Of a stretch of DNA of 64,000 bases, positions 1 through 64,000 are shown one piece after another (position 1 is the stretch's first letter; every line of letters begins with the position of its first letter). The stretch lies in NCBI RefSeq assembly GCF_024298905.1, contig NZ_CP101154.1:2728001-2792000 (forward strand), given 5' to 3'. A model generated the notes under the pieces. The model was given only the letters and a program-made list of their open reading frames with translations, was not told the DNA's origin and ran no database searches. The stretch is from Natronomonas marina. GTDB lineage: Archaea > Halobacteriota > Halobacteria > Halobacteriales > Haloarculaceae. The position numbers and the translations under genes are program-made.

Positions 1-85
1 CGACCATTCGAAATCGAATACTGACGTTAGAGGCTCCAATTCTGCCGTTAGCGGTATCTGATGCGGTAATTAGCTAAGTGGGTGG

Positions 86-140
86 GTGTGCAGGGATAGC
101 ACACGTTCGGACACCCCGCGAGGGGGGATCCGGACTGGAG
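86..140 (+). promoter_or_regulatory. Structured leader of the first SipW-type gene
   Basis: Two nested or adjacent hairpins lie just before the start codon at 146. The first pairs 86-91 with 99-104 (GTGTGC/GCACAC) around a 7-nt loop. The second pairs 105-111 with 129-135 (GTTCGGA/TCCGGAC, one G-U) and encloses CCCC-GCGA-GGGG (114-125), a GNRA-type tetraloop. A GGAG at 137-140 is a plausible ribosome-binding site. This leader does not share the TTCGAYT element of the later genes but has the same overall layout, two hairpins then a start. A function in translation control is inferred. Confidence 0.45.
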
Positions 141-145
141 AAAGC

Positions 146-1138
146 ATGACAGAAAGATACAAACTGTCGCGGCGGAAGGCGCTGGCCGGGCTCGGGACCA
201 TCGGGGTCGCGGGCGCCGGCGCTGGACTGGGTACGAGTGCCCTGTTCAGCGACGAGGAAGAGTTCGAGAACAACCAATTGACCGCCGGGACGCTCGACAT
301 GGCGGTGACGGCCGAGGTCGTTGCAGCGAACGAATACTGGAAAAACCAGGAAATCCTTGGCAACCCAGTCACGGCCGACGGCGACGTTCTGCAGAAATTC
401 CAGCTCCATGACGTCAAGCCGGGCGACTGGGCCATCATTTGCTTCACCGTGGACTCTGTGGCGGACAATCCGTTCTACCTGACGATCCACGGAGACGCGG
501 ACGAGTACAAGGAGAAGGAGGGTAAAACCACGGAACCCGAGAAGGATGCTGATAGCACCTGGGTTGACGACGGCTGGGAGTGGGTCAACGCCACGAACGC
601 CGAACTCGGCGACAAACTCCTCGTCAGCTACTGGGAGCAGTGGGACGGTACGGCGCCGTCCGAAGGTACCCAGAGTGGCGGCAAGACCGAGCTGGGGAGG
701 ATGGACAACATCACCAACACGGAGTCGAACGCGTACCCGTCTGCCAGTAGTTATTCGGAACCGGGCGAGGACGGGGTTGTTAACTCTGGGCTCGGCTACA
801 CGGACGCACGCGAGTTCTACTTCGGCAACGATCAGAATCCCAATACATCAGAACCCGACAACGACCCGCTCGGCAACGGCATCGCGAGCGGTGACGGCAT
901 CCTCGTCGGTGGGACGAGCGATCCCGTCCAGGTTGGGTCAACCGACCCGAACGAAATCAGTCGACCCCGCATGGGCGACCCGGACAATGACAGTGAGGCT
1001 GAACTCACCTTCTACCTGCTGCTCGAGCTCCCCTCGGAGGTCGGCAACGAGATCCAGGGTGACGGAGTGAAGGGTAACCTCCGGTTCAGCGCCGAGCAGG
1101 TCCGGAACAACGACGATCCGCGGAGCGGCGGCTCGTAG
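146..1138 (+). CDS. SipW-dependent-type secreted protein 1 (TasA/camelysin-like)
   Basis: A 330-aa exported protein. Residues 1-40 form a twin-arginine-like signal (SRRKALAG, then a G/A-rich core) ending in TSALFSDEEEF, the cleavage region typical of SipW-dependent substrates. The mature start FSDEEEFENNQLTAGTLD matches the camelysin/TasA pattern. A DVKPGD motif sits near residue 90, followed by DNPFY, and the C-terminus has EVGNEIQGD and AEQVRNNDDP, shared with its paralogues. I chose the ATG at 146 because the upstream codons are not conserved and a GGAG precedes it. It is first of the cluster served by the signal peptidase at 12614. A role as surface or matrix fibre subunit is inferred from the family. 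Confidence 0.8.
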   Translation: MTERYKLSRRKALAGLGTIGVAGAGAGLGTSALFSDEEEFENNQLTAGTLDMAVTAEVVAANEYWKNQEILGNPVTADGDVLQKFQLHDVKPGDWAIICFTVDSVADNPFYLTIHGDADEYKEKEGKTTEPEKDADSTWVDDGWEWVNATNAELGDKLLVSYWEQWDGTAPSEGTQSGGKTELGRMDNITNTESNAYPSASSYSEPGEDGVVNSGLGYTDAREFYFGNDQNPNTSEPDNDPLGNGIASGDGILVGGTSDPVQVGSTDPNEISRPRMGDPDNDSEAELTFYLLLELPSEVGNEIQGDGVKGNLRFSAEQVRNNDDPRSGGS

Positions 1139-1178
1139 CGTATCGACTCACGAACGACTTCGACCCACGCTGGCCGAC

Positions 1179-1220
1179 CCCACCTCACGGTGGCTGCGGC
1201 GGTTCGATTCCGCCGGTGGG
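1179..1220 (+). promoter_or_regulatory. tRNA-like T-arm/closing-helix element, copy 1
   Basis: A T-arm-like hairpin GGCGG(1198-1202)-TTCGATT-CCGCC(1210-1214), extended by C1197-G1215, is stacked on a closing helix CCCAC(1179-1183)/GTGGG(1216-1220). A side segment between them can form its own hairpin CCACC-TCAC-GGTGG (1180-1193), which competes with the closing helix. A second hairpin TCTCC-CA-GGAGA (1223-1234) follows and contains the Shine-Dalgarno-like GGAG. The element lies 24 nt before the next start codon. See copies at 3065, 4877, 6784, 9741 and 11320. Confidence 0.75.
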
Positions 1221-1243
1221 CCTCTCCCAGGAGACAAGAGCCA

Positions 1244-3043
1244 ATGACACAACGCAAAATCGACATCACACGGCGAAAGATACTCGGCGCCGTCGGGGGA
1301 ATCGGGCTCGCTGGTGCCGGTGCCGGCATGGGCACGAGCGCCCTCTTCAGCGACACCGAAGAGTTCGAGGAGAACAGCCTCACAGCTGGCACGCTCGATC
1401 TGCAGGTCGACTGGGAGGAGCACTACTACAATGGTCAGGCGCCCCCCGACAACGGCGAGAACATCAGTAGTCTGCGGCTCGTCGACGGTCCGGGTGACGT
1501 CGCCGCCGGAGAGGTCGGGCTCCCCGATCCGACTGATCCGGTCGTCGCCGTCAGTGAGGACGATCTCGACGCGTTCATGGACGCCAGTACGACGGACTCC
1601 GTCGGCGGCCCCGAGAGCAACCCGCCCGCGGGCGTGATCAATCTAAGCGACGTCAAGCCCGGGGACTTCGGCGAGGTCACGTACAGCTATCACCTGTACG
1701 ACAACCCCGGGTACGTTCGGCTGGAAGCCAAGGTGACCAAGGATGCCGAGAACGGGGTTACCGAGCCCGAAGCAAGCTCGGACGGGGAGGACGGCACGCA
1801 GAGCAATCCGGGCACGGAAGGCGAACTCGGCGAGGAGGTCCAGGCGGCGCTGTGGTACGACCCAGACTGTGACAACGTGCTTGACGACGGGATGGAGACA
1901 GTCCTCAAGCGGGGCACGCTCGACGAAGTCATGGACTTCCTGGGAGCGTCCGGCGGGGAACCGCCGCTGCTCGATCCGACCGAGAGCGGTGGCCGACTCG
2001 CCGAGGGGTACGACGAAACGGACCCCACGGAGCGCAACTGCCACGGGACGATCAACGCTCCGGGCGGCCCGCCGTTCGAGTGTTCGGAGCAGTTGTACCT
2101 GACCAACACCCTCGACGACCCTGATCAGAGTCCAGGTGACGATCCGTTCGGCAGTCCGTCGGACGACACGACGAAACTTTACAGAGCCGATATCAACAAC
2201 GGCGATGCGGAACTGACCGAGTTGATCGACCTCACCGGTAGGGACTTCGACGGCGACGGGGAGGGCGATTACAACCACGTCGTTTCCATCGCAGCAAGTC
2301 CGGACGGACAAACGATATACCTCATCGACAAGTTCTCGAATCGGCTCGGCAAGTACGACATCGTGAATGACACGTTCAGCGACGGGGGCGAAATCACCGG
2401 TGGACCAACGGGTAGCATCCTTCAAGGTGCAGTCTCCCCCGCTGGCGAACTGTATTTCACTGCGTGGGGAAAAAGTAATCTGTACGTCATCGAAGATCCC
2501 TCCTCGAGTACGAGCGTCGATCAAACGATCCAGTTAACAGACCAGAACGGAGATCAGATCGAGGTGGGTGGTTCGGATATCGCCTTCCTCTCGAACGGAA
2601 CGCTCTATCTGTTCGACGGGAACGTCGACGACGGTACGCCTGATCTCTACAAACTCCCGGACCCGTCGACCGGCGACGCCGAACTGGTTTCCGAACTATC
2701 TAATGCGAATCTACCGGGCTTGGCTGTCCGGGAGGCTGGTGACGGGAACCTCATCGGGAACGATTCCACGAACAACGAACTCTACGAACTCGATCCAAGC
2801 GACGGTAGTGAGGTTGATACCTACGACATGGTCGAGGTCGATGACAATGGGAACGTTATCGACCCGGATTTCAACCAACAGTTCGGCGACATGACCGCTG
2901 GAGCCCTGTGCCCCGAGCACTGTGTTGCGCTGGCGTGGTGGGTACCGCGCGATGTCGGCAACGAGATTCAATCGGACTCGTACACGTTCGACGTCACGTT
3001 CCGCACCGAGCAGTGCCGGAACAACGATAACCCGTTTCAGTAG
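1244..3043 (+). CDS. SipW-dependent-type secreted protein 2 with propeller-like insert
   Basis: A 599-aa exported protein. The signal is TRRKILGAVGGIG with a G/A-rich core and the cleavage region TSALFSDTEEF. A DVKPGDFGE motif and DNPGYV occur near residues 135-155, and the C-terminus has DVGNEIQSDS and EQCRNNDNP. Between about residues 305 and 560 lies an inserted region with repeats of the kind KLYRADI, IAASPDGQTIYLID, GAVSPAGELYF and IAFLSNGTLYLFD, which look like NHL/SMP-30-type beta-propeller blades. The start at 1244 follows a Shine-Dalgarno-like GGAG and is where homology to the paralogues begins. It probably displays the propeller on the cell surface; the ligand is unknown. Confidence 0.8.
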   Translation: MTQRKIDITRRKILGAVGGIGLAGAGAGMGTSALFSDTEEFEENSLTAGTLDLQVDWEEHYYNGQAPPDNGENISSLRLVDGPGDVAAGEVGLPDPTDPVVAVSEDDLDAFMDASTTDSVGGPESNPPAGVINLSDVKPGDFGEVTYSYHLYDNPGYVRLEAKVTKDAENGVTEPEASSDGEDGTQSNPGTEGELGEEVQAALWYDPDCDNVLDDGMETVLKRGTLDEVMDFLGASGGEPPLLDPTESGGRLAEGYDETDPTERNCHGTINAPGGPPFECSEQLYLTNTLDDPDQSPGDDPFGSPSDDTTKLYRADINNGDAELTELIDLTGRDFDGDGEGDYNHVVSIAASPDGQTIYLIDKFSNRLGKYDIVNDTFSDGGEITGGPTGSILQGAVSPAGELYFTAWGKSNLYVIEDPSSSTSVDQTIQLTDQNGDQIEVGGSDIAFLSNGTLYLFDGNVDDGTPDLYKLPDPSTGDAELVSELSNANLPGLAVREAGDGNLIGNDSTNNELYELDPSDGSEVDTYDMVEVDDNGNVIDPDFNQQFGDMTAGALCPEHCVALAWWVPRDVGNEIQSDSYTFDVTFRTEQCRNNDNPFQ

Positions 3044-3064
3044 TCCCGTGACCGTGATCTTCAC

Positions 3065-3105
3065 CCCACACTGGTGTGCGACGGCGGTTCGATTCCGCCG
3101 GTGGG
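3065..3105 (+). promoter_or_regulatory. tRNA-like T-arm/closing-helix element, copy 2
   Basis: CCCAC (3065-3069) pairs with GTGGG (3101-3105). The T-arm-like hairpin is GGCGG (3083-3087), loop TTCGATT, CCGCC (3095-3099), extended by C3082-G3100. The side segment contains CACA-CTGG-TGTG (3067-3078). It is followed by a perfect hairpin TTCCCC-AGGA-GGGGAA (3108-3123), whose loop and 3' strand hold the Shine-Dalgarno AGGAGG. The element ends 23 nt before the ATG at 3128. Confidence 0.78.
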
Positions 3106-3127
3106 CCTTCCCCAGGAGGGGAACAAC

Positions 3128-4852
3128 ATGACAGAACGCAGAATCGATCTCACGCGGCGGAAAGTCCTCGGCGCCGTCGGCGGCATCGGAGTCGCCGGTG
3201 CCGGCGCCGGCATGGGCACGAGCGCCCTGTTCAGCGACACGGAGTCGTTCGAGGAGAACACGATCACGGCAGGCGAACTCGACCTCAAGGTCGACTGGGA
3301 GGAACACTACTCGTACCCGCAGATATACGGGTTCGACGATCCGACGAGCGGACTGACCGTCACCCGGACCGAACCGACCAACACGACGGACTACGTCGGG
3401 CTGCCGGACCCCGAAAGTCCGGTCGTGTGGGTCCACGAGGACGACCTCGGTGCCTACATGGCGAACACGGCCATCGAGGCGTTCCCGGACCCCGACAACG
3501 ACGGGGCACAGGAGGTCGATACCAGCGGCTTCACCTACCTGCCCTGTGAGGACGGTGCCGATCTCCCCGATCATCTGACGCCGTCCCCGTCCGGGAGCGG
3601 CGCGACGCGCACGGACAACGCGGACACGATGACCGACGGGAACAGGGAGCCGCTCATCAACCTGACGGACGTCAAGCCCGGTGACTTCGGCGAGTTCACG
3701 CTGAGCTTCCACCTCTGTGACAACCCGGGATACCTGTGGCTCGAGGCGGCGAACGTCGACCAGTCGGGCGGCGCGAACCCGGAGCCGGAACAGGACGCCG
3801 AGGGGGACGCGAACAACGACCCCAACCTCGCGGAGAACATCCAGACGGTGTGGTGGTACGACGACGGCGACAACGTCCTCGAGGAGGAGATCGGGAAGGT
3901 CGACGTAATGTTGGCGGTCGACACGTCGGCGTCGCTGACGAGCGGTAACGTGAGCGACCTGGAGTCGGACGCGAACCAGCTCGCCACCGACCTCGTCAAC
4001 GCGGGCGACGCACAGGTCGGCGGGCTGACGTTCGGCGACAGCTCCATCGGGAACTTCTCGGGGCTGAGTGCCAGCCCGGGCACGCTGTTCTCCGGGCTGT
4101 CCCCGAACGGGAACACGCCGACGCCGGCGGCGCTCGAGATCGCTGCGGCGGAACTGGACGCGAACGCCCGTCCGGGCGCCGAGACGTTCATCGTGCTGTT
4201 CACCGACGGCGGGCCGAACTACCCCAACCAGACCTACTCCGCGGGCGGATACACGGTCGGGAGCGGCTACACGGGCGGTATTTCGGGCAACTCGACGGTC
4301 GACGACAGCGAACTCGAAGAGACGGCGACTATCGCCGACGGCATCCGCAGCGACCATCGCATCCTCACGGTCGGTATCAACGACGACCGGAAGCCGTCGG
4401 GCCGCGAGAGCGACCCCGCCGGCAGCATCTTCGGCACGGGATCCAACGGCTACCTCTCGAGCTACCTCCAGAACGAGATCGCCGGCGGCATGGCCGATTA
4501 CTTCTCCGCGGAGGACGCGGGTGCCGTCTCGAACATCCTCAACTCGATCCTCGAGACGATCGCGACGTCCGAGGAGGTGTTCCGCCGCGGGACCCTGGAG
4601 AGCGACCTGAACGCGCTCTCGACGCCGGTGCCGCTCGACGGCGACCTGACGACGGCCTTCGACGAGTTCAGCGACCCCGATACGAGCCCGGACCGGGAGT
4701 GCTTCCAGCCGGGCGTCACCCACTACATCGGCTTCGGCTGGTGGGTGCCCGACAGCGTCGGCAACGAGATCCAGGGCGACTCCGTGAGCTTCGACCTCGG
4801 GTTCTACACCCAGCAGTGTCGCAACAACGACGGCGCCTACAGCGGGCCGTAG
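3128..4852 (+). CDS. SipW-dependent-type secreted protein 3 with von Willebrand A domain
   Basis: A 574-aa exported protein with the signal TRRKVLGAVGGIG and the cleavage region SALFSDTESFEEN. DVKPGDFGEFTLSFHLCDNPGYLWLEA precedes an inserted von Willebrand A domain at about residues 262-460. Its metal site is recognisable: DTSAS at 265-269 (DxSxS), a Thr in the GNTPTPAA segment, and Asp360 in FTDGG. The C-terminus returns to the family pattern SVGNEIQGDS...QQCRNND. The vWA insertion suggests a metal-dependent adhesion function; this is inferred. The start at 3128 has an AGGAGG at 3114-3119 and matches the paralogues. Confidence 0.85.
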   Translation: MTERRIDLTRRKVLGAVGGIGVAGAGAGMGTSALFSDTESFEENTITAGELDLKVDWEEHYSYPQIYGFDDPTSGLTVTRTEPTNTTDYVGLPDPESPVVWVHEDDLGAYMANTAIEAFPDPDNDGAQEVDTSGFTYLPCEDGADLPDHLTPSPSGSGATRTDNADTMTDGNREPLINLTDVKPGDFGEFTLSFHLCDNPGYLWLEAANVDQSGGANPEPEQDAEGDANNDPNLAENIQTVWWYDDGDNVLEEEIGKVDVMLAVDTSASLTSGNVSDLESDANQLATDLVNAGDAQVGGLTFGDSSIGNFSGLSASPGTLFSGLSPNGNTPTPAALEIAAAELDANARPGAETFIVLFTDGGPNYPNQTYSAGGYTVGSGYTGGISGNSTVDDSELEETATIADGIRSDHRILTVGINDDRKPSGRESDPAGSIFGTGSNGYLSSYLQNEIAGGMADYFSAEDAGAVSNILNSILETIATSEEVFRRGTLESDLNALSTPVPLDGDLTTAFDEFSDPDTSPDRECFQPGVTHYIGFGWWVPDSVGNEIQGDSVSFDLGFYTQQCRNNDGAYSGP

Positions 4853-4876
4853 TCGGCGCGCCGTTCCCCTCCCCTA

Positions 4877-4915
4877 CCCACGTTCGGCGTACGGCGGTTC
4901 GACTCCGCCGGTGGG
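4877..4915 (+). promoter_or_regulatory. tRNA-like T-arm/closing-helix element, copy 3
   Basis: CCCAC (4877-4881) pairs with GTGGG (4911-4915). The T-arm-like hairpin is GGCGG (4893-4897), loop TTCGACT, CCGCC (4905-4909), extended by C4892-G4910. The side hairpin is ACG-TTCGG-CGT (4880-4890). The following hairpin is CCAC-GAAA-GTGG (4920-4931), a GNRA tetraloop. The element ends 26 nt before the ATG at 4941. Confidence 0.75.
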
Positions 4916-4940
4916 CCTTCCACGAAAGTGGGGACCGACA

Positions 4941-6761
4941 ATGACACGGGATACAATCGATCTGTCGCGGCGGAAGATACTCGGCGGTGTCGGGGCCATC
5001 GGGGTCGCGGGCGCCGGCGCTGGACTGGGCACGAGCGCCCTGTTCAGTGATACCGAAGAGTTCGAGAACAACTCGGTTCAGGCGGGGACGCTGGACCTCG
5101 TGGTCGACTACGTGACGACGGTCACCCAGGATGGCGTCAGTCCGGGCAGTACGACAAACGACGGGACCATCCAAGGCGGCGAATCGGGCGAGTACCAGAT
5201 CGCCGACGCCAAACCGGGCGACAGCGGGTTCCTGGCGTTCTGTCCGAAGATCGTCGACAACCCCGGCTGGCTGTTCGTGGGGAGCGCCGAGGGTGTCACC
5301 GACTACGAGAACGGCCAGACCGAACCCGAGGGAGATGTCGACCCGAGCGGCAGCGGGAGTCTCAACAACAACACGAACGACGGCTCGGATGCGGGCGAAC
5401 TCTCCGAGGCCATCCAGGTCGACGTCGAGTACTGCGAGCCCAACACGTCCGACCCGAGCGGTCTCGAGGACTACGACACGATCCGCGAGTTCAACAACCC
5501 GGACGACTACACGTTGGCGGACCTGTTCAAGGAACTCGAGAGTGGGATCCTGCTGGACGGCGACGCAGACCCCGCGAACGGAACGACGGAGTATCCCTCG
5601 TCACCGAATCAGAGCACGCAGAGCGGCCCGTGTCTCTGCATCAGTTGGAACATCCCGACCGAGGTCGGCAACGAGATCCAGTCCGACGCCGTCGAGTTCG
5701 ACATCACGTTCGCGGCCCGGCAGTGGCGGAACAACCCCAACCCCGAGAACCCGATCGCCACCACGACGGTCTGGCCGGGTGACGATCTCGCGAATGTAGT
5801 CAGTAATGCTGGCCAGGACGAGATAATCAGCGTCTTCGGCGGAAGCTTCGGGGACGGAAGTGACTACGACGGAAACTTCAATATTGACGCGTCGGGCGTG
5901 ACGCTGGCGAGAGCGAGCGCCGAACGGCCCGTAATTAACGGTCAGAATGGATTCGCAGTGGGGGTCGACGCCGCCGACGTGACGGTCGATGGGTTCGAAA
6001 TCCGAAATCCCGGGACGCAGGGTACGGCTAATCCGGGATCACCTGGCGGAATCGGAGGCGTCGACATCAAATCCGGAAACACGAACGTGTGCATACAGAA
6101 CAATATCATCACGAATATTGGGACCGGGGACGACGACGCGAACCCGATTGGGGTCCTCGCGAGCGACGGTACCAGCGGAATCCGGGTTTACAACAACGAA
6201 ATCAGCAATCTCGAGGGAACCGACGAGGATCAGGGGCAGGTTCAGGGCGTCCTGATCAACGAGTCCGGTGCCCAGATCACGGATGCGGAAGTCAGCAACA
6301 ACACGATCACTGGCCTGCTTGACACGCGCTCGACGAACGCAATCCGGTTCAACGGCGACGTCACCGGAGAGATCAGCGACAACGACATCAGCGACCTGAA
6401 CACCGAGGGAACGATTCCCGGATCGGGCGGAGCGCCAGGGGGCTTCACGCAGGTCATCGCGCTGCAGCAGGGTGGCGGGAGTACTACTGGTCCCTCGAAC
6501 GTCACGATTCGCGGTAACGCCATCTCGAACATCGAGACGACGACTACAGATAACTTCGCCCCGCCGTTCCACGTTATCCTAGGGGGAAGCACGGATGGTA
6601 CGACGGTTTCCATCGACTCGAACGACTTCTCCGGCGATAGTACAGACGACGAGGTCTACGTTGGCGATGATACAGGCGATCTGGATCTGAATGCCGTGCT
6701 GGCTAATAATAGCTACACCCCGGCAGGGGCGATTTCGGGAGGTGCAATCGTCCGACAATAG
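4941..6761 (+). CDS. SipW-dependent-type secreted protein 4 with C-terminal beta-helix
   Basis: A 606-aa exported protein. The signal is SRRKILGGVGAIG, with cleavage region SALFSDTEEFENN. DAKPGDSGF and DNPGWLFV are near residues 90-110. The family C-terminal signature EVGNEIQSDAVEF...RQWRNNPNP ends near residue 270, and a long extension (275-606) follows. It is rich in short repeats such as GVTLARASAERPVI, VTVDGFEIRN, NVCIQNNIITNI, GIRVYNNEISN, EVSNNTITGL and VTIRGNAISNI, the signature of a right-handed parallel beta-helix (pectate-lyase/NosD-like). The domain may bind or act on polysaccharide; no catalytic residues could be assigned by eye. Confidence 0.83.
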   Translation: MTRDTIDLSRRKILGGVGAIGVAGAGAGLGTSALFSDTEEFENNSVQAGTLDLVVDYVTTVTQDGVSPGSTTNDGTIQGGESGEYQIADAKPGDSGFLAFCPKIVDNPGWLFVGSAEGVTDYENGQTEPEGDVDPSGSGSLNNNTNDGSDAGELSEAIQVDVEYCEPNTSDPSGLEDYDTIREFNNPDDYTLADLFKELESGILLDGDADPANGTTEYPSSPNQSTQSGPCLCISWNIPTEVGNEIQSDAVEFDITFAARQWRNNPNPENPIATTTVWPGDDLANVVSNAGQDEIISVFGGSFGDGSDYDGNFNIDASGVTLARASAERPVINGQNGFAVGVDAADVTVDGFEIRNPGTQGTANPGSPGGIGGVDIKSGNTNVCIQNNIITNIGTGDDDANPIGVLASDGTSGIRVYNNEISNLEGTDEDQGQVQGVLINESGAQITDAEVSNNTITGLLDTRSTNAIRFNGDVTGEISDNDISDLNTEGTIPGSGGAPGGFTQVIALQQGGGSTTGPSNVTIRGNAISNIETTTTDNFAPPFHVILGGSTDGTTVSIDSNDFSGDSTDDEVYVGDDTGDLDLNAVLANNSYTPAGAISGGAIVRQ

Positions 6762-6783
6762 CAAGGAAACCACCGATAACCAA

Positions 6784-6822
6784 CCCACGTTCGGCGTACG
6801 GCGGTTCGACTCCGCCGGTGGG
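6784..6822 (+). promoter_or_regulatory. tRNA-like T-arm/closing-helix element, copy 4
   Basis: CCCAC (6784-6788) pairs with GTGGG (6818-6822). The T-arm-like hairpin is GGCGG (6800-6804), loop TTCGACT, CCGCC (6812-6816), extended by C6799-G6817. The core is identical to copy 3, but the downstream hairpin differs: TTCC (6825-6828) pairs with GGAA (6836-6839). The element ends 23 nt before the ATG at 6845. Confidence 0.75.
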
Positions 6823-6844
6823 CCTTCCACGGGACGGAAAAACC

Positions 6845-7849
6845 ATGACGCGAAAAAGACTGGAACTGACGCGGCGCAAGATCCTCGGTGCAGCCGGTGC
6901 CGTCGGCATCGCCGGTGCGGGCGTCGGTGCGGGGACGAGCGCGCTGTTCTCCGACGAGGAGGCGTTCACCGACAATGCGATCAGAGCGGGGACGACGAAC
7001 CTCGTCGTGGAGGCCGCGGTCGTCGAGGTGTCGGAGGGGCTCGCGGCCAACGGCACCGTCGAGATCGTCGACGCGACCGACGACGGGGACGGCGACGACG
7101 ACCAGCTCACCGTCGACGGGACGCCGGCGCCGGCGCTGGGACTGACCGTCGGGGACGCCAAACCGGGCGACTCGTTCGTCCTCCGGGTCACCGTCGACGT
7201 CGAGGACAATCCGATGTACGTGGCGGCGGTGTTACCCGGGGGCGACGCCGTCGACGACAGCGAGAACCGCCCGAATCCGGAACCGGAAGCCGCCACGCAG
7301 GCCGCCGGCACGAACCCCGACGTGCAGAACGACGACCCCAACAGCGGCGCCGGGAACGGGTCCGACCCGATCGGGGACGGGTCCGGCGACGACGCGGGTG
7401 ACCTCGACAACCGGCTCTTGGTCACGCTGGGATACGACAGCGACAGGACCAGTCGACACGACGACGGCCTCGAGGGGAGTATCGTGCCCGAATCCGGCTT
7501 CGACGGGACCCCATCGGCAACCGCCACCGCGTTCCTGGCGGCGCTCGACGGCGGGTACGTCTACCGCGGGCAGGAGGGCGCCAGCGGGTCGCCGCCGGGC
7601 GGACACGCCGACAGCGGGCCACCGACGCGCATCGGCGACCCGACGGGGAGCAACGTCGACCGGGGGAAGGTCACCCACTTCATCGAGTTCGAGTTGCCCC
7701 TCGGCGTCGGCAACGAGGTCATGGGCGACTCCGTGAGCTTCGACCTGGCCTTCCAGGCCGAACAGGTCCGCAACAACGACGACCCGTTCGGGGCGGCCGG
7801 GGGCCAGTCGGTCGTCATTCCCGACCAGACCGCGAACGCACCACCCTGA
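6845..7849 (+). CDS. SipW-dependent-type secreted protein 5
   Basis: A 334-aa exported protein with the signal TRRKILGAAGAVG and cleavage region SALFSDEEAFTDN. The motifs DAKPGDSF and EDNPMYV, and the C-terminal GVGNEVMGDSVSFDLAFQAEQVRNNDDP, mark it as a paralogue of the other cluster proteins. No extra display domain is obvious. A Gly/Asp/Asn-rich stretch at about 145-185 may be a linker. The stop is only 7 nt before the next gene, so the FG-GAP protein downstream is probably translationally coupled to it. Confidence 0.8.
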   Translation: MTRKRLELTRRKILGAAGAVGIAGAGVGAGTSALFSDEEAFTDNAIRAGTTNLVVEAAVVEVSEGLAANGTVEIVDATDDGDGDDDQLTVDGTPAPALGLTVGDAKPGDSFVLRVTVDVEDNPMYVAAVLPGGDAVDDSENRPNPEPEAATQAAGTNPDVQNDDPNSGAGNGSDPIGDGSGDDAGDLDNRLLVTLGYDSDRTSRHDDGLEGSIVPESGFDGTPSATATAFLAALDGGYVYRGQEGASGSPPGGHADSGPPTRIGDPTGSNVDRGKVTHFIEFELPLGVGNEVMGDSVSFDLAFQAEQVRNNDDPFGAAGGQSVVIPDQTANAPP

Positions 7850-7856
7850 CAGAACG

Positions 7857-9689
7857 ATGCCAGAATCAGAACCAGACTTCGAGCTGTACTCGACCGTGAC
7901 GATCGAGCGGGCCGAATACACGGACGACGACCTGCGTCGGCTGCCCGCTCCGGCGGTATCGACCGATCCCTCGGAGTCCCTCGTTCCGGTGCCGCCCCTG
8001 GTGGACCCGGAGCACCTCCACGGGTCCGATACCCCCGCGTTCGTCGTGGCGATTCACGCCGTCGATCCGCCCGTCGGCTCCGGCAGCCCCGACGACTTCT
8101 CGTCGGTGATCGGGTTCAGGATCCGGGAGAAGGGAACCTACACCGAGGAGTTCGAGGTCCCGATCTTCCCCTTTACGCTCCTTAACGGGAACGTGAAACG
8201 CCCGAACGACCGGGCACCCCCAGGAGGGACGTACCCGCCGAACCCGGACGGGGATACCGAGGTCGTGGCGCGGCTCTGGGGCGTGACGGCCGAACCGATC
8301 CCGGACTCCGGGGAGTTCACCAGGGCGTTCGGCCCGCTCTCCGACGACCCCGGGGACAGCGCACGCATCACGAGCCTGGACCGGAACCCGTCGTTGCTCC
8401 CCATCAACGAGGGAACGACACCCGGGGGCGGGAGTTTCGAACGGTCCGTGCTGACCCCGGAAACGTTCGGCGACGGGGATTCGCCCCGGTTCGGTATGTC
8501 GGTCGACATCGGCGATCCCTCTGAGGGGGAACTACTCGGGACGCCCAGGACGGGGGTCGAGATCCCGTCCGGGCCCGGACCCGACGAGTTCAGGCTGCGG
8601 AAATCAGATGAGCAGCGGCGCGAGTCGACGGTCGTCGCCGGGGCACCGGCCGAGGATCACTCCGCGGACACGGGATCGGCCTACGTCCTGAACGGCATCT
8701 TCGAGGAGCTCGAGCCGGGCAACGCGGGGCTCGTCGGCGCGGACGAACCCCTCGACGGGGCCGAGTTCGGCACTGCGGTCGCCCACGATCAGGACCGCGG
8801 CTCCGGTGCGGAGCTGCTGGCCGTCGGTGCGCCCGGGGACGACGGCGGCGACGGCGCGGTGTACCTCTTCGACCGGTCGGGGGAATCGTCTGCCTGGAGT
8901 CTCCGAACGAAGTTCGAGGGCTCGGGCGGCGGATACGGCTCGACGGTCGATGTCGCGGTCGACTCGGACCTCGGCGCGTTCGTTCTCGTCGGCGCGCCCG
9001 AGGCCGACGGTAGCGGTTCGGCCGAGTTGAAGACGCTGGAGGGGGGCGACAGCGAGTTCCCCGTTCCGATGATCGAGGCGCCGAGCGAACTCGAACCCGG
9101 TGCCGGGTTCGGAGCCGCGGTTTCGCTCTCGTTTCCGTTCGCTCTCGTCGGCGCGCCGGGCGCGAACCAAACGAGGGGAGCAGGATACTTCTTCTTCGAC
9201 GACGGGAGCGAGGCCATCAGCATGGAGCTGGCCAACGAGGCCGGCGTAGCACTGAGCGAGGGGGATCGTTTCGGGACCGCGGTCGACGCCGTCGGACCGT
9301 TCCCGCCGATAGTCGGTGCGCCGGGCAGCGAGGCGGAAGCGGGGACCGTGTACCGATTCGTCCCCGTCGAGGGGCCGTCGTTCTCCGCACGCCAGTTATC
9401 GGCCGAGAGCGACGCTCCGAACGACGCGGACGGGCTGGGGGCGTCGCTCTCGGGCTCCGAAGAGGGACCGTTCCTCGCCGGCGCCCCCGGCGGACGGTAC
9501 GCGGCCCTCTTCGAGCCGACAGGCCCGGGAGAAATCGGATCGCCGTACGGGCTCGCCGGGCGGTTCGAGCTTCCCGAGACCCCCTCCTTCGGCGCGTCCG
9601 TGGCGATCGCCCCGGACGGGACCAGGGGCGTCGTCGGGGCACCGGCGGCGAACGGGGGTGATGGAGCGGCGTTCCTCGTCGAAAACTGA
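7857..9689 (+). CDS. FG-GAP repeat (integrin-type beta-propeller) protein without signal peptide
   Basis: A 610-aa protein. The N-terminal 250 residues are unassigned. The C-terminal part carries seven repeats around a (V/A)GAP core: VVAGAPAED, LLAVGAPGDD, FVLVGAPEAD, FALVGAPGAN, PPIVGAPGSE, FLAGAPGGR and GVVGAPAAN, with FG(T/A)AV-type strands between them. This is the pattern of FG-GAP/integrin-alpha propeller blades, and seven fits a closed propeller. No Tat, Sec or lipobox signal is visible at the N-terminus and no alternative upstream start fits. It starts 7 nt after the preceding SipW-type gene. It might be exported in complex with its neighbour through Tat, or its start may lie elsewhere; both are speculative. 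Confidence 0.75.
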   Translation: MPESEPDFELYSTVTIERAEYTDDDLRRLPAPAVSTDPSESLVPVPPLVDPEHLHGSDTPAFVVAIHAVDPPVGSGSPDDFSSVIGFRIREKGTYTEEFEVPIFPFTLLNGNVKRPNDRAPPGGTYPPNPDGDTEVVARLWGVTAEPIPDSGEFTRAFGPLSDDPGDSARITSLDRNPSLLPINEGTTPGGGSFERSVLTPETFGDGDSPRFGMSVDIGDPSEGELLGTPRTGVEIPSGPGPDEFRLRKSDEQRRESTVVAGAPAEDHSADTGSAYVLNGIFEELEPGNAGLVGADEPLDGAEFGTAVAHDQDRGSGAELLAVGAPGDDGGDGAVYLFDRSGESSAWSLRTKFEGSGGGYGSTVDVAVDSDLGAFVLVGAPEADGSGSAELKTLEGGDSEFPVPMIEAPSELEPGAGFGAAVSLSFPFALVGAPGANQTRGAGYFFFDDGSEAISMELANEAGVALSEGDRFGTAVDAVGPFPPIVGAPGSEAEAGTVYRFVPVEGPSFSARQLSAESDAPNDADGLGASLSGSEEGPFLAGAPGGRYAALFEPTGPGEIGSPYGLAGRFELPETPSFGASVAIAPDGTRGVVGAPAANGGDGAAFLVEN

Positions 9690-9740
9690 GACGAACGACC
9701 GACCCGGGCCGACGAACCCGGGGCGACGGGCGGCGCGGTT

Positions 9741-9781
9741 CCCACGCTGGTGCGTCACGGCGGTTCGATTCCGCCGGTGGG
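9741..9781 (+). promoter_or_regulatory. tRNA-like T-arm/closing-helix element, copy 5
   Basis: CCCAC (9741-9745) pairs with GTGGG (9777-9781). The T-arm-like hairpin is GGCGG (9759-9763), loop TTCGATT, CCGCC (9771-9775), extended by C9758-G9776. The side hairpin is ACGC-TGGT-GCGT (9744-9755). A strong hairpin CCCCC-GCTT-GGGGG (9785-9798) follows. The element ends 26 nt before the ATG at 9807. Confidence 0.77.
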
Positions 9782-9806
9782 CCTCCCCCGCTTGGGGGTT
9801 CAGCAC

Positions 9807-11273
9807 ATGAGGGAACACATGGACATCTCGCGACGGAGGCTGCTGAAGGCGACCGGAGCGATAGGGCTCTCCGGCGTCGGTGCCGGGGTGGGGACCAGGG
9901 CCCTGTTGAGCGACACGGAGTCGTTCGAGCGGAACACGCTCGCCGCCGGCGACCTCGATCTCAAGATCGACTGGCAACAGACCTACAGCGGGCCGAACCC
10001 GGACACCGGCGAGGTCGAACGCCACGGCGTCAACGCCTATCCCGACCACGACGGCGACGGCCTCCAGTCGTTCAACGAAGTGCAGTACGGCGGCCCGGGT
10101 GCCACGCAGGACGCCTCGGACATCCCGGCCGTCTGCTGTGACTGTGGCATAGACGAGTACCTGCTCTTCCAGGAGACGGGGTCCGGTCGGCTCTCGACGT
10201 GTATCGAGCCGATCCGCGGCGACGATCCCATCGAGGAGTTCTACGACTACTCGGACGGCAGCCCGAACACCGGCTTCGAGCAGACCGACCGCAGCGCGGT
10301 TTTCCTCTACGAGGAAACGGGTGCCGCCGCCGACAGCGACGAGGGCGACCTGAGTCTCGTGTTCGTCCACGACGTCGCCGACAGTCCCGAGGAGGGCAGC
10401 GAGGTCGTCGTCTTCGACTTCCCCGGAGGACTGCCCGACGACGACGGCGAGTCGTGGCTCGTCGTCGAGGAGGGCAACGACACGCTCACGACCGCCAGCG
10501 CGCGGTTCCAGTGGGGCGGTCCCTACGGCGACGGCGGGGCGTACGGCCACCTGGCCGACGACTTCGGGCCGATCACCCTCGTCCCCGACTTCTCGGCGTC
10601 GGACGTCACCGACTGGGTCGCCATCTCGAGCGACCGGACGGACCCGATCGAACTCGACGTGACGGAACCGCTGACGCTGAGCGCGCGGTGTAGCGCAAGG
10701 AGCGGCAAGGACCTCGAGGTGCCGGACGTGTTCCAAAGCGACGGCTACCCGGACCAGGAGCACCTGATAGAACTGGCCGACGTCAAACCCGGAGACACCG
10801 GCGAGATCACGTTCAGCATCCACAACTGCGGCAACCCCGGATACCTCTGGCTGGACTTCCTGAACCTGACCGGCGGCGAAAACGGGATGACCGAACCGGA
10901 AGCGACCGTCGACGACGACGGGGGAAGCGAACTCGCGGAGAACGTCTACGTTCGACTCTGGTACGACGAGGACTGCAACAACGCCTTCGACGGCGGCGAG
11001 CGGACCATCTATCCGGATTCCGGGTACGCGAGCGTGCGGACGCTGTTCGACAGCGCCGGCCAGTCGGTCGCCGGCGGGCGCCGACTCGAACTGGACGGCG
11101 ACCCCTACGGGAGCAGTGGCCGGGACCCGGTTCCCGGCAACGGCACCACCCTGTGTATCGGACTGGAGTGGACGATTCCGACCGACGTCGGCAACGAAAT
11201 ACAGACCGACTCGCTGGGATTCGACCTCCGCGGCTACACCGAACAGAGTCGGAACAACACGCCCGCACCATGA
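9807..11273 (+). CDS. SipW-dependent-type secreted protein 6
   Basis: A 488-aa exported protein. The signal is SRRRLLKATGAIG, with cleavage region TRALLSDTESFERN. Residues about 60-300 form an insert with several Cys residues (VCCDCGIDEY) and no recognised domain. The family core follows: DVKPGDTGEITFSIHNCGNPGYLWLDF, DEDCNNAFDGGE and DVGNEIQTDSLGFDLRGYTEQSRNN. A calcium-binding-like DHDGDGLQSFNEVQ stretch occurs near residue 75. The start could be 9807 or the in-frame ATG at 9819; 9807 keeps the usual element-to-start spacing. Confidence 0.8.
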   Translation: MREHMDISRRRLLKATGAIGLSGVGAGVGTRALLSDTESFERNTLAAGDLDLKIDWQQTYSGPNPDTGEVERHGVNAYPDHDGDGLQSFNEVQYGGPGATQDASDIPAVCCDCGIDEYLLFQETGSGRLSTCIEPIRGDDPIEEFYDYSDGSPNTGFEQTDRSAVFLYEETGAAADSDEGDLSLVFVHDVADSPEEGSEVVVFDFPGGLPDDDGESWLVVEEGNDTLTTASARFQWGGPYGDGGAYGHLADDFGPITLVPDFSASDVTDWVAISSDRTDPIELDVTEPLTLSARCSARSGKDLEVPDVFQSDGYPDQEHLIELADVKPGDTGEITFSIHNCGNPGYLWLDFLNLTGGENGMTEPEATVDDDGGSELAENVYVRLWYDEDCNNAFDGGERTIYPDSGYASVRTLFDSAGQSVAGGRRLELDGDPYGSSGRDPVPGNGTTLCIGLEWTIPTDVGNEIQTDSLGFDLRGYTEQSRNNTPAP

Positions 11274-11319
11274 GGGACGAATGCGACGAATCAACGAGAC
11301 ATCGATGGACGCCGACCGA

Positions 11320-11360
11320 CCTCCACGCTGGCGCTTCGGCGGTTCGACTCCGCCGGGAGG
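11320..11360 (+). promoter_or_regulatory. tRNA-like element, orphan copy 6 with compensatory changes
   Basis: The T-arm-like hairpin GGCGG (11338-11342), loop TTCGACT, CCGCC (11350-11354) is conserved. The closing helix is CCTCC (11320-11324) with GGAGG (11356-11360) instead of CCCAC/GTGGG. Two base pairs have changed on both strands (C-G to T-A, and A-T to C-G), which supports a real RNA helix. No start codon follows at the usual 23-26 nt, and the next gene is 300 bp away. It may be a remnant of a lost gene or a 3' processing site of the upstream mRNA. Confidence 0.7.
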
Positions 11361-11573
11361 AGTCGTGAACCCGCGGTAACGAACGGACGAACGAACCAAG
11401 AGAAAACAGATAAATGATACATTCGCCCGGCATCGGTCGTTGCTCGCCCTCGAACAGCGGCCGGACCACACGCGGGCAGGCATCTACCGGGTCCGAACAG
11501 CGGGACGTCGAGCGGTGGTGTATTCCCCGCCCGGCGTTAATTTCGTCGGTGAATGACAGCGGGATGATAGGTA

Positions 11574-11582
11574 CCTATATTA
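11574..11582 (+). promoter_or_regulatory. TATA box for the signal-peptidase operon
   Basis: CCTATATTA about 80 bp before the start at 11661, inside an otherwise gene-free stretch. It is embedded beside the palindrome AGGTACCT, which could be an operator. The leader would be about 50 nt. Confidence 0.4.
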
Positions 11583-11660
11583 GGTCATCGCCCCTACAGC
11601 GGAGTACGTCACACCCGTCAGGAACGAGGGGGAGACCGGACGGCTTACGGGGGGGTGTCA

Positions 11661-12617
11661 ATGCCGGATTATAGTATCAGTCGCCGTCAGTTACTCGCCG
11701 GACTCGCCGTAACCGGCGGGACCGGTGCGGTGGCCGGCAGCGGCAGCGCGGCGCTGTTCTCGGACACCGAGACCTTCGAGGACAACGACGTCTCGGCGTC
11801 GAAGAGCGTCGCCGGCGTCGTCGACATAGAGGTGACCGTCGGGTCGCCGAACCCCGGGATGGCGGAGCTGCGGGTCAGTCTGCCCGACGACGTGAACAAC
11901 AACCCGTCTCACGTCTGGGTGCGGACAAAGACGTGTCCGGACCCCGTCGTGGCCGCCACGACGTACGTCGAGGTGTACCGGGTCTGCGGGAACGACTGGA
12001 CCCTGATAGACCAGGGAACCGCCTTCGACGTGTTCACGAGCGAGACGTTCCGCGAGGGATTCCTCCTCTCGTGTGGGACCGACGAAAACGACTGTCTCCG
12101 CCCGGGCGAGACGCGGACGCTCGTCATCCAGACGCCGTCTGCCCCCAGTTCGGACCTCGATCTCGAACTGGAGTTCTACGCCGAACAGTGTCGCTACGGC
12201 AGCGCACCGGGAGCGTCGCCGTTCGCCGAATCGGAGACGCTGGGGCCCGACGAGTGCGGGAGTCCCCCCTCCGGCAAGGACATCAGCTGGATCGGCTTCT
12301 GTGCGACGGCCGACACGGGGCTGACCGACGACGACCTGGCGTTTACCGTCGACGGTGACACCCTCGTTTTGACCGACGCGCCGGAGTCGCTCGGCGCGGT
12401 CGTGCTGAAGTACGGCACCGAAATCCGAGTCTTCGGCGACCCCGGAGCGGCGGGGGTGTTCACCACGGCGGAGGGCGGAACCGTGTATCAACAGCAGGGT
12501 AGCGGGTTCGGAAACACCGACCGGTCGAACCCCGACCCGTGTCCCGGGGTGTGTGGCCTGAAATACGAGGTGGACGACGACGTCGGCTCACCGGAGGCGA
12601 AGGGGTGTTCATCATGA
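11661..12617 (+). CDS. SipW-dependent-type secreted protein 7
   Basis: A 318-aa exported protein with the signal SRRQLLAGLAVTGG and cleavage region SAALFSDTETFEDND. It is the most divergent member: it lacks the KPGD and VGNEIQ motifs but keeps LELEFYAEQCRYG, the equivalent of the family's C-terminal strand. A Cys-rich C-terminal half (about 195-318) follows. The ATG at 11661 was preferred over the GTG at 11655. Its stop overlaps the signal peptidase start (ATGA), showing translational coupling to the enzyme likely to process it. Confidence 0.78.
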   Translation: MPDYSISRRQLLAGLAVTGGTGAVAGSGSAALFSDTETFEDNDVSASKSVAGVVDIEVTVGSPNPGMAELRVSLPDDVNNNPSHVWVRTKTCPDPVVAATTYVEVYRVCGNDWTLIDQGTAFDVFTSETFREGFLLSCGTDENDCLRPGETRTLVIQTPSAPSSDLDLELEFYAEQCRYGSAPGASPFAESETLGPDECGSPPSGKDISWIGFCATADTGLTDDDLAFTVDGDTLVLTDAPESLGAVVLKYGTEIRVFGDPGAAGVFTTAEGGTVYQQQGSGFGNTDRSNPDPCPGVCGLKYEVDDDVGSPEAKGCSS

Positions 12618-13945
12618 GTACGGACAATACCGAATACGGAGAGGAAAGCGACGGGGGAGGCTCGTCGCTGTCCAAGCGGGATCTGCTTTCGATCACGGCG
12701 ACGATCGCACTGATCGTCCTCGTACTCCCGTTCGTCGTCTATGCGGTTCCACAGACCGTCGGGGCCGACCAGAGCTACGTCGTCCTCTCGGGCAGCATGG
12801 AGCCGGCGTTCAGCCCGGGCGACGTCATCGTCGTCGAGTCGGTGCCCGCCGAGTCGATATCGGCGGGCGACGTGATAACGTTCGCCCGCGACGGCGAGAG
12901 CCGGCCGACGACCCACCGCGTCATCGAGGTGGTCGAAACCGAGGCGGGGCCGGCGTTCCGGACGGCCGGGGACGCCAACGAGGACCCCGATCCGGCGCTC
13001 GTCCAGCCCGATCAGGTCAGAGGGCGAGTGCCGACCGTCGACGGCCACCTGTTCGTCCTCCCGTACATCGGGTACGTCATCGGGTTCGCCGGGACCCGAC
13101 TCGGGTTCGTCGCGCTCGTCGTCACCCCGCTGATACTCCTGGTGCTCTCGGAAGCGTACGACCTGATTCGGTCGACCCGCGGGGACGAGGAGCCGGAACC
13201 CGCGGGGAGTGCGGCGGGAACGACCCACAACGACGAGCGGGGAGACGCCCCCTCGAAGGCGACCGGTCCCGACGACGGGGTCGAGGGCGAGGTGCCCGCG
13301 GCGACCCCCGAGGCGGACGAGGACGAGGCGGGGATCGTGCTGACGCCGAAGGACCTCCGGTTCTCGGTGATCCTCCTCGTCGTGTTCACCGGCTACGCGG
13401 TCTGGGTGGCCTACACGACGCGGGAGGTGTGGTCGTTCACGGCCGCCTCGACGGTGGCCGCGGCGCTCGTCATGATCGGCGGTCTGTACCTCTTCGGCGG
13501 GTCGGACTCGGTCGAGGAGCCGGCAGAGACGGTCACCGAGCCGTCCCACGGCGGGACGGTCGCTGGACCGCCCGAAACGAGGACCGAACCGCTCGTCGAC
13601 GGCGGCATCGAGGCCGTCGACGGGCCGGGAATACCGAGGACCGCGGTGGAACCGGACCGGCCGACGACAGCAGAACCGGAACGCCCCGGGGGCGAACCCT
13701 CGAACCCGAACTTCGAGGACCTCGAACCCGCCGTCGTCGAGGTGGAGCAAGCAGCCGACGCCGGAGAGCAGGCAGCCGACGCCAGGGAGCAGGCAGCCGA
13801 GGAAACGACGTGGCCGCTGGCGAGGAACCCGCTGTTGTATCCGCTGCACGCGATCCTCTATGCGATCGGGTACGTGATCGTCGAACCGGTCAGGTTCGTC
13901 TACCGGCGACTGCCGTTCGCCGGCGGAGGTGGTCGGGATGACTGA
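12614..13945 (+). CDS. SipW/Sec11-type signal peptidase I with membrane extension
   Basis: A 443-aa membrane protease. TM1 lies at about 22-45. The catalytic Ser is Ser61 in SGSMEPAF; His101 in TTHRVIEV replaces the Lys of bacterial enzymes, and Asp120/Asp124 in GDANEDPDP complete the ER/SipW-type site. A TM follows near 155-180, then an acidic linker, two further TMs (about 255-300), an Ala/Glu-rich linker and a last hydrophobic segment (YPLHAILYAIGYVIVEPV) at the C-terminus. It is far longer than the usual 180-220 aa. It overlaps both neighbours by a few bases, so it belongs to the SipW-substrate operon and is expected to cleave these signal peptides after membrane insertion. Confidence 0.88.
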   Translation: MSTDNTEYGEESDGGGSSLSKRDLLSITATIALIVLVLPFVVYAVPQTVGADQSYVVLSGSMEPAFSPGDVIVVESVPAESISAGDVITFARDGESRPTTHRVIEVVETEAGPAFRTAGDANEDPDPALVQPDQVRGRVPTVDGHLFVLPYIGYVIGFAGTRLGFVALVVTPLILLVLSEAYDLIRSTRGDEEPEPAGSAAGTTHNDERGDAPSKATGPDDGVEGEVPAATPEADEDEAGIVLTPKDLRFSVILLVVFTGYAVWVAYTTREVWSFTAASTVAAALVMIGGLYLFGGSDSVEEPAETVTEPSHGGTVAGPPETRTEPLVDGGIEAVDGPGIPRTAVEPDRPTTAEPERPGGEPSNPNFEDLEPAVVEVEQAADAGEQAADAREQAAEETTWPLARNPLLYPLHAILYAIGYVIVEPVRFVYRRLPFAGGGGRDD

Positions 13946-14480
13946 GGCACGGTGGGCCGTCCTGCTGGGACTGCTCGTGTTCGGCCTGAGCCTCGGGGGC
14001 GGGTACAGCTTCGCGGTGCTCAGCGACCAGGAGAGTGCCACCGTCACCATCGAAGGGATCGAGCCGACACCGACGCCGACGGACACGCCGGAACTTCCGA
14101 CCGGCCCGCCCGACGACGGACCTCGCGGCCCACCGGACGACGGACCCCGCGGCCCACCGGACGACAGACCTCGCGGTCCGCCCGACGATGGGTCGGATCG
14201 GCGAGCAACACCGACGCCGACATCGATGCCGGGCGAAACACCGACGCCGACACCGCCGAACCGCCGAGCGACCCCGACGCCGGACGAAACGCCGACCCGG
14301 ACACCGAACGATACCCCGACTCAGACACCGAACGATACCCCGACCCGGACACCGAACGATACCCCGACCCGGACACCGAACGATACCCCGACTCAGACAC
14401 CGGACGATACCCCGACGCCGCCCTCGGAGCCGGCATCGACGCCGACCGGGGCCGACTCGGAGAGTGACGATAGCGGATAG
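13938..14480 (+). CDS. Membrane-anchored Pro/Thr-repeat protein
   Basis: A 180-aa protein. One hydrophobic N-terminal segment (LLGLLVFGLSLGGGYSFAVL) ends in LSDQESATV, which echoes the FSDxE cleavage region of the SipW substrates although the twin arginine is missing. The rest is low complexity: PPDDGPRG repeats (about 58-90), then TPNDTPTR octapeptide repeats (about 115-165). Such Thr/Pro-rich stalks are typical of glycosylated surface spacers. The start overlaps the signal peptidase stop by 8 nt. It may anchor or space surface fibres; this is inferred. Confidence 0.65.
   Translation: MTEARWAVLLGLLVFGLSLGGGYSFAVLSDQESATVTIEGIEPTPTPTDTPELPTGPPDDGPRGPPDDGPRGPPDDRPRGPPDDGSDRRATPTPTSMPGETPTPTPPNRRATPTPDETPTRTPNDTPTQTPNDTPTRTPNDTPTRTPNDTPTQTPDDTPTPPSEPASTPTGADSESDDSG
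14292..14415 (+). repeat. 24-bp coding tandem repeat (TPNDTPTR units)
   Basis: About five head-to-tail units of 24 bp with consensus ACACCGAACGATACCCCGAC plus four bases, in frame in the Pro/Thr-rich protein. Variation between units is limited to ACTCAG/ACCCGG and AAC/GAC. Copy number is likely to vary between strains by slippage or recombination. Confidence 0.75.
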
Positions 14481-14513
14481 GGATGACCGGGAGATAGCCG
14501 GGAGCGATCAGTG

Positions 14514-14666
14514 ATGAAGGAAAGAAACGGCAACTGGGCGGCGCTTCTTCCGGGGATAGCGCCCGGAGCCCACAAGCGCAACGTCATCGTTTTGTTGGTC
14601 TACGTGTTCCTGCTCCTGATGGCGCTCTCGTTGCTCAACGTCGTGATTCCGGACCACCTGTTCTGA
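14514..14666 (+). CDS. Small single-span membrane protein (50 aa)
   Basis: Translation from the ATG at 14514 gives 50 residues: a basic N-terminus (KERNGNW, then HKRN) and one strong TM segment (NVIVLLVYVFLLLMALSLLN), ending VVIPDHLF. It lies 33 nt after the repeat protein in the same direction and is probably the last gene of the signal peptidase operon. Function is unknown; it could be an accessory subunit of the peptidase or of fibre assembly. A real gene is likely but not certain because of its size. Confidence 0.55.
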   Translation: MKERNGNWAALLPGIAPGAHKRNVIVLLVYVFLLLMALSLLNVVIPDHLF

Positions 14667-14795
14667 GACGGTGGGGTCGGGTCCGGCACGGATCGACATC
14701 CGCAGTTCTTTCGACCGATTTCCCGGATCGAACGGCGACGTTCGGCCGCCCCACACCAGCCAACGCTTAAGCCTCGTCCGTCCCCTTCTTCGATA

Positions 14796-16472
<1,677 letters not shown>

Positions 16473-16524
16473 GCGAACCCCGGTAGAACGTCGGGCTTTT
16501 CTCGTCGGCCGTCGACCACCCACC

Positions 16525-16908
16525 ATGCGCTTCGACCACGCCGGCGTCGCCACCGAGAACGCCGAGAGCCTGGCCTTCCGCTACGAGGACCTGTTCGGCT
16601 GTGAAATCGCCCACGAGGAACGGTTCGGAGACCTCCAGGTACTGTTTCTCGAACTCGATAACGGCTACTTCGAGTTGCTCGAACCCCGCGAGGAGGGCAC
16701 CATCTCGCGGTACCTCGAGAACCACGGGCCGGGCCTGCACCACGTCGCACTCGAGACCGACGACATCGAGGCCGCCCTGGAGAACGCCGAGTCCGTCGGC
16801 GTCGAGTTGATAGACGAAGAGCCGCGACCGGGCGCGTGGGGCCACGACGTCGCCTTCCTCCACCCCGAATCGACCGGCGGCGTTCTCGTGGAGTTCGTCG
16901 AGCACTGA
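16525..16908 (+). CDS. mce: Methylmalonyl-CoA epimerase
   Basis: A 127-aa vicinal-oxygen-chelate (glyoxalase-fold) protein with FDHAGVAT at the N-terminus, FLELDNGYFELLEP, GPGLHHVALETDDI and a C-terminal HPESTGGVLVEF. His4, His-91-region (LHHVA) and the Glu of FVE are the expected metal ligands. It racemises (R)/(S)-methylmalonyl-CoA and feeds the mutase encoded 52 bp upstream, together serving propionyl-CoA metabolism. A TTTT-containing TATA-like element about 26 bp before the ATG indicates it may have its own leaderless transcript. Confidence 0.93.
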   Translation: MRFDHAGVATENAESLAFRYEDLFGCEIAHEERFGDLQVLFLELDNGYFELLEPREEGTISRYLENHGPGLHHVALETDDIEAALENAESVGVELIDEEPRPGAWGHDVAFLHPESTGGVLVEFVEH

Positions 16909-17305
16909 AACCGGCGCTTCTCGCCCGGCTGCGATGGCGACGACCTGGCCGTCGAGGAACTGGTCGCTGAAACGGAGGCACGGGTCGAAGACCTCACCGG
17001 ACTGGTCGCGTAGCGAGTCGAGAGGAGAACGAGCATCCGCGAGCGAACGGAGCGAGCGGTCTACCGAAAACGTGACCCCCCGCAGCGCGACCACAGGGTG
17101 GCGCGAGGAAGTGACCTTTCGAAATCTCTTGGTGCTATCAAGAGTCGCGTGCTGATAGAGACGGGGGTGAAGCAGTCGGTCACCGTCGATTCCAAACCGG
17201 GGTAGCTAGAGCAACCAAACGATAGGATGCATCTCCCTGTAGCACACCTCTGAGAACTATCAGCAACCGAGGGGTTCGACAGGGTCAGATGTTACCAAGA
17301 GAAGG
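16909..17305. other. Intergenic region with possible gene remnant
   Basis: The first 34 codons after the epimerase stop stay open in the same frame to a TAG at 17011-17013 and read GDDLAVEELVAETEARVEDL near the end, which looks like real acidic haloarchaeal coding sequence. This could be the 3' end of a degraded gene. The rest (17014-17305) shows no coding pattern. Confidence 0.35.
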
Positions 17306-17692
17306 CTATTCCCGGTACGTCTCGACTTCCAGGTCCTCGATAGCAGCAAAATGGTTGTCGTTCACGACGAGGGACACACCGAGCGAGCGAGCAGTTCCAG
17401 CTACGTAGATGTCGCTTTTGTTGATCATTTCGCCGTCGGCACGGAGCCCGACGTAGATCTCGGCGGCTTCTGCAGCCGTTTCGTTCGTGAACGGCACCGG
17501 CTCCACCCATTCGTACTTCGACATCGCCTCCTCTCGTGGCATATCCTGGGTGATCATCAACCCGCGATAGAGCTCGGAGAGGACGATGGTCGATGCACCG
17601 ATCTCTTCCTCGTCGTGGGCGGCTAAATACGCGATTGCGGCGTCGTCACCTCGGGCGTAGTCGATGAGAAACGACGCGTCTACGAGCTTCAC
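17306..17692 (-). CDS. vapC: VapC-type PIN-domain toxin (ribonuclease)
   Basis: A 128-aa PIN-domain protein. The acidic metal-binding residues are visible: Asp5 in LVDASFLID, Glu in SELYRG, Asp in KSDIYVAGTA and the Asp of VVNDNHF. VapC toxins cleave specific RNAs, often tRNA or rRNA, when not held by their antitoxin. The start overlaps the stop of the upstream antitoxin gene by 4 nt (ATGA), the standard vapBC arrangement. Its length is normal and all active-site acids are present, so it is probably active. Confidence 0.9.
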   Translation of the reverse strand: MKLVDASFLIDYARGDDAAIAYLAAHDEEEIGASTIVLSELYRGLMITQDMPREEAMSKYEWVEPVPFTNETAAEAAEIYVGLRADGEMINKSDIYVAGTARSLGVSLVVNDNHFAAIEDLEVETYRE

Positions 17693-17949
17693 GATTCCCC
17701 TGAAAGCCGCTCGTCGATTCCGTCGCCGCGTTCATCGAACGCGTCATCGAGGTCCTCGAAGCCTCGCTCGACCTCTGCTTCGAGGTCGGCAGCCGCTTGC
17801 TGAGAGAGAAATCCGGCGTTCGTCCGCCAATCGGAATCGAGTTCGTGGAGGAGACGGTCAAGCGTCTCACTGAAGCTCTCGTCACCGCGTTTGTGTGCTT
17901 TCAGCCGCTCGTAAACGTCCTCCTTGATACCGATATTTTTCGAGGCCAT
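17689..17949 (-). CDS. vapB: VapB-type antitoxin
   Basis: An 86-aa antitoxin starting MASKNIGIKEDVYERLKAHKRGDESFSETLDRLL, a short DNA-binding N-terminus common in archaeal VapB partners (probably ribbon-helix-helix-like). An acidic C-terminal tail (EAEVERGFEDLDDAFDERGD) is expected to wrap around the toxin. I chose the internal ATG at 17949 rather than 17982, because the extra residues (CTQTHTQTR) merely encode the repeats that look like the operator. It probably autoregulates the operon with VapC. Confidence 0.85.
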   Translation of the reverse strand: MASKNIGIKEDVYERLKAHKRGDESFSETLDRLLHELDSDWRTNAGFLSQQAAADLEAEVERGFEDLDDAFDERGDGIDERLSGES

Positions 17950-17953
17950 CCGT

Positions 17954-17974
17954 GTTTGTGTATGAGTTTGTGTA
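17954..17974. promoter_or_regulatory. Direct repeats before vapB, candidate autoregulatory operator
   Basis: Two exact copies of GTTTGTGTA (17954-17962 and 17966-17974) spaced 12 bp apart, just upstream of the vapB start on the minus strand. Tandem half-sites about one helical turn apart fit binding of ribbon-helix-helix antitoxin dimers. A TATA-like stretch (ATATAAGG on the minus strand, near 18022-18030) lies further upstream. Confidence 0.4.
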
Positions 17975-18140
17975 CACATCAAAGTTGGCCCTACCCCACC
18001 ATTTCAAAATGATGATAACCTTATATTTCAACTGTGATGGCAAATATTTGATACGCTTGCCGTGCTGAATATAGAGCGTGTATGCAGCAGGGTGACTGTG
18101 TCGGCAGTAGAATGATTACGTACCAGTTCCAAAGATAGGT

Positions 18141-18239
18141 ATGAGCGAACGGCAAGGGCGTCTCCTCGGTATCGTCGGCATCGTCCTGTCTATTCTGGCG
18201 TTGACCTATACGGTTCTCTGGTTCGCTGGAATCGTTTGA
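18141..18239 (+). CDS. Tiny membrane peptide (32 aa), hypothetical
   Basis: The ATG at 18141 opens a 32-residue frame, MSERQGRLLGIVGIVLSI followed by LALTYTVLWFAGIV, with one clear membrane span and a short polar N-terminus. No homologue is recognised. An AT-rich region with no other gene precedes it. It resembles the very small membrane proteins of haloarchaea, but chance cannot be excluded. Confidence 0.35.
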   Translation: MSERQGRLLGIVGIVLSILALTYTVLWFAGIV

Positions 18240-18381
18240 ACTGCGCGACCGACTCGCGCTATAGGTTCAGCAGCGGCCAAACGAACTACCCGCTTTCTGT
18301 CAGAAACAGCATGCGACTTCAGAGCGTGAATCGATCAGCCCTTTCGGCTGGCCGGTATCGCCGCCCAAGGAAGGGAAACGA

Positions 18382-18660
18382 TTACTTCGGGTCGGTCAAA
18401 GTCGGCTCTTCTGATTCGCGGGACCCCTTCTGGCGGTACGTGTTGAATCCGAGGATTCGGTTGAGTGGACACTTCTGGATGAGGCCGGTGACCAGCAGTA
18501 TCATCCCAACGAGCAACACGAGTACTGAGGTAAGTGCTTGGGGTAACGGACCGACTGCGAGGACAAGTAAGCCCGCGTAGCCAGCGATCCCAGCCAGAAC
18601 TAGGATGGGACCGATAACGAGGCGAGCGAGGCGGTCCATGCCGCCGACGTTTTTGTTCAT
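18382..18660 (-). CDS. DUF2892 (YgaP-like) membrane protein
   Basis: A 92-aa protein starting MNKNVGGMDRLARLVIGPIL, the typical opening of DUF2892/YgaP transmembrane proteins, with two TM helices and a CPLNRILGFNT segment between the second helix and the polar tail. Family members often accompany rhodanese domains or are stand-alone. The ATG at 18660 was preferred to the upstream one at 18723 because homology begins at MNKNVGG. Function is unknown. Confidence 0.8.
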   Translation of the reverse strand: MNKNVGGMDRLARLVIGPILVLAGIAGYAGLLVLAVGPLPQALTSVLVLLVGMILLVTGLIQKCPLNRILGFNTYRQKGSRESEEPTLTDPK

Positions 18661-18890
18661 AGTATTTCCCTCGTAGAAGTATACGCGCCCGCTATAGATA
18701 AACTGAGCACTCAATTCTCGCATGCCGGGACCGATGAAGGCGACTCAATCTATCATAGACGCGGCTCGCGTTACCGACGGTTCCTAGCGCAATTCCACGT
18801 ACAAGATTCGCGCCTTGTATTCAGCACGGTCGCTGGGACGTGTCACCGACCGAGATATGCAACGACGCCGAAAGGGCAAAAAGCGGAGTT

Positions 18891-19760
18891 TCAGTAGAAC
18901 TCCCGCACCAGGTCCATCGCGTCCTCGGGGGCGCCGTCGGGGATGTCGGTCATCGGTGCCTCGACGCCCTCGCGCTTCTCGTAGCCGACCGAGCTCTCGT
19001 CCTGGTAGATGACGCCCTGGTACTCCTTGTCGCGGTCCATGATGAGGTCCTTGGCGGCGTCGTAGTCGCCGCGGTCGTGGTCGAACTCCTCGTCGCCGAC
19101 GTCGACGATGGCGTCCCGGAAGTAGTCGTAGGTGTCGACGTCGTTGAACGTCACGCACGGCGAGTAGACGTTGACGAAGCCGAAGCCGTCGTGCTCGATG
19201 GCCTCCTGGACGATTTCGGTGTGGCGCTGGGAGTCCGACGAGAACGACTGGGCGATGAAGGTGCCGCCCGCGGCGAGCGCCAGGGCGAGCGGATTGACGG
19301 GCTGTTGGTTCGTGCCGTCGGGCGAGGTCGAGGTCTCGAAGTCCTCCCGCGAGGTGGGCGAGAACTGGCCCTTGGTGAGCCCGTAGATGCGGTTGTCCAT
19401 CACGACGTAGGTCATGTCGACGTTCCGGCGGACGGCGTGGACGAAGTGGCCGGCCCCGATGGAGTAGCCGTCGCCGTCGCCGCCGGCGACCATGACCTCG
19501 AGTTCGGGGTTGGCGATCTTGACGCCGGTGCCGACCGGCAGCGCGCGACCGTGGACGCCGTGCAGCGCGTAGCTGTGCATATAGGTCCCGATCTTGCCGG
19601 AACAGCCGATGCCGGCGACCACGAACGTGTTGTCGGGGTCGTTGCCGGTGTTGGCCAGCGCCTTCATCATGCCGTTCATCGTCCCGAAGTCGCCGCAGCC
19701 GGGACACCACGTCGGTTGCTTGTCGGATTTGAAGTCAGTGAATCGGATCTCGGAACTCAT
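18891..19760 (-). CDS. korB: 2-oxoacid:ferredoxin oxidoreductase, beta subunit
   Basis: A 289-aa thiamine-diphosphate-binding subunit. It has CPGCGD near residue 19, GIGCSGKIGTYMHSYALHGVHGRALP and the TPP/Mg motif GGDGDGYSIGAGH, and keeps NPLALALAAGGTFIAQSFS. With the alpha subunit it oxidatively decarboxylates a 2-oxoacid to acyl-CoA, reducing ferredoxin. Subunit lengths (591 + 289 aa) fit the 2-oxoglutarate (KorAB) type slightly better than the pyruvate type, but substrate cannot be fixed from sequence alone. It starts 2 bp after the alpha stop. Confidence 0.9.
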   Translation of the reverse strand: MSSEIRFTDFKSDKQPTWCPGCGDFGTMNGMMKALANTGNDPDNTFVVAGIGCSGKIGTYMHSYALHGVHGRALPVGTGVKIANPELEVMVAGGDGDGYSIGAGHFVHAVRRNVDMTYVVMDNRIYGLTKGQFSPTSREDFETSTSPDGTNQQPVNPLALALAAGGTFIAQSFSSDSQRHTEIVQEAIEHDGFGFVNVYSPCVTFNDVDTYDYFRDAIVDVGDEEFDHDRGDYDAAKDLIMDRDKEYQGVIYQDESSVGYEKREGVEAPMTDIPDGAPEDAMDLVREFY

Positions 19761-19762
19761 CG

Positions 19763-21538
19763 TTATGCCTCCACCTCCGCGTCCGCCTCGTCGGGTTCGC
19801 CGAGGGCTGCCTCGACCTCTTCGGCGAGTTCGTCCGCCTTGAACCGGACGCCGTCGTACTTGTTGATTCGCTCGACCCGGGTCAGCGCGTCGTGTTCGAT
19901 CAGGTCGGCGAACTGGCCGGTCGCGTTACACTCGACGACGATGACGTCGTCGGCGGCCTCGATCTCCTCGGTGAGGTCGGGCCGCGGGAAGATGTACGGT
20001 ACCGAGATGAACCGGACGTCGATGCCGTCCTCGTCGAGGAAGTCCATCGCCTCCTGCATGGCGCCCTCGTTGGACCCCCACGAGACGACGAGCGTGTCGG
20101 CGTCGGGGTCGCCGAACTCGCGGTAACTCCAGTCCTCCCGCTCGATTGCGGTCTCGACCTTCCGGTCGCGCTTGTCGACCTGCTGGACGCGCATGTCGGT
20201 GTCCTCGGTCCGGCGCCCGAGTTCGTCGTGCTCGAGACCGGTGGACATGTGGGCGCCGTCGGTGGTCCCGGGGAAGGCCCGCGGGCTGACGCCGTCGTCG
20301 GTGACGGCGTGGGGCTTGAACTGCCCCTGGTCGTTGGTCCACTCCTCGACGCTGTCCTCGTCGACGACCTTCCCGCGGTCGACTTCGACGGCTTCCATGT
20401 CGAACTCCTCGGGTTCGAAGGTCTGCTCGGTGACCGCGAGCGCCAGGTCCGCGGTCAGATAGACCGGGAGCTGGTACTTCTCGGCGAGGTTGAACGCCTC
20501 GACGGTCTTGTGGAAGCACTCGGCGACGGTCGTCGGCGCGACGACGAACCGCGGCACCTCGCCGTGGCCGCCGTACAGCATCGCGTTGAGGTCGCCCTGC
20601 TCCTGTTTGGTCGGCATCCCCGTCGAGGGCCCCGAGCGCATCACGTTACAGATGACGAGCGGCGTCTCCGACGTGGCCACCAGCCCGAACGTCTCGGTCA
20701 TCAGGTCGATACCGGGACCGGAGGTGGCCGTCATCGAGCGCGCGCCGGCGCGCGCGGCACCGAGCGCCATGTTGATGGCCGACAGTTCGTCCTCAGCCTG
20801 GACGACGATACCGCCGTAGTTCTCGATGCGGCCCTTCAGGTACTCCATCACGTCCGTCGCGGGCGTGATGGGGTAGCCGGCGTAGAACCGACAGCCGGCG
20901 GCGAGGGCGCCCATGCCGATGGCCTCGTCGCCGTTCAGCAGGACGTAGTCGTTGTCGGTCGTATCGATGTCGTAGTCGGTCGTCGTGTCTATCTCCTCGC
21001 GGACGTACTCGGCGCCGAGGCGGGCCGCCTCCCGGTTGTTGTCGACGATGGCCTGGCCCTTGTTGCCGAAGCGCTTCTCGAGGGACTCATCGAGGTACTC
21101 GATGTCGAAGCCGGTCACCTCACACGCCGCTCCCAGGGCGACGATGTTGCGCATGATGGCGCCGCCGGCGTCCTCCGCGAGGCGCTTCAGCGGGACGTCC
21201 AGGCCCGTCATCTCGCCGGGGGCCTCGAAGTCCTCCATCATCGTCCGCTCGCCGTCGTAGATGATGACCGAGCCGTCGTGGAGTTCGTCCATGTTTTCGT
21301 CGACGGTCCGCTGGGTCAGCGCGATCAGGATGTCCAGTCTGTCGACGACGCTCTCGACGCGGTCGACCGACGACCGCACCTTGTAGGCGGTGTACCCGCC
21401 CCGGATGCGCGAGGCGAAGTCCTTCGACGTAAAAACGTGTCGCCCCGCCCGCGAGAGCGCCTGGGCGAATATCTTGCCGGTGGAGTTGATCCCATCGCCG
21501 GCCTCCCCGCCGATGGCCCAGTTGAGGTCCTCTGGCAT
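19763..21538 (-). CDS. korA: 2-oxoacid:ferredoxin oxidoreductase, fused gamma-alpha subunit
   Basis: A 591-aa subunit. The N-terminal gamma domain (about 1-190) begins MPEDLNWAIGGEAGDGINSTG and contains SRIRGGYTAYKVR. The alpha domain follows, with GYPITPATDVMEYL, VQAEDELSAINMALGAARAG, SMTATSGPGIDLMTE and CNVMRSGPSTGMPTKQEQGDL. It binds the 2-oxoacid and CoA and pairs with the beta subunit directly downstream. The ATG at 21538 was chosen because the longer reading frame adds a non-conserved Arg-rich stretch. A TATA-like CTTAACG on the minus strand lies about 30 bp upstream. Confidence 0.92.
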   Translation of the reverse strand: MPEDLNWAIGGEAGDGINSTGKIFAQALSRAGRHVFTSKDFASRIRGGYTAYKVRSSVDRVESVVDRLDILIALTQRTVDENMDELHDGSVIIYDGERTMMEDFEAPGEMTGLDVPLKRLAEDAGGAIMRNIVALGAACEVTGFDIEYLDESLEKRFGNKGQAIVDNNREAARLGAEYVREEIDTTTDYDIDTTDNDYVLLNGDEAIGMGALAAGCRFYAGYPITPATDVMEYLKGRIENYGGIVVQAEDELSAINMALGAARAGARSMTATSGPGIDLMTETFGLVATSETPLVICNVMRSGPSTGMPTKQEQGDLNAMLYGGHGEVPRFVVAPTTVAECFHKTVEAFNLAEKYQLPVYLTADLALAVTEQTFEPEEFDMEAVEVDRGKVVDEDSVEEWTNDQGQFKPHAVTDDGVSPRAFPGTTDGAHMSTGLEHDELGRRTEDTDMRVQQVDKRDRKVETAIEREDWSYREFGDPDADTLVVSWGSNEGAMQEAMDFLDEDGIDVRFISVPYIFPRPDLTEEIEAADDVIVVECNATGQFADLIEHDALTRVERINKYDGVRFKADELAEEVEAALGEPDEADAEVEA

Positions 21539-21719
21539 ACTAGGTCCGAATTCAGCACGACGGACGTTAAGCCTTCTGAATGTTGCCACCCGTCAGCGGT
21601 TTGCCCGGCGTCGGCCCGCCGAACTCGCGGTTTTCGTTCGCCGGTAGCGGCCGGGATTTTTCCACCTGTCGACGACACGGCTTCGAAAGCGCCTTGCCGT
21701 AGAGCCCGTACCTCCGGGT

Positions 21720-22367
21720 ATGGACGCGACCGAGACGACCGTCGCCGCGGTCCGAGAGGCCGGCGAGGACGCGCTCGCCTTCGACCTCGAGACCCCCGGC
21801 GGCTTCGAGGCCGAACCGGGTCAGTTCGTCAAGATTACCGCCACCGTCGACGGCGAGACCGAGAGCCGCTTTTACACCATCTCCTCTCCGACCACCGTCG
21901 GCACCTTCGAGTTCACCGTCGGCTTCGACCCCGACCAGGCCGGGGCGTTCAGCGACTACCTCCGGGAGCTCAAGCCCGGCGACGCCGTCACCTTCAGCGG
22001 CCCGTTCGGCAGCAACTACTACGAGGGCGAGTCCCGCGTGGTCGTCGTCGCCGGCGGGCCCGGCATCGGCCCCGCCGTCGCCATCGCCGAGCGCGCCCTC
22101 GAGGACGGTAACGAGGCTGCCGTCGTCTACCGCGACGACGCGCCGATCCACGAGGACCGCCTGGCGGACATCGCCGCCGCCGGCGCGGACGTGTTCCTCC
22201 TGAACGAGACCGAACCCCTGACCGACGCCGTCGGGGCCGCCCTGTCGGGCGCCGAGGCCGAACAGGTCTTCGTCTACGGCTTCGCCGACTTCCTCGATGA
22301 CGCCGAGACTGCAATCGAGGCCGCCGGCGGCGACCCCGACGCCGCGAAGACGGAGAACTTCGGCTGA
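21720..22367 (+). CDS. FAD/NAD(P)-binding ferredoxin reductase-like protein
   Basis: A 215-aa single-chain ferredoxin-NADP reductase fold. The FAD domain has RFYTISSPTTVGTFEFTVGF (the RxYS-like flavin motif RFYT) and the NAD(P) domain has VVVVAGGPGIGPAVAIAERAL. A terminal FVYGFADFLDD replaces the usual aromatic tail. Divergent placement next to the 2-oxoacid:ferredoxin oxidoreductase suggests it transfers electrons between ferredoxin or another carrier and NAD(P)H. The partner is not encoded nearby. Confidence 0.85.
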   Translation: MDATETTVAAVREAGEDALAFDLETPGGFEAEPGQFVKITATVDGETESRFYTISSPTTVGTFEFTVGFDPDQAGAFSDYLRELKPGDAVTFSGPFGSNYYEGESRVVVVAGGPGIGPAVAIAERALEDGNEAAVVYRDDAPIHEDRLADIAAAGADVFLLNETEPLTDAVGAALSGAEAEQVFVYGFADFLDDAETAIEAAGGDPDAAKTENFG

Positions 22368-22528
22368 AGCGCGCCACACGGCACTGCGCGCACCCCTGCG
22401 AACGTTTATAACCGAACGGGCGGCCAGACGGCCCGTGATCTGACGAACCGACGGCGGCCCGCCGAGGCGGGAGCGCGGAACGTGGGCCGTCGACTGCCAT
22501 CCGACCGAACCGGCGTTCCGCCTGCTCG

Positions 22529-22834
22529 CTACTCGCCGCTGCCGGCCTGCCCCGACTCGGCGAGACGTTCCTCGTACTTCGCCAGCGATGTCTCCAGGGC
22601 GGCCTCCGCGTCGACGTCCAGCGCCGAACACAGCGCCAAGAGCGCGAACAGCGCGTCGCCGAGTTCGTCCTCCGAAACGTCGACCGAACCGGGGTCGTCG
22701 CCGTAGTCGGTGGAGGTACAGACCTCCTTTGCGACCTCACCGAGTTCCGAGACGGTGTCCAGCAACCGGTACGCCGCCGGTGCCTCGATGTCGTTGTCCT
22801 CGACGAACGCCGCGACGCGGGACTGGGAGTCCAT
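22529..22834 (-). CDS. MazG-like nucleotide pyrophosphohydrolase
   Basis: A 101-aa all-alpha NTP pyrophosphohydrolase. The motif TVSELGEVAKEV (ExxE) and the downstream EDELGDALFALLAL (ExxD) supply the acidic Mg ligands of MazG/dUTPase-like enzymes. It probably hydrolyses non-canonical or surplus NTPs. The start at 22834 is supported by a TATA element 27 bp upstream, shared with the divergent gene at 22887, and by homology. Its length is typical of stand-alone MazG-like proteins. Confidence 0.85.
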   Translation of the reverse strand: MDSQSRVAAFVEDNDIEAPAAYRLLDTVSELGEVAKEVCTSTDYGDDPGSVDVSEDELGDALFALLALCSALDVDAEAALETSLAKYEERLAESGQAGSGE

Positions 22835-22856
22835 GTCGGCGACGCGATTCGCTCGC

Positions 22857-22866
22857 ATATAAACGT
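22857..22866. promoter_or_regulatory. Shared bidirectional TATA element
   Basis: CATATAAAC on the plus strand reads TTTATATG on the minus strand. It is centred about 26 bp before the ATG at 22887 (plus) and about 27 bp before the ATG at 22834 (minus). Both genes would be leaderless, so one near-palindromic TATA box appears to serve both directions. Confidence 0.55.
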
Positions 22867-22886
22867 CCGGCGTTCCTACCGACTGC

Positions 22887-23600
22887 ATGGACGTCCTGGG
22901 TGACCTCGTCGACCGGGACCGACGGTCCGGGACACCGGCACTTCGGGTGCCGGCCGTCGGTCGGGAGTACGACTACCGGCGGTTCTGCACGAGCGCCTGG
23001 AAGGTCGGGAACTTCCTCCGACATCTCGGCGTCAGAAGCGGTGCCAACGTCGCGGTCGCCGACGACCCGACTCCGGAACCCGTGTTGACCTTCTACGGCG
23101 CCGCACTGCTGGGCGGCATCGTCCGCTTCGACCCGCCATCGGCGCCGAGCGACGACGCGCGAGCAGTCGTCGTCCCCGCGTCGGAACTCGACGCCGACGA
23201 GGTCGGTCCCGGGACGAAGGCGGTCGTCTACGGCGACCGCCACGCCGACCCCGACGTGGCGTACTTCGAACGCGACGTCTGGAGCGAGAACCCGACGGCA
23301 CCGCCGGACCTCGTGATGCCCGACGACCTGCTCCTCCGGAGCGCGGAGCGCACCTACACCCACGGCGAGGTGATCGCCGCCGCCGAAACCGTCGTCGAAG
23401 AGCACGCCATCGACGCCGACGACGAGGTTGCCGTCGCGGCCGGAACCTCCTTTTCCGATCCCGGAACCGTCGCAGCGGGGCTGGTCGCACCGATACTCGC
23501 CGGTGCGGCCATCGCTATCGGCCCCGGAGCAGCCGGCGACTTGGTCGTCGGCGGCTCGGACGCCGACGTCGACGCCGCGACAGTGCTGTCGGAAACCTAA
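22887..23600 (+). CDS. Short acyl-CoA synthetase/AMP-ligase-like protein
   Basis: A 237-aa protein resembling the N-terminal portion of AMP-forming acyl-CoA ligases: PAVGREYDYRRFCTSAWKVGNFLRHLGVRSGANVAV and FYGAALLGGIVRFDPP follow the substrate-domain pattern, and RTYTHGEVIAAA echoes YTY/THxEL. The P-loop-like phosphate motif (TSGTTGxPK) and the C-terminal lid domain are absent, so ligase activity is doubtful. It is far shorter than the normal 500-650 aa. It may be a stand-alone binding or regulatory protein; function is unknown. Confidence 0.7.
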   Translation: MDVLGDLVDRDRRSGTPALRVPAVGREYDYRRFCTSAWKVGNFLRHLGVRSGANVAVADDPTPEPVLTFYGAALLGGIVRFDPPSAPSDDARAVVVPASELDADEVGPGTKAVVYGDRHADPDVAYFERDVWSENPTAPPDLVMPDDLLLRSAERTYTHGEVIAAAETVVEEHAIDADDEVAVAAGTSFSDPGTVAAGLVAPILAGAAIAIGPGAAGDLVVGGSDADVDAATVLSET

Positions 23601-23634
23601 GGACCTAAGCCGGGGCGGCCGCTACCCGCAGGTG

Positions 23635-24048
23635 ATGGAATCGGAGAGTCGCATCGTCGACGTCGAGGACGTGCCCGACGATTCGACGTTTCTCTTCACC
23701 GTCCGCGAGGGGTTCGACGAGAAGGAAGTGCTTCTCGTCCGTCTCGACGGCGAGGTCGCGGCCTGGCGGAACTACTGTCCGCACTGGACCGACGTCCGCC
23801 TCGACAAGGGCAGCGGCGCCGAGTTCCGCGACGGCGACATCGTCTGTACGCGCCACGGCGCGACCTTCGAGTCGGACTCCGGCGCGTGCACGCACGGTCC
23901 ATGCGAGGGGGCGTACCTCGAGGAGGTCGACGTGACGATTCGGGAAGGGGCCGTCTACCTCACCGACGACGACTACGAGTTCGAGGGACTCGGCCCGAAG
24001 AGCGACCGCGACCTCTCATCGGGTCGCATCGGCTTCGGCGGCAGCTAG
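23635..24048 (+). CDS. Rieske [2Fe-2S] ferredoxin-like protein 1
   Basis: A 137-aa Rieske domain. Cluster ligands are CPH (in NYCPHWTD) and CTRH (in IVCTRHGATF), the CxH...CxxH pattern, with SGACTHGPCEGAYLEEVDV closing the fold. There is no signal or TM, so it is probably a soluble electron carrier. A paralogue with the same layout lies at 45854. Start at the ATG 23635, the only one near the beginning of homology. The stop overlaps the end of the convergent aminotransferase gene by 4 bp. Confidence 0.88.
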   Translation: MESESRIVDVEDVPDDSTFLFTVREGFDEKEVLLVRLDGEVAAWRNYCPHWTDVRLDKGSGAEFRDGDIVCTRHGATFESDSGACTHGPCEGAYLEEVDVTIREGAVYLTDDDYEFEGLGPKSDRDLSSGRIGFGGS

Positions 24049-24914
24049 TAACAGCGCTCCTCGACCCGCTCGTCGTAGAGTCGTCCGAGAAGCGAGGTCA
24101 TCGGCCCGCCGCCGACGTCGATGCCGTCCACGCTCTCGACCGGCCGGAGTTCCCATGTCGTGTTCGTCAGGAACGCCTCGTCGGCCTCGCGGACGTCGTC
24201 GACGGCGTAGCGGCCCGTCTCGACCGGGAACCCCTCGGACTCGGCGAGTTCGACGACGATTTCCCGCGTGATGCCCGGCAGGAGCGACCCCTCCGCGGGC
24301 GTCTTCAGGACACCGTCGTCGACGAAGAAGAGGTTGCTCGTCGCCCCCTCGGCGACGTGGCCGTCGACATCCCGCATCAGCGCCTCGTCGGGCCGGTAGT
24401 CCTCGTTAGCCGCCCGGCGCAACTCCAGCCGCGCGAGGATGCCGCTGAGGTAGTTGTGGGTCTTCGCGTCGGCCGGCAGCGCCGCGTCGGGCACGCGCCG
24501 GGTCGTGACCGACTGGACGACGGCGGGGCCGTCCCATACCGGTTCACCGTCGGCGCCGCCGCGCGGAAGCGAATCGACGTAGACGACGACTGTCGGGTCG
24601 ACGCGCTCTTGGGGCGTCAGCTTTCCCGGCTGGACCCCCCGGCTGACCGAGACGCGGACGTACGCGTCGGCGAGGCCGTTGGCGTCAAGCGTGTCGGCGA
24701 CCCGGACGGCGAGGTCGTCGGGCACCGCCCCCGGCATGCCGAGCGTCTCGCAGGTCCGCCGGAGTCGCCGCAGGTGGCGGTCCCACGCGAACACCTCGCC
24801 GCCGTAGGCCCGACAGGTCTCGAAGGCGGCGTCCCCGTACCGGAAGCCGCGGTCGTCGACGCTGACGGTCGCGTTCTCCCGGTCGAGGAGTTCGCCGTCT
24901 ACGTGGTACTGCAT
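24045..24914 (-). CDS. pabC: Class IV aminotransferase, probable aminodeoxychorismate lyase
   Basis: A 289-aa PLP enzyme of the branched-chain-aminotransferase/ADC-lyase family. DDRGFRYGDAAFETCRAY and DRHLRRL are at the N-terminus, the PLP-Lys is in KTHNYLSG near residue 145, and MRDVDGHVAEGATSNLFFVDDG, LLPGITREIVVE and FLTNTTWELRPV follow. It overlaps the PabA-like gene by 16 nt in a pabB-pabA-pabC order, so it most likely releases p-aminobenzoate from aminodeoxychorismate for folate synthesis. A branched-chain aminotransferase role is less likely given the context. Confidence 0.85.
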   Translation of the reverse strand: MQYHVDGELLDRENATVSVDDRGFRYGDAAFETCRAYGGEVFAWDRHLRRLRRTCETLGMPGAVPDDLAVRVADTLDANGLADAYVRVSVSRGVQPGKLTPQERVDPTVVVYVDSLPRGGADGEPVWDGPAVVQSVTTRRVPDAALPADAKTHNYLSGILARLELRRAANEDYRPDEALMRDVDGHVAEGATSNLFFVDDGVLKTPAEGSLLPGITREIVVELAESEGFPVETGRYAVDDVREADEAFLTNTTWELRPVESVDGIDVGGGPMTSLLGRLYDERVEERCY

Positions 24915-25477
24915 CGTTCACAGAAGCTCTCTATCATGCGCTCACCGGCGTCGGTGAGGATGCTCTCGGGGTGGAACTGGACGCCGACGTGGGGTTTCGA
25001 CCGGTGGCGGACGCCCATCACGACGCCCTGTTCGTCCTCGGTCCGGGCCGTCTCGACGAGCGGCGCCGGGAGGTCGCCGCGCTCGACCGCCAGCGAGTGG
25101 TACCGGCCCACTTCGAGACGAGCCGGCAACCCCTCGAACAGGCCCCGTCCGTCGTGGGTCACCGTCGAGGGCTTCCCGTGGACGACGCTGGGGGCGTGGC
25201 CCACGCCGGCCCCGTTGGCGGCACACAGCGCCTGGTGGCCGAGACAGACCCCGAGCGTCGGGTAGGAGAGTTCCTCGAAGACGGCCATCGAGACGCCCGC
25301 CTCCGCGGGCGTTCCGGGACCGGGCGAGATGACGATGCCGTCGGGGTCGAGGTCACGAATCCCGGCGACGTCGATGTCGTCGTTGCGCCGAACCACGACG
25401 TCGGCGTGGGTACCGACGTACTGGACGAGGTTGTAGACGAACGAATCGTAGTTGTCGACGACGAGCAGGCGGGTCAT
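24899..25477 (-). CDS. pabA: Glutamine amidotransferase, ADC/anthranilate synthase component II
   Basis: A 192-aa class I glutamine amidotransferase. The catalytic Cys78 is in LGVCLGHQA, and His169/Glu171 are in [25 protein letters not shown] starts the protein. It supplies ammonia to the synthase component encoded just upstream (4-nt ATGA overlap). The TrpG/PabA families overlap and are often interchangeable. Assignment to p-aminobenzoate rather than tryptophan synthesis rests on the adjacent lyase. Confidence 0.9.
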
Positions 25478-26964
25478 CGCTCGACTGCCTCCAGGGTGAA
25501 CGCCGAGTGCTCCTCGAGAGCGGCGTCGATGGCGGTGACCAGCGCCCGGCCCTTGTCGAGCGTCTCCTCGAACTCGTCGTCGGGATTCGAGTCGTGGACG
25601 ACGCCGGCGCCGACCCGCAGGTAGTAGGTCCCCCCGTGCCGGACGAGCGTCCGGATGACGATGTTGAGCGTCGCCCGGTCGTCGAAGCCGAAGACGCCGA
25701 CGGAACCGGTGTACGGTCCTCGCCGTGTCGTCTCCACCTCGTCGATTATCTCCATCGTCCGGGGCTTGGGCGCGCCGGTGATGGTGCCGCCGGGGAAGAC
25801 GGCCGCGACGGCGTCGGCGACCGAGCAGTCCTCGCGGCGCCGGCCCTCGACGAGGCTGACCAGGTGCATCACCTCCGAGTAGCGGTCGACCCGGCGGTAC
25901 TCGGGCACGTCGACGGAGCCGAACTCGCTGACCTTGCCGAGGTCGTTTCGCTCGAGATCGACGAGCATCGCGTGTTCGGCCCGCTCCTTCTCGTCGGCCA
26001 GCAGGTCCGTCTCGAGATCGTCGTCCGCCTCGGGCGTCTCGCCCCTCGGTCGGGTCCCGGCGATGGGTTCGGTCAGCAGGCGGTCGCCCTCGACGTCGAG
26101 CAGCAGTTCGGGACTCGCGCTCACGAGGTCGACACCAGGGAACTCGACGAGCGCCGAGTACGGCGCCGGGTTCACCCGTCGGAGCGCGGCGTACGCCTCG
26201 ACGGGGTGGACCGTCGCCGGGGCGGAGAGCCGCTGGGAGACGTTCGCCTGGAAGGTGTCGCCGTCGCGGACGTACTCCTTGACGGTCCGTACCCGGTCGG
26301 TGAACACCTCGCGGGAGGTACCGGCGGTGAAGGTGGCCCGACCGCTGGCGGTCGCCCCGCGACCGACCGACCGGTCGCCCGCCACCGCCCGGGCCACGAG
26401 GTTGCGGGCGTGACCGACCGCCCACTCGTAGGCGGCGTCGACCGACGCGTGGTCGCAGAGCCGCGGACACGCCGTCACCCGCAGGGTCGCCTCGGCCGTC
26501 CACGGCTCCTCCCAGGCGGCGACGCGGTCGTACTTCGCAAGCTGGAGCCGGGGCAGTTCCCGGTCGTCGTCGGTCGTTTCGGGCAACGACTCCAGTTCCC
26601 GAGCGACGTCGTAGGAGAGCCAGCCGAACAGTCCGCAGGGGTACGGCACGTCACAGTCGCCGCGGCGAAGCGCCTCTCCGTCGAGTGCGTTCGCCAGGGC
26701 GTCGACGGACGGCGACCCGCCATCGATGGAGGCGGCGTCGGCGGAGACGGTCACCCGCTCGACCGCGTCGGTGGCGAAGTACCCCCAGCCCGACTGCCCG
26801 CCGGTCGTCTCGAGGAAGACATCGTTGCCGTCGCCGCGACGGGCGCGTCGGTACGCCTCGAAGGGGTCGGCGACGCGGACGCGGAGTTCGACCGGCACCC
26901 GCGCCTCGGGGGGCGCGTCCGCGGCCGTCTCGCGGAAGGCCGCCCGGTCGGTAACGACTCGCAT
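25474..26964 (-). CDS. pabB: Aminodeoxychorismate/anthranilate synthase component I
   Basis: A 496-aa chorismate-utilising enzyme. The C-terminal half has the family motifs [68 protein letters not shown] and [19 protein letters not shown]. It converts chorismate with ammonia from component [11 protein letters not shown] with Ala after Ile is the usual motif variant in TrpE/PabB. It is the first gene of the pabB-pabA-pabC operon. A TATA-like GCGTTACCG on the minus strand is about 26 bp upstream, consistent with a leaderless start. Confidence 0.9.
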
Positions 26965-27003
26965 TGCCGGAGGCAGGCGACGGAGCGGTAACGCTCTTGC
27001 GGT

Positions 27004-27579
27004 CTACAGCTCCGCGGCGCGGTCCTGCCAGCGGCCGATTCGCTTCGCGGACAGCTCCGTGCTGTCGGCGAGTTCCTCGGGGTCGGCCGCGAGCAACTGG
27101 GCGACCGTCTCGATGCCGGCGTCCTCGAGCCGTTCGGCGTAGGCCGGTCCGATGCCGCTGACCTCCTCGACGGGGACGGCGCCGTCACCGCCGTCCTCCG
27201 GAGCGTCGGGAGTGTCCTCCGAGGTCGGGCCGGCGGCCTCGGCTGGCTCGGCGGCGGCCTCCTCCTCGGGCGGTTCCTCGGTCAGCGAGCCGGTCGACGC
27301 CGACGCCGAAGTGCCCGCCGCGACGGCCTCGTCCGGTGTTTCGGCGTCGGGGTCGGGTTCGTCGGCATCCTCGTCCGTCGAGGCGGCGCCGACGGCCTCG
27401 GCCGGCTCGGCAGCGCCGTCGCCGTCCTCCGATTCGTCGGTCACCGAACCGGTCGACGCCGACGCCGAGGTGCCCGCGGCGGCCGCCTCGCCGGATTCCC
27501 GTTCGACCGTCACGTCGGTCCCGCTGGAGGAATCGGAGCTCTCCAGCCCCAGAACCGATCGGATCAGCTTGAACACCAT
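27004..27579 (-). CDS. Helix-hairpin-helix protein with acidic repeat linker
   Basis: A 191-aa protein. A short N-terminus (MVFKLIRSVLGLESSDSS) is followed by a very acidic, Ala-rich linker that contains two near copies of AAGTSASASTGS(V/L)T. The C-terminal 55 residues form an HhH domain: VEEVSGIGPAYAERLEDAGIETVAQLLAADPEELA. HhH domains of this kind bind nucleic acids non-specifically or mediate protein contacts. Start at 27579, with a TTTAAG TATA-like box about 29 bp upstream. The specific role is unknown. Confidence 0.8.
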   Translation of the reverse strand: MVFKLIRSVLGLESSDSSSGTDVTVERESGEAAAAGTSASASTGSVTDESEDGDGAAEPAEAVGAASTDEDADEPDPDAETPDEAVAAGTSASASTGSLTEEPPEEEAAAEPAEAAGPTSEDTPDAPEDGGDGAVPVEEVSGIGPAYAERLEDAGIETVAQLLAADPEELADSTELSAKRIGRWQDRAAEL

Positions 27580-27639
27580 ATGTACGAGGGAAGCATCGGC
27601 TCGCACTTAAACCCGGCCACCGCCGGAGGCACCGGACCG

Positions 27640-28434
27640 CTACAGCGCCGCGCGCAGCGCCCGGTTCATCGCCTCAACGGGCGCCGTCCGGTCGGTCCAC
27701 AGCTCGAAGGCCTCGACCCCCTGGAACAGCAGCATCCAGGCGCCGTCGATGGTTCTCGCGCCGGCCGCCGCCGCTTCCCGGAGGAGCCTCGTCTCGAGCG
27801 GCGCGTACACCGCATCGAGGACGGCGAGGTCGCCGTGGAGTGCGTCGGCCGGAACGGGCGTTTCGTCGGACTCCATGCCGACGCTCGTGGCGTTGACCAG
27901 CAGGTCGGCATCGGCGAGCAGTTCACCGAGGGCGTCGAGACCGTGGGCGTCGGCACCCGGCACCTCCTCGGCGAGCGCCTCGGCCCGCGGGACGGTCCGG
28001 TTGGCGACCCGGACGGACACCCCGGCGTCGGCGAGTGCGAAGGCGGCCGCGCGGCCGGCCCCGCCCGCCCCGACGACGACCGCCGTCCCCGACAGGTCGA
28101 CGTCGTGATACTCGAACGCGCGCGTGACGCCCGCGGCGTCGGTGTTGTGGCCCGTCGGCTCCCCGTCGAAGTCGACCGTGTTGACCGCGCCGATCCGTTC
28201 CGCCAGCGGGTCCGGGTCGACGAGCGGGAGGACCGACTCCTTGAACGGGATGGTGACGTTCAGCCCGCGGACGCCGAGGGCGCTGGCGCCCTCGATGGCC
28301 AGGCCGAGTCGCTCCTCGGTCGGCTCGAACGTCACGTAGCGGGCGTCCATGTCCAGTTCCTCGTAGGCCGCCTCGTGCATCGGTGGCGACACCGAGTGTT
28401 CGACCGGATTGCCGACGAGACCGAAGACATCCAT
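27640..28434 (-). CDS. aroE: Shikimate 5-dehydrogenase
   Basis: A 264-aa NADP-dependent enzyme of the shikimate pathway, reducing 3-dehydroshikimate. It opens [24 protein letters not shown] (the substrate-binding SxS), has LNVTIPFKE with the catalytic Lys, [11 protein letters not shown] and the NADP motif [15 protein letters not shown], followed by [10 protein letters not shown]. Full length. The start at 28434 is supported by homology and a TATA-like GCTTATG about 27 bp upstream on the minus strand. It lies near the pab operon, which uses the chorismate end-product of this pathway. Confidence 0.95.
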
Positions 28435-28845
28435 ACCGGCGTTGGCCCGGCCGCCGGCATAAGCGTTCTCGACCTGAAAGCGCGGACAACGCGAAGGTCG
28501 ACGGCCAGCAGCCGCAACGACCGTTCGATACGACCAGAGAGGACCCCTGGATGAACCCCGATCAGCGTAAACGAGACACCACGATAGAGAACCCGACGTG
28601 GACACGACGAATCGAGTCTCAGACCGGCCAGATATAGTAATCTCCAGAAGTATCTACTCACACTCCTCTCTGAATCTCTGAGGGCGGACAGGAAACACCG
28701 GTTTTCGGCTGGTTGCCCTGCAAAGACTTCCAGATTCTACTATAGGTGGACGGAGTTCGGACAGCCGGTCACGGTCGGGAGTCCCGGATTCGTCACACGG
28801 GCTCGGACGGACCGTGTCCCGTCGAACCGCGGTCCGATCGGTGCA
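28435..28845. other. Intergenic region with MITE-like inverted repeats
   Basis: No credible gene. It contains the aroE promoter at its left end and a 112-bp segment (28633-28744) bounded by imperfect inverted repeats. The remainder, about 28745-28845, has no recognisable structure. Confidence 0.45.
28633..28744. repeat. Possible MITE: 112 bp with terminal inverted repeats
   Basis: The left end TATAGTAATCTCCAGAAGT matches the reverse complement of the right end (TATAGTAGAATCTGGAAGT) with small gaps. The interior has no ORF. Haloarchaeal genomes carry many such non-autonomous elements, but the matching insertion sequence could not be named and no clear target duplication is seen. Confidence 0.4.
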
Positions 28846-29514
28846 TCATTTCCGATGGTTCCGATCGACGGACACGCGGAGGGTATCGCCGATGAGCGTA
28901 TGCTGCGCCCGGCGGAGCCGGTCGGACAGCGAGGAGGTCGATATTCCGAGTTTCGCAGCGACGTCCGTCATCGACGTGTCGCGTGGAAGGTCGAAGTACC
29001 CCATCTCCCAGGCGGTGACGAGTGTCTCGTACTGTTTCGGGGTGAGGCCGAACTTGCTCCCAGGGCGGGCGTAGGACCGTTCGTGGAGCCGGATGAGATC
29101 GAACGAGAACCCCCGTTCTCGGAGGTGATCGGTGAAGCCCGCGATGTTCTCGCGGGCGTCGAACCGCATCCGCAGGAGCCAGCCGTCGGTGGAGCCCGTG
29201 GCCTTGAGGATCGACGCCCCGTCGCGCGTGTAACTGTAGGCGAGCGCCTCGACGTGATCACGCCACTCGGCGAGGTACATCGTCATGCCGTCGGACTCGT
29301 GGACTCGCTGCAGGTCGCCGATCGAATCGTCCTCCCGGGCAACCGACTCGAAGGCGTCGTTGGAGACGCCCGTGGCCACGAAGTACGGCGTGAGATACTC
29401 CTCGTCGGTGGCGACGACGCGGTCGATGTCGATAACTAACGCCGGCTCCGCGGTGAATGTCTCGGCCAACACCAGCGCGTCCGTGGGAACCCGGAACTCG
29501 CCGAAGACGCTCAT
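28846..29514 (-). CDS. Bat-like regulator with C-terminal HTH_10 domain
   Basis: A 222-aa transcription factor of the bacterio-opsin-activator family. The N-terminal 150 residues resemble the Bat ligand-binding region: MSVFGEFRVPTDALVLAETF and YLAEWRDHVEALAYSYTRDGASIL. The C-terminal HTH_10 has FGLTPKQYETLVTAWEMGYFDLPRDTSMTDVAAKLGIS followed by SSLSDRLRRAQ. Such regulators control many haloarchaeal genes in response to light, oxygen or unknown signals. The ATG at 29514 is preferred over 29556 because MSVFGEF is the usual start. Its target may be the divergent membrane protease at 29712. Confidence 0.88.
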   Translation of the reverse strand: MSVFGEFRVPTDALVLAETFTAEPALVIDIDRVVATDEEYLTPYFVATGVSNDAFESVAREDDSIGDLQRVHESDGMTMYLAEWRDHVEALAYSYTRDGASILKATGSTDGWLLRMRFDARENIAGFTDHLRERGFSFDLIRLHERSYARPGSKFGLTPKQYETLVTAWEMGYFDLPRDTSMTDVAAKLGISTSSLSDRLRRAQHTLIGDTLRVSVDRNHRK

Positions 29515-29649
29515 AACCCGAGGACGGTCCCCAGCCACGTTAGTAGTCGCCGCCAACCGTTGCTCGCTGGTGGCGTGCTGTACACCCTATCCGACGGAGG
29601 CTGTCGGTTCGGGCCCTCGGACCGGCCACCATGGGTAGCGGCGACCGGG

Positions 29650-29657
29650 TATATAAG
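29650..29657 (+). promoter_or_regulatory. TATA box for the first CPBP protease
   Basis: GTATATAAG, a strong archaeal TATA box. Transcription would begin near 29677, giving a leader of about 35 nt before the ATG at 29712. This excludes the longer reading frame that starts at 29631. Confidence 0.6.
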
Positions 29658-29711
29658 CCACGGACGGATACGGGGTGCGAACCCTTGGGTTACTGGCACG
29701 TCTCTACCAGC

Positions 29712-30533
29712 ATGACAACCGTCGTAGACCGTCGTCCGGTAGCTTTCGCCGTCGGGACCCTCGGGTTCATCGTCGCCCTGTTCGTCGGCACCCGTCTCGT
29801 GTTGAGCGCCGCCGTTCCGAGCCTCACGGTCGACGGCATCTCCCTGGTCACGAACTGGCTCCTCGTCGCCGTCGTCGTCGGACTCGTCGCGTGGCTCGGC
29901 TGGTGGGGCAAGATCCGCCTGACTGCACCGGTCGACCGCCGTGCGCTCGTGTATCTCGTGCCGCTGTTCGGGTTCGTGGCTCTCCCGTTCGCGTTCGGGG
30001 TCGCCATCCCCGACGTTTCGCTCGTCGAGGGAGTGACGCTCTCCGGGTGGGTCGCGTTACTCGTCATCGTCGTCGGGAGTGCCCTGGGAGCCGGTATCAG
30101 CGAGGAGATCCTCTACCGAGGGGTACTCCTCCGGGCGCTCGAATCGAAGGGCAGGGTGTTCGCCGCGCTCGTCACGGCCGCTCTCTTCGCACTGACGCAC
30201 GTCTCGCAGGTCGTCTTCGGCGCGTCGATCGGGGACTGGCTGGTCGGGGTCGTCCTCATGATCCCGATGGCGATCGGTCTCGCGGCCGTCGCGTTCCGAC
30301 TCGGGAGCCTCTGGCCACTCATCGTCTGGCACGTCGCAGCCGACATCGCCCTTCCGCTGGTGCCCGCCACGATTGGGGCTGCCGCGACGACGCGGTTCGT
30401 CCTCGCGTATCTCGGTCTCTCGCTGGTCGTCGGGCTGATGGGCGCCTGGCTCCTCTGGCAGGACCGGCGCGTCGTTGATGCCGATGAACACGCTGACGGC
30501 AGCACCGACCCGCTCGAACGGACCTCGGGATAG
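29712..30533 (+). CDS. CPBP-family intramembrane metalloprotease 1
   Basis: A 273-aa multi-span membrane protein of the CAAX-protease/bacteriocin-processing (Abi) family. The key motif ISEEILYRGVLL (EExxxR) lies near residue 135, followed by FALTHVSQ (FxxxH) and IVWHVAADI (HxxxD/N). About eight hydrophobic segments. Such proteins cleave substrates within membranes or act in signalling; the haloarchaeal targets are not known. A second member lies 265 bp downstream, suggesting a local duplication of ancient date. Confidence 0.88.
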   Translation: MTTVVDRRPVAFAVGTLGFIVALFVGTRLVLSAAVPSLTVDGISLVTNWLLVAVVVGLVAWLGWWGKIRLTAPVDRRALVYLVPLFGFVALPFAFGVAIPDVSLVEGVTLSGWVALLVIVVGSALGAGISEEILYRGVLLRALESKGRVFAALVTAALFALTHVSQVVFGASIGDWLVGVVLMIPMAIGLAAVAFRLGSLWPLIVWHVAADIALPLVPATIGAAATTRFVLAYLGLSLVVGLMGAWLLWQDRRVVDADEHADGSTDPLERTSG

Positions 30534-30677
30534 ATCGGCGCTCCAACCTCCAACGGCCCCTATCCGACACACGATACGAACGACCAACACATTCCGCGGT
30601 CGTCGACTCCAGCCGCCGTCCGGTATTTGGTGTTCGATACGACCGATCTAACTACTACGTATCCGATTCTTCGATTT

Positions 30678-30710
30678 CGACAGTAGTACTCCGACAGTAG
30701 TATTTAAACC
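30678..30710 (+). promoter_or_regulatory. Promoter with direct repeats before the second CPBP protease
   Basis: Two exact copies of CGACAGTAGTA (30678-30688 and 30692-30702), 14 bp apart, lead into a TATA box TATTTAAAC (30701-30709). The second copy overlaps the TATA box, so a regulator bound there could block or recruit TFB/TBP. Confidence 0.45.
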
Positions 30711-30797
30711 GCGGACAGGTCCGACGGCCCCATTCACTGGCGGTGCGGACGTAGAGAAAACCGAGCGTACAGACGCATCGTGCCGCTCCGCAGCATC

Positions 30798-31571
30798 ATG
30801 TCAACACCTACACAGAATCAGTCGAACGTCCAGCCCACCCGGAACGATAGTCCACGACGGGCGGTCCTCGTCGCTCTGGGGCTGCTTGTCGCCGCGGCGA
30901 TACCGCCGCTTGCCCTCGTCGAGGGCTTCAAGCTCCTCCAGAGACAGCTCGGGTACGGCGGCGACCTCGCCATCACGTACATCGGAGGCGGCCTCATCGC
31001 GTCGCTCGCCGTGGGCCTCCTCGGCGTTGCCTACCACCGCTTCCATCCGGTCACCGTCCACGCGCCGAGGTGGCTCCCGACGGTGCGCGAGACGGGCTGG
31101 ATACTTGGGGGTATGGTCCTCTCTATCGCGGCCGCGATCCTGATCGGTATCGGCGGCCAACTGGTAGGCGCGGTTCAGCCGACGAACTTCATCACCGCCG
31201 CGGCCGCCGAACGCCCCGTCCTGGTGTACGGACTGGCACTGTTCGCCGTCCTGTTCATCCTCGCTCCCATCGAGGAGTACTTCTACCGCGGCATCGTCCA
31301 GGGCCGCCTCCGCGAACGGATGGGCCCCGTTCCCGCAATCGGCATCGTCTCGGTCGGGTTCGCACTCGGTCATGTGCCGAGCTACTGGATCGGTGGGTCC
31401 GACCTGCTCTCGCTGGGCGTTCTCGTGGCCCTCGTGAACATCGCCGCCGCGTCTGTCATCCTCGGCGCCATCTACGAGCGCACGGAGAACCTCGTCGTGG
31501 TCATCCTGGTCCACGGACTGGTCAACGCCATCGGTATCGGGCTGGCACTGGTCGCCGCTCTCGGAGCGTGA
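30798..31571 (+). CDS. CPBP-family intramembrane metalloprotease 2
   Basis: A 257-aa membrane protein with the CPBP motif PIEEYFYRGIVQGRLRERMG (EExxxR), FALGHVPSYW and LVHGLVNAIGI, the histidines expected for the metal site. Seven to eight TM segments. The ATG at 30798 was chosen over the GTG at 30780; both leave a leader of 50-70 nt after the TATA box at 30701. It is similar in type but not closely related in sequence to the protease upstream. Confidence 0.87.
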   Translation: MSTPTQNQSNVQPTRNDSPRRAVLVALGLLVAAAIPPLALVEGFKLLQRQLGYGGDLAITYIGGGLIASLAVGLLGVAYHRFHPVTVHAPRWLPTVRETGWILGGMVLSIAAAILIGIGGQLVGAVQPTNFITAAAAERPVLVYGLALFAVLFILAPIEEYFYRGIVQGRLRERMGPVPAIGIVSVGFALGHVPSYWIGGSDLLSLGVLVALVNIAAASVILGAIYERTENLVVVILVHGLVNAIGIGLALVAALGA

Positions 31572-31986
31572 TCGGGAGAGGAATCGCCCTTTGTCTACGT
31601 CTCGTCGGCGTGGACGTCACCGTTGTCGTCGGCGTCCTGTGGCTGTACGGTACGGCATCCTTCACCCGTCCACGGACCCCGGAAGCCAGCCCTGCCGTCG
31701 AGCGGTGACCGAGAATCGCATCGAGTGCTCGGCCGGGGGCCGACGAGTGCGTACCGTCCGTACTTGGTGTGGATCGCCCGACGGTACGAGTTCTCGACGC
31801 ACAGTTGGACGGCGGGGAACTCGACCCGGCCCGGTACCGAGTGATAAATCGGATAGCGCGATATAGAACCCGCAATCGGCGGTATCGGACGGACACAGGA
31901 GACGTGGCTCCCTCGGCACGCGTCGGGGCCACACAGGTCCGATCCGAGACCACCGCGGCTTTACCGGGGCGGTCCCGAGTGGCGGT
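31572..31986. other. Gene-free intergenic region
   Basis: No supported ORF on either strand. There is a modest AT-rich patch near 31840-31865, and a TATA-like GCTTTACC about 29 bp before the dtdA start. Nothing else recognised. Confidence 0.4.
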
Positions 31987-33312
31987 ATGCTCGCTGTCGT
32001 CGTCTCCCGCGCCGATTCTGCCTCCTCCCACATCGGCGACCACCTGCTCGAGTTGGCATCGTGGACGGAACACGAAGACGAAACGAGGAGCGACGCCGAG
32101 GGCGGCGGCACCTACTACCGCACCGAGGGCGCGGAACTCCGGACCTTCGAGGACCTCCACCTGCACCTCGATGGGGCCGCCGCGGCCTTCGAGGACCCCG
32201 ACCTGCTGGTCTTCGCCTCGAGACACTCCGGGGAGACCGGGCCGCTGTTGACCGCCCACGCGACCGGCAACTTCGGGCCGGCCGAGTACGGCGGCGGAGC
32301 GGGGTCACTCGCCCGCGCCGCGCCGAACGCGCTGCGAGCGGTCCGACAGGCGTTCGCCGAGCACGCTCCCGAGGGCTACGACGTCGGCATCGAGTGCACC
32401 CACCACGGCCCGAGCACCGTCGGCCGCCCGTCGCTTTTCGTCGAGTTGGGCAGCGGCGAAGACGAGTGGGCCGACCCCGAGGGTGCGGAAGCGGTCGCCC
32501 GCTCGATTCTGGACCTTCGGGGCGTCGCCCCGACCGACTACCGGACGGTCGTCGGCTTCGGCGGCGGTCACTACGCCCCCCGGTTCGACCGCGTACTCGC
32601 CGAGACGGACTGGCGGGTCGGCCACGTCGCCGCCGACTGGGCGCTGGAGGCGATGGGCGACCCCCGGGAGGCGAAGGCAGTCGTCGGAAAGGCCTTCACG
32701 ACGAGCGGGACCGAGTTCGCCCTCGTCGACGGCGACCGGCCGCGGCTGGTCGAGGTCATCGAGGAACTGGGCTTCGAGACGGTCTCGGAGACGTGGCTCC
32801 GGGAGACGACGGCGGTCCCGCTGGAACTGGTCGAGCGGGTCGAAGAGGCGCTGTCGAGAATCGACAACGGCCTCCGTTTCGGGACCCCGGCCGAGGGGTA
32901 CGACGGCGAGTTCGTGGCCGCCGACCTGCCGGCCGAACTACTGGAGGAGGCGACCGGTATCGACCGCGAGGCGGTCCGCGAGGCCGTCGACGGCCGGGCG
33001 CTGGCCTACGAGACAAGCGAGGGCGGGACGGTCGTCGCCGGACCGGTCGCACTCGCGGACGACGGCGACCGACGGGGAATCGTCGAGGCCCTGGCCGCGG
33101 TGCTGGAGGCGAAGTACGACACCGTCGAGGTGCGCGACGACGAGGTGGTCGCCGCCCGCGAGACGTTCGACCCCGCGCTGGCCCGCGAGGCCGGCGTCGA
33201 GGAGGGACCGGCGTTCGGCCGCCTCGCCGACGGAGAGACCGTCGAGGTCGGCGGCGAGACGGTCGACCCCGCCGACGTCCGGAGCGCGCGCGAGCGTCGC
33301 TTCCCGCTCTGA
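31987..33312 (+). CDS. dtdA: D-aminoacyl-tRNA deacylase
   Basis: A 441-aa archaeal/plant-type (GEK1) deacylase that removes D-amino acids from mischarged tRNA. Motifs include [31 protein letters not shown] near residues 75-105, [23 protein letters not shown], and [13 protein letters not shown], which carry the conserved His residues of the metal site. The start at 31987 fits homology and a leaderless promoter. The C-terminal 160 residues (from about 280) form the extra domain frequent in haloarchaeal members. Confidence 0.93.
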
Positions 33313-33418
33313 GCCGCCGCCGTTTTTGTATCGTCGTCTTTGGTTTATACCTCGAAACGAACCGCACCCCCTCGACGGGCCGATATCGTCCGACGAGCGT
33401 CAGACATGGGGGAAAGAT

Positions 33419-33427
33419 ACTTTAATC
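33419..33427 (+). promoter_or_regulatory. TATA box of ftsZ1
   Basis: ACTTTAATC centred about 29 bp before the ATG at 33452, giving a near-leaderless ftsZ1 transcript. A T-rich stretch (TTTTTG at 33322-33327) after dtdA probably terminates the upstream gene. Confidence 0.5.
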
Positions 33428-33451
33428 GCGTGCGCAACAGCGGCAGGCATA

Positions 33452-34612
33452 ATGGACTCGATTATCGAGGATGCCATTGACGAAGCCGAAGAGGATGGGG
33501 AGGCGTCGGCCGGGGAGCCGGCGTCGGCCGATTCCAACGGTGCGAGCACGGACGTGAAGGGGTCCGGCACGATGACCGACGACGAGCTCGCAAGCGTCGT
33601 CAAGGACCTCGAGACGAACATCACGGTCGTCGGCTGCGGTGGCGCCGGCGGCAACACCGTCACCCGGATGTCCGAGGCCGGCATCCACGGCGCGAAGCTG
33701 GTCGCCGCCAACACCGACGCCCAGCACCTTGCAAACGAGGTCGATGCCGACACGAAGATCCTCATCGGTCGGCAGCGAACCGGCGGCCGCGGCGCCGGCT
33801 CCGTCCCGAAGATCGGCGAAGAGGCCGCCCAGGAGAACATCGACGACATCTCCCAGGAGATAGACGACTCCGACATGGTGTTCGTCACCGCCGGACTCGG
33901 CGGCGGCACCGGCACCGGGTCGGCCCCGGTCGTCGCACAGGCCGCCCAGGACGCCGGCGCCCTGACCATCGCCATCGTCACCATCCCGTTCACCGCCGAG
34001 GGCGAGCGGCGCCGCGCCAACGCCGACGCCGGCCTCGAGCGGCTCCGGGCCGTCGCCGACACCGTCATCGTGATCCCGAACGACCGGCTCCTCGATTACG
34101 CCCCGAACATGCCGCTGCAGGACGCCTTCAAGATCTGTGACCGCGTCCTGATGCGGTCGGTCAAGGGCATGACCGAACTCATCACCAAGCCCGGACTGGT
34201 CAACGTCGACTTCGCCGACGTCAAGACCATCATGGAGAACGGCGGCGTCGCCATGATCGGCCTCGGCGAGTCCGACTCCGAGAACAAGGCCCAGGATTCG
34301 ATCCGGTCGGCGCTGCGGTCGCCGCTGCTCGACGTCGAGTTCGACGGCGCCTCCAGCGCCCTCGTGAACGTCGTCGGCGGTCCCGACATGTCGATCGACG
34401 AGGCCGAGGGCGTCGTCGAGGAGATCTACGACCGCATCGACCCCGACGCCCGCATCATCTGGGGCGCCTCCGTCGACCAGGAGTTCGACGGCAAGATGGA
34501 GACGATGATCGTCGTCACCGGCGTCGACAGCCCCCAGATTTACGGCAAGAGCGAGGTCGAAGAGGAGCGGGCCGCGACCGCGTCGGGCGACGACATCGAC
34601 TACGTCGAGTAA
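33452..34612 (+). CDS. ftsZ1: Cell division protein FtsZ1
   Basis: A 386-aa tubulin-like GTPase. An acidic N-terminal extension of about 50 residues precedes [19 protein letters not shown]. The GTP signature [16 protein letters not shown] and the catalytic loop [11 protein letters not shown] are intact. Haloarchaea have two main FtsZ proteins; the [14 protein letters not shown] start and position upstream of secE-spt5 fit FtsZ1, which organises the division ring. A leaderless promoter precedes it. Confidence 0.95.
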
Positions 34613-34704
34613 GCCGGCGACGGCCGCCAGCGCCGCTATCGCCTGCGAGCGGGTCGTTCGGCGCAACCAACAGGTAGAAAACCCCCGAGACGGAACGGGG
34701 AGAC

Positions 34705-34878
34705 ATGAACACGCCGAAAGACCTGTCGTCCTACATTCGCGTGCTGAAACTGGCCAGCACGCCCTCCTGGGACGAGTTCTCGAAGGTGTCGACCATCGCG
34801 GGACTCGGCATCCTGCTCGTCGGCCTTCTCGGGTTCAGCATCTTCGCCATCATGTCGTTCGTTCCGGGAGGGCCCTGA
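34705..34878 (+). CDS. secE: Preprotein translocase subunit SecE
   Basis: A 57-aa protein: an amphipathic segment ([28 protein letters not shown]) followed by one TM helix ([18 protein letters not shown]). This is the archaeal SecE/Sec61-gamma pattern, including the conserved PSWDEF. It stabilises SecY in the protein-conducting channel. Its stop overlaps the Spt5 start (TGATG), as in most archaea. Confidence 0.92.
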
Positions 34879-35315
34879 TGGGCGTCTTCGCCGTCAAGAC
34901 CACGGCGAGCCAGGAGCGGACCGTCGCGGACATGATCATCAACCGCGAGGAGCCAGACATTCACGCCGCTCTGGCACCCGACTCGCTGACCAGTTACGTG
35001 ATGGTCGAGGCCGACGGGACGGCGGCCATCGAGCGGGCACTGGAGGACATCCCGCACGCCCGCAACCTCGTCCCCGGCAAGTCCTCAATCGCGGAGGTCG
35101 AGCACTTCCTCAGTCCCAAGCCGGACGTCGAGGGCATCGCCGAGGGCGACATCGTCGAACTCATCGCCGGGCCGTTCAAGGGCGAGAAGGCCCAGGTCCA
35201 GCGTATCGACGAGGGCAAGGATCAGGTCACGGTCGAACTCTACGAGGCGACCGTCCCCATCCCGGTCACCGTCCGCGGCGACCAGATTCGCGTGCTCGAC
35301 AGCGAGGAGCGATGA
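34878..35315 (+). CDS. spt5: Transcription elongation factor Spt5 (NusG)
   Basis: A 145-aa protein with a NusG N-terminal domain ([20 protein letters not shown]) and a KOW domain ([32 protein letters not shown]). It forms the processivity clamp on archaeal RNA polymerase with Spt4. It is translated from an ATG that overlaps the secE stop codon, so the two are coupled. Confidence 0.95.
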
Positions 35316-35316
35316 C

Positions 35317-35396
35317 GCGCTCCTCGGGCAGTTCGAGCGGGCGCAGCCCGCGAGAATATTCCGAAGAGCGCTGAAAGCGCTCCCCGGGCAGTTCGA
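35317..35396 (+). repeat. Paired hairpins between direct repeats after spt5
   Basis: Two near-identical 20-bp repeats (35317-35336 and 35377-35396, GCGCTCCTCGGGCAGTTCGA with one mismatch) flank two perfect hairpins: GCGGGC-GCA-GCCCGC (35337-35351) and GAGCGCT-GAA-AGCGCTC (35366-35382). The site begins right after the spt5 stop, so it may act in 3' end formation or mRNA protection. Confidence 0.5.
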
Positions 35397-35400
35397 TTTC

Positions 35401-35700
35401 TCAGTCGCCGGTCACGTCGTCGTCGAGTCGTTCGGCCACCGCCTCGACGTCCGCTTCGGACTCGACGGTCTCCACCACCGCCTCTCGCGTCCGGACGTCG
35501 TCGGCGTCGGCGTCGTAGTGGCGCATGTACTCGACACGGGAATGCTCGGAGAAGGCGTGCCGGATGGCGAAGTAACCGTCCGGGACGATGGTGCTACAGA
35601 CCGCACACTGGTGGCGCTCGTGGTCGGTCGCCTGGTGGACCAGCAGGTTCTCGACGGACTCGGCGCCGTACGCACAGCCGTCGATTGCACACGCCCACAT
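35401..35700 (-). CDS. Small C2H2-like zinc-finger protein
   Basis: A 99-aa protein with two Cys/His clusters: CAIDGCAYG...LLVHQATDH and CAVCSTIVPDGYFAIRHAFSEH. This is a double C2H2-like pattern found in several small haloarchaeal families. An acidic tail follows. It probably binds nucleic acid or protein; no specific role is known. Convergent with spt5. Confidence 0.78.
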   Translation of the reverse strand: MWACAIDGCAYGAESVENLLVHQATDHERHQCAVCSTIVPDGYFAIRHAFSEHSRVEYMRHYDADADDVRTREAVVETVESEADVEAVAERLDDDVTGD

Positions 35701-35788
35701 ACCGGGAGCCTGGACGGGGGACGGCTTAGGGTTTGCCGTGGTACGGACGAATCGGAACCGCTAACGGGGCAGGGTCGGTAGCCGGCCC

Positions 35789-36544
35789 ATGGACGAGTTT
35801 CGCGTCGATACCCATGTGAAGGTGCTCGACGAGGGGGTCGTCGAGCGGGCCAAGGCCCGCGGGCTGGACGCCCTGGTGTACGCGCCGCACTTCAGGCGGT
35901 TGCCGGACATCGAGGCCCGCGCCGAGCGGTTCTCCGACGAGGAGTTGCTCGTCGTCCCCGCCCGGGAGGTGTTCACCGGCGACTGGCGCAACCGCAAGCA
36001 CGTACTGGCGGTCGGGCTGTCCGACCCGGTGCCGGACTTCATCACGCTGGAGGCCGCGATGGCCGAGTTCGACCGCCAAGACGCGACCGTGCTGGCGCCA
36101 CATCCCGAGTTCGCCACGGTGAGCCTCGAGGCCCACGACATCCGGGCCCACCGCGAACGGATCGACGCGATCGAGGTCTACAATCCCAAGCACTTCGGAA
36201 TCCACAACGATCGGGCACGGGAACTGGCCGAGGAGTTCGACCTGCCGGCGTTCGGCTCTTCGTACGCCCACCTGCACGGCAGCGTCGGGGAGGTGTGGAC
36301 CGCCTTCGAGGAGCGCCTCGACACCGGCGAGGAACTCGTCGACGCCCTGAAGTCGGGGGCGCCCCGGCGGATCTACCACCGGGACGGCGTCGGCCACCGG
36401 CTGCGGTGCGCCGCGGAGTTCGGCCACCTCTTCTACGAGAACACCTGGAAGAAGATCGACCGCCTGTTCCTGTCGGGAACGGAGCCGACCCACCCCGGCC
36501 ACATCGCCTACGACGGCGCCTTCGCCGACGTGAGCGTCTACTGA
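35789..36544 (+). CDS. PHP-domain metal-dependent phosphoesterase-like protein
   Basis: A 251-aa PHP-family protein. VDTHVK at the N-terminus corresponds to the HxH of PHP enzymes but has only one His; YAPHF, VVPAREVFTG, VLAPHPEF and FGSSYAHLHGSVG provide further ligand-like residues. Family members hydrolyse phosphoesters or act in RNA/DNA metabolism. Because the first motif is altered, the metal site may be incomplete. A stand-alone gene. Confidence 0.78.
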   Translation: MDEFRVDTHVKVLDEGVVERAKARGLDALVYAPHFRRLPDIEARAERFSDEELLVVPAREVFTGDWRNRKHVLAVGLSDPVPDFITLEAAMAEFDRQDATVLAPHPEFATVSLEAHDIRAHRERIDAIEVYNPKHFGIHNDRARELAEEFDLPAFGSSYAHLHGSVGEVWTAFEERLDTGEELVDALKSGAPRRIYHRDGVGHRLRCAAEFGHLFYENTWKKIDRLFLSGTEPTHPGHIAYDGAFADVSVY

Positions 36545-36638
36545 ACCAACCGGGCCGGCGACCGCCGTGACCGCCCCGGTTCGGATCCCTGAGTCGGCCG
36601 CAGTCTTTTTAAGCTGTTAGGCAAATCGTAACAACATC

Positions 36639-36773
36639 ATGACCTCGCCGTCCGGTCCGGAGGGACCCCCGCCGTCGTTCGAGAGCGGGCAGGAGACCGG
36701 ACGGCGGAAGCATCGGACCGGGACGGGCCACCGGGGGGTCCGGGCGACGGCCCGGGGAGGGACCCATGAGTGA
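36639..36773 (+). CDS. Small ORF (44 aa) overlapping the CHAT gene start
   Basis: The ATG at 36639 lies about 30 bp after a TATA-like TTTTTAAG (36606-36613), as expected of a leaderless start. The 44 residues are Gly/Pro/Arg-rich (SPSGPEGPPPSFESGQETG...), with no recognised domain, and the frame overlaps the CHAT protein start by 8 nt. It may be a leader ORF that couples translation of the protease, or a genuine small basic partner protein. Confidence 0.4.
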   Translation: MTSPSGPEGPPPSFESGQETGRRKHRTGTGHRGVRATARGGTHE

Positions 36774-38979
36774 GGGAACGGGCGTCGTTCCGCGGTTCGA
36801 GTCGCTGTTCGGACGCTCCGGACTCCACGTCCGGGATCCGATCGAGGACGTGCAGGCGCAACTGTACACCGACGGGCCGGTCGACCCGACGCCGGCGTCG
36901 ACGGAGGACTTCGTCTACCCCGTCGACACCGCCGTTTCGGTGACGGCGACGCGGCTCCGGACTCCCTTCCTCCTGAACGTCTGGGTCCGGGACATGGAAG
37001 GGAACGTCGTCGCAGAATTCACCCCGAACAACGGGAGCGTGGAGGTACCTGTCGGAAGCTACAGCCTCGAACTCGATAGCCTGCCGATGAAACTGTACGC
37101 CCGGGTAGACGACGCCGGCTTCCACGTCGTTCCGGGCGAGGAGTCCGTCGACATCCTCTTGGATCCGGACACGACGGTTCGCGTCGGCGCGCGGTCCTTC
37201 CACTCCCAGCCGGGCCGGACACTGACGACCACGAGCGACCCGCGCGACCTGATGGAAGCGGTGTCGCTGTTCGGCAACGCGATGAAGACGTGGTCGCCCG
37301 AGCGGACGTTCCCGACGCTGCGCGGCCACCCGCCGCTGCTCGAACTCGACGGCGAACCGGACCTGCCCGACGGGGCCGCCCCGCCGGACAACGGCATCCG
37401 GCTGACGGTGCCCGAGACCCACGAGTGGCTCTATCCGGCAGTTCCGCTGGCCTACTGGCTGGGCGCGACCGTCGAACCGGGACCACCGGCGCTGCACGTC
37501 GACGGCTGGCGGTACCCGCTGGGGACCGCCGGCGGCTACGACGCCGACACCGACCGCCGGGCCTTCGAGCACCACGTCAGGGATGTCCTGCAGTTCACGT
37601 TCCAGTTCGACTGTGCGGCACGGGGATTCTACGACGTCGAGTTGGACGTCGAACGGCGCATCGAGGCGTCGGACCTCTCGCTCGATGTCGATCGCCTGGC
37701 CGAGGTCTCTCTCGCCGAACGGACCCGGCGGTACCTAGAGGTCGGCGAGCCCCTCGATAGACTCGCGGACGAGATCGGCCGCCCGGACTGGCGGCTCACC
37801 GCCGATGTCGAACCCGAGCCGAGTCGGGCAACGACGACGCCGTTTCTCGCCCGGGACCTCGCGGTCGTCCGGTGTCCGTCGGATGCCGTGCTCACGGACG
37901 CGAAGCAGGCGGCTCCCGCAAACGTGTTCACACGGTCGGCCGGAGCCGGAGGCGGCCCGGCCACCGGGGACTCGGATAGCGTTCTCACCAGATCGTCGTC
38001 CTCGTCCGAACCAGTGCAAGAGACGACGACCCACGAGGAGGTCATCGACCTGCCGGAGGCCGACAGTATGTCCCAGGCGTGGGTCGGTGACGGGTTCGCC
38101 GTCGGCGCGGCGAAGGCGACCACCAAATCGTACCTCCAGCGGCTGGAAAAACAGGTGGAAGGTAACTCCAGAATCGAAATCGATGTCGTGGTCAACGATG
38201 CGGAGATGGCCGAAGAGGCCGACGTCTCCGACATCTACGGCACGCGGGACCACCTCGACTTCGACATCAATCTCCAACGCGACCTCACCACCTCGGAACT
38301 GGCCGACGTGTTCGAGCGGGACACCGACTTCGTCCACTACATCGGCCACGTCGACCCGGAGGGATTCGACTGCGCCGACGGCCACCTCGACGCCGCCCAG
38401 ATCGGCGACGTGGGCGCCGACACCTTCGTGTTGAACGCCTGTTCGTCCTACGGGCAGGGCCAGCGTCTCGTCGACAGCGGAGCGATCGCAGGTGTGGTCA
38501 CACTGAAGGACGTCATCAATTCGATGGCGACGAAGATTGGTCGAAAAATCGCCCGCTTACTCAATTACGGATTCCCAATTGGTAGTGCGACGAATCTTAT
38601 ACAAGAGACCATGTTTTCGGGCGAGCACTACGCTGTGGTGGGAGACTCAAACGCAACAGTCGCACAATCAACGGGGGGCGTCCCGAACGTCCAGAAAATA
38701 GAGTTAGACAGCGACGGGCGATTTAGACTGCGAATTGAAGCGTTTGCGAGTTGGGACTACGGTATCGGTGCCATGTTCACGCCGTATCTTGACGCAGTCG
38801 ATCGCAGATACGTTGTCCCAGGGGAGCTTGGACCGTGGACTATCGACAGTGACACACTTGCGGACTATCTTGACCACGGACTCTTCCCGATTATTTCGGC
38901 TGGAGAGTTCCACTGGTCTGACAATGTTTCAGTGTCGGAACTCCGCAGCCGCCTCAAGGATAGAAGAGACGACAATTGA
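36766..38979 (+). CDS. CHAT-domain (caspase-like) protease
   Basis: A 737-aa protein. The N-terminal 480 residues are not assignable, with a beta-rich opening (FLLNVWVRDMEGNVVAEF) that may be a sensor or scaffold. A Ser/Thr-rich linker near 395-430 precedes the CHAT domain (about 455-700). The catalytic dyad is visible: His528 in VHYIGHVDPEG and Cys559 in VLNACSSYGQG, followed by ALKDV-like GVVTLKDVINSM. CHAT proteases are caspase relatives (separase/TPR-CHAT) used in regulated proteolysis and, in several bacterial systems, immunity. The last 450 bp are distinctly more AT-rich than the rest. An IS200/IS605 element sits 10 bp downstream. Confidence 0.8.
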   Translation: MSEGTGVVPRFESLFGRSGLHVRDPIEDVQAQLYTDGPVDPTPASTEDFVYPVDTAVSVTATRLRTPFLLNVWVRDMEGNVVAEFTPNNGSVEVPVGSYSLELDSLPMKLYARVDDAGFHVVPGEESVDILLDPDTTVRVGARSFHSQPGRTLTTTSDPRDLMEAVSLFGNAMKTWSPERTFPTLRGHPPLLELDGEPDLPDGAAPPDNGIRLTVPETHEWLYPAVPLAYWLGATVEPGPPALHVDGWRYPLGTAGGYDADTDRRAFEHHVRDVLQFTFQFDCAARGFYDVELDVERRIEASDLSLDVDRLAEVSLAERTRRYLEVGEPLDRLADEIGRPDWRLTADVEPEPSRATTTPFLARDLAVVRCPSDAVLTDAKQAAPANVFTRSAGAGGGPATGDSDSVLTRSSSSSEPVQETTTHEEVIDLPEADSMSQAWVGDGFAVGAAKATTKSYLQRLEKQVEGNSRIEIDVVVNDAEMAEEADVSDIYGTRDHLDFDINLQRDLTTSELADVFERDTDFVHYIGHVDPEGFDCADGHLDAAQIGDVGADTFVLNACSSYGQGQRLVDSGAIAGVVTLKDVINSMATKIGRKIARLLNYGFPIGSATNLIQETMFSGEHYAVVGDSNATVAQSTGGVPNVQKIELDSDGRFRLRIEAFASWDYGIGAMFTPYLDAVDRRYVVPGELGPWTIDSDTLADYLDHGLFPIISAGEFHWSDNVSVSELRSRLKDRRDDN

Positions 38980-39028
38980 GTCGTGTAAACAGCCTCGGGC
39001 GCGGTGGGCCGAGGCTTTTGTAGTTCCC

Positions 39029-40333
39029 TCAGCCGTGCGCTAGCACTCCCTGCTCGGCAAGCGAGCGGGATGAGGTTGGGCGGCTTACACGCCCCGACCC
39101 GGACAGACGCACCAACCGAACCTGTGGTTGGGTTTTGTGAGTCCGGTAATTCGTCGTGTTACCGTCGAGTTTCGCCTTTTCGCGCCCCGCGATGTTCACC
39201 GACGCGTTCCGGTCGGCGTGGTCTTGCACCACGTCACACTCGTCGTTCGTACACCGGAACCGCCGTCCCTGACGATACCCACGCTCACCACAGCACGAAC
39301 ACGTCTGTGAGTTGTAGTATGCGTCCACCGTGTCCGTGGGAATCTCTCGCCACGTCGCCTTGTACGAGACGAACGTCTCGAACTTGTGGAACGGGAGTTT
39401 GTGCAATCGGCGGTTCATATACGTCCCGTACCTGATCTCGTCTCGGATACCACTCATATCCTCGAACACGATAACCGGGTTTGAGAACTGTTCTGCGAAC
39501 TCCACGACAGCACGGGAGAGCCGATGCAACACCCACTCGGTGAATCGTTCCTCCTTGTCACCGAGTCTGTGGTGGATGCTCGCCTTGCCGTGTTCCTGAC
39601 AGCGTGTGGTGATGGTGTGGTAGCGTTGGCGTTCCTGCTTGACCCGTCCGTAGTCGAGGACGAGCGTGCCCTTCGTCCGCATCGTCTCGCGGTCGAGGGC
39701 TGTGAGAGCGACGTTGCGTTCGTTGATGTCTACGCCGACTACAGTATCAGCGGTGTCGGGTTCGGGTACGTCGAACTCGCGTGTGACCGTGACGTGTAGG
39801 TAGTACACGTCATCGCGGTATAGGAGTTCGGCTTGCCCCACATCCACCTCGTCCGACGCGAGGGCGTCTCGAAGTTCGTCTATCGCGTCCGGTTCCCCCC
39901 GAAGGTGGCCTCTCACCTTCTTGTAGGGTTTCGCGCTGATCCGGAACTGGACGCGGTTCGTGTCGTCGTCAACGGTGAGGCGGTAACCTTCCGTATGCGC
40001 CATCACGAGCGGGTACGCGCCAGTCCTGTCGGTACTGGGAGGCGTCGGTTTTCCTCCGTTTGGATTGTCTTGGTTCTCCCACCACTCTTTGAGTGACTGG
40101 TAGGAGTCCCACGTTTGGAGGGCTTTGCCGACAACCGCGCACTTGTTGTTCCGCAAGAAGTCGTCGCGGTCAACCTCGTTCTGTATCTCGGTACGCGTGT
40201 ACCCCTGTTGTGTGAGGCGGATGGTTTGATTGAAAATTTCGCGTGAGGCGAGGCGGGCGTCGTGAAGCCACGACCGTTCACCAGACGCTATGTGAAGACG
40301 CGTCTGAATCGTTTTTGTGGCTTCTTCACCCAT
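39029..40333 (-). CDS. tnpB: TnpB RNA-guided nuclease of IS200/IS605 element
   Basis: A 434-aa TnpB. The RuvC-like acids are present: Asp in VVGVDINERNVALTAL, Glu in VFEDMSGIRDE and Asp in DHADRNASVNIA. The zinc ribbon is complete: CSCCGERGYRQGRRFRC...CDVVQ with four Cys. TnpB proteins are ancestors of Cas12 and cut DNA matching a guide from the element's end. No mutation is evident, so it may still be active even though its partner TnpA is broken. A hairpin at 38992-39015 beyond its 3' end could be part of the guide RNA. Confidence 0.92.
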   Translation of the reverse strand: MGEEATKTIQTRLHIASGERSWLHDARLASREIFNQTIRLTQQGYTRTEIQNEVDRDDFLRNNKCAVVGKALQTWDSYQSLKEWWENQDNPNGGKPTPPSTDRTGAYPLVMAHTEGYRLTVDDDTNRVQFRISAKPYKKVRGHLRGEPDAIDELRDALASDEVDVGQAELLYRDDVYYLHVTVTREFDVPEPDTADTVVGVDINERNVALTALDRETMRTKGTLVLDYGRVKQERQRYHTITTRCQEHGKASIHHRLGDKEERFTEWVLHRLSRAVVEFAEQFSNPVIVFEDMSGIRDEIRYGTYMNRRLHKLPFHKFETFVSYKATWREIPTDTVDAYYNSQTCSCCGERGYRQGRRFRCTNDECDVVQDHADRNASVNIAGREKAKLDGNTTNYRTHKTQPQVRLVRLSGSGRVSRPTSSRSLAEQGVLAHG

Positions 40334-40377
40334 GTTTTGACAATCGTTCTAGACTGTCATAAATGTAGGGATTAGGT

Positions 40378-40785
40378 GTGAAAGAATACCGTAGTCATGC
40401 ACATTCAGTTAGTTCCTGCAAGTGTCACTTAGTGTGATGTCCCAAGTACCGCCACCCGGTTCTGGATGTAGTGGAGGACGATGTGCGGGAGTTGTTTGGA
40501 GAGACTGCCGACCACTTCGGACACGAAATTCTGGCGTTGGAGATCGCGGACGACCACGTACACTTGTTCGTGCAAACAGACCCGAAGCACAGTCCGGCGG
40601 ACATTGCTCGGCAGTTCAAGTCGTATTCGGGTAAGCACTTGCTGGAGCGGTATCCCGAAATTCGGGAGTCGTATTTCTGGGGTGGCGGATTCTGGAAGGT
40701 TGGGTACTACGTGGGAACGACGGGAGCGGTGTCAGAAGAAGTGGTTGAACGGTATATCGAAGGGGCGGAACACGCGCCGGAGTGA
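40378..40785 (+). pseudogene. tnpA (IS200-like Y1 transposase), broken by a nonsense codon
   Basis: Reading from a GTG at 40378 gives MKEYRSHAHSVSSCKCHLV then TGA (40435-40437), then CPKYRHPVLDVVEDDVRELF and the normal remainder. In family members this position is a Trp (LVWCPKYRHPVL), so TGG became TGA. The HUH motif HVHLFV and the catalytic Tyr in GYYVGTTG are intact downstream. Reinitiation at the ATG 40471 would give a 104-aa protein lacking the first strand, probably inactive. The element is likely immobile without help in trans. Confidence 0.85.
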
Positions 40786-40842
40786 CGCGCTTCACCCCCG
40801 CCCACGGTGGGGCGGGGAACTCGCGCTGTTTTTCGTTTAGAA

Positions 40843-41093
40843 ATTACGGCCCAGCACTCGCGCCGTTCGCCGCCACTGTCCCCGCCTGCGACAGCAGTAG
40901 CATCATCGTAAACAGCACGCCGGTCATCTTCGGGTTCTCCGCCAGCCACGTCGAGATTGTGTCGTCACTCATTTTCTGAATCCTCCAGTTACGGCCCAGC
41001 ACTCGCGCCGTTCGCCGCCACTGTCCCCGCCTGCGACAGCAGTAGCATCATCGTAAACAGCACGCCGGTCATCTTCGGGTTCTCCGCCAGCCA
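40843..41093. repeat. Tandem duplication of about 108 bp (two small-peptide genes)
   Basis: The stretch from about 40843 to 40950 recurs almost exactly at about 40988 to 41095. It covers the shared C-terminal codons of both tiny genes. The 5' codons differ, suggesting gene conversion of the 3' part or selection on the tail. Confidence 0.75.
40844..40972 (-). CDS. Tiny hydrophobic haloarchaeal protein, copy B (42 aa)
   Basis: The ATG at 40972 opens MSDDTISTWLAENPKMTGVL followed by a hydrophobic FTMMLLLSQAGTVAANGASAGP end. It is near-identical from residue 9 on to the copy at 40989, including the DNA. Proteins of this kind (WLAENPKM...LLLSQAG) belong to a small haloarchaeal membrane-peptide family, I believe DUF7503, of unknown function. 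It starts 16 nt after the stop of the first copy and is probably co-transcribed. It is too conserved in pattern to be chance. Confidence 0.72.
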   Translation of the reverse strand: MSDDTISTWLAENPKMTGVLFTMMLLLSQAGTVAANGASAGP

Positions 41094-41123
41094 CGCGGCG
41101 ACCGCGTTCTCGCTTTCGGACAT
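40989..41123 (-). CDS. Tiny hydrophobic haloarchaeal protein, copy A (44 aa)
   Basis: The ATG at 41123 encodes MSESENAVAAWLAENPKMTG and then the same hydrophobic FTMMLLLSQAGTVAANGASAGP tail as its neighbour. Only the first eight or so residues differ. One hydrophobic segment, a small C-terminal tail, no signal. It is the promoter-proximal member of the pair; AT-rich promoter-like sequence (CTTAAGATTTAAG at 41162-41174) lies upstream. Confidence 0.74.
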   Translation of the reverse strand: MSESENAVAAWLAENPKMTGVLFTMMLLLSQAGTVAANGASAGP

Positions 41124-41484
41124 GACAGATTGGTAGATGGTGGCACGGCAAATAAAATTACCTTAAGATTTAAGACAGATATCGGAAGTACGTATATTCC
41201 GGATTCTCGCCACAGAGCCGTCTAACCCCGTGAAAACGCCGAATATACGGGTCCAAAACGTGCGTCAGACGTTATATCCCCGTTTCTTCTGCGGGTTTGG
41301 ACCCGGGCGGGGATATATCACCCCTCGGAGGAATCGTCGGCGTTGCAGGGCCGTGGTAGCGGTCGGCTACCACCGGTCCGATGGAGGGTTTTCAACGCCG
41401 CCGTGATGGCCGGCGGAAGGTTGACGGGCGTTCCGTCACACGGGAAGGCATGGCAAACACACAGCGGGCGGAGGTGGGCCGGTC
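41124..41484. other. Divergent promoter region with two inverted repeats
   Basis: AT-rich relative to the neighbourhood, with no ORF. CGTATATTC (41191-41199) pairs with GAATATACG (41241-41249), and TATATCCCCG (41273-41282) pairs with CGGGGATATA (41308-41317). Both include TATA-like cores, so the site probably holds the promoters for the tiny-peptide pair (minus) and the GMC operon (plus), and regulator-binding palindromes. Confidence 0.5.
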
Positions 41485-42078
41485 GTGAGCTACACCCGCG
41501 GGACGTTCGCGGCGCTCGTCGACGCCCTGATCCCCGAGACGCCGGAACTGGCAGCCCGCGGCGACGAGCAGGTCCCCGGCGGCCTGGAGGTGGGACTGGA
41601 GGAGGCGGTGATCGAGCGCGTGAACAACTTCGTCGAGACCCACGGGCTGGCGTCGCTGGCCGGCGACGCGGTGCCGCTGGCGCCCGTCGTCGCGGCGCTT
41701 CTGGACACGGCCGCCGCGGAGTTACTCGTTCGGCGGCGGGACGAGGACGGCCTGCAGTCGCCCGATTCGGCGTTCTCGTCGGGACCGTTCTCGCGGCTCT
41801 CGCGGGAGGACCGCCTGCGCGCGCTCCGGCTGCTGGAGGAGGAGGGCGTCGTCGCGGCGCTGGCCGAGCGGTTCGACGCCGCGAGCCTCGGGACCGTCCA
41901 GTTCCTGGCGAGTTCGCTGCCCATCCTCGTGGAGTTCGTCTACTACTCGGAAGCGACGGCCGAGGAAGGCGAAGAGCGGTCGCTCGGGTGGCGGCAGGCC
42001 GACTACCCCGGGCCGGCCGACGGCTATCCCGTGATGATGGGCTACGAAGTAGCGGAGTTCGAGGAGAACGAGTACTGA
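41485..42078 (+). CDS. Gluconate 2-dehydrogenase subunit 3-like protein
   Basis: A 197-aa helical protein beginning SYTRGTFAALVDALIPETPEL, the pattern of subunit 3 of FAD-dependent sugar dehydrogenases, and ending with GWRQADYPGPADGYPVMMGYE. It starts with GTG at 41485 and its stop overlaps the start of the GMC flavoprotein (TGATG), so the two form a complex-encoding pair. No twin-arginine signal is visible on either protein, unlike most bacterial counterparts, which suggests a cytoplasmic enzyme. Confidence 0.83.
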   Translation: MSYTRGTFAALVDALIPETPELAARGDEQVPGGLEVGLEEAVIERVNNFVETHGLASLAGDAVPLAPVVAALLDTAAAELLVRRRDEDGLQSPDSAFSSGPFSRLSREDRLRALRLLEEEGVVAALAERFDAASLGTVQFLASSLPILVEFVYYSEATAEEGEERSLGWRQADYPGPADGYPVMMGYEVAEFEENEY

Positions 42079-43859
42079 TGCGCGAACGCGACACCGACGT
42101 CGTGGTGGTCGGCGCCGGCGGGGACGGTCCCGCCCTGGCGTGGCGCCTCGGTCAACTCGGCGTCGACGTGACGATACTGGAGGCCGGCCCCTTCTACGGC
42201 AACGAGGAGTGGCCGGCGCCGAACGACGCGCCCGGCGGCGAGGCCTCGGGCGACCCCGACGACCTCTCGGGGACGCTGTACGACGAGCAGTTCACCGCGA
42301 GGGAAGGCGAGATGAACGACCCCGTCACCGGGAAACTCCGGTGGGGACCGGCGGACGACGACCGACCGCCGTGGCAGCGCACCGTCCCCCAGCAGGCGCT
42401 CATCGCCCAGCTATCCGGCGTCGGCGGGACGACCCAGCACTACTACGCCAACCACCCGCGGGCGTTCGTGCCGGCGGTGAACGACCAGCCTCACTGGCCC
42501 ATCGACTACGCCGACCTGGTGCCGTACTATCAGCTCCTGGAGGATACCCACCCGGTGAAGCCGGCGCCGACGACGCCGAAGGCCGAGGCGTTCTTCGAGG
42601 GCGCCCGGCGGGCCGGGTACGACCGCAACGACGGGTTCAACGTCACCGAGGCGGGCTACCGGCCGTTCCCGAACGCCATCCCACAGCCGGACGAACGGCT
42701 ACGGCGCGACGGTGGAGGCGCGGGCGACGGCGACGAGACGTCCGGTGACGACGGCCCGTACCGCTATCCCGACTTCGAGGGCGACACGCTGGCGATGCAC
42801 GAACACCAGGGCGGCCCCCACCCGCGGGACGCACCGTTCCGCGAGCGGGCCCGCAGGTCCTCGAACGTCTCGCTGGTGCCGCGGGCCTTCGACACGGGCC
42901 ACGTCGAGATACGGCCCAACGCCTTCGCCACCGAGGTGCTGACCGCGGGCGGCCCCGGGAGCATCGAGGCCACCGGCGTGGAGTTCCGCGACACCTGGGC
43001 CGGGACCACCGAGCGCGTCCACGCCGACGTCGTCGTGCTGGCGGCCGGGTGTGTCGAGACGCCGCGGCTGTGGCTCAACAGCGGCCTACCGGACGACGGC
43101 TGGGTGGGCCGGGGGCTGACGACCCACTGGTTCGACTTCGTGGCCGGCACCTTCGACCCCGACACGCTGGAGGAACTGATCGGCCAGCGAGCCATCGAAC
43201 CCCACCAGGGGCAGGCGGCAGGCTCCCGCCTCGACGTGCCGGGCGTCGGCGGGATCGCGGTCAACACCTTCGCGCCCGGCATCACGGCGATGGCGACGTA
43301 CGCCGCCGGGAAGGGCGAGTGGGCCTTCGACCGCGACACCGCGGGAGAGCCGTGGGACACCTGCGGCCGGCTGTCCGGCCGCGAACTGAAGGAACAGATG
43401 GCCGACTACCGGCGGACGCTGACGCTCATCTGTCACACCGACGACCGACCCCGGAAGGACAACGGCGTCTCCGTCGACGAATCCACCGAGGACGAGCACG
43501 GCCCCGTCCCGCTGGTCGAGTGGGAACCCCACCCCGACGACGACGAACGGCGGGACGAACTCGCCCGACGCGGCGCCGAGGTGCTGCGGGAGGCCGGCGC
43601 CGAGCACGTCCACCGGACCGACGCCGCGCCCATCCTCCTGCACATGCAGTCCTCGATGGCCATCGGGAAGGTCCTCGATACGGGCGGCGAGGCGAAGAAC
43701 GTCGACCGGCTGTTCGTGGCCGACCACTCGGCGCTGGCCAACGGCGTCGGCGGCGCGAACCCGACCCACACCGGTCAGGCGCTGGCGCTCCGGACCGCAG
43801 AACACGCCGCCGAGCGGTACTTCGGCGGCGTCGACGACCCCGTCGGCGACCCGACCTGA
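42078..43859 (+). CDS. GMC-family FAD-dependent oxidoreductase
   Basis: A 593-aa flavoprotein. The FAD dinucleotide motif is VVVVGAGGDGPALAWRLGQLGVDVTILEAG. GVGGTTQHYYANHPRAF, VVLAAGCVETPRLWLNSG and a C-terminal LFVADHSALANGVGGANPTHTGQALALRTAEH are typical of the GMC/gluconate-2-dehydrogenase family. It oxidises an alcohol or sugar, passing electrons to an unknown acceptor. There is no cytochrome subunit nearby. Coupled to the small subunit directly upstream. Confidence 0.88.
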   Translation: MRERDTDVVVVGAGGDGPALAWRLGQLGVDVTILEAGPFYGNEEWPAPNDAPGGEASGDPDDLSGTLYDEQFTAREGEMNDPVTGKLRWGPADDDRPPWQRTVPQQALIAQLSGVGGTTQHYYANHPRAFVPAVNDQPHWPIDYADLVPYYQLLEDTHPVKPAPTTPKAEAFFEGARRAGYDRNDGFNVTEAGYRPFPNAIPQPDERLRRDGGGAGDGDETSGDDGPYRYPDFEGDTLAMHEHQGGPHPRDAPFRERARRSSNVSLVPRAFDTGHVEIRPNAFATEVLTAGGPGSIEATGVEFRDTWAGTTERVHADVVVLAAGCVETPRLWLNSGLPDDGWVGRGLTTHWFDFVAGTFDPDTLEELIGQRAIEPHQGQAAGSRLDVPGVGGIAVNTFAPGITAMATYAAGKGEWAFDRDTAGEPWDTCGRLSGRELKEQMADYRRTLTLICHTDDRPRKDNGVSVDESTEDEHGPVPLVEWEPHPDDDERRDELARRGAEVLREAGAEHVHRTDAAPILLHMQSSMAIGKVLDTGGEAKNVDRLFVADHSALANGVGGANPTHTGQALALRTAEHAAERYFGGVDDPVGDPT

Positions 43860-43875
43860 CGGGGTCGGCCGGGGC

Positions 43876-44298
43876 TCACGCCCAGGTCCACTGGGAGTCC
43901 AGCGCGTACCGGTACAGCCCCGTGACGCCGATGGCGAAGACGTTCGCAACGAGGTACTGCAGGGAGGCGTACGTGACCAGCAGCCACAGGAGCCCGAGCT
44001 GGAGCGGGATGGCCGACCCCCGGACGATGTTGGTCTTCAACAGTCCGTATAGGTAGGCCCACCGCTCGGTCTTCCGGTCGGCGGTGAACGTCCATGCGTT
44101 GTTCAGGACGTACTGGAACACGATTGTTATCTCGATGGCGATTGCCGCCGCAAGCAGGTAGTTGAGTCTCCCGAGTTCGACGAACCCGAACAGCAGCCCC
44201 TGCTGGACGCCCGCTGCGAGGAGGCCGACGAGGAAGAACCGCCGGAGCCGGACCGCCAGCGGCCCCTCGACTGCCATGCGGAGCAGTCGCCGCACCAT
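43876..44298 (-). CDS. GtrA-family membrane protein
   Basis: A 140-aa protein with four TM segments of the GtrA/DPMS type (RRFFLVGLLAAGVQQGLLFGFVEL, FQYVLNNAWTFT, VTYASLQYLVANVFAIGVTGLYRYALDSQWTW). Family members flip or present polyprenyl-linked sugars. It is encoded immediately after the sulfatase-like gene, with no gap, so both probably act on cell-surface glycans. Confidence 0.87.
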   Translation of the reverse strand: MVRRLLRMAVEGPLAVRLRRFFLVGLLAAGVQQGLLFGFVELGRLNYLLAAAIAIEITIVFQYVLNNAWTFTADRKTERWAYLYGLLKTNIVRGSAIPLQLGLLWLLVTYASLQYLVANVFAIGVTGLYRYALDSQWTWA

Positions 44299-45729
44299 CT
44301 ACCTGTAGCCGAGCGCCGAGAGCCGCGTTTCGAGGTCCTCATCCATAGCGTCGCCGGCGTCGCCGGCCGACTCCTCGGTCAGCGACGCCGCGTGCGCCTC
44401 GGCGACGGGACGGAGTCGGTCGAGAACCGCCGCCGTCTCGCCGCCCGGCGCCGCCGACAGTCGGTTCTCCTGCTGGTCGGGATCGGAAGGTCGGTGGTAC
44501 AGTTCCTCGTGGCCCGTCTCCGTGTTCGTGATGTAGGTCCACTCGGTCGTCCGGGCGCTGACGAGCAGGTCGCCGTCGTCGAGTCCCCGCGGGATGGGCT
44601 GTTTTGTCACCTCCTCGCCGCGGACGGTGACGGAGACCACGGGATCGTCGGCCGGCGGCGTCCCCTCGAGGACGGCCGGGAGGAGGCTCTCGCCGCCCCA
44701 GGAGGCGTCGGCATCGACGCCCGCGAGTTCGCACACCGTCGGCGGGATGGCGTCCAGTCCGACGGCCCCCTCGACGCGGCCCCCATCGACGCCGGGCACG
44801 TCGACGACGAGCGGGACGTGGGCGAGTTCGTCGTACAGTTTGGGGTAGTGGGCGAGGTGACCGTGCTCCTGGAACTCCTCGCCGTGGTCGCCGGCGACGA
44901 CGAAGGCGGTGTCGTCGGCGAGGCCGGCCGCAGCGAGGGTGTCCCGGAGGCGGCCGATACTGGCGTCGACCTGCCGGACAGCGCCCTGGTACAGCGTCCG
45001 GAGGTCCCCGAGCGTCCGGTCGTCGACCTCCCAGCCGAGGCCGGTCTTGGTGTGGGCGACGATCATCCGGTGGGTGCCGAGCCGCGAGTCGGAGACCTCC
45101 CGGACGTAGCGGGGCGCGGGGACGTACGGCGTGTGTGCGTCCATGTAGTGGACCCACAGGAAAAAGGGGCCGTCGGTCGACTCGACGAACTCGGTGGCGC
45201 TCCGCTCGACGTCGAGCCCCCGTGAGGCGTCGTGGAACGGCTGTTCGTCGGAGTTGCCCCGGAGCTTCGAGGAGAGTCGCCGGAACGGCGAGGTGGCCAA
45301 CTGGAGCCACGCCTCGACGGTCGGGTGGGCGGCGAGATACCGGCTGTAGATGCTGGAGCCGATCTCGGCGACGAACGGTTCGAAGTCGTCGAAGCCGTCG
45401 TCGTACCCCCAGTGGCTCGTCAAAAAGCCGTTGGCGGCGTTGAACCCGCCGGTTTCGAAGCCGGCCTCCGACATGACCTCGGCCAGCGTGCGGGACTCGT
45501 CGACGCCAATGTGTCCGGTGTCGGCGAAGACCGGCCGCGAGGCGAGGATACCGGGAAACGAGAAGGGCGTCCAGTTGCCGTTGGCGAAGGCGTGTTCGAA
45601 GACCGTGCCGCTGTCGGCGAGGTCCTGAAGCACCGGCGTGTGCCGCTCGGGGTCGTACGGACTGGTCGCGTCCGCACGGAGCGAATCGACGGTCACGAGT
45701 ACGACGTTGTCGATGTCTACGCCGGTCAT
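44299..45729 (-). CDS. Sulfatase/alkaline-phosphatase-superfamily enzyme
   Basis: A 476-aa protein of the sulfatase fold: VVLVTVDSLRADATSPY at the N-terminus, FFLWVHYMDAHTPYVP, FVVAGDHGEEFQEHGH (the metal-binding DHG), and a LYHRPSDPDQQENRL C-terminal motif. The usual CxPxR formylglycine site is replaced by NWTPFSFPGIL, with Thr at the nucleophile position, so a phosphotransferase or a non-classical hydrolase is possible. No signal peptide is visible. It is followed at once by GtrA, supporting a role in surface polysaccharide modification. Confidence 0.85.
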   Translation of the reverse strand: MTGVDIDNVVLVTVDSLRADATSPYDPERHTPVLQDLADSGTVFEHAFANGNWTPFSFPGILASRPVFADTGHIGVDESRTLAEVMSEAGFETGGFNAANGFLTSHWGYDDGFDDFEPFVAEIGSSIYSRYLAAHPTVEAWLQLATSPFRRLSSKLRGNSDEQPFHDASRGLDVERSATEFVESTDGPFFLWVHYMDAHTPYVPAPRYVREVSDSRLGTHRMIVAHTKTGLGWEVDDRTLGDLRTLYQGAVRQVDASIGRLRDTLAAAGLADDTAFVVAGDHGEEFQEHGHLAHYPKLYDELAHVPLVVDVPGVDGGRVEGAVGLDAIPPTVCELAGVDADASWGGESLLPAVLEGTPPADDPVVSVTVRGEEVTKQPIPRGLDDGDLLVSARTTEWTYITNTETGHEELYHRPSDPDQQENRLSAAPGGETAAVLDRLRPVAEAHAASLTEESAGDAGDAMDEDLETRLSALGYR

Positions 45730-45853
45730 TGGTCGGTGGTGTGGTCGCCCGCGGCGCCGCCTTCGGGGTTCAATGCTGGTACCCTGTACTGTCCCGCCGT
45801 TCCTGAAACTTCCGGTCTGTACGTTTAAGTCAGTCACGGCCGGAACGACGGCC

Positions 45854-46264
45854 ATGTGTGCGAGCCTCGTCGCCGCTACCGACGATATTCCGGAGGTCGG
45901 GACGTACCTCTTTACCGTGCGCGAACCCGACGGGAGCCTGGAGGAGGTCGTCCTCGTCGATCTCGAGGACGGCGTCGCTGCGTGGAAGAACTTCTGCCAG
46001 CACGAGACCGACCAGCGACTCGACCGGGGCAACGGCGCCGCCGTGCGCGACGGCCGGCTCATCTGCCCGAAACACGGCTCGATGTTCGACGCCGAGACGG
46101 GCTACTGCGACAACGGGAAGGCCGCGGGCTCGACGCTCGTCGAAGTCGACATCGCCGTCCGGCACGGCCAGGTGTACCTCACCGACGACGACCTCGAGTT
46201 CGTCGGCGAGGGCGGCATCGACGACGACGGTTCGCCCTCCTCGACGTCGCATCTGACGTTCTGA
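45854..46264 (+). CDS. Rieske [2Fe-2S] ferredoxin-like protein 2
   Basis: A 136-aa Rieske domain: CQH in NFCQHETDQRL and CPKH in LICPKHGSMFDAETGYC provide the cluster ligands. It matches the protein at 23635 in layout (both end VYLTDDDxEF) and is clearly a paralogue. The start at 45854 agrees with the homologous region. It lies divergent from the sulfatase-like gene; redox partner unknown. Confidence 0.88.
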   Translation: MCASLVAATDDIPEVGTYLFTVREPDGSLEEVVLVDLEDGVAAWKNFCQHETDQRLDRGNGAAVRDGRLICPKHGSMFDAETGYCDNGKAAGSTLVEVDIAVRHGQVYLTDDDLEFVGEGGIDDDGSPSSTSHLTF

Positions 46265-46311
46265 GCGGTTCCGCCGGACCGCTTTTGTGGCTGCCACCCG
46301 ACGTCGAGTGT

Positions 46312-46731
46312 ATGTACGACGACATCCTCTTTCCGACGGACGGCGAGACGGGTGCCGACGCGGGGTTCGAGCGGGCCGTGGCGGCCGCCGAGACCTTCGG
46401 CGCGAGGCTGCACGTCCTCTACGTCGCCGACACGACCAGAGACAGCGTGACCACCGTCGGCGGGGACGTCGTCGATGTCCTCGAGCAGGAGGGCGAGGAA
46501 ATCGTCGACGAGTACGTCGACCGGGCGAAGGCCCGCGGCATCGACGCCGTCGACGCCGTCATCCAGGGGCAGCCTCACGATATCATCGTCGAGTACGCCG
46601 AGGCCAACGCCGACCTCGTCATCATGCCGACCAGCGGCCGGGAGGGCGTCGCCGAACACCTCCTCGGGAGCACGACCGAGCGGGTCGTGCGCACCTGTTC
46701 GGTGCCAGTGTTGACGCTGCCGGCCGGGTGA
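46312..46731 (+). CDS. Universal stress protein (UspA family)
   Basis: A 139-aa Usp fold with MYDDILFPTDGETGADAGFERAV and the C-terminal ATP-binding signature VIMPTSGREGVAEHLLGSTTERVVRTCSVPVLTL (GxxGxxxxxxGSTxxxVxxxxxxPV). Probably binds ATP and acts in a stress response. A TTTTG-rich TATA-like element lies about 27 bp before the start. Confidence 0.92.
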   Translation: MYDDILFPTDGETGADAGFERAVAAAETFGARLHVLYVADTTRDSVTTVGGDVVDVLEQEGEEIVDEYVDRAKARGIDAVDAVIQGQPHDIIVEYAEANADLVIMPTSGREGVAEHLLGSTTERVVRTCSVPVLTLPAG

Positions 46732-46761
46732 GAACCGGCGCCGAACGAACCGGCGTCGCCG

Positions 46762-47376
46762 TCAGATTTCGAGATCCTGCGTCGGAACGGCACCCTCGTC
46801 GTCGGTCGGTTCGTACGTCTCGATCGCGGTGAGGACGAGTTCGAGGACGCCCGCCGGACTCCAGCGGGCGGTGTTGATCGAGAGGTCGTAGATGGAGCGG
46901 TCGGTGATGTCGATGCCGTAGTAGTCCTCGTACCGTTTGGTGTCGATGACGTCCCGGACGCGCATCTCGGCGCCGATCTCCTCGCGGTCGGCGGTCCGGT
47001 CGACCCGAACCTCCTCGGGGGCGTCCAGCCAGACGCGGAGGTCGGCACGGTTGCCCGCGATCCAGCCAGCGAGCCGTGACTCGAGGATGAACGCCTTGTT
47101 CGCCGTGCCCCACTTCTCGGCGACGGTGCGCAGGCGGCGGTCGATCTCGCGGTCGATCTCCTCGGAGGCACTGGCCTCGGCGACGAACTGGGTGAGGCTC
47201 ATGTCCCGCTCGTCGGCGAGTTCGCGGAACACCTCGCCGCCGGAGACGTAGCCACAGTCCAGCGCCTCCGAGAGCGCCTCACACAGCGTCGTCACCCCGG
47301 AACCGGACCGGCCCGAGACGGTGACGAAGAGATTGCTGTCGAGTTTCTGATCCGCGGTGACGTCGAGCGTCGGCAT
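46762..47376 (-). CDS. Cytidylate kinase-like protein with degenerate P-loop
   Basis: A 204-aa P-loop-fold protein. The N-terminal loop is VSGRSGSGVTTLCEALSEALDCGYVSGGEVFRELADERDMSL; the invariant Lys of Walker A (GxxGxGK(S/T)) is Val. The rest (FILESRLAGWIAGNRADLRVWLDAPEEVR, YYGIDITDRSIYDLSINTARWSP) matches archaeal cytidylate kinase-like proteins. I recall a haloarchaeal paralogous family with this replaced Lys; nucleotide phosphorylation is therefore uncertain. It could be a regulator or have a compensating residue. Confidence 0.82.
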   Translation of the reverse strand: MPTLDVTADQKLDSNLFVTVSGRSGSGVTTLCEALSEALDCGYVSGGEVFRELADERDMSLTQFVAEASASEEIDREIDRRLRTVAEKWGTANKAFILESRLAGWIAGNRADLRVWLDAPEEVRVDRTADREEIGAEMRVRDVIDTKRYEDYYGIDITDRSIYDLSINTARWSPAGVLELVLTAIETYEPTDDEGAVPTQDLEI

Positions 47377-47557
47377 CGGTCCCGATACCGCCGGGCGGGG
47401 CATAAACGCGGTGGTGGCCAGCGGTTGCGAGCCGGGGCGAGGCGAGCGAGTCGAACGTCGTACTGCCTGCCCACGGCTCGGGGAGGCCGTCGACCGCGTA
47501 TGCGGAACCCTCTGCCGGGCGCGAAAGCCCCAAGCGGGTGAGACCCTACTCTCGGGT

Positions 47558-48895
47558 ATGTCGCGTCCACTCCCGGCCCCGCCGGACGCGGGCCTGTTGA
47601 ACGCGGTCCGGTTCGGCACGGGAACCTTCCGGTTCCTCGAGGGCATCCAAGCGCGGTTCGAGGACGGCACGGCGATTCCGATTCCCGGCCGGCCGCCGCT
47701 GGTGCTCCTGACGAATCCCGACCTCGTCGCCGAGGCGCTGGAGCGCCGCGAGAACTTCCCGCGCGTGCCCGCCCAGGACGCCGCGGCCATGATAGCCGAG
47801 CAAGGCCTCGTCCAGAGCGAGGGCGACCTCTGGGAGCAGCAGCGGTCGGTCATGGCGCCGGCCTTCGGCGGCAAGCAGGTGACCGCCTACGCGAACACGA
47901 CCGGTCGGCGCGCCCACCGCCTGGCCGACGAGTGGGCCGCCGCCGGCCGGCAGGACCTGAACCTCCACCGCGAGATGACCGCGATGACGATTCGTGTCGC
48001 CTCGGAAATCCTGCTCGGCGAGGACATCGGCGCCGACCGCGCCGAGCAGTTCCACGAGTGGATGTCGGTCGCCGGCCGGGAGTTCGAGTTCGGCGTCGAG
48101 GTGGCGCTACCCGAGTGGGTCCCCACGCGGACCTCCCCGGCCTTCGAGGAGGCCGCCGAGGGTATCCGCGGGCTGAGCGAGGAACTCATCGACCGGCGCC
48201 GGGCGGCGATGGCCGACGGCGGCGAGGAGGGCGCCGACATGCTGACGCTCCTGCTCCGGGCCGCCGAGAACCCCGACGTCGAGATGCCGGACGAGCAGAT
48301 ACGCGACGAGGTGGCGACGTTCCTCATCGCCGGCCACGAGACGACGGCGCTGAGCCTCACCTACACCCTCTCGCTTCTGTCGTGGCACCCCGAGGCTCGC
48401 CGGCGCGTCCGCGAGGAGGCCCGCGAGGTGCTGGGCGATGGCCCGCCGGAACACGCCGACCTCGCCGACCTGGAGTACACGAAGCGGGCCTACCACGAGG
48501 CGCTGCGGCTCTACCCGCCGGCCTGGGCCGTCTTCCGGCAGGCCGACGGCGACCAGCCCCTCGGCGAGTACACCGTCGCGGACGGCTCGGCCGTCATCAG
48601 CCCGCTGTGGTCCATCCACCGCGACGCGCGGTACTTCGAGGACCCCGGGACGTTCGACCCCGACCGCTGGCAGCGCCGCGACCCCAACGCCGTCGACGCC
48701 TACATGCCGTTCTCGACGGGACCGCACGCCTGCATCGGCCGCGGGTTCGCCCTGTCGGGGGCGACGCTCGTGCTCGCGCGTCTCGTGCGGGACTTCGACG
48801 TCGACGTCCCCGAGGACGCCCTCGACGACTTGCGCATCACGCCGACGCTGCGGCCCGCCGACGGTGTCGAGGCGACGGTCCGGCCGGTCGAGTAG
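47558..48895 (+). CDS. Cytochrome P450
   Basis: A 445-aa P450. The I-helix oxygen motif is FLIAGHETTALSL, the K-helix ExxR is EALRLYP, and the haem loop FSTGPHACIGRGFALSG contains the proximal Cys392. The substrate is unknown; haloarchaeal P450s of this type are often annotated as fatty-acid or terpenoid hydroxylases. No ferredoxin partner is adjacent, though two Rieske proteins are in the window. The start at 47558 matches homology (SRPLPAPPDAGLL). Confidence 0.92.
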   Translation: MSRPLPAPPDAGLLNAVRFGTGTFRFLEGIQARFEDGTAIPIPGRPPLVLLTNPDLVAEALERRENFPRVPAQDAAAMIAEQGLVQSEGDLWEQQRSVMAPAFGGKQVTAYANTTGRRAHRLADEWAAAGRQDLNLHREMTAMTIRVASEILLGEDIGADRAEQFHEWMSVAGREFEFGVEVALPEWVPTRTSPAFEEAAEGIRGLSEELIDRRRAAMADGGEEGADMLTLLLRAAENPDVEMPDEQIRDEVATFLIAGHETTALSLTYTLSLLSWHPEARRRVREEAREVLGDGPPEHADLADLEYTKRAYHEALRLYPPAWAVFRQADGDQPLGEYTVADGSAVISPLWSIHRDARYFEDPGTFDPDRWQRRDPNAVDAYMPFSTGPHACIGRGFALSGATLVLARLVRDFDVDVPEDALDDLRITPTLRPADGVEATVRPVE

Positions 48896-49106
48896 CCCCG
48901 CGGTCGTGAGGGGGCGGCCGCCGTCTCGGTCCCGTCTGTCGGGGACCGGCGGTGGGTTGATTGAGCGCCGTCCACTACGACGGGCATGACTCCCGGGAAC
49001 GGTCGAGCGGGCAGTCGCCGTCGGGGGGTGACCCCCCGCAGGTCGCACAAAAACCACCCGCGGTAGACGGCAGCAGGCATTTTTCACAGCGGTCGCAGGT
49101 CGGCCC

Positions 49107-51647
49107 ATGGAGCCGACTGACGGCCTCTCGAGGCGGCGCGTCCTCCGGAGCCTCGCGGCGACGGGGGTCGCGGCCGGCCTGCCGACGGTCGCGAGCGGGG
49201 CGACCGGTCCTCGGCCCGCCGGCGAGGACCCGACCGTCGAGACCGACGACGACGCGGTACGCATCGAACACGACGGCATGACCGCCGAGGTTCGGCTGGA
49301 CCCCTTCGGCGTCCGCTTTTCGGGCGTCGACGGCGAGGGCCCCACGGGGTTCGGCTACGGCGACGCCTCGCCGGTCGCCGCGCCGCCGACCGGGGACGCG
49401 CCCGTCGAAGCCGCCGAGACGGTCGCAGCGGCCGCCGAGGGAGCCGCCAGCGACCGCTACGGGACGCTCGGCTTCGCCGTCAGCGTCGCCGAAGCAGAGA
49501 ACACGCCGCTGGAAGCGTGGGCCGTCACCGTCGAGGCCGACATCCAGTGGGTCCACGCGACGCGGGTCACCGACCGGGAGGGAGCGACCTTCGAGGTGGC
49601 CACGGAGGTGCCGGGACTGTCGGCGACCGTCACGGTCGACGGCGTCGACGGCGGCCTGCGGGTGCGGGCCGAACCCTCGGCGCCGGCGGCGGTCCGGAAG
49701 TCGGGGTGGTCGTTCCTGCGACCGACCGGCGACGGGGCGAACGACGACCGCACGGGCGAGCGGTTCCTCGGCTTCGGCGAGCGCTCCGACGGCGTCGACC
49801 AGACGGGCAGCGTCGTCGAGAACTGGACCGAGGAGGGGCCCTACTCGACGGGGGCGCTGAAGCCCGCGACGGACCCGCTGGTCGGCGAGCGCTTCCAGGG
49901 CGGCCCCGTCGGGGGCACGAACTACCCCGTCCCGTGGTTCGCCTCCAGCGACGGCTACGGCTTCCTGCTGGAGTCGACGTACTACAACGAGTTCCGACTG
50001 GCGGCCGACCGGCCGGACGCCTGGCACGTCGAGACGTGGGAGCCGACCTTCGAGTGCGTCGTCTTCGCCGGCCCCGACCCGGCCGACGCCGTCGCCGCCT
50101 TCAGCGGGTTCGTCGGCCGACAGCCCGAGCCAGCCGACTGGATATTCGGGCCGTGGTTCCAGGCCGCCGGTCCCGGCGACTTCCGGGAGGACCTCACGAG
50201 GCTGTTCCGCGAGTGGGACGTCCCGACGACGGTCCGGGAGACGTCCATCCACTACCTGCCGTGTGCCGACCAGGCCGGCGACCGCGAGTTCCACCGCGAG
50301 CGGACCGCCCGCGACCACGAGCGCGGCTACAAGGTGACGGCGTACGTCAACTCCTTCGTCTGCGAAAACCACCCCAACGGCGCCTACGCCGAGGGCGACA
50401 GCGAGGGCTACTTCCTCCAGACCCCGGGTGCGCCCGACGCCGACGGCGACCCGACCCAGAGCGGCGAGACCTACCCGGTCCCGTACTTCGCGTACTTCGA
50501 GCGGGACCACCCGTACCACGGCGTCGTCGACTTCACCGACCCCGAGGCGACGGCCTGGTGGCAGGACCTCATCTCGAAACCCATCGAGGACGGCTACGAC
50601 GGCTGGATGGAGGACTTCGGCGAGTACGTCCCGCCGCGCTCCGTCTCGGCGGACGGCCGGACGGGCTACGAACTCCACAACCGCTACCCGACGCTGTACC
50701 ACCGGGCCAGCCACGCCCTCACGACCGAGCGACGGGGCACCGACTTCGGGCAGTTCGTCCGCGCCGGCTACACCCGGACCGCCCAGTACGCCCGCATGGT
50801 GTGGGGCGGCGACCCCAACCAGGACTACTCGAAGGCCGACGGCCTCGCCGCCGCCGTCAGCCAGGGCCAGTCGATGGGCGTCTCCGGCGTCGCCTACTGG
50901 CGGTCGGACATCGGCGGCTTCGTCGGCCTCCTCAACGAGGAGAAGGCCGACGAGGAACTGTTCCTCCGGTGGGCGGCCTTCGGCGCGTTCAACGGCGTCA
51001 TGGCGCCGCGGGCGCGCGGGTACCCCCGACCGGGCGACGACTCCGAGCGCGCCCAGCCGTGGCACGAGGACGTCCGGCCCGTCTGGCGGAAGCTCTGCAA
51101 GCTACGGACCCAGCTGTTCCCCTACCTCCGCGAGGCCGCCGGGACGTACCGCGAGAGCGGCCTCCCCATCATGCGGCACCTCGCCTTCCACTACCCCGAC
51201 GACCCCGAGGTGTACGCCGCCGACGCCGAGTACCAGTTCCTGTTCGGCCGTGACCTGCTCGTCGCGCCGGTCGTCACCGAGGGCGCCCGCGAGCGCCGCC
51301 TGTACCTCCCCGACGGCGAGTGGGTGAACTTCTGGGACGCGGTCGAGTACGACGAGGCGACGGGCGCCTTCGAGCGGGTCGGGCCGGTCGAGGTCGTCGA
51401 GGGCGGTCAGTACGTCACCGTCGACGCGCCGCTGGACGAGATTCCGCTGTTCGTCCGCGCCGGCGCGGAACTGGAACTGCTGCCCGCCGACGTCGACACG
51501 CTGGCGAACGTCGGCAGCGAGGAGTACCGCTCGCTGGACGACGTCGACGAATCCGAGTACCGGACGCTCTCGTTCCCCGCCGGCGGGCCGCCGGAGGACG
51601 TTCCGTCCGACCCCCCGTCGGTGCTCCCCGGGGACCCCCCGCCGTAG
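49107..51647 (+). CDS. Tat-exported glycoside hydrolase family 31 enzyme
   Basis: An 846-aa alpha-glycosidase-type protein. The twin-arginine signal SRRRVLRSLAATGVAAGLPTVASGA is at 8-32. The catalytic barrel has DGWMEDFGEYVP with the nucleophile Asp503, and GVAYWRSDIGGFVGL with acid/base Asp601, both typical of GH31. RHLAFHYPDDPEVY and the C-terminal beta domain (ERRLYLPDGEWVNFW) are intact. It probably cleaves alpha-glucosides or alpha-xylosides outside the cell; exact specificity is not readable. A stand-alone gene. Confidence 0.92.
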   Translation: MEPTDGLSRRRVLRSLAATGVAAGLPTVASGATGPRPAGEDPTVETDDDAVRIEHDGMTAEVRLDPFGVRFSGVDGEGPTGFGYGDASPVAAPPTGDAPVEAAETVAAAAEGAASDRYGTLGFAVSVAEAENTPLEAWAVTVEADIQWVHATRVTDREGATFEVATEVPGLSATVTVDGVDGGLRVRAEPSAPAAVRKSGWSFLRPTGDGANDDRTGERFLGFGERSDGVDQTGSVVENWTEEGPYSTGALKPATDPLVGERFQGGPVGGTNYPVPWFASSDGYGFLLESTYYNEFRLAADRPDAWHVETWEPTFECVVFAGPDPADAVAAFSGFVGRQPEPADWIFGPWFQAAGPGDFREDLTRLFREWDVPTTVRETSIHYLPCADQAGDREFHRERTARDHERGYKVTAYVNSFVCENHPNGAYAEGDSEGYFLQTPGAPDADGDPTQSGETYPVPYFAYFERDHPYHGVVDFTDPEATAWWQDLISKPIEDGYDGWMEDFGEYVPPRSVSADGRTGYELHNRYPTLYHRASHALTTERRGTDFGQFVRAGYTRTAQYARMVWGGDPNQDYSKADGLAAAVSQGQSMGVSGVAYWRSDIGGFVGLLNEEKADEELFLRWAAFGAFNGVMAPRARGYPRPGDDSERAQPWHEDVRPVWRKLCKLRTQLFPYLREAAGTYRESGLPIMRHLAFHYPDDPEVYAADAEYQFLFGRDLLVAPVVTEGARERRLYLPDGEWVNFWDAVEYDEATGAFERVGPVEVVEGGQYVTVDAPLDEIPLFVRAGAELELLPADVDTLANVGSEEYRSLDDVDESEYRTLSFPAGGPPEDVPSDPPSVLPGDPPP

Positions 51648-51653
51648 GCCGCG

Positions 51654-51836
51654 TCAGGGTCGGCGATCGGTCGGTGAGCCGTCCTCGCGGTGGGCCAGGC
51701 GCTCGCCCACCGACCCCGGCACCGGGGTCCGACAGTACCGGCAGTACCACGACCGGCCGGTCGGCCGCGACTCCCGGATGAGTTCGTCCCCCGAGGACAG
51801 CGTCGCCCCACAGTCGCAGGTGTAGGAACTCGGCAT
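51654..51836 (-). CDS. Small zinc-ribbon protein
   Basis: A 60-aa protein with two CxxC-like pairs, CDCGATL and YCRYCRTPVP. Small zinc ribbons of this length are common in haloarchaea; function unknown. It is convergent with the GH31 gene (6-bp gap), and the ATG at 51836 is the only good start. Confidence 0.65.
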   Translation of the reverse strand: MPSSYTCDCGATLSSGDELIRESRPTGRSWYCRYCRTPVPGSVGERLAHREDGSPTDRRP

Positions 51837-51902
51837 ACGTTCCCGTTGGGCTCGGAGATGCTAACGCTGTCGGCTGTTCGGGAGCGACGCGCCGTCCCCG
51901 CC

Positions 51903-52688
51903 TCAACAGCGAGCCATCGCACTCTCGACGTCGTCCCGGACGCGGCCGACGGCCGCCGTGAGGTCCGCGACGGCCGACATGACCGGGTAGTCGAAGGGTA
52001 GCTCCTGGTAGACGTACTGTGGGACGTCGGGCGCGTCGGTCGGCAACCCGGCCGTGCGGCGCTGCTCGAACAGCGTCGCCTGTCGCTCCTCGGCGACGGC
52101 CTCGCAGTTCTCCTCGAGGACGGTTAGCCGGGCCCGGTAGGCGTCGAGCGTCCCGAACGGCGCCTCCGACAGCGACCGCGCCGACAGGTCGGCCACCTCC
52201 TCGGCGACGGGCGACAGCGCCTCGGCGGCCGCTTCCAGCGACTCGGCCTCCCCCGACAGCGTCCCCAGCAGCGACTCCCGGGCCGAGCGGGCGGCGCCGG
52301 CCGCCGACAACAGCGCCCGCTTGCAGCGCGCGTTGAACCGCGTGCCGTCGGTGAGTGCGGCCGCCAGGTCCGGCGAGAACTCCGCCCCGAGGCTCTCGAC
52401 GTAGCTGTCGCCGTACTCCTCGTCGTAGTGCGGCGCGCTCATCACCGTCTCCTCGTAGGCCTCCCGGACCGAATCGAGACCGTCCGTCGGGCCGGCAGCG
52501 ACGCCGACCCGGGCGACCGCTCCGCCCTGCGAGACGGTGGTCTCGGTCTCTATTTCCCGGACTCGCTCCTCGAAGGTGCGGAGTGCCTCGAACTCGTCGG
52601 CCGTCCGCCGCCGTTCGCGCCGCAACGCCGTCGCGGCCCGCTCCAGGCGCCTCTCGATGCCGAACGCCTCCCCATCGGTCGCGTCCAT
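51903..52688 (-). CDS. Conserved haloarchaeal protein (DUF7260-like), coiled coil
   Basis: A 261-aa protein. An N-terminal helical, charged segment (ERRLERAATALRRERRRTADEFEALRTFEERVREIE) likely forms a coiled coil; the rest is helical with few hydrophobic stretches, ending QYVYQELPFDYPVMSAVADLTAAVGRVRDDVESAMARC. It matches the general look of the haloarchaeal DUF7260 family as I recall it. No catalytic motif is visible. Function unknown. Confidence 0.7.
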   Translation of the reverse strand: MDATDGEAFGIERRLERAATALRRERRRTADEFEALRTFEERVREIETETTVSQGGAVARVGVAAGPTDGLDSVREAYEETVMSAPHYDEEYGDSYVESLGAEFSPDLAAALTDGTRFNARCKRALLSAAGAARSARESLLGTLSGEAESLEAAAEALSPVAEEVADLSARSLSEAPFGTLDAYRARLTVLEENCEAVAEERQATLFEQRRTAGLPTDAPDVPQYVYQELPFDYPVMSAVADLTAAVGRVRDDVESAMARC

Positions 52689-52788
52689 GTCGGTCTCGGT
52701 ACCGCCGGGAACATAGCCGGTTATAATTGGGGTACGAACGGCTCTCGTGGGCTGGCGAGGGCTATATAGCCGGGTCGCCTCGCTCGCC

Positions 52789-53208
52789 TCACCCGACGAG
52801 CAGCGTCGAGACGCGAGCGTTCTCCTTGAGGCGGAGGCCGGCGCCGCCGACGGCCAGCGGCACGGCGGAAAGCGAGTCGACGTGCAGCGTCGGGTGGAAG
52901 GCGCCGCGGGCCCGCACCGCCTCGCGGGTCTGGACCAGGAGCGAGACGTCCTCGGGCGCCGACAGGGATTCGTTGTACGACAGCAGGTACCGGCCGGCGT
53001 CGAGGTGCCACCACTCGTAGTCGTCGTCGGGGTTCCGCGGTTCGGTCTCGACCGCCTCGAGGTCGGCCGCTTCGAGTTCGCCGCCGCCGAAGTCGACGCG
53101 GCCGGGCGCGGCGACGCGGTGGACCCCGGCGGCGGTCAGGTCGACGCCGCGGCCCTCGGTCTGGGTCGGTTCGTGAACGAGGTCGTCGATGAAGGGAGCG
53201 ATGTCCAT
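52789..53208 (-). CDS. dUTPase/dCTP-deaminase-fold protein
   Basis: A 139-aa beta-rich protein. GRGVDLTAAGVHRV, DDYEWWHLDAGRYLLSYNESLSAPEDVSLLVQTREAVRARGAFH and VGGAGLRLKENARVSTLLVG follow the trimeric dUTPase/dCTP deaminase pattern (YLxxxxE, SS/TREAVRARG-like motif). Whether it is a true nucleotidohydrolase is uncertain, since several canonical residues are altered. Start at 53208 from homology; the convergent neighbour is unrelated. Confidence 0.78.
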   Translation of the reverse strand: MDIAPFIDDLVHEPTQTEGRGVDLTAAGVHRVAAPGRVDFGGGELEAADLEAVETEPRNPDDDYEWWHLDAGRYLLSYNESLSAPEDVSLLVQTREAVRARGAFHPTLHVDSLSAVPLAVGGAGLRLKENARVSTLLVG

Positions 53209-53308
53209 GGGAGCTGTTCGCACGCCGGAACTAAAAACGCGGGGCGGGTCGGCCGCCAGGGACTGTCGGGGGGATGGGTTCTTGTGTCTCGTCGCGCAAG
53301 CGTCGCTG

Positions 53309-54616
53309 ATGGTCACGCTCTCCGATTCGGTGTCGGTCGGCGGGCTGGAGCTCTCCAACCGGCTCTACCGGGCGCCGTTGCTCGAGTGTGCCGGCAACGG
53401 GCCGGCGGCGGTCGACCGCCTGATAGCGGAACTGGAGCCGGCGGCCGCGTCGGGGGCGGGCCTCGTCTGTCAGGGTGCGACCGTCGTCCGCGGCGAGGGC
53501 GGCTGTGCCGCGCCGGGGATGACCCGCGTCGACGACCCGACCTTCGTCGCCCGGCTCTCCGACCTCGTCGACCGGGTACACGCCCACGGGAGCCGCATCG
53601 TCATGCAACTCGAACACGGCGGTCTGCGGAGCATGGAGACGTGGCACGCCGGCTACCGGGACGAGCACCCCGACCTGGAGCAACTGGCCGTCTCCCGGCC
53701 GCCGTGGCAACTGCGGGCGCTGGATCGGCTCGGCCTGCTGTCGCTGTCGACGCGCGTGCTCTCGACTGCGGAGGTGCGCGAACTGGCCGCGGACTTCGGC
53801 CGGGCGGCGGCGCGGGCCGTCGACGCCGGCTACGACGGAATCCACATCGCCGGCGCGAACATGGGCATCGTCCAGCAGTTCCTCTCGCCGTTCTACAACC
53901 GCCGCGACGACGAGTTCGGCGGCTCGCTCGATTCGCGCGTCCGCTTTCCCGAACTGGTCCACGACGAGATTCGAGCGCGGGCCGGCGACGTGCCGCTCCT
54001 GACGAAGGTGCCCGCAGAGACGGCCGCGCCGCGGGTCGTGCGTCGGCACCTCGACGCCGACGACGCCGTCCGCATCTGCGAACGGCTTGCCGACGTCGGG
54101 TTCGACGCCCTCGTGCCCGTCCACACGTCGACGTTCTGGGACGCGAGCATCGTCCGCGGGGCGTTCCCGGAGCGCGCCTGGAACGACGAGCGGTTCCGGT
54201 CGGGGTACGCCGAGGCGTTCGGCAGCCGGCGGCGTGCGCGGGCCGTCGCGTTTCTGAACCGATTGCAGGCCCGCCGATTCCCCGCGGCGTCGGGGTGGAA
54301 CGCCGACCTCTGTCGCCGCGTGCGGGCGGCCGTCGACGTGCCCGTCCTGCTGGAGGGCGGTCTCCGGGAGCGCGACCGCATCGACGCGCTGCTGGGGGAG
54401 GCCTGCGACCTCGCGGGCATGGCGCGGCCGTTCTACGCCGAACCGCGGCTGCCGGCGCGGTTGCTGGCCGACGGGGAGGCCGCCGCCGTCTGTGAGAGCT
54501 GTAACAACTGCACCGTGCCGCAGGTGACGGGCGCCGAGGGCGTCTGCCGGACGCCCGCGGTGCTCCGGCGGCGCGGCGAGCTACAGCGGCAGGGCGCCTA
54601 CGACCGGGAGGTCTGA
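53309..54616 (+). CDS. Old-yellow-enzyme-like NADH:flavin oxidoreductase
   Basis: A 435-aa FMN-binding TIM-barrel protein of the 2,4-dienoyl-CoA reductase/OYE group: NRLYRAPLLECAGNGPA near the start, IVMQLEHGGLRS, GYDGIHIAGANMGIVQQFLSPFYNRRDDEFGGSLDSRVRF (the FLSPxxNxRxDxYGGS signature), and VPVLLEGGLRERD. The C-terminus has CESCNNCTVPQ...GVCR with cysteines that resemble a 4Fe-4S site, but the second flavin/NADH domain is absent. It reduces an enone or similar substrate; the natural one is unknown. Confidence 0.88.
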   Translation: MVTLSDSVSVGGLELSNRLYRAPLLECAGNGPAAVDRLIAELEPAAASGAGLVCQGATVVRGEGGCAAPGMTRVDDPTFVARLSDLVDRVHAHGSRIVMQLEHGGLRSMETWHAGYRDEHPDLEQLAVSRPPWQLRALDRLGLLSLSTRVLSTAEVRELAADFGRAAARAVDAGYDGIHIAGANMGIVQQFLSPFYNRRDDEFGGSLDSRVRFPELVHDEIRARAGDVPLLTKVPAETAAPRVVRRHLDADDAVRICERLADVGFDALVPVHTSTFWDASIVRGAFPERAWNDERFRSGYAEAFGSRRRARAVAFLNRLQARRFPAASGWNADLCRRVRAAVDVPVLLEGGLRERDRIDALLGEACDLAGMARPFYAEPRLPARLLADGEAAAVCESCNNCTVPQVTGAEGVCRTPAVLRRRGELQRQGAYDREV

Positions 54617-54760
54617 GGCGGCGCTGGTCGGCGCTGCCGGCGACGGAAAACGGGTCGCAGCCGCATCGCCGGCTGCCGGGACTTCGAACGGTCGAACCCC
54701 CCAGTTCGGGCCGTTCGGTCGGTCCCGGCGTCGCGTGCGTTCGTCGGGTGCATCCCCCTC

Positions 54761-55339
54761 TCAGTCGGCGCAGTAGGCGCCGGTGTCGCCGGTGTCGGGC
54801 CGGCAGTTCACCGTCACCCTGGCGGCGTCGACGTCGTCGACGCTGCCGTCGACGGACGCGGTGACGGTCGCTATCGCCTGTGCGCCCGGCGCGATCTCCT
54901 CTTCGTTCAGCCGCTTGCTCGTCGCGCCGGCGGCGATGTCGACTCCCTCGGCGTCGTACAGCGCAACGTCGTAGCCGTACGCGTAGGGGTCGGTCGACCG
55001 CTCGCCGGCGTTGCGGACGGTCACGTAGGCGGTGAAGTAGTCGTCGCTGTCCACCCGTTCGACGTCGGTGACCTCCAGCCCGTCGACCGTGCTGGTGCCC
55101 TCGACGCCCGAGACGGGCATCGCGTCGGCGTCGGTTGGCGTCGCGGTGGGGTCCCCCACATCCTCGTCGGGCGCGTCCGTGGCCGGGTCGCCACCGTCGC
55201 CGCCCCCGGTCGGCGTGCTGTCGTCCCCGCCGTCCGGGTCGGCCGTCTCCTCGCCGCCACCCGAACAGCCGGCCACGCCGACCGCGAGTCCGGTACCGAG
55301 ACACGCGAGCATCCGGCGCCTGGCGACTCCACCGGTCAC
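54761..55339 (-). CDS. Tat-exported lipoprotein with FxLYD-like domain
   Basis: A 192-aa lipoprotein. The N-terminus ARRRMLACLGTGLAVGVAGCSGG is a twin-arginine signal with a lipobox Cys at about 25, followed by an Asp/Thr/Pro-rich spacer (30-70). The C-terminal domain (VDGLEVTDVERVDSDDYFTAYVTVRNAGE...YGYDVALYDAEGVDIA) resembles FxLYD beta domains that bind extracellular partners. Two Cys near the C-terminus (NCRPDTGDTGAYC) may form a disulphide. No operon partner. Confidence 0.85.
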   Translation of the reverse strand: MTGGVARRRMLACLGTGLAVGVAGCSGGGEETADPDGGDDSTPTGGGDGGDPATDAPDEDVGDPTATPTDADAMPVSGVEGTSTVDGLEVTDVERVDSDDYFTAYVTVRNAGERSTDPYAYGYDVALYDAEGVDIAAGATSKRLNEEEIAPGAQAIATVTASVDGSVDDVDAARVTVNCRPDTGDTGAYCAD

Positions 55340-55494
55340 GGTCTCCCCCGTCCGGCGTCCGCCGGCACCGGCAACGGTCGCCGAGGTGACGACCGGACCG
55401 GGACCGCCCGTCCCACCGTTCGATCCATGACGCGTCTCCGAGTGGCGAGCACGGAGGCGGTATTCCTACCGGTTGCACCGCCACGCACCGGTTG

Positions 55495-56850
55495 AGCAAG
55501 TGAATCGCCTCGGGGTCAAGCCCCGAGGCTTCCCGTTTCCACGACGTGACTTGCAGACACGGACTCGAAGTGAGTCCTGTCCGTAGCGGTCACAGTCTCC
55601 ACGGGCGTGTCTTCGGGCCATCCCAGCCCTAGTTCAGAAAAGCCTCTCTGCAACACGTTCATCGCCGCGTTCGCATCTCTATCCGTTTTGAATCCACACG
55701 CCGGGCAAGAGTGTTCCCGTACCCAGATGGGTTTCGCTGTCTCCACGCCAAACCGGGCACACTCTTTCGTGGTGCCTCGTGATTCGACCTGCACGACGTG
55801 ACAGCCGTACAGGTCGGCCTTGTATTCGAGGAGCGTGATGAACTGTCGCCACGCCGCATCCTGCTTGTTACGGGCGTTGTGCGACTGTTCGAGCATCCCC
55901 TTCACGTCCAAGTCCTCGACGAATACGGCGTCGTACTCGCGGACGAGCCACGTCGTAATCTTGTGCTGGTAGTCCAGCACCTTCCGACGGATGTGTCGCT
56001 TCACCTTCGCCACGTCTCGGCGTTGCTTCTCGTAGTTGGTTGACCCTTGCTCCTTGCGAGACAGTTTGCGTTGCTCGCGTTGGAGGCGTTCGTACTCGTC
56101 TTCGAGGTCGAGCCAGTCTACAGTCTTACCGTCGCTGGTGTGGATGTAGTGCTGGATACCGAGGTCAATCCCGACACTGTTACTCGCGTCCAGCGAGTCC
56201 ACGTCGGGGTTCTCGGGTAGGTTGGCGTCGTCGGTTTCCAGACCGAAGGAGACGAACCACTCGCCGGTCGTCTCCTTTTTGAACGTGACTTCTTTGATGG
56301 TGGCGTGGTCGGGAATCGGGCGGTGGTAACGGATTTTGACCCAGCCAATCTTGCTGAAACGGACGTATGCAAACCTGTCGCGGCCCCTCTTTTCATCGAG
56401 GTCGAACCCGGACTGGTTGTACGTCACGCTTCGATATTCGGTAGGTGCTTGCCGTTTGAGGCGACCGACGTTGTATCCCTTCTCTTTCTTCTTGCGAAGG
56501 TTCGAGAGGTTGCGATGGAAGCGAGCGACGGTGGCTTGTGCGGCCTTCGAGTGCAGTTCACTGAACACCGGCCACTTGCGCTTCCACTCGGGGAGTTTGT
56601 TGTTCTGGTTGTACTCGGACGGTTTGTCGTCCTCGGGACTGTTCTCGTAGTCCCAGCGGACGTGGTTGTAGAGTTGGCGATGAACGTCGAGATGGCGTTC
56701 CAGTCGCTCCGCTACCTCGTCTGTCGGGAAGGCGTGGTAGCGGTGACTGTACTCCATCGCTGTCTCTTGATTACCGATGCGTTCACTTAGTGGTTTGTGT
56801 CACAGGTTGTCAGCTTCATCCCCGGGGCCAAGCCCCGGGGGATTCGCCTT
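55495..56850. mobile_element. Solo tnpB element (IS1341-type, IS200/IS605 group)
   Basis: A tnpB gene without tnpA, bounded by strong hairpins: GCCTCGGGG (55507-55515) with CCCCGAGGC (55521-55529), which overlaps the tnpB stop, and CCCCGGGG (56820-56827) with CCCCGGGG (56833-56840) at the right. The two end hairpins resemble each other in the opposite orientation. The exact borders are uncertain. It would need a TnpA in trans to move. Confidence 0.72.
55516..56757 (-). CDS. tnpB: TnpB RNA-guided nuclease with altered zinc ribbon
   Basis: A 413-aa TnpB. RuvC acids are present: Asp in VGIDLGIQHYIHTSDG, Glu in VFVEDLDVKGMLEQ and Asp in KTDRDANAAMNVL. The zinc ribbon reads ECARFGVE...REHSCPACGF: the expected CxxC of the first knuckle is CARF, so one Cys is Phe (TTT at 55750-55752, probably from TGT). 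The other three Cys remain. The protein may be destabilised or inactive. The hairpin at its stop codon probably belongs to the guide RNA scaffold. Confidence 0.9.
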   Translation of the reverse strand: MEYSHRYHAFPTDEVAERLERHLDVHRQLYNHVRWDYENSPEDDKPSEYNQNNKLPEWKRKWPVFSELHSKAAQATVARFHRNLSNLRKKKEKGYNVGRLKRQAPTEYRSVTYNQSGFDLDEKRGRDRFAYVRFSKIGWVKIRYHRPIPDHATIKEVTFKKETTGEWFVSFGLETDDANLPENPDVDSLDASNSVGIDLGIQHYIHTSDGKTVDWLDLEDEYERLQREQRKLSRKEQGSTNYEKQRRDVAKVKRHIRRKVLDYQHKITTWLVREYDAVFVEDLDVKGMLEQSHNARNKQDAAWRQFITLLEYKADLYGCHVVQVESRGTTKECARFGVETAKPIWVREHSCPACGFKTDRDANAAMNVLQRGFSELGLGWPEDTPVETVTATDRTHFESVSASHVVETGSLGA

Positions 56851-56856
56851 GCTCGC

Positions 56857-56866
56857 AAATAAATAG
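56857..56866 (+). promoter_or_regulatory. TATA box of the wHTH regulator gene
   Basis: AAATAAATAG about 28 bp before the ATG at 56889 indicates a leaderless transcript. It lies just outside the right hairpin of the solo tnpB element, so the insertion stops short of the promoter. Confidence 0.5.
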
Positions 56867-56888
56867 GGCCCGCCCGTCATGCACACCC

Positions 56889-57677
56889 ATGCAGCCGGAT
56901 TCGGACGTCGAGGACGCGCTCGGCCTCGTCTCGAAGCGGTGCGACGTGCTCGCATTGCTGGACGGCGAGCGGGTTCCGAAGCGGCGGATCGAGGCGGAAC
57001 TGGAGTGCTCGCGGTCGACGGTCAACCGGGCCGTCGCGGCGCTGTCGGACGCGGGCCTGGTCAACGACGCACCCGGTGGCTGCCGGACGACCGTCGTCGG
57101 GTCGCTGCTGCTCGAGCAGTACGAGGCGTACGTCCGTGCGGCGTCGGACGTTCTGGAGGGCCGCGAGGTGCTCGAATCGCTCCCGCCGGGGGCGGACTTC
57201 GACCCGAGCGTTCTCGCGGACGCGGAGGTGAGCACGCCCGGTGGTTCGAGTCCGTACGAGGCCTACCACGCATTCGAGGCGCTGCTGGGAGCGGCCGACG
57301 ACCGGGTCCGGGTGTACGTGCCGGCCTTCACGAACCCCCGTGGCATCGAACTGGCACGGGACCTCGCCGAACGGGTGGACCTCGAACTCGTGTTCGACGC
57401 CGACCTCCTGGGAGAACTGCGCAACGACACCCCCGATGCCATGACCGCGCTGTTCGACCTCGAAGGGGTCACGGGCTACGAGACGACGGCCGGTCCCGAT
57501 TACACGGTCGCCGTCGTCGACGCCGAGTCCGAAACGAAGGGCGGGGTCGTGGTACACACCCCCGAGAAGGAACTGGCCGGGGTAATCGTGACGAGCGATC
57601 CGGACGCGACGCGGTGGCTGGAACGGCGGTTCTCGGAGATTCGGGCCGACAGCGAGCGCCTGGACGGCCTCGCCTGA
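56889..57677 (+). CDS. Winged-HTH transcriptional regulator with FilR1-like domain
   Basis: A 262-aa regulator. The N-terminal wHTH is CDVLALLDGERVPKRRIEAELECSRSTVNRAVAALSDAGLV. A conserved effector-like domain (about 105-250) with DRVRVYVPAFTNPRGIELARDLAERVDLELVFDADLL and KGGVVVHTPEKELAGVIVTSDPDATRW follows, similar to the haloarchaeal regulators annotated with the FilR1 middle domain. Ligand and targets are unknown. The start at 56889 is well supported by the TATA box. Confidence 0.85.
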   Translation: MQPDSDVEDALGLVSKRCDVLALLDGERVPKRRIEAELECSRSTVNRAVAALSDAGLVNDAPGGCRTTVVGSLLLEQYEAYVRAASDVLEGREVLESLPPGADFDPSVLADAEVSTPGGSSPYEAYHAFEALLGAADDRVRVYVPAFTNPRGIELARDLAERVDLELVFDADLLGELRNDTPDAMTALFDLEGVTGYETTAGPDYTVAVVDAESETKGGVVVHTPEKELAGVIVTSDPDATRWLERRFSEIRADSERLDGLA

Positions 57678-57813
57678 CCGTTCCGTCCGCCCGGAGGAGT
57701 CACCGTCTGCGTCGCGTTCGCGGTCATCTATCAGGACGCCGCTGGCGGGCAGCAGTTGGAACGCCGCTGGTGGGCGGCATCGTTGCGTGGCGGTGCCTCC
57801 GGTCGTGAGGGAG

Positions 57814-58779
57814 TCACGAACCCGCGGTGAGGCCCGGCAGGACGGCGACCGTGAGGTCGCGGACCGCAGCCACGAGCGGCGAGCGCTCGACGACCGGCGC
57901 GACCCGGAACGTGACGTACGTCGCCACGAACCCGAGCGCGTAGCCGAGGAAGTGGACGTAGACGTTGACGACGGCGCCGCCGGCGGTGAGGTCCGGCGGG
58001 AAGCCGCCGACGAGTCCGCCCGCCAGGAGGAGCACGGCGACGGCGCCGAGTTCCGCGTAGCCGGCGGGACCGAGGGCGGGTAGCGACCGCGGGAGTCCGC
58101 CCGCGGCCGACCGCAGGTGGACGAGCGCCGCCACGGCGGCCACCGCCGCGACGGCCTCGGTGAGCGGCATCCGGACCACGAGCACCGCCACGAGCACGAG
58201 GCCGGCGAAGAACAGGCCGCTCGCGGCGTCGTACTCGTCGGTCACGTCGAAGTGCCGCCGGAGGTAGCCCGCGAGCGCCACCGGCAGGTAGCCGACGAAG
58301 GCCATGTTGACGCCCGAGAAGCCCAGCGAGACGCCGTCCCGCGGGACCGCGAGGTTCAGAAACGACAGCACGACCGGGAAGACGACCAGGAAGGAGACGA
58401 ACGCGACGTAGAAGCGGTCGCGGTCGCCGGCCAGCACCGACAGCAGGTAGACCGTCGGGACCACGAACGCGTAGGTGGCGAGGTTGAACAGCAGGTGGTC
58501 GGGGCCGACGTGGACGAAGGCCGACTTGAACGCGGTCGGGAGCGTCGGGTCCGTGTAGGAGAAGGCCAGTTCGAGTCGGGTCTCGGCGGGCAGGAGGGCG
58601 CCGGCGACGAGCACCGCCGGCACGACGAGCAGCGCCAGCAGGTCGACCGGCCGGACCGAACGCCGGAGCAGGCTGGCGAACGGCTCGTCGGTCGGTGCGC
58701 CCGGTTCGGTCGTCGTCGACTCGCTCTCGTCGCGCTTTCGGTCGAGAGCCCCGGCGTCGGTCACCATCCGTCCGGTCAT
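57814..58779 (-). CDS. Rhomboid-family intramembrane serine protease
   Basis: A 321-aa membrane protein with an acidic N-terminus (about 45 aa), then six to seven TM segments. Rhomboid motifs are recognisable: SAFVHVGPDHLLFNL (the His-rich FxHxxxxHLxFN-like segment), LGFSGVNMAFVGY (GxSG with the catalytic Ser), and YVHFLGYALGF (catalytic His). It probably cleaves TM substrates. The convergent neighbour is a regulator. Confidence 0.82.
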   Translation of the reverse strand: MTGRMVTDAGALDRKRDESESTTTEPGAPTDEPFASLLRRSVRPVDLLALLVVPAVLVAGALLPAETRLELAFSYTDPTLPTAFKSAFVHVGPDHLLFNLATYAFVVPTVYLLSVLAGDRDRFYVAFVSFLVVFPVVLSFLNLAVPRDGVSLGFSGVNMAFVGYLPVALAGYLRRHFDVTDEYDAASGLFFAGLVLVAVLVVRMPLTEAVAAVAAVAALVHLRSAAGGLPRSLPALGPAGYAELGAVAVLLLAGGLVGGFPPDLTAGGAVVNVYVHFLGYALGFVATYVTFRVAPVVERSPLVAAVRDLTVAVLPGLTAGS

Positions 58780-59124
58780 CGGCTCGACCTCCCCGGTTCG
58801 TCTCCGCCGTGCGCGCCACGATCGGCGTCAGTCGGCGCTGGTCGATGCGCCGTCATCCCGTTCCTACTCGGACGATCCCTCACGGCCGACGCGACGGGCC
58901 GGACGGGAGTTGTAACCGTGTTCCTAACGGGCCGACACGACGGTTCGAGGACCGCGAGGCGGGCTATCGCCCCGCGCTCGTTCGGCGTTCGGCCGGGAGC
59001 AACCCCGTTGTCACGGACGACCGTTCGATCCAACATCTATCCCGACGTACGGACCGGTCCCACCAGCCACTGACTGCTATGCTGATTGGGTCGCTCGCGC
59101 CGTGCCTATACTGATAGGCGGCAG
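58780..59124. other. Gene-free intergenic region
   Basis: No ORF of quality on either strand. A small hairpin CCTAT-ACTG-ATAGG (59104-59117) sits 7 bp beyond the 3' end of the large regulator gene and may help end its transcript. Nothing else was recognised. Confidence 0.4.
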
Positions 59125-62100
59125 TCAGCGCTCGTCGACGAGGAACTCGACGAGTTTCCGCTCGGCGGCGCGGCGCTGCTGGTTGAACGTCGGCTGGCTG
59201 ACGTCGAGCAGGTCGGCGACGTCGCTGCCGCTGCTCTGCCGCGGCTGGTCGAAGAAGCCCGCGAGGTAGGCCGTCTCGAGGACGTCGAGTTGCTTGTCGG
59301 TCAGTCGCTCCTCGACGCCGCCCCGGAGCATGGTCTTCGTCTCCGGACTCCGCTCGCGCTCCCGCTTTGCGACGAGTTCGACGCCGGGGTACGACTCCCG
59401 GACGGACTCGACGATTGGCCGGACCTCGATACCGAGCGGGACGGTGGCGACGAGTTCGCCGCCGTCGGGGTCGGCACTCGCCGTCTCGACGCGGCCGCCC
59501 TCGGCGGCGAACGACGAGCCGACCCACTCGCCGCCGAACGTCACCTCGACCAGCGCCGTCCCGTCGTCGAGTTCCGTCGTCGCCACCGTCGTCCCGCCCG
59601 GCAGCGCCGCCTCGACCTCGGAGAGTGCCGCCTCGTCGACGTCGCTCAGGAGGTACGTTACGGCCGTCGTGTCGCCCTCGTTGCGGACCCGCTTCAGTTC
59701 GACGGTACAGCCCAGGTGTTCCGCCAGGCGAGTGGCGGCGGTCCCCCCGTCGACGTCGAAGGTCAATTCGACGGTCCGCTCGGACTCCAGGGCGGCCCGC
59801 CGCTCGGCGGCCGTCAGCGCGTAGCCTATCATCTCGCCCAGTTCGGCGAGCAACTCGACCATCGAGTCGTCGAAGACGCCGACCCGGTCGGCGTAGACGG
59901 TCAGCACGCCGCGGGTCGTCCCCTCGTAGACCAGCGGCACCGCACAGCAGGCGGGGTAGCCCCGTTCGAGCGCGGCCGCCTGCCAGACCGCCCGCTCGGA
60001 CTCCGGGACGGTGACGAGGTTCCGCGCGAACTGGACCTCGCCGGTCGAGGCGGCCCGGACGGCCGGGTGGCCGTCGCCGGCCTCCTCTGCGGGGTCGTCG
60101 AAGGCCGTCGGCTCGCCGGCCCACGCCTCCGCCGACGGCCCGGTCGGGCCGTCGTCGCCGACCCAGACGAACGAGAACGGTTCGACGCCGACGAGCCGTT
60201 CGGGGACGGCCTGCTTTATCCCGTCGCGGTCGGACTCCTGAACGACGACGGCGGCGATGGAGCGGACGACGCTGTTGACGCGGTTCAGCCGCTGGAGGCG
60301 CTCGGTGCGCTCTTCGAGTTCGCGCTCCCGCGCTTCGAGCGCCTGCTCCCGGAGCGTCCGGTCAAGGTCGCCCTCGACGTTGGCCGCGAGTATCTCGAGG
60401 GCGTCGCGTTGCTTCTCGGAGACTGTCCGGGGCTCCCTGGAGAGGAACGCGACCACGCCGTGTTCGCCCAGCGGGACGAAGAGCCCGCTGTGGAACGGGT
60501 GGTCGTCGCCGTCGAGTAGTCCGTGGCCGGAGACGTCCTCGAGGACGCGTATCCGGCCCTCGACGAAGGACTGCCAGGTGACGCTCTCGCCGCCGGACAG
60601 CGTCGGCAGGTCGCCGGCGACCGCCTCGAGTTCGGGGGTCGCCGTCTCGGGGACGAGCGCCCCGCGGTCGTCGTCGAAGCGGTAGACCGCCCCGGCGGGG
60701 AAGCCGGTGATGACGCGCCCGGCCTCCAGCGCCCGCTGGTACGTCTCGGCCCGGCCGCCGGACTCCAACATCGCGCCGGCGGTCTCGCTGAGCGTCCGGC
60801 GTATCTCGGCCGTCTCCTTCCGCTCGCTGATGTCGACGACGGTGCCGAACAGGTAGGGCTCGCCTTCGATGGCCTGCTTCGTGAGGCGCAACTCGACGGG
60901 CGCGCCGGCGCCGTCGCCGTCGGCCGTCGCCTCGATGGCCGTCGTCTCGTCGAAGCCGACACGGTCCCAGACGGCCTCGTAGCCCTCGAAGCCGACCTCC
61001 TCCCAGACGGACTCGTGGCCCGCGAAGGCCCCGTCGGCGATGACGTCGCCGATGTCGGCGGCCGCGCCCTCGGGGGGGTCGCCGAGCAACTCGGCGCAGG
61101 CGTCGTTGAGGTACTCCAGCCGCCCGAGTTCGTCGATGGCGACGACGCCGACCCCCGCAGCCGACACGAGTTCGTAGAAGAACTTCAGGTCCCGCTTCCG
61201 CTCGCGGCGGGCGGTGATGTCCCGCATCGACCCGACGAAGCCGCCGGCCTCGTCGGGAACCGAGACGCCCACCTCGAGGGGGTAGCTCCCGCCGTCGGCG
61301 GTGACGGCCTCGCCCTGGAAGACGGTCGCCTCCGCCTCGCCCGACCGGAGGTCGGCGACGGCCGCCTCGAAGGCGTCGGCGCTCGCCCCGTCGAGGACGT
61401 CGGCGACCGGTCGGCCGGTCAGGTCCTCGCGGTCGTAGCCGAGCGCCATCGCCAGCGGCTCGGTCACCAGCCGGAACCGGAGCGACTCGTCGACGGCGTA
61501 GATGGGGTTCCGGACGGTCTCCAGTACCGACTCGTAGCGCTCCAGTTCCCGCTCGCGCTCGCCCCGCTGGAGTTCGTAGCTGACCCACTGGCTCATCAGG
61601 TCGACGAGCGTCGTCTCCCACTCCGAGAACGGCTCCCGGCGGGGCTCGTCGTCGTAGAAGCAGAACGTCCCGTGGACGCCGTCGCCGTCGAAGACGGGCG
61701 CGCCGAGATAGCAGGCGATACCCCACTCGGTGTAGCCGGCCTTCTCGGTCAGTTCCGGGGCCTCGTCGGCGACGTCCGACAGGACGAGCGTCTCCTCGGT
61801 CGCGGCCGTCCGCTCACAGTTGGTCGCCGACAGTGCCACGGTGTCGCCGGCCTCGATGGTCCCGGGCGGCGCCTGCACCACCTGGAAGTGGTACTCCTCG
61901 CCGTCGATCTCCGACAGCGAGCCGTAGTCGGTGCCGAGCCGCTCGCAGCCGATCTCCAGGAGCGCCTCGACCTTGCCGTCGAACGACCGGTCGGAGTCGG
62001 CGATGACCTCGTAGACCTCCCGGACGGCCCGCTCGCGCTCCCGGATGTCGGTGATCTCCGAGACCACCGCCGTCGCGGCGAACACCTCGCCGGTCTCGTC

Positions 62101-63597
62101 CTCGACCGGGGCGGTCCGGAGCTGGTAGTCGTTGCCGGCCATCGCGAACTCCGTCCGGACGGACTCGCCGTCGAACGTCGCGTCGACCAGTTCGACGGCC
62201 ATGTCGGCGAGTTCGTCCAGCGCTTCGGTCACCGGCTTTCCCTCGAAGTCCTCGGGGACGAAGCTGGTGTCCTCGAGACCACCGCCGCGGGCGAGCTGGA
62301 ACCGGCGGTTCTCGTCGACGAGCAGGACCGCGCTGTTGGGGAGGTTCTCCGCGAGCGTCCGGTAGCGCTCCCGGCTCCGCCGGAGCTTCCGCCTCCTGTC
62401 TTTCACCTCGGTGACATCCCGGAAGAACACGGACAGCCCGTCCGAGGCGGGGTAGGCGCGCACCTCGAACCACTGGTCGAGCGGCTCGTGGCGCTCCTCG
62501 AAGGTGACCGGCTCCTGGGTCTCCATGGCGCGGTGGTACTCCTCGTAGAACCGCTCGTCGGTCGCCTCCGGGAAGGCCTCCCAGAGGTTCTCGCCGAGCA
62601 GTTCGTCCGCGCTCCGGCCGAGGAACGCCTCGCCCCGCTCGTTGAGGTGGGTGACCCGCCACTCGTCGTCAAGCGAGAGGAACCCCTCGCCGATGCGGCC
62701 GAGCATCCGCCGGAGGTCCTCGCGGGCGGCCCCGAGTTCGCTCTCGTAGGCGCGCCGCTCGAGTTCCTCCTGGACCCACTCGACGAGCAACTCGACGAAT
62801 GCCTCCTCGCGGTGGGCAAAGGTCCGGTCCCGCGGCTCCTCGTCGGCGAAGCACAGCGTCCCGTACAGGTCGCCGTCGACGTCGATGCGGCCGCCGATGT
62901 AACAGCCGAGTTCGTACCGCTGGTAGGCGGGGTCGCCGGTCCACCCCTCGTCGACCGTCGTGTCGGCGACGCCGAGCAGCCCCTCGCCGTCGATGGCCCG
63001 CCGACAGTAGGTGTTCGACAGCGAGTCGGTCGCGCCGGGCGCGATGAGTTCGTGACCGCCGACGGCGTGCTCGATGTCGAACCGCTCGTCGTCGCGGTCG
63101 ATGGCCGACAGGAAGGCGATGTCGGTGCCGAGGTACTCACAGCCCAGCGCGAGCAGCCGGTCGACCGACTCCCCGAAGTCGGCCTCCTCGTCGGCGAGTA
63201 TCTCCTGTAGTCGCACGAGTGCGCGGTTGTGGGTCCTGACCACGCCGGTTTCGTCGGCCAGCACCCGGATCCGCTCGGCCAACTCGCCGTTTTCGGCGTG
63301 GCTTCGGGGGAGGTACTCGACGCGGTCCGACCGGCTCGCCCGCACCGCCAGGTCCGGATCGTGATCGGCCGTCACCACCACGAACGGGAGGCCCGGAACC
63401 CGCTCGCGGACCCGCCCCAGCAGGCCGAACGGCTCGACGACCCCGGCCACACAGACCACGCAGTCCGGGGGCGCCTCGTCGACCGCCTCGAGGCCAGCCT
63501 CGACGTCGTCGACCGTCCGAAGCCGGACGCCGTCGGCGCCGCCGAGCCCCGCGGCGTCGCCGTCGCCGAAGAGCACTGCCGACGCGTCACCGTTCAT
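59125..63597 (-). CDS. Multi-PAS/GAF Bat-like signalling regulator with HTH_10
   Basis: A 1490-aa cytoplasmic sensor-regulator. By eye the order is: a degenerate receiver-like domain (about 1-110; its phospho-acceptor Asp is not evident), GAF (125-285), PAS (295-410), PAS (415-530), GAF (540-700), PAS (705-820), PAS (825-940), GAF (945-1100), GAF (1110-1280), the Bat-type domain (1290-1420) and the HTH_10 (KQLDVLETAYLAGFFDQPRQSSGSDVADLLDVSQPTFNQQ). No kinase domain is present, so it acts as a one-component transcription factor responding to several signals. Start at 63597; an ATG at 63741 lies upstream of the TATA box. Confidence 0.9.
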   Translation of the reverse strand: MNGDASAVLFGDGDAAGLGGADGVRLRTVDDVEAGLEAVDEAPPDCVVCVAGVVEPFGLLGRVRERVPGLPFVVVTADHDPDLAVRASRSDRVEYLPRSHAENGELAERIRVLADETGVVRTHNRALVRLQEILADEEADFGESVDRLLALGCEYLGTDIAFLSAIDRDDERFDIEHAVGGHELIAPGATDSLSNTYCRRAIDGEGLLGVADTTVDEGWTGDPAYQRYELGCYIGGRIDVDGDLYGTLCFADEEPRDRTFAHREEAFVELLVEWVQEELERRAYESELGAAREDLRRMLGRIGEGFLSLDDEWRVTHLNERGEAFLGRSADELLGENLWEAFPEATDERFYEEYHRAMETQEPVTFEERHEPLDQWFEVRAYPASDGLSVFFRDVTEVKDRRRKLRRSRERYRTLAENLPNSAVLLVDENRRFQLARGGGLEDTSFVPEDFEGKPVTEALDELADMAVELVDATFDGESVRTEFAMAGNDYQLRTAPVEDETGEVFAATAVVSEITDIRERERAVREVYEVIADSDRSFDGKVEALLEIGCERLGTDYGSLSEIDGEEYHFQVVQAPPGTIEAGDTVALSATNCERTAATEETLVLSDVADEAPELTEKAGYTEWGIACYLGAPVFDGDGVHGTFCFYDDEPRREPFSEWETTLVDLMSQWVSYELQRGERERELERYESVLETVRNPIYAVDESLRFRLVTEPLAMALGYDREDLTGRPVADVLDGASADAFEAAVADLRSGEAEATVFQGEAVTADGGSYPLEVGVSVPDEAGGFVGSMRDITARRERKRDLKFFYELVSAAGVGVVAIDELGRLEYLNDACAELLGDPPEGAAADIGDVIADGAFAGHESVWEEVGFEGYEAVWDRVGFDETTAIEATADGDGAGAPVELRLTKQAIEGEPYLFGTVVDISERKETAEIRRTLSETAGAMLESGGRAETYQRALEAGRVITGFPAGAVYRFDDDRGALVPETATPELEAVAGDLPTLSGGESVTWQSFVEGRIRVLEDVSGHGLLDGDDHPFHSGLFVPLGEHGVVAFLSREPRTVSEKQRDALEILAANVEGDLDRTLREQALEARERELEERTERLQRLNRVNSVVRSIAAVVVQESDRDGIKQAVPERLVGVEPFSFVWVGDDGPTGPSAEAWAGEPTAFDDPAEEAGDGHPAVRAASTGEVQFARNLVTVPESERAVWQAAALERGYPACCAVPLVYEGTTRGVLTVYADRVGVFDDSMVELLAELGEMIGYALTAAERRAALESERTVELTFDVDGGTAATRLAEHLGCTVELKRVRNEGDTTAVTYLLSDVDEAALSEVEAALPGGTTVATTELDDGTALVEVTFGGEWVGSSFAAEGGRVETASADPDGGELVATVPLGIEVRPIVESVRESYPGVELVAKRERERSPETKTMLRGGVEERLTDKQLDVLETAYLAGFFDQPRQSSGSDVADLLDVSQPTFNQQRRAAERKLVEFLVDER

Positions 63598-63717
63598 CGT
63601 TCTCGTCCCCGCACCGCCCCGGTTCGCAGAGCAGAGTCGCCCGGTCGCCCCGGACCCCACCGGTAGAACGTTCGCGTACCATGCGCGTAGGCTTGAGAAC
63701 GTGTCAGGACCGAGCCG

Positions 63718-63727
63718 GTATATATGT
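63718..63727. promoter_or_regulatory. TATA element between the regulator and zinc-finger genes
   Basis: GGTATATATG. On the minus strand it would start a transcript near 63697, about 100 nt before the regulator start. On the plus strand it is centred about 26 bp before an ATG at 63748 that is in frame with the zinc-finger ORF. It may serve either or both directions. Confidence 0.45.
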
Positions 63728-63861
63728 GAGGTCGGTTTCACGTCGAGATGGAGGCGAAACGAGCGTCACTCGAGGCCGCCAGCGCGAACGGCGAGCGGGG
63801 CCCACGTCGATGGGGCGTCGGAACCCACAGACGTTTGCCGGGGGCCGACGAAGCGGGCCGC

Positions 63862-64000
63862 ATGTACGCCTGCGACGCCTGCGGCGAGGAGTTCGAGACG
63901 CTCTCGGCGCTCCGCATCGAGCACGAACCCTGTCCGGTCGCCGAGGAGCAGCGCCGGTACGACGAGGCCGTCGAGCGGCTGGCCGACGAGCGGGGGCTCG
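63862..64000 (+). CDS. Zinc-finger protein, 5' part (runs off the window)
   Basis: From the ATG at 63862 it reads MYACDACGEEFETLSALRIE, a C2H2-like zinc finger (CxxC...HxxxC), then EHEPCPVAEEQRRYDEAVERLADERGL, and continues past the window. An in-frame ATG at 63748 would add 38 Arg-rich residues and would match the TATA box at 63718, but those residues do not look like conserved coding sequence. Partial; function unknown. Confidence 0.7.
   Translation, partial: MYACDACGEEFETLSALRIEHEPCPVAEEQRRYDEAVERLADERGL

Follow-up and report, generated by a model that had tools for sequence, protein, structure and literature searches.

Covarying t-elements between SipW-type genes of Natronomonas marina and other haloarchaea as candidate mRNA processing sites

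The window analyzed was a 64,000-nt stretch of the Natronomonas marina genome (NZ_CP101154.1, positions 2,728,001 to 2,792,000). It carries a cluster of genes with SipW-type signal peptides and six copies of a tRNA-like RNA element, each with a gene on its 5' side, copy 6 marking the end of the operon (Table 1). The archaeal signal peptidase I encoded further downstream is likely the processing peptidase of the cluster. The six copies were found at the starts given in an earlier sequence-only reading of this DNA and with the layout that it described, namely CCCAC (CCTCC in copy 6), 10 to 13 nt, CGGCGG-TTCGAYT-CCGCCG, and GTGGG (GGAGG in copy 6); the change on both strands of the P1 helix in copy 6 is real. 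Copies 1 to 5 lie upstream of an ATG as claimed, at 22 to 25 nt from the end of GTGGG, close to the 23 to 26 nt previously given. The description was incomplete, missing both the gene 5' of every copy and a second hairpin 3' of copies 1 to 5.

Table 1 Features of the SipW-type gene cluster and of this genome's 5S t-element (a)
Feature	Position	Strand	Remarks
Gene 1	146..1138	+	SipW-type signal peptide (TIGR04088); opens the operon behind a promoter-like region, without an element before it
t-element-like RNA copy 1	1179..1222	+	P1 CCCAC/GTGGG, T-arm GGCGG-TTCGATT-CCGCC; predicted tRNase Z cut after 1222; R1 61.6 bits, R2 33.9 bits
Leader hairpin 1	1223..1234	+	TCTC-CCAG-GAGA, at predicted new 5' end
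Gene 2	1244..3043	+	SipW-type signal peptide
t-element-like RNA copy 2	3065..3107	+	Predicted cut after 3107; R2 42.9 bits, E 5e-08 in window
Leader hairpin 2	3108..3123	+	TTCCCC-AGGA-GGGGAA
Gene 3	3128..4852	+	SipW-type signal peptide, VWA-like domain
t-element-like RNA copy 3	4877..4917	+	Predicted cut after 4917; R2 40.8 bits
Leader hairpin 3	4918..4933	+	TTCCAC-GAAA-GTGGGG
Gene 4	4941..6761	+	SipW-type signal peptide
t-element-like RNA copy 4	6784..6824	+	Same core as copy 3; predicted cut after 6824; R2 40.8 bits
Leader hairpin 4	6825..6839	+	TTCC-ACGGGAC-GGAA
Gene 5	6845..7849	+	SipW-type signal peptide
Gene 6	7857..9689	+	FG-GAP repeat protein; 7 nt past gene 5, no element between
t-element-like RNA copy 5	9741..9783	+	Predicted cut after 9783; R2 40.8 bits
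Leader hairpin 5	9785..9798	+	CCCCC-GCTT-GGGGG
Gene 7	9807..11273	+	SipW-type signal peptide; last gene before copy 6
t-element-like RNA copy 6	11320..11362	+	3' of operon's last gene; P1 CCTCC/GGAGG, both strands changed; R2 25.4 bits, E 0.05 genome-wide, above every non-element
Next SipW-type gene	11661..12617	+	About 300 nt past copy 6, no element directly in front
Archaeal signal peptidase I (SipW-like)	12614..13945	+	
5S t-element	23506..23549		5S rRNA starts at 23551; R1 match
a R1 and R2 are covariance models built from the six copies only and from the 5S t-elements of other genomes only, respectively.

In the window, the 19-nt T-arm core has exactly six occurrences; when up to 3 mismatches are allowed, there are seven sites where 0.56 would be expected. 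The 17-nt T-arm is found at seven places in the full 3.99-Mb genome, namely the six copies and one tRNA-Val. A tRNA gene, pseudo-tRNA, or tRNA remnant was considered and rejected, as none of the copies has a cloverleaf with an anticodon arm and ARAGORN predicted no tRNA at any of them; the D, anticodon, and variable arms of a tRNA are replaced by 10 to 13 nt. No Rfam 15 family matched the six copies at the curated threshold.

At the structural level, the tRNA-like reading is strongly supported. Initial MAFFT alignments put P1 in the wrong place for copies 3 and 4, and Ns were inserted for the model to hold the helix in register. Covariation in a larger alignment, whose absence the sequence-only reading had named among its refuting conditions, is clear: 9 of the 11 pairs show two-sided changes across 106 distinct relatives, pairing is kept in 98.7% of cells, and the covariation score is 0.38, slid controls reaching no more than 0.09. 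When the SipW class is taken by itself, two-sided changes exceed those in shuffles at several P1 and T-stem pairs. Many other P1 changes in this class are one-sided wobbles, and the 3' strand of P1, GTGGG, is conserved more than pairing requires. The T-loop TTCGAYT, which fits the 7-nt TTCRANY loop of haloarchaeal t-elements, is present in 123 of 128 SipW-class elements. The side hairpin that had been proposed for the 10 to 13 nt at the junction was rejected as a helix, its stem score being no better than that of shuffled sequence in the SipW and 5S classes alike. What is conserved there in its place is a D-loop-like GG at a fixed offset, which is 2 to 3 in 71% of the SipW class (25% in shuffles) and 3 to 4 in 100% of the 5S class (19% in shuffles). 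Only three of the six copies are predicted to have the t-element fold as their minimum; in the others it lies within 1 to 3 kcal/mol of the minimum. By folding energy the elements do not stand out (z about -0.5 to -1.1 for individual copies), and it is covariation and homology that carry the case.

Haloarchaeal genomes were searched with R1, as the sequence-only reading had proposed. The search recovered 34 elements located 1 nt upstream of 5S rRNA, including the one in this genome, and 78 of the other 94 elements lie beside genes for SipW-type or Tat-fimbria (Taf)-type secreted proteins. In the reverse direction, the top seven matches of R2 in the 4 Mb genome were its own 5S element and all six copies, the next match having E = 2. 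The claimed likeness to the Haloferax 5S-leader element thus passed a blind test in both directions, and by structure the six copies are intercistronic t-elements, a type known before haloarchaeal 5S rRNA. The 5S t-element (Hoelzle et al. 2008, 2012, via PMC4326828 and PMC7714728) shares with the copies a size of ~41 to 45 nt, an acceptor-like P1 stacked on the T-arm, the TTCGAYT loop, the absence of an anticodon arm, a GG a few nt past P1, and a product RNA that starts with a helix at the cut site. It differs in P1 (CCGAC/GTCGG versus CCCAC/GTGGG) and is followed by 5S helix I, whereas the copies lie between protein genes and are followed by a small leader hairpin. The t-element before 5S rRNA is cut by tRNase Z on its 3' side, and this is proven for the 5S element only (PMC4326828, PMC3296008); for the copies, cleavage is inferred. 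For t-elements flanking crRNA, RNase P cleavage on the 5' side has been reported (PMC4326828). In vivo, RNase P and tRNase Z also remove t-elements placed on both sides of an unrelated RNA, so that these work as portable modules (PMC4326828, PMC4946936, PMC7521656).

The placement of the elements was examined at TIGR04088 genes in 16 genomes. An element precedes 43 of the 69 internal genes of arrays and none of the 36 first genes (p = 2e-11); no element was detected before the remaining 26 internal genes, and a broader model (R3) still found none before first genes. The elements thus punctuate operons and are not ordinary 5' leaders: the pattern expected of tRNA punctuation, with elements between cistrons and none before the first, is met, and that of a 5'-UTR riboswitch or leader regulator, with an element in the leader of the first gene, is not. 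A long ORF ends at most 250 nt upstream of 124 of 129 elements. This count, obtained once a filter was dropped, and the stop codons just upstream in the flanks led to rejection of the idea that the Taf-type elements are 5' leaders. In an unbiased set, 14 elements come after a SipW or Taf gene without directly preceding one. Neighboring genes are on the same strand with short gaps, and no AT-rich, promoter-like step was found upstream of the elements; co-transcription is an inference made without RNA data. The distance from element to start codon is tight (18 to 26 nt in most), and that on the 5' side is variable, with the stop codon 0 to 240 nt away.

A second, covarying structure follows the element. 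This leader hairpin is strong in 77% of cases compared with 17% of shuffles and, in 56 of 57, starts 0 to 2 nt past the position homologous to the tRNase Z cut. In both classes, the 3' border of the element lies against the helix at the 5' end of the product RNA, which is predicted for the SipW class; 5S rRNA begins 1 nt past its element.

From these observations, it is inferred, with a probability of roughly 0.75, that a polycistronic transcript is cut at the elements by tRNase Z and probably RNase P to give monocistronic mRNAs with 5'-terminal hairpins. The SipW-type genes would be transcribed as one polycistronic RNA from a promoter before gene 1. The tRNase Z cut would fall directly behind each element (past ..GTGGGCC), and a probable RNase P cut directly in front of it. 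With the element excised, the mRNAs would have a defined 3' end and would start, at their new 5' end, with a 4- to 7-bp hairpin about 10 nt upstream of the start codon. Copy 6 would set the 3' end of the operon. The likely benefit, also inferred, would be that stability and dosage could be set separately for the individual subunits of a surface filament or coat. Hoelzle et al. are said to have found, in 2012, 47 other tRNA-like structures in H. volcanii, those tested reportedly remaining uncut by tRNase Z in vitro. These structures were counted against the processing reading, and their membership in the present class is unclear. Also counted against it were the excess conservation of GTGGG, the one-sided P1 wobbles, the three copies whose predicted minimum is another fold, and the 26 internal genes without a detected element. 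Transcript processing sites have been mapped in H. salinarum and H. volcanii, and the text of that work names neither tRNase Z nor RNase P nor any tRNA-like signal (PMC8303175).

Of the two functions proposed in the sequence-only reading, processing and translation control, the former is favored because no element stands before any first gene of an array. A cis-regulatory 5' leader acting without cleavage, in which the fold and a G-rich hairpin mask or expose the SipW or Taf start site to translation control or a binding protein, would account for the tight spacing to the start codon, and the G-rich 3' arm of the hairpin could resemble a Shine-Dalgarno site. It is nevertheless unlikely, as such a leader would be expected before first genes too, terminal elements such as copy 6 have no gene directly behind them to regulate, and the same structure class marks the 5' ends of 5S rRNA. 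Alternatively, the elements might serve only the upstream gene, blocking 3' exonucleases or recruiting RNase P for 3'-end formation, with the distance to the next gene incidental. A gene does end shortly upstream of nearly all elements, and copy 6 comes after the last gene, but it is the 3' distance that is nearly fixed while the 5' distance varies widely, and the downstream hairpin begins at the homologous tRNase Z site; we consider this improbable.

Some neighbors are recent duplicates (copies 3 and 4 have an identical core), which is compatible with two further explanations. A DNA-level repeat, either a recombination or gene-cassette site or an att-site remnant of a tRNA 3' end that aids tandem SipW duplication, is very doubtful: compensatory two-sided changes in two successive structures, an orientation fixed relative to both neighboring genes, and the match to 5S-leader elements all point to selection on RNA, and the exact T-arm is found in only one tRNA of this genome, and the copies also carry the 5' acceptor-like strand. 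That the elements are functionless relics, copied once from rRNA operons and spread by gene duplication, is hardly credible given that pairing has persisted, with compensatory changes, across several haloarchaeal families.

In E. coli, RNase P cuts intercistronic regions of operons. There, too, a tRNA enzyme acts between genes of a polycistronic mRNA, but the sites are irregular and include no repeated, covarying tRNA-like module. In animal mitochondria, RNAs recognized by RNase P and RNase Z lie between cistrons, and their excision yields monocistronic mRNAs (e.g., PMC8437803); those are real, functional tRNAs, whereas the element here is a dedicated, anticodon-less one in an archaeal operon. 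In synthetic H. volcanii cassettes, RNase P and tRNase Z release an RNA flanked by t-elements whatever its sequence (PMC4326828, PMC4946936, PMC7521656), and their primer itele1 (ACCGATATTGGTATGGCAACC) starts with the same P1 and GG layout as the copies. Those cassettes are man-made and release crRNAs; the present arrangement would be a natural one that frees mRNAs.

The proposal gives a known element type a new use in nature. The enzymes and signals for archaeal mRNA cutting are largely an open question, and an earlier test in Haloferax reportedly led to the conclusion that processing is not generally signaled by tRNA-like elements. On balance, we incline to the view that haloarchaea have a natural, dedicated punctuation of protein-coding operons, in which tRNase Z and RNase P remove anticodon-less tRNA-like modules that lie between tandem SipW/TasA-type and Tat-fimbria genes, each cut exposing a built-in 5' hairpin that protects or tunes the monocistronic mRNA. 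The presence between surface-protein genes, here and in many relatives, of a repeated motif of the kind at which 5S rRNA is trimmed suggests a long message cut into single-gene messages by tRNA-processing enzymes. With a structurally defined, widespread element at fixed positions, archaeal tRNase Z and RNase P would have specific substrates among mRNAs, and mitochondrial tRNA punctuation would have its counterpart in prokaryotes; the elements could also offer natural parts for multi-gene expression in haloarchaea. Such an element would also explain possible gene-by-gene dosing in operons for surface-filament subunits.

The six tRNA-like elements of the window (see table) were confirmed where the sequence-only reading had placed them, and each consists of P1 (an acceptor-like closing helix), a spacer of 10-13 nt and the T-arm CGGCGG-TTCGAYT-CCGCCG. 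As that reading had described, P1 of copy 6 is changed on both strands (CCTCC/GGAGG vs CCCAC/GTGGG in the other copies). Seven T-arm-like sites with ≤3 mismatches were found in the window vs 0.56 expected, and the exact 17-nt T-arm occurs seven times genome-wide, in the six copies and one tRNA-Val. At the six copies, ARAGORN called no tRNA and Rfam gave no family match. The cores of copies 3 and 4 are identical, as are those of two copies at L058, a locus in a relative; genes and elements appear to duplicate jointly as cassettes.

Features and their coordinates (window positions, except loci in relatives; the weaker R1 match as given by the genome search)
Feature	Coordinates	Strand	Remark
Promoter-like region	1-146		TAATTAGCTAAGTGGGTGGG
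Gene 1	146-1138	+	TIGR04088
Copy 1	1179	+	
Copy 2	3065	+	
tRNA-Arg	3354-3446	-	ARAGORN call, antisense within gene 3; probably a false positive
Copy 3	4877	+	region 4877-4930, core identical to that of copy 4
Copy 4	6784	+	region 6784-6838, core identical to that of copy 3
Copy 5	9741	+	
Gene 7	9807-11273	+	TIGR04088
Copy 6	11320	+	
Downstream gene	11661		TIGR04088
SipW-like archaeal signal peptidase	12614		downstream of the operon
Weaker R1 match	23506-23549		E 0.05; ends 1 nt upstream of 5S rRNA
sot2652	38965-39150	-	Rfam; sense overlapping transcript, IS200/IS605-type elements
Match at L086	2177-2218		GCCACCCTTGCGGGTGCGGCGGTTCGACTCC..
Match at L109	2681-2722		as L086
Match at L186	1501-1543		strong match

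A covariance model trained on the six copies only (R1) returned, in its own genome, these copies and one weaker match beside 5S rRNA. Extended to other haloarchaeal genomes, as had been suggested, the search gave matches in 50 of 146 relatives; of 128 distinct matches (genome-wide searches), 34 adjoin 5S rRNA, 64 have a SipW- or Taf-type gene directly downstream, 14 only follow such a gene, and 16 have neither neighbour by the motif used. Across a 393-genome sample of the phylum Halobacteriota, matches were confined to the order Halobacteriales. Named genomes positive in a pattern scan included Halorubrum, Halobellus, Halobacterium, Natronomonas, Haloglomus, Haloarchaeobius, Halapricum, Halorhabdus, Natronorubrum and others. 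Reciprocally, a model trained on ten 5S-leader elements from other genomes only (R2) was run over the organism's whole genome, where the six copies and its 5S element took the top seven places (E 3e-6 to 0.05), with the eighth match at E = 2. The six copies therefore share their structural class with the haloarchaeal t-element, the tRNA-like element before 5S rRNA, and the likeness to the Haloferax 5S leader held in both directions. Some haloarchaea have two tandem 5S rRNA genes (L027, L037, L039, L098), each with a separate t-element match at L027 and L098.

Among 106 distinct sequences, standard pairs fill 98.7% of pair cells and two-sided changes occur at 9 of 11 pairs, extending the covariation first read from copy 6. 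These counts are biased towards the structure because R1 aligned the sequences; a slide control (covariation score 0.38 vs ≤0.09 for slid structures) and the fixed-spacing T-stem, which is independent of gap placement, speak against an alignment artefact. For the SipW class alone, several P1 and T-stem pairs have two-sided changes above shuffles. The proposed side hairpin in the spacer was not recovered, its stem being no better than shuffled sequence. The spacer carries GG 2-4 nt after P1 in 71% of the SipW class (25% of shuffles) and 100% of the 5S class (19%), as expected if it took the role of the D-loop GG contacting the T-loop, which is an inference.

Directly 3' of nearly all SipW/Taf-type copies is a short hairpin (TCCCC-loop-GGGG; variants include TCTCCG/CGGAGA, TCGTCC/GGACGA and CGCCCGA/TCGGGTG), occupying the place where 5S rRNA begins in the 5S class. 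It starts 0-2 nt past the element in 56/57 unbiased cases and meets the score threshold in 77% vs 17% of shuffles; pattern-scan copies were excluded because the scan pattern held part of the hairpin.

TIGR04088 (SipW-type signal peptide) is also found in genes 2-5. Copies 1 to 4 follow genes 1 to 4 in turn, each lying ahead of the next gene in the series; gene 5 is followed after 7 nt by the FG-GAP gene, then come copy 5, gene 7 and copy 6, with about 300 nt to the next gene; every copy therefore has a gene upstream, and copy 6 has none directly behind. Function had been proposed as processing or translation control. Elements acting as 5' leader control of the genes behind them should precede first genes, whereas a processing site between genes would not be expected there. 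In arrays of TIGR04088 genes (same strand, gap up to 3.5 kb, 16 genomes), an element lies upstream of 0/36 first genes vs 43/69 other array genes (Fisher p 2e-11), and rescanning with a broader model (R3) raised the internal count by one and left that of first genes at zero. Processing, as punctuation, is favoured over leader control. No AT-rich step was found in the 120 nt before elements, and a conserved promoter-like region precedes the first genes of arrays. This region is common across genera (relatives, ATTAGCTTAGTGGRTGGGG; L046, L047, L048, L049, L055, L059), with repeated CGTT/TTCGA-type motifs upstream, suggesting from sequence a putative common transcription factor.

The second host genes ('MKRRNVLAALG...GSGAFTS') match TafE/TafA/TafC of Tat-fimbriae below curated cut-offs, and one matches DUF1102; the elements therefore mark operons of secreted surface-filament-like proteins. 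In Taf-like operons with elements (L056, L057, L058, L060, L062, L063, L064), the gene behind begins MKRRNVLAALG...GSGAFTSVSA. At L086 and L109, in two genomes, the upstream gene ends ..EEVQEMTPH[DG]VTGD and no SipW gene was found near the t-element-like matches, which may represent a third type of host. The L186 match is immediately downstream of a Tat-signal-like protein's stop codon; about 100 nt separate it from a secreted surface-type protein (MNGKRFTAVIAALALVLSAFAAPGVFA..) further on, and a subtilisin-like ORF is adjacent.

In H. volcanii, t-elements are processed by tRNase Z and RNase P (PMC4326828, PMC4946936, PMC7521656). By analogy, operon RNA would be cut at the elements into monocistronic mRNAs, each carrying at its new 5' end a hairpin that lies about 10 nt upstream of AUG; that the genes of the SipW operon are co-transcribed, that their RNA is cut and that stability is affected are all inferences. 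The main counter-evidence is Hoelzle 2012, in which other predicted tRNA-like structures of H. volcanii were reportedly uncut in vitro. Haloferax is absent from the named matches of the pattern scan, so that study may not have covered the element class of the six copies. The sequence-only interpretation is supported and sharpened to intercistronic punctuation: this is a known element type, the t-element, in what is inferred to be a new natural role, with predicted cut sites that are precise and easily testable.
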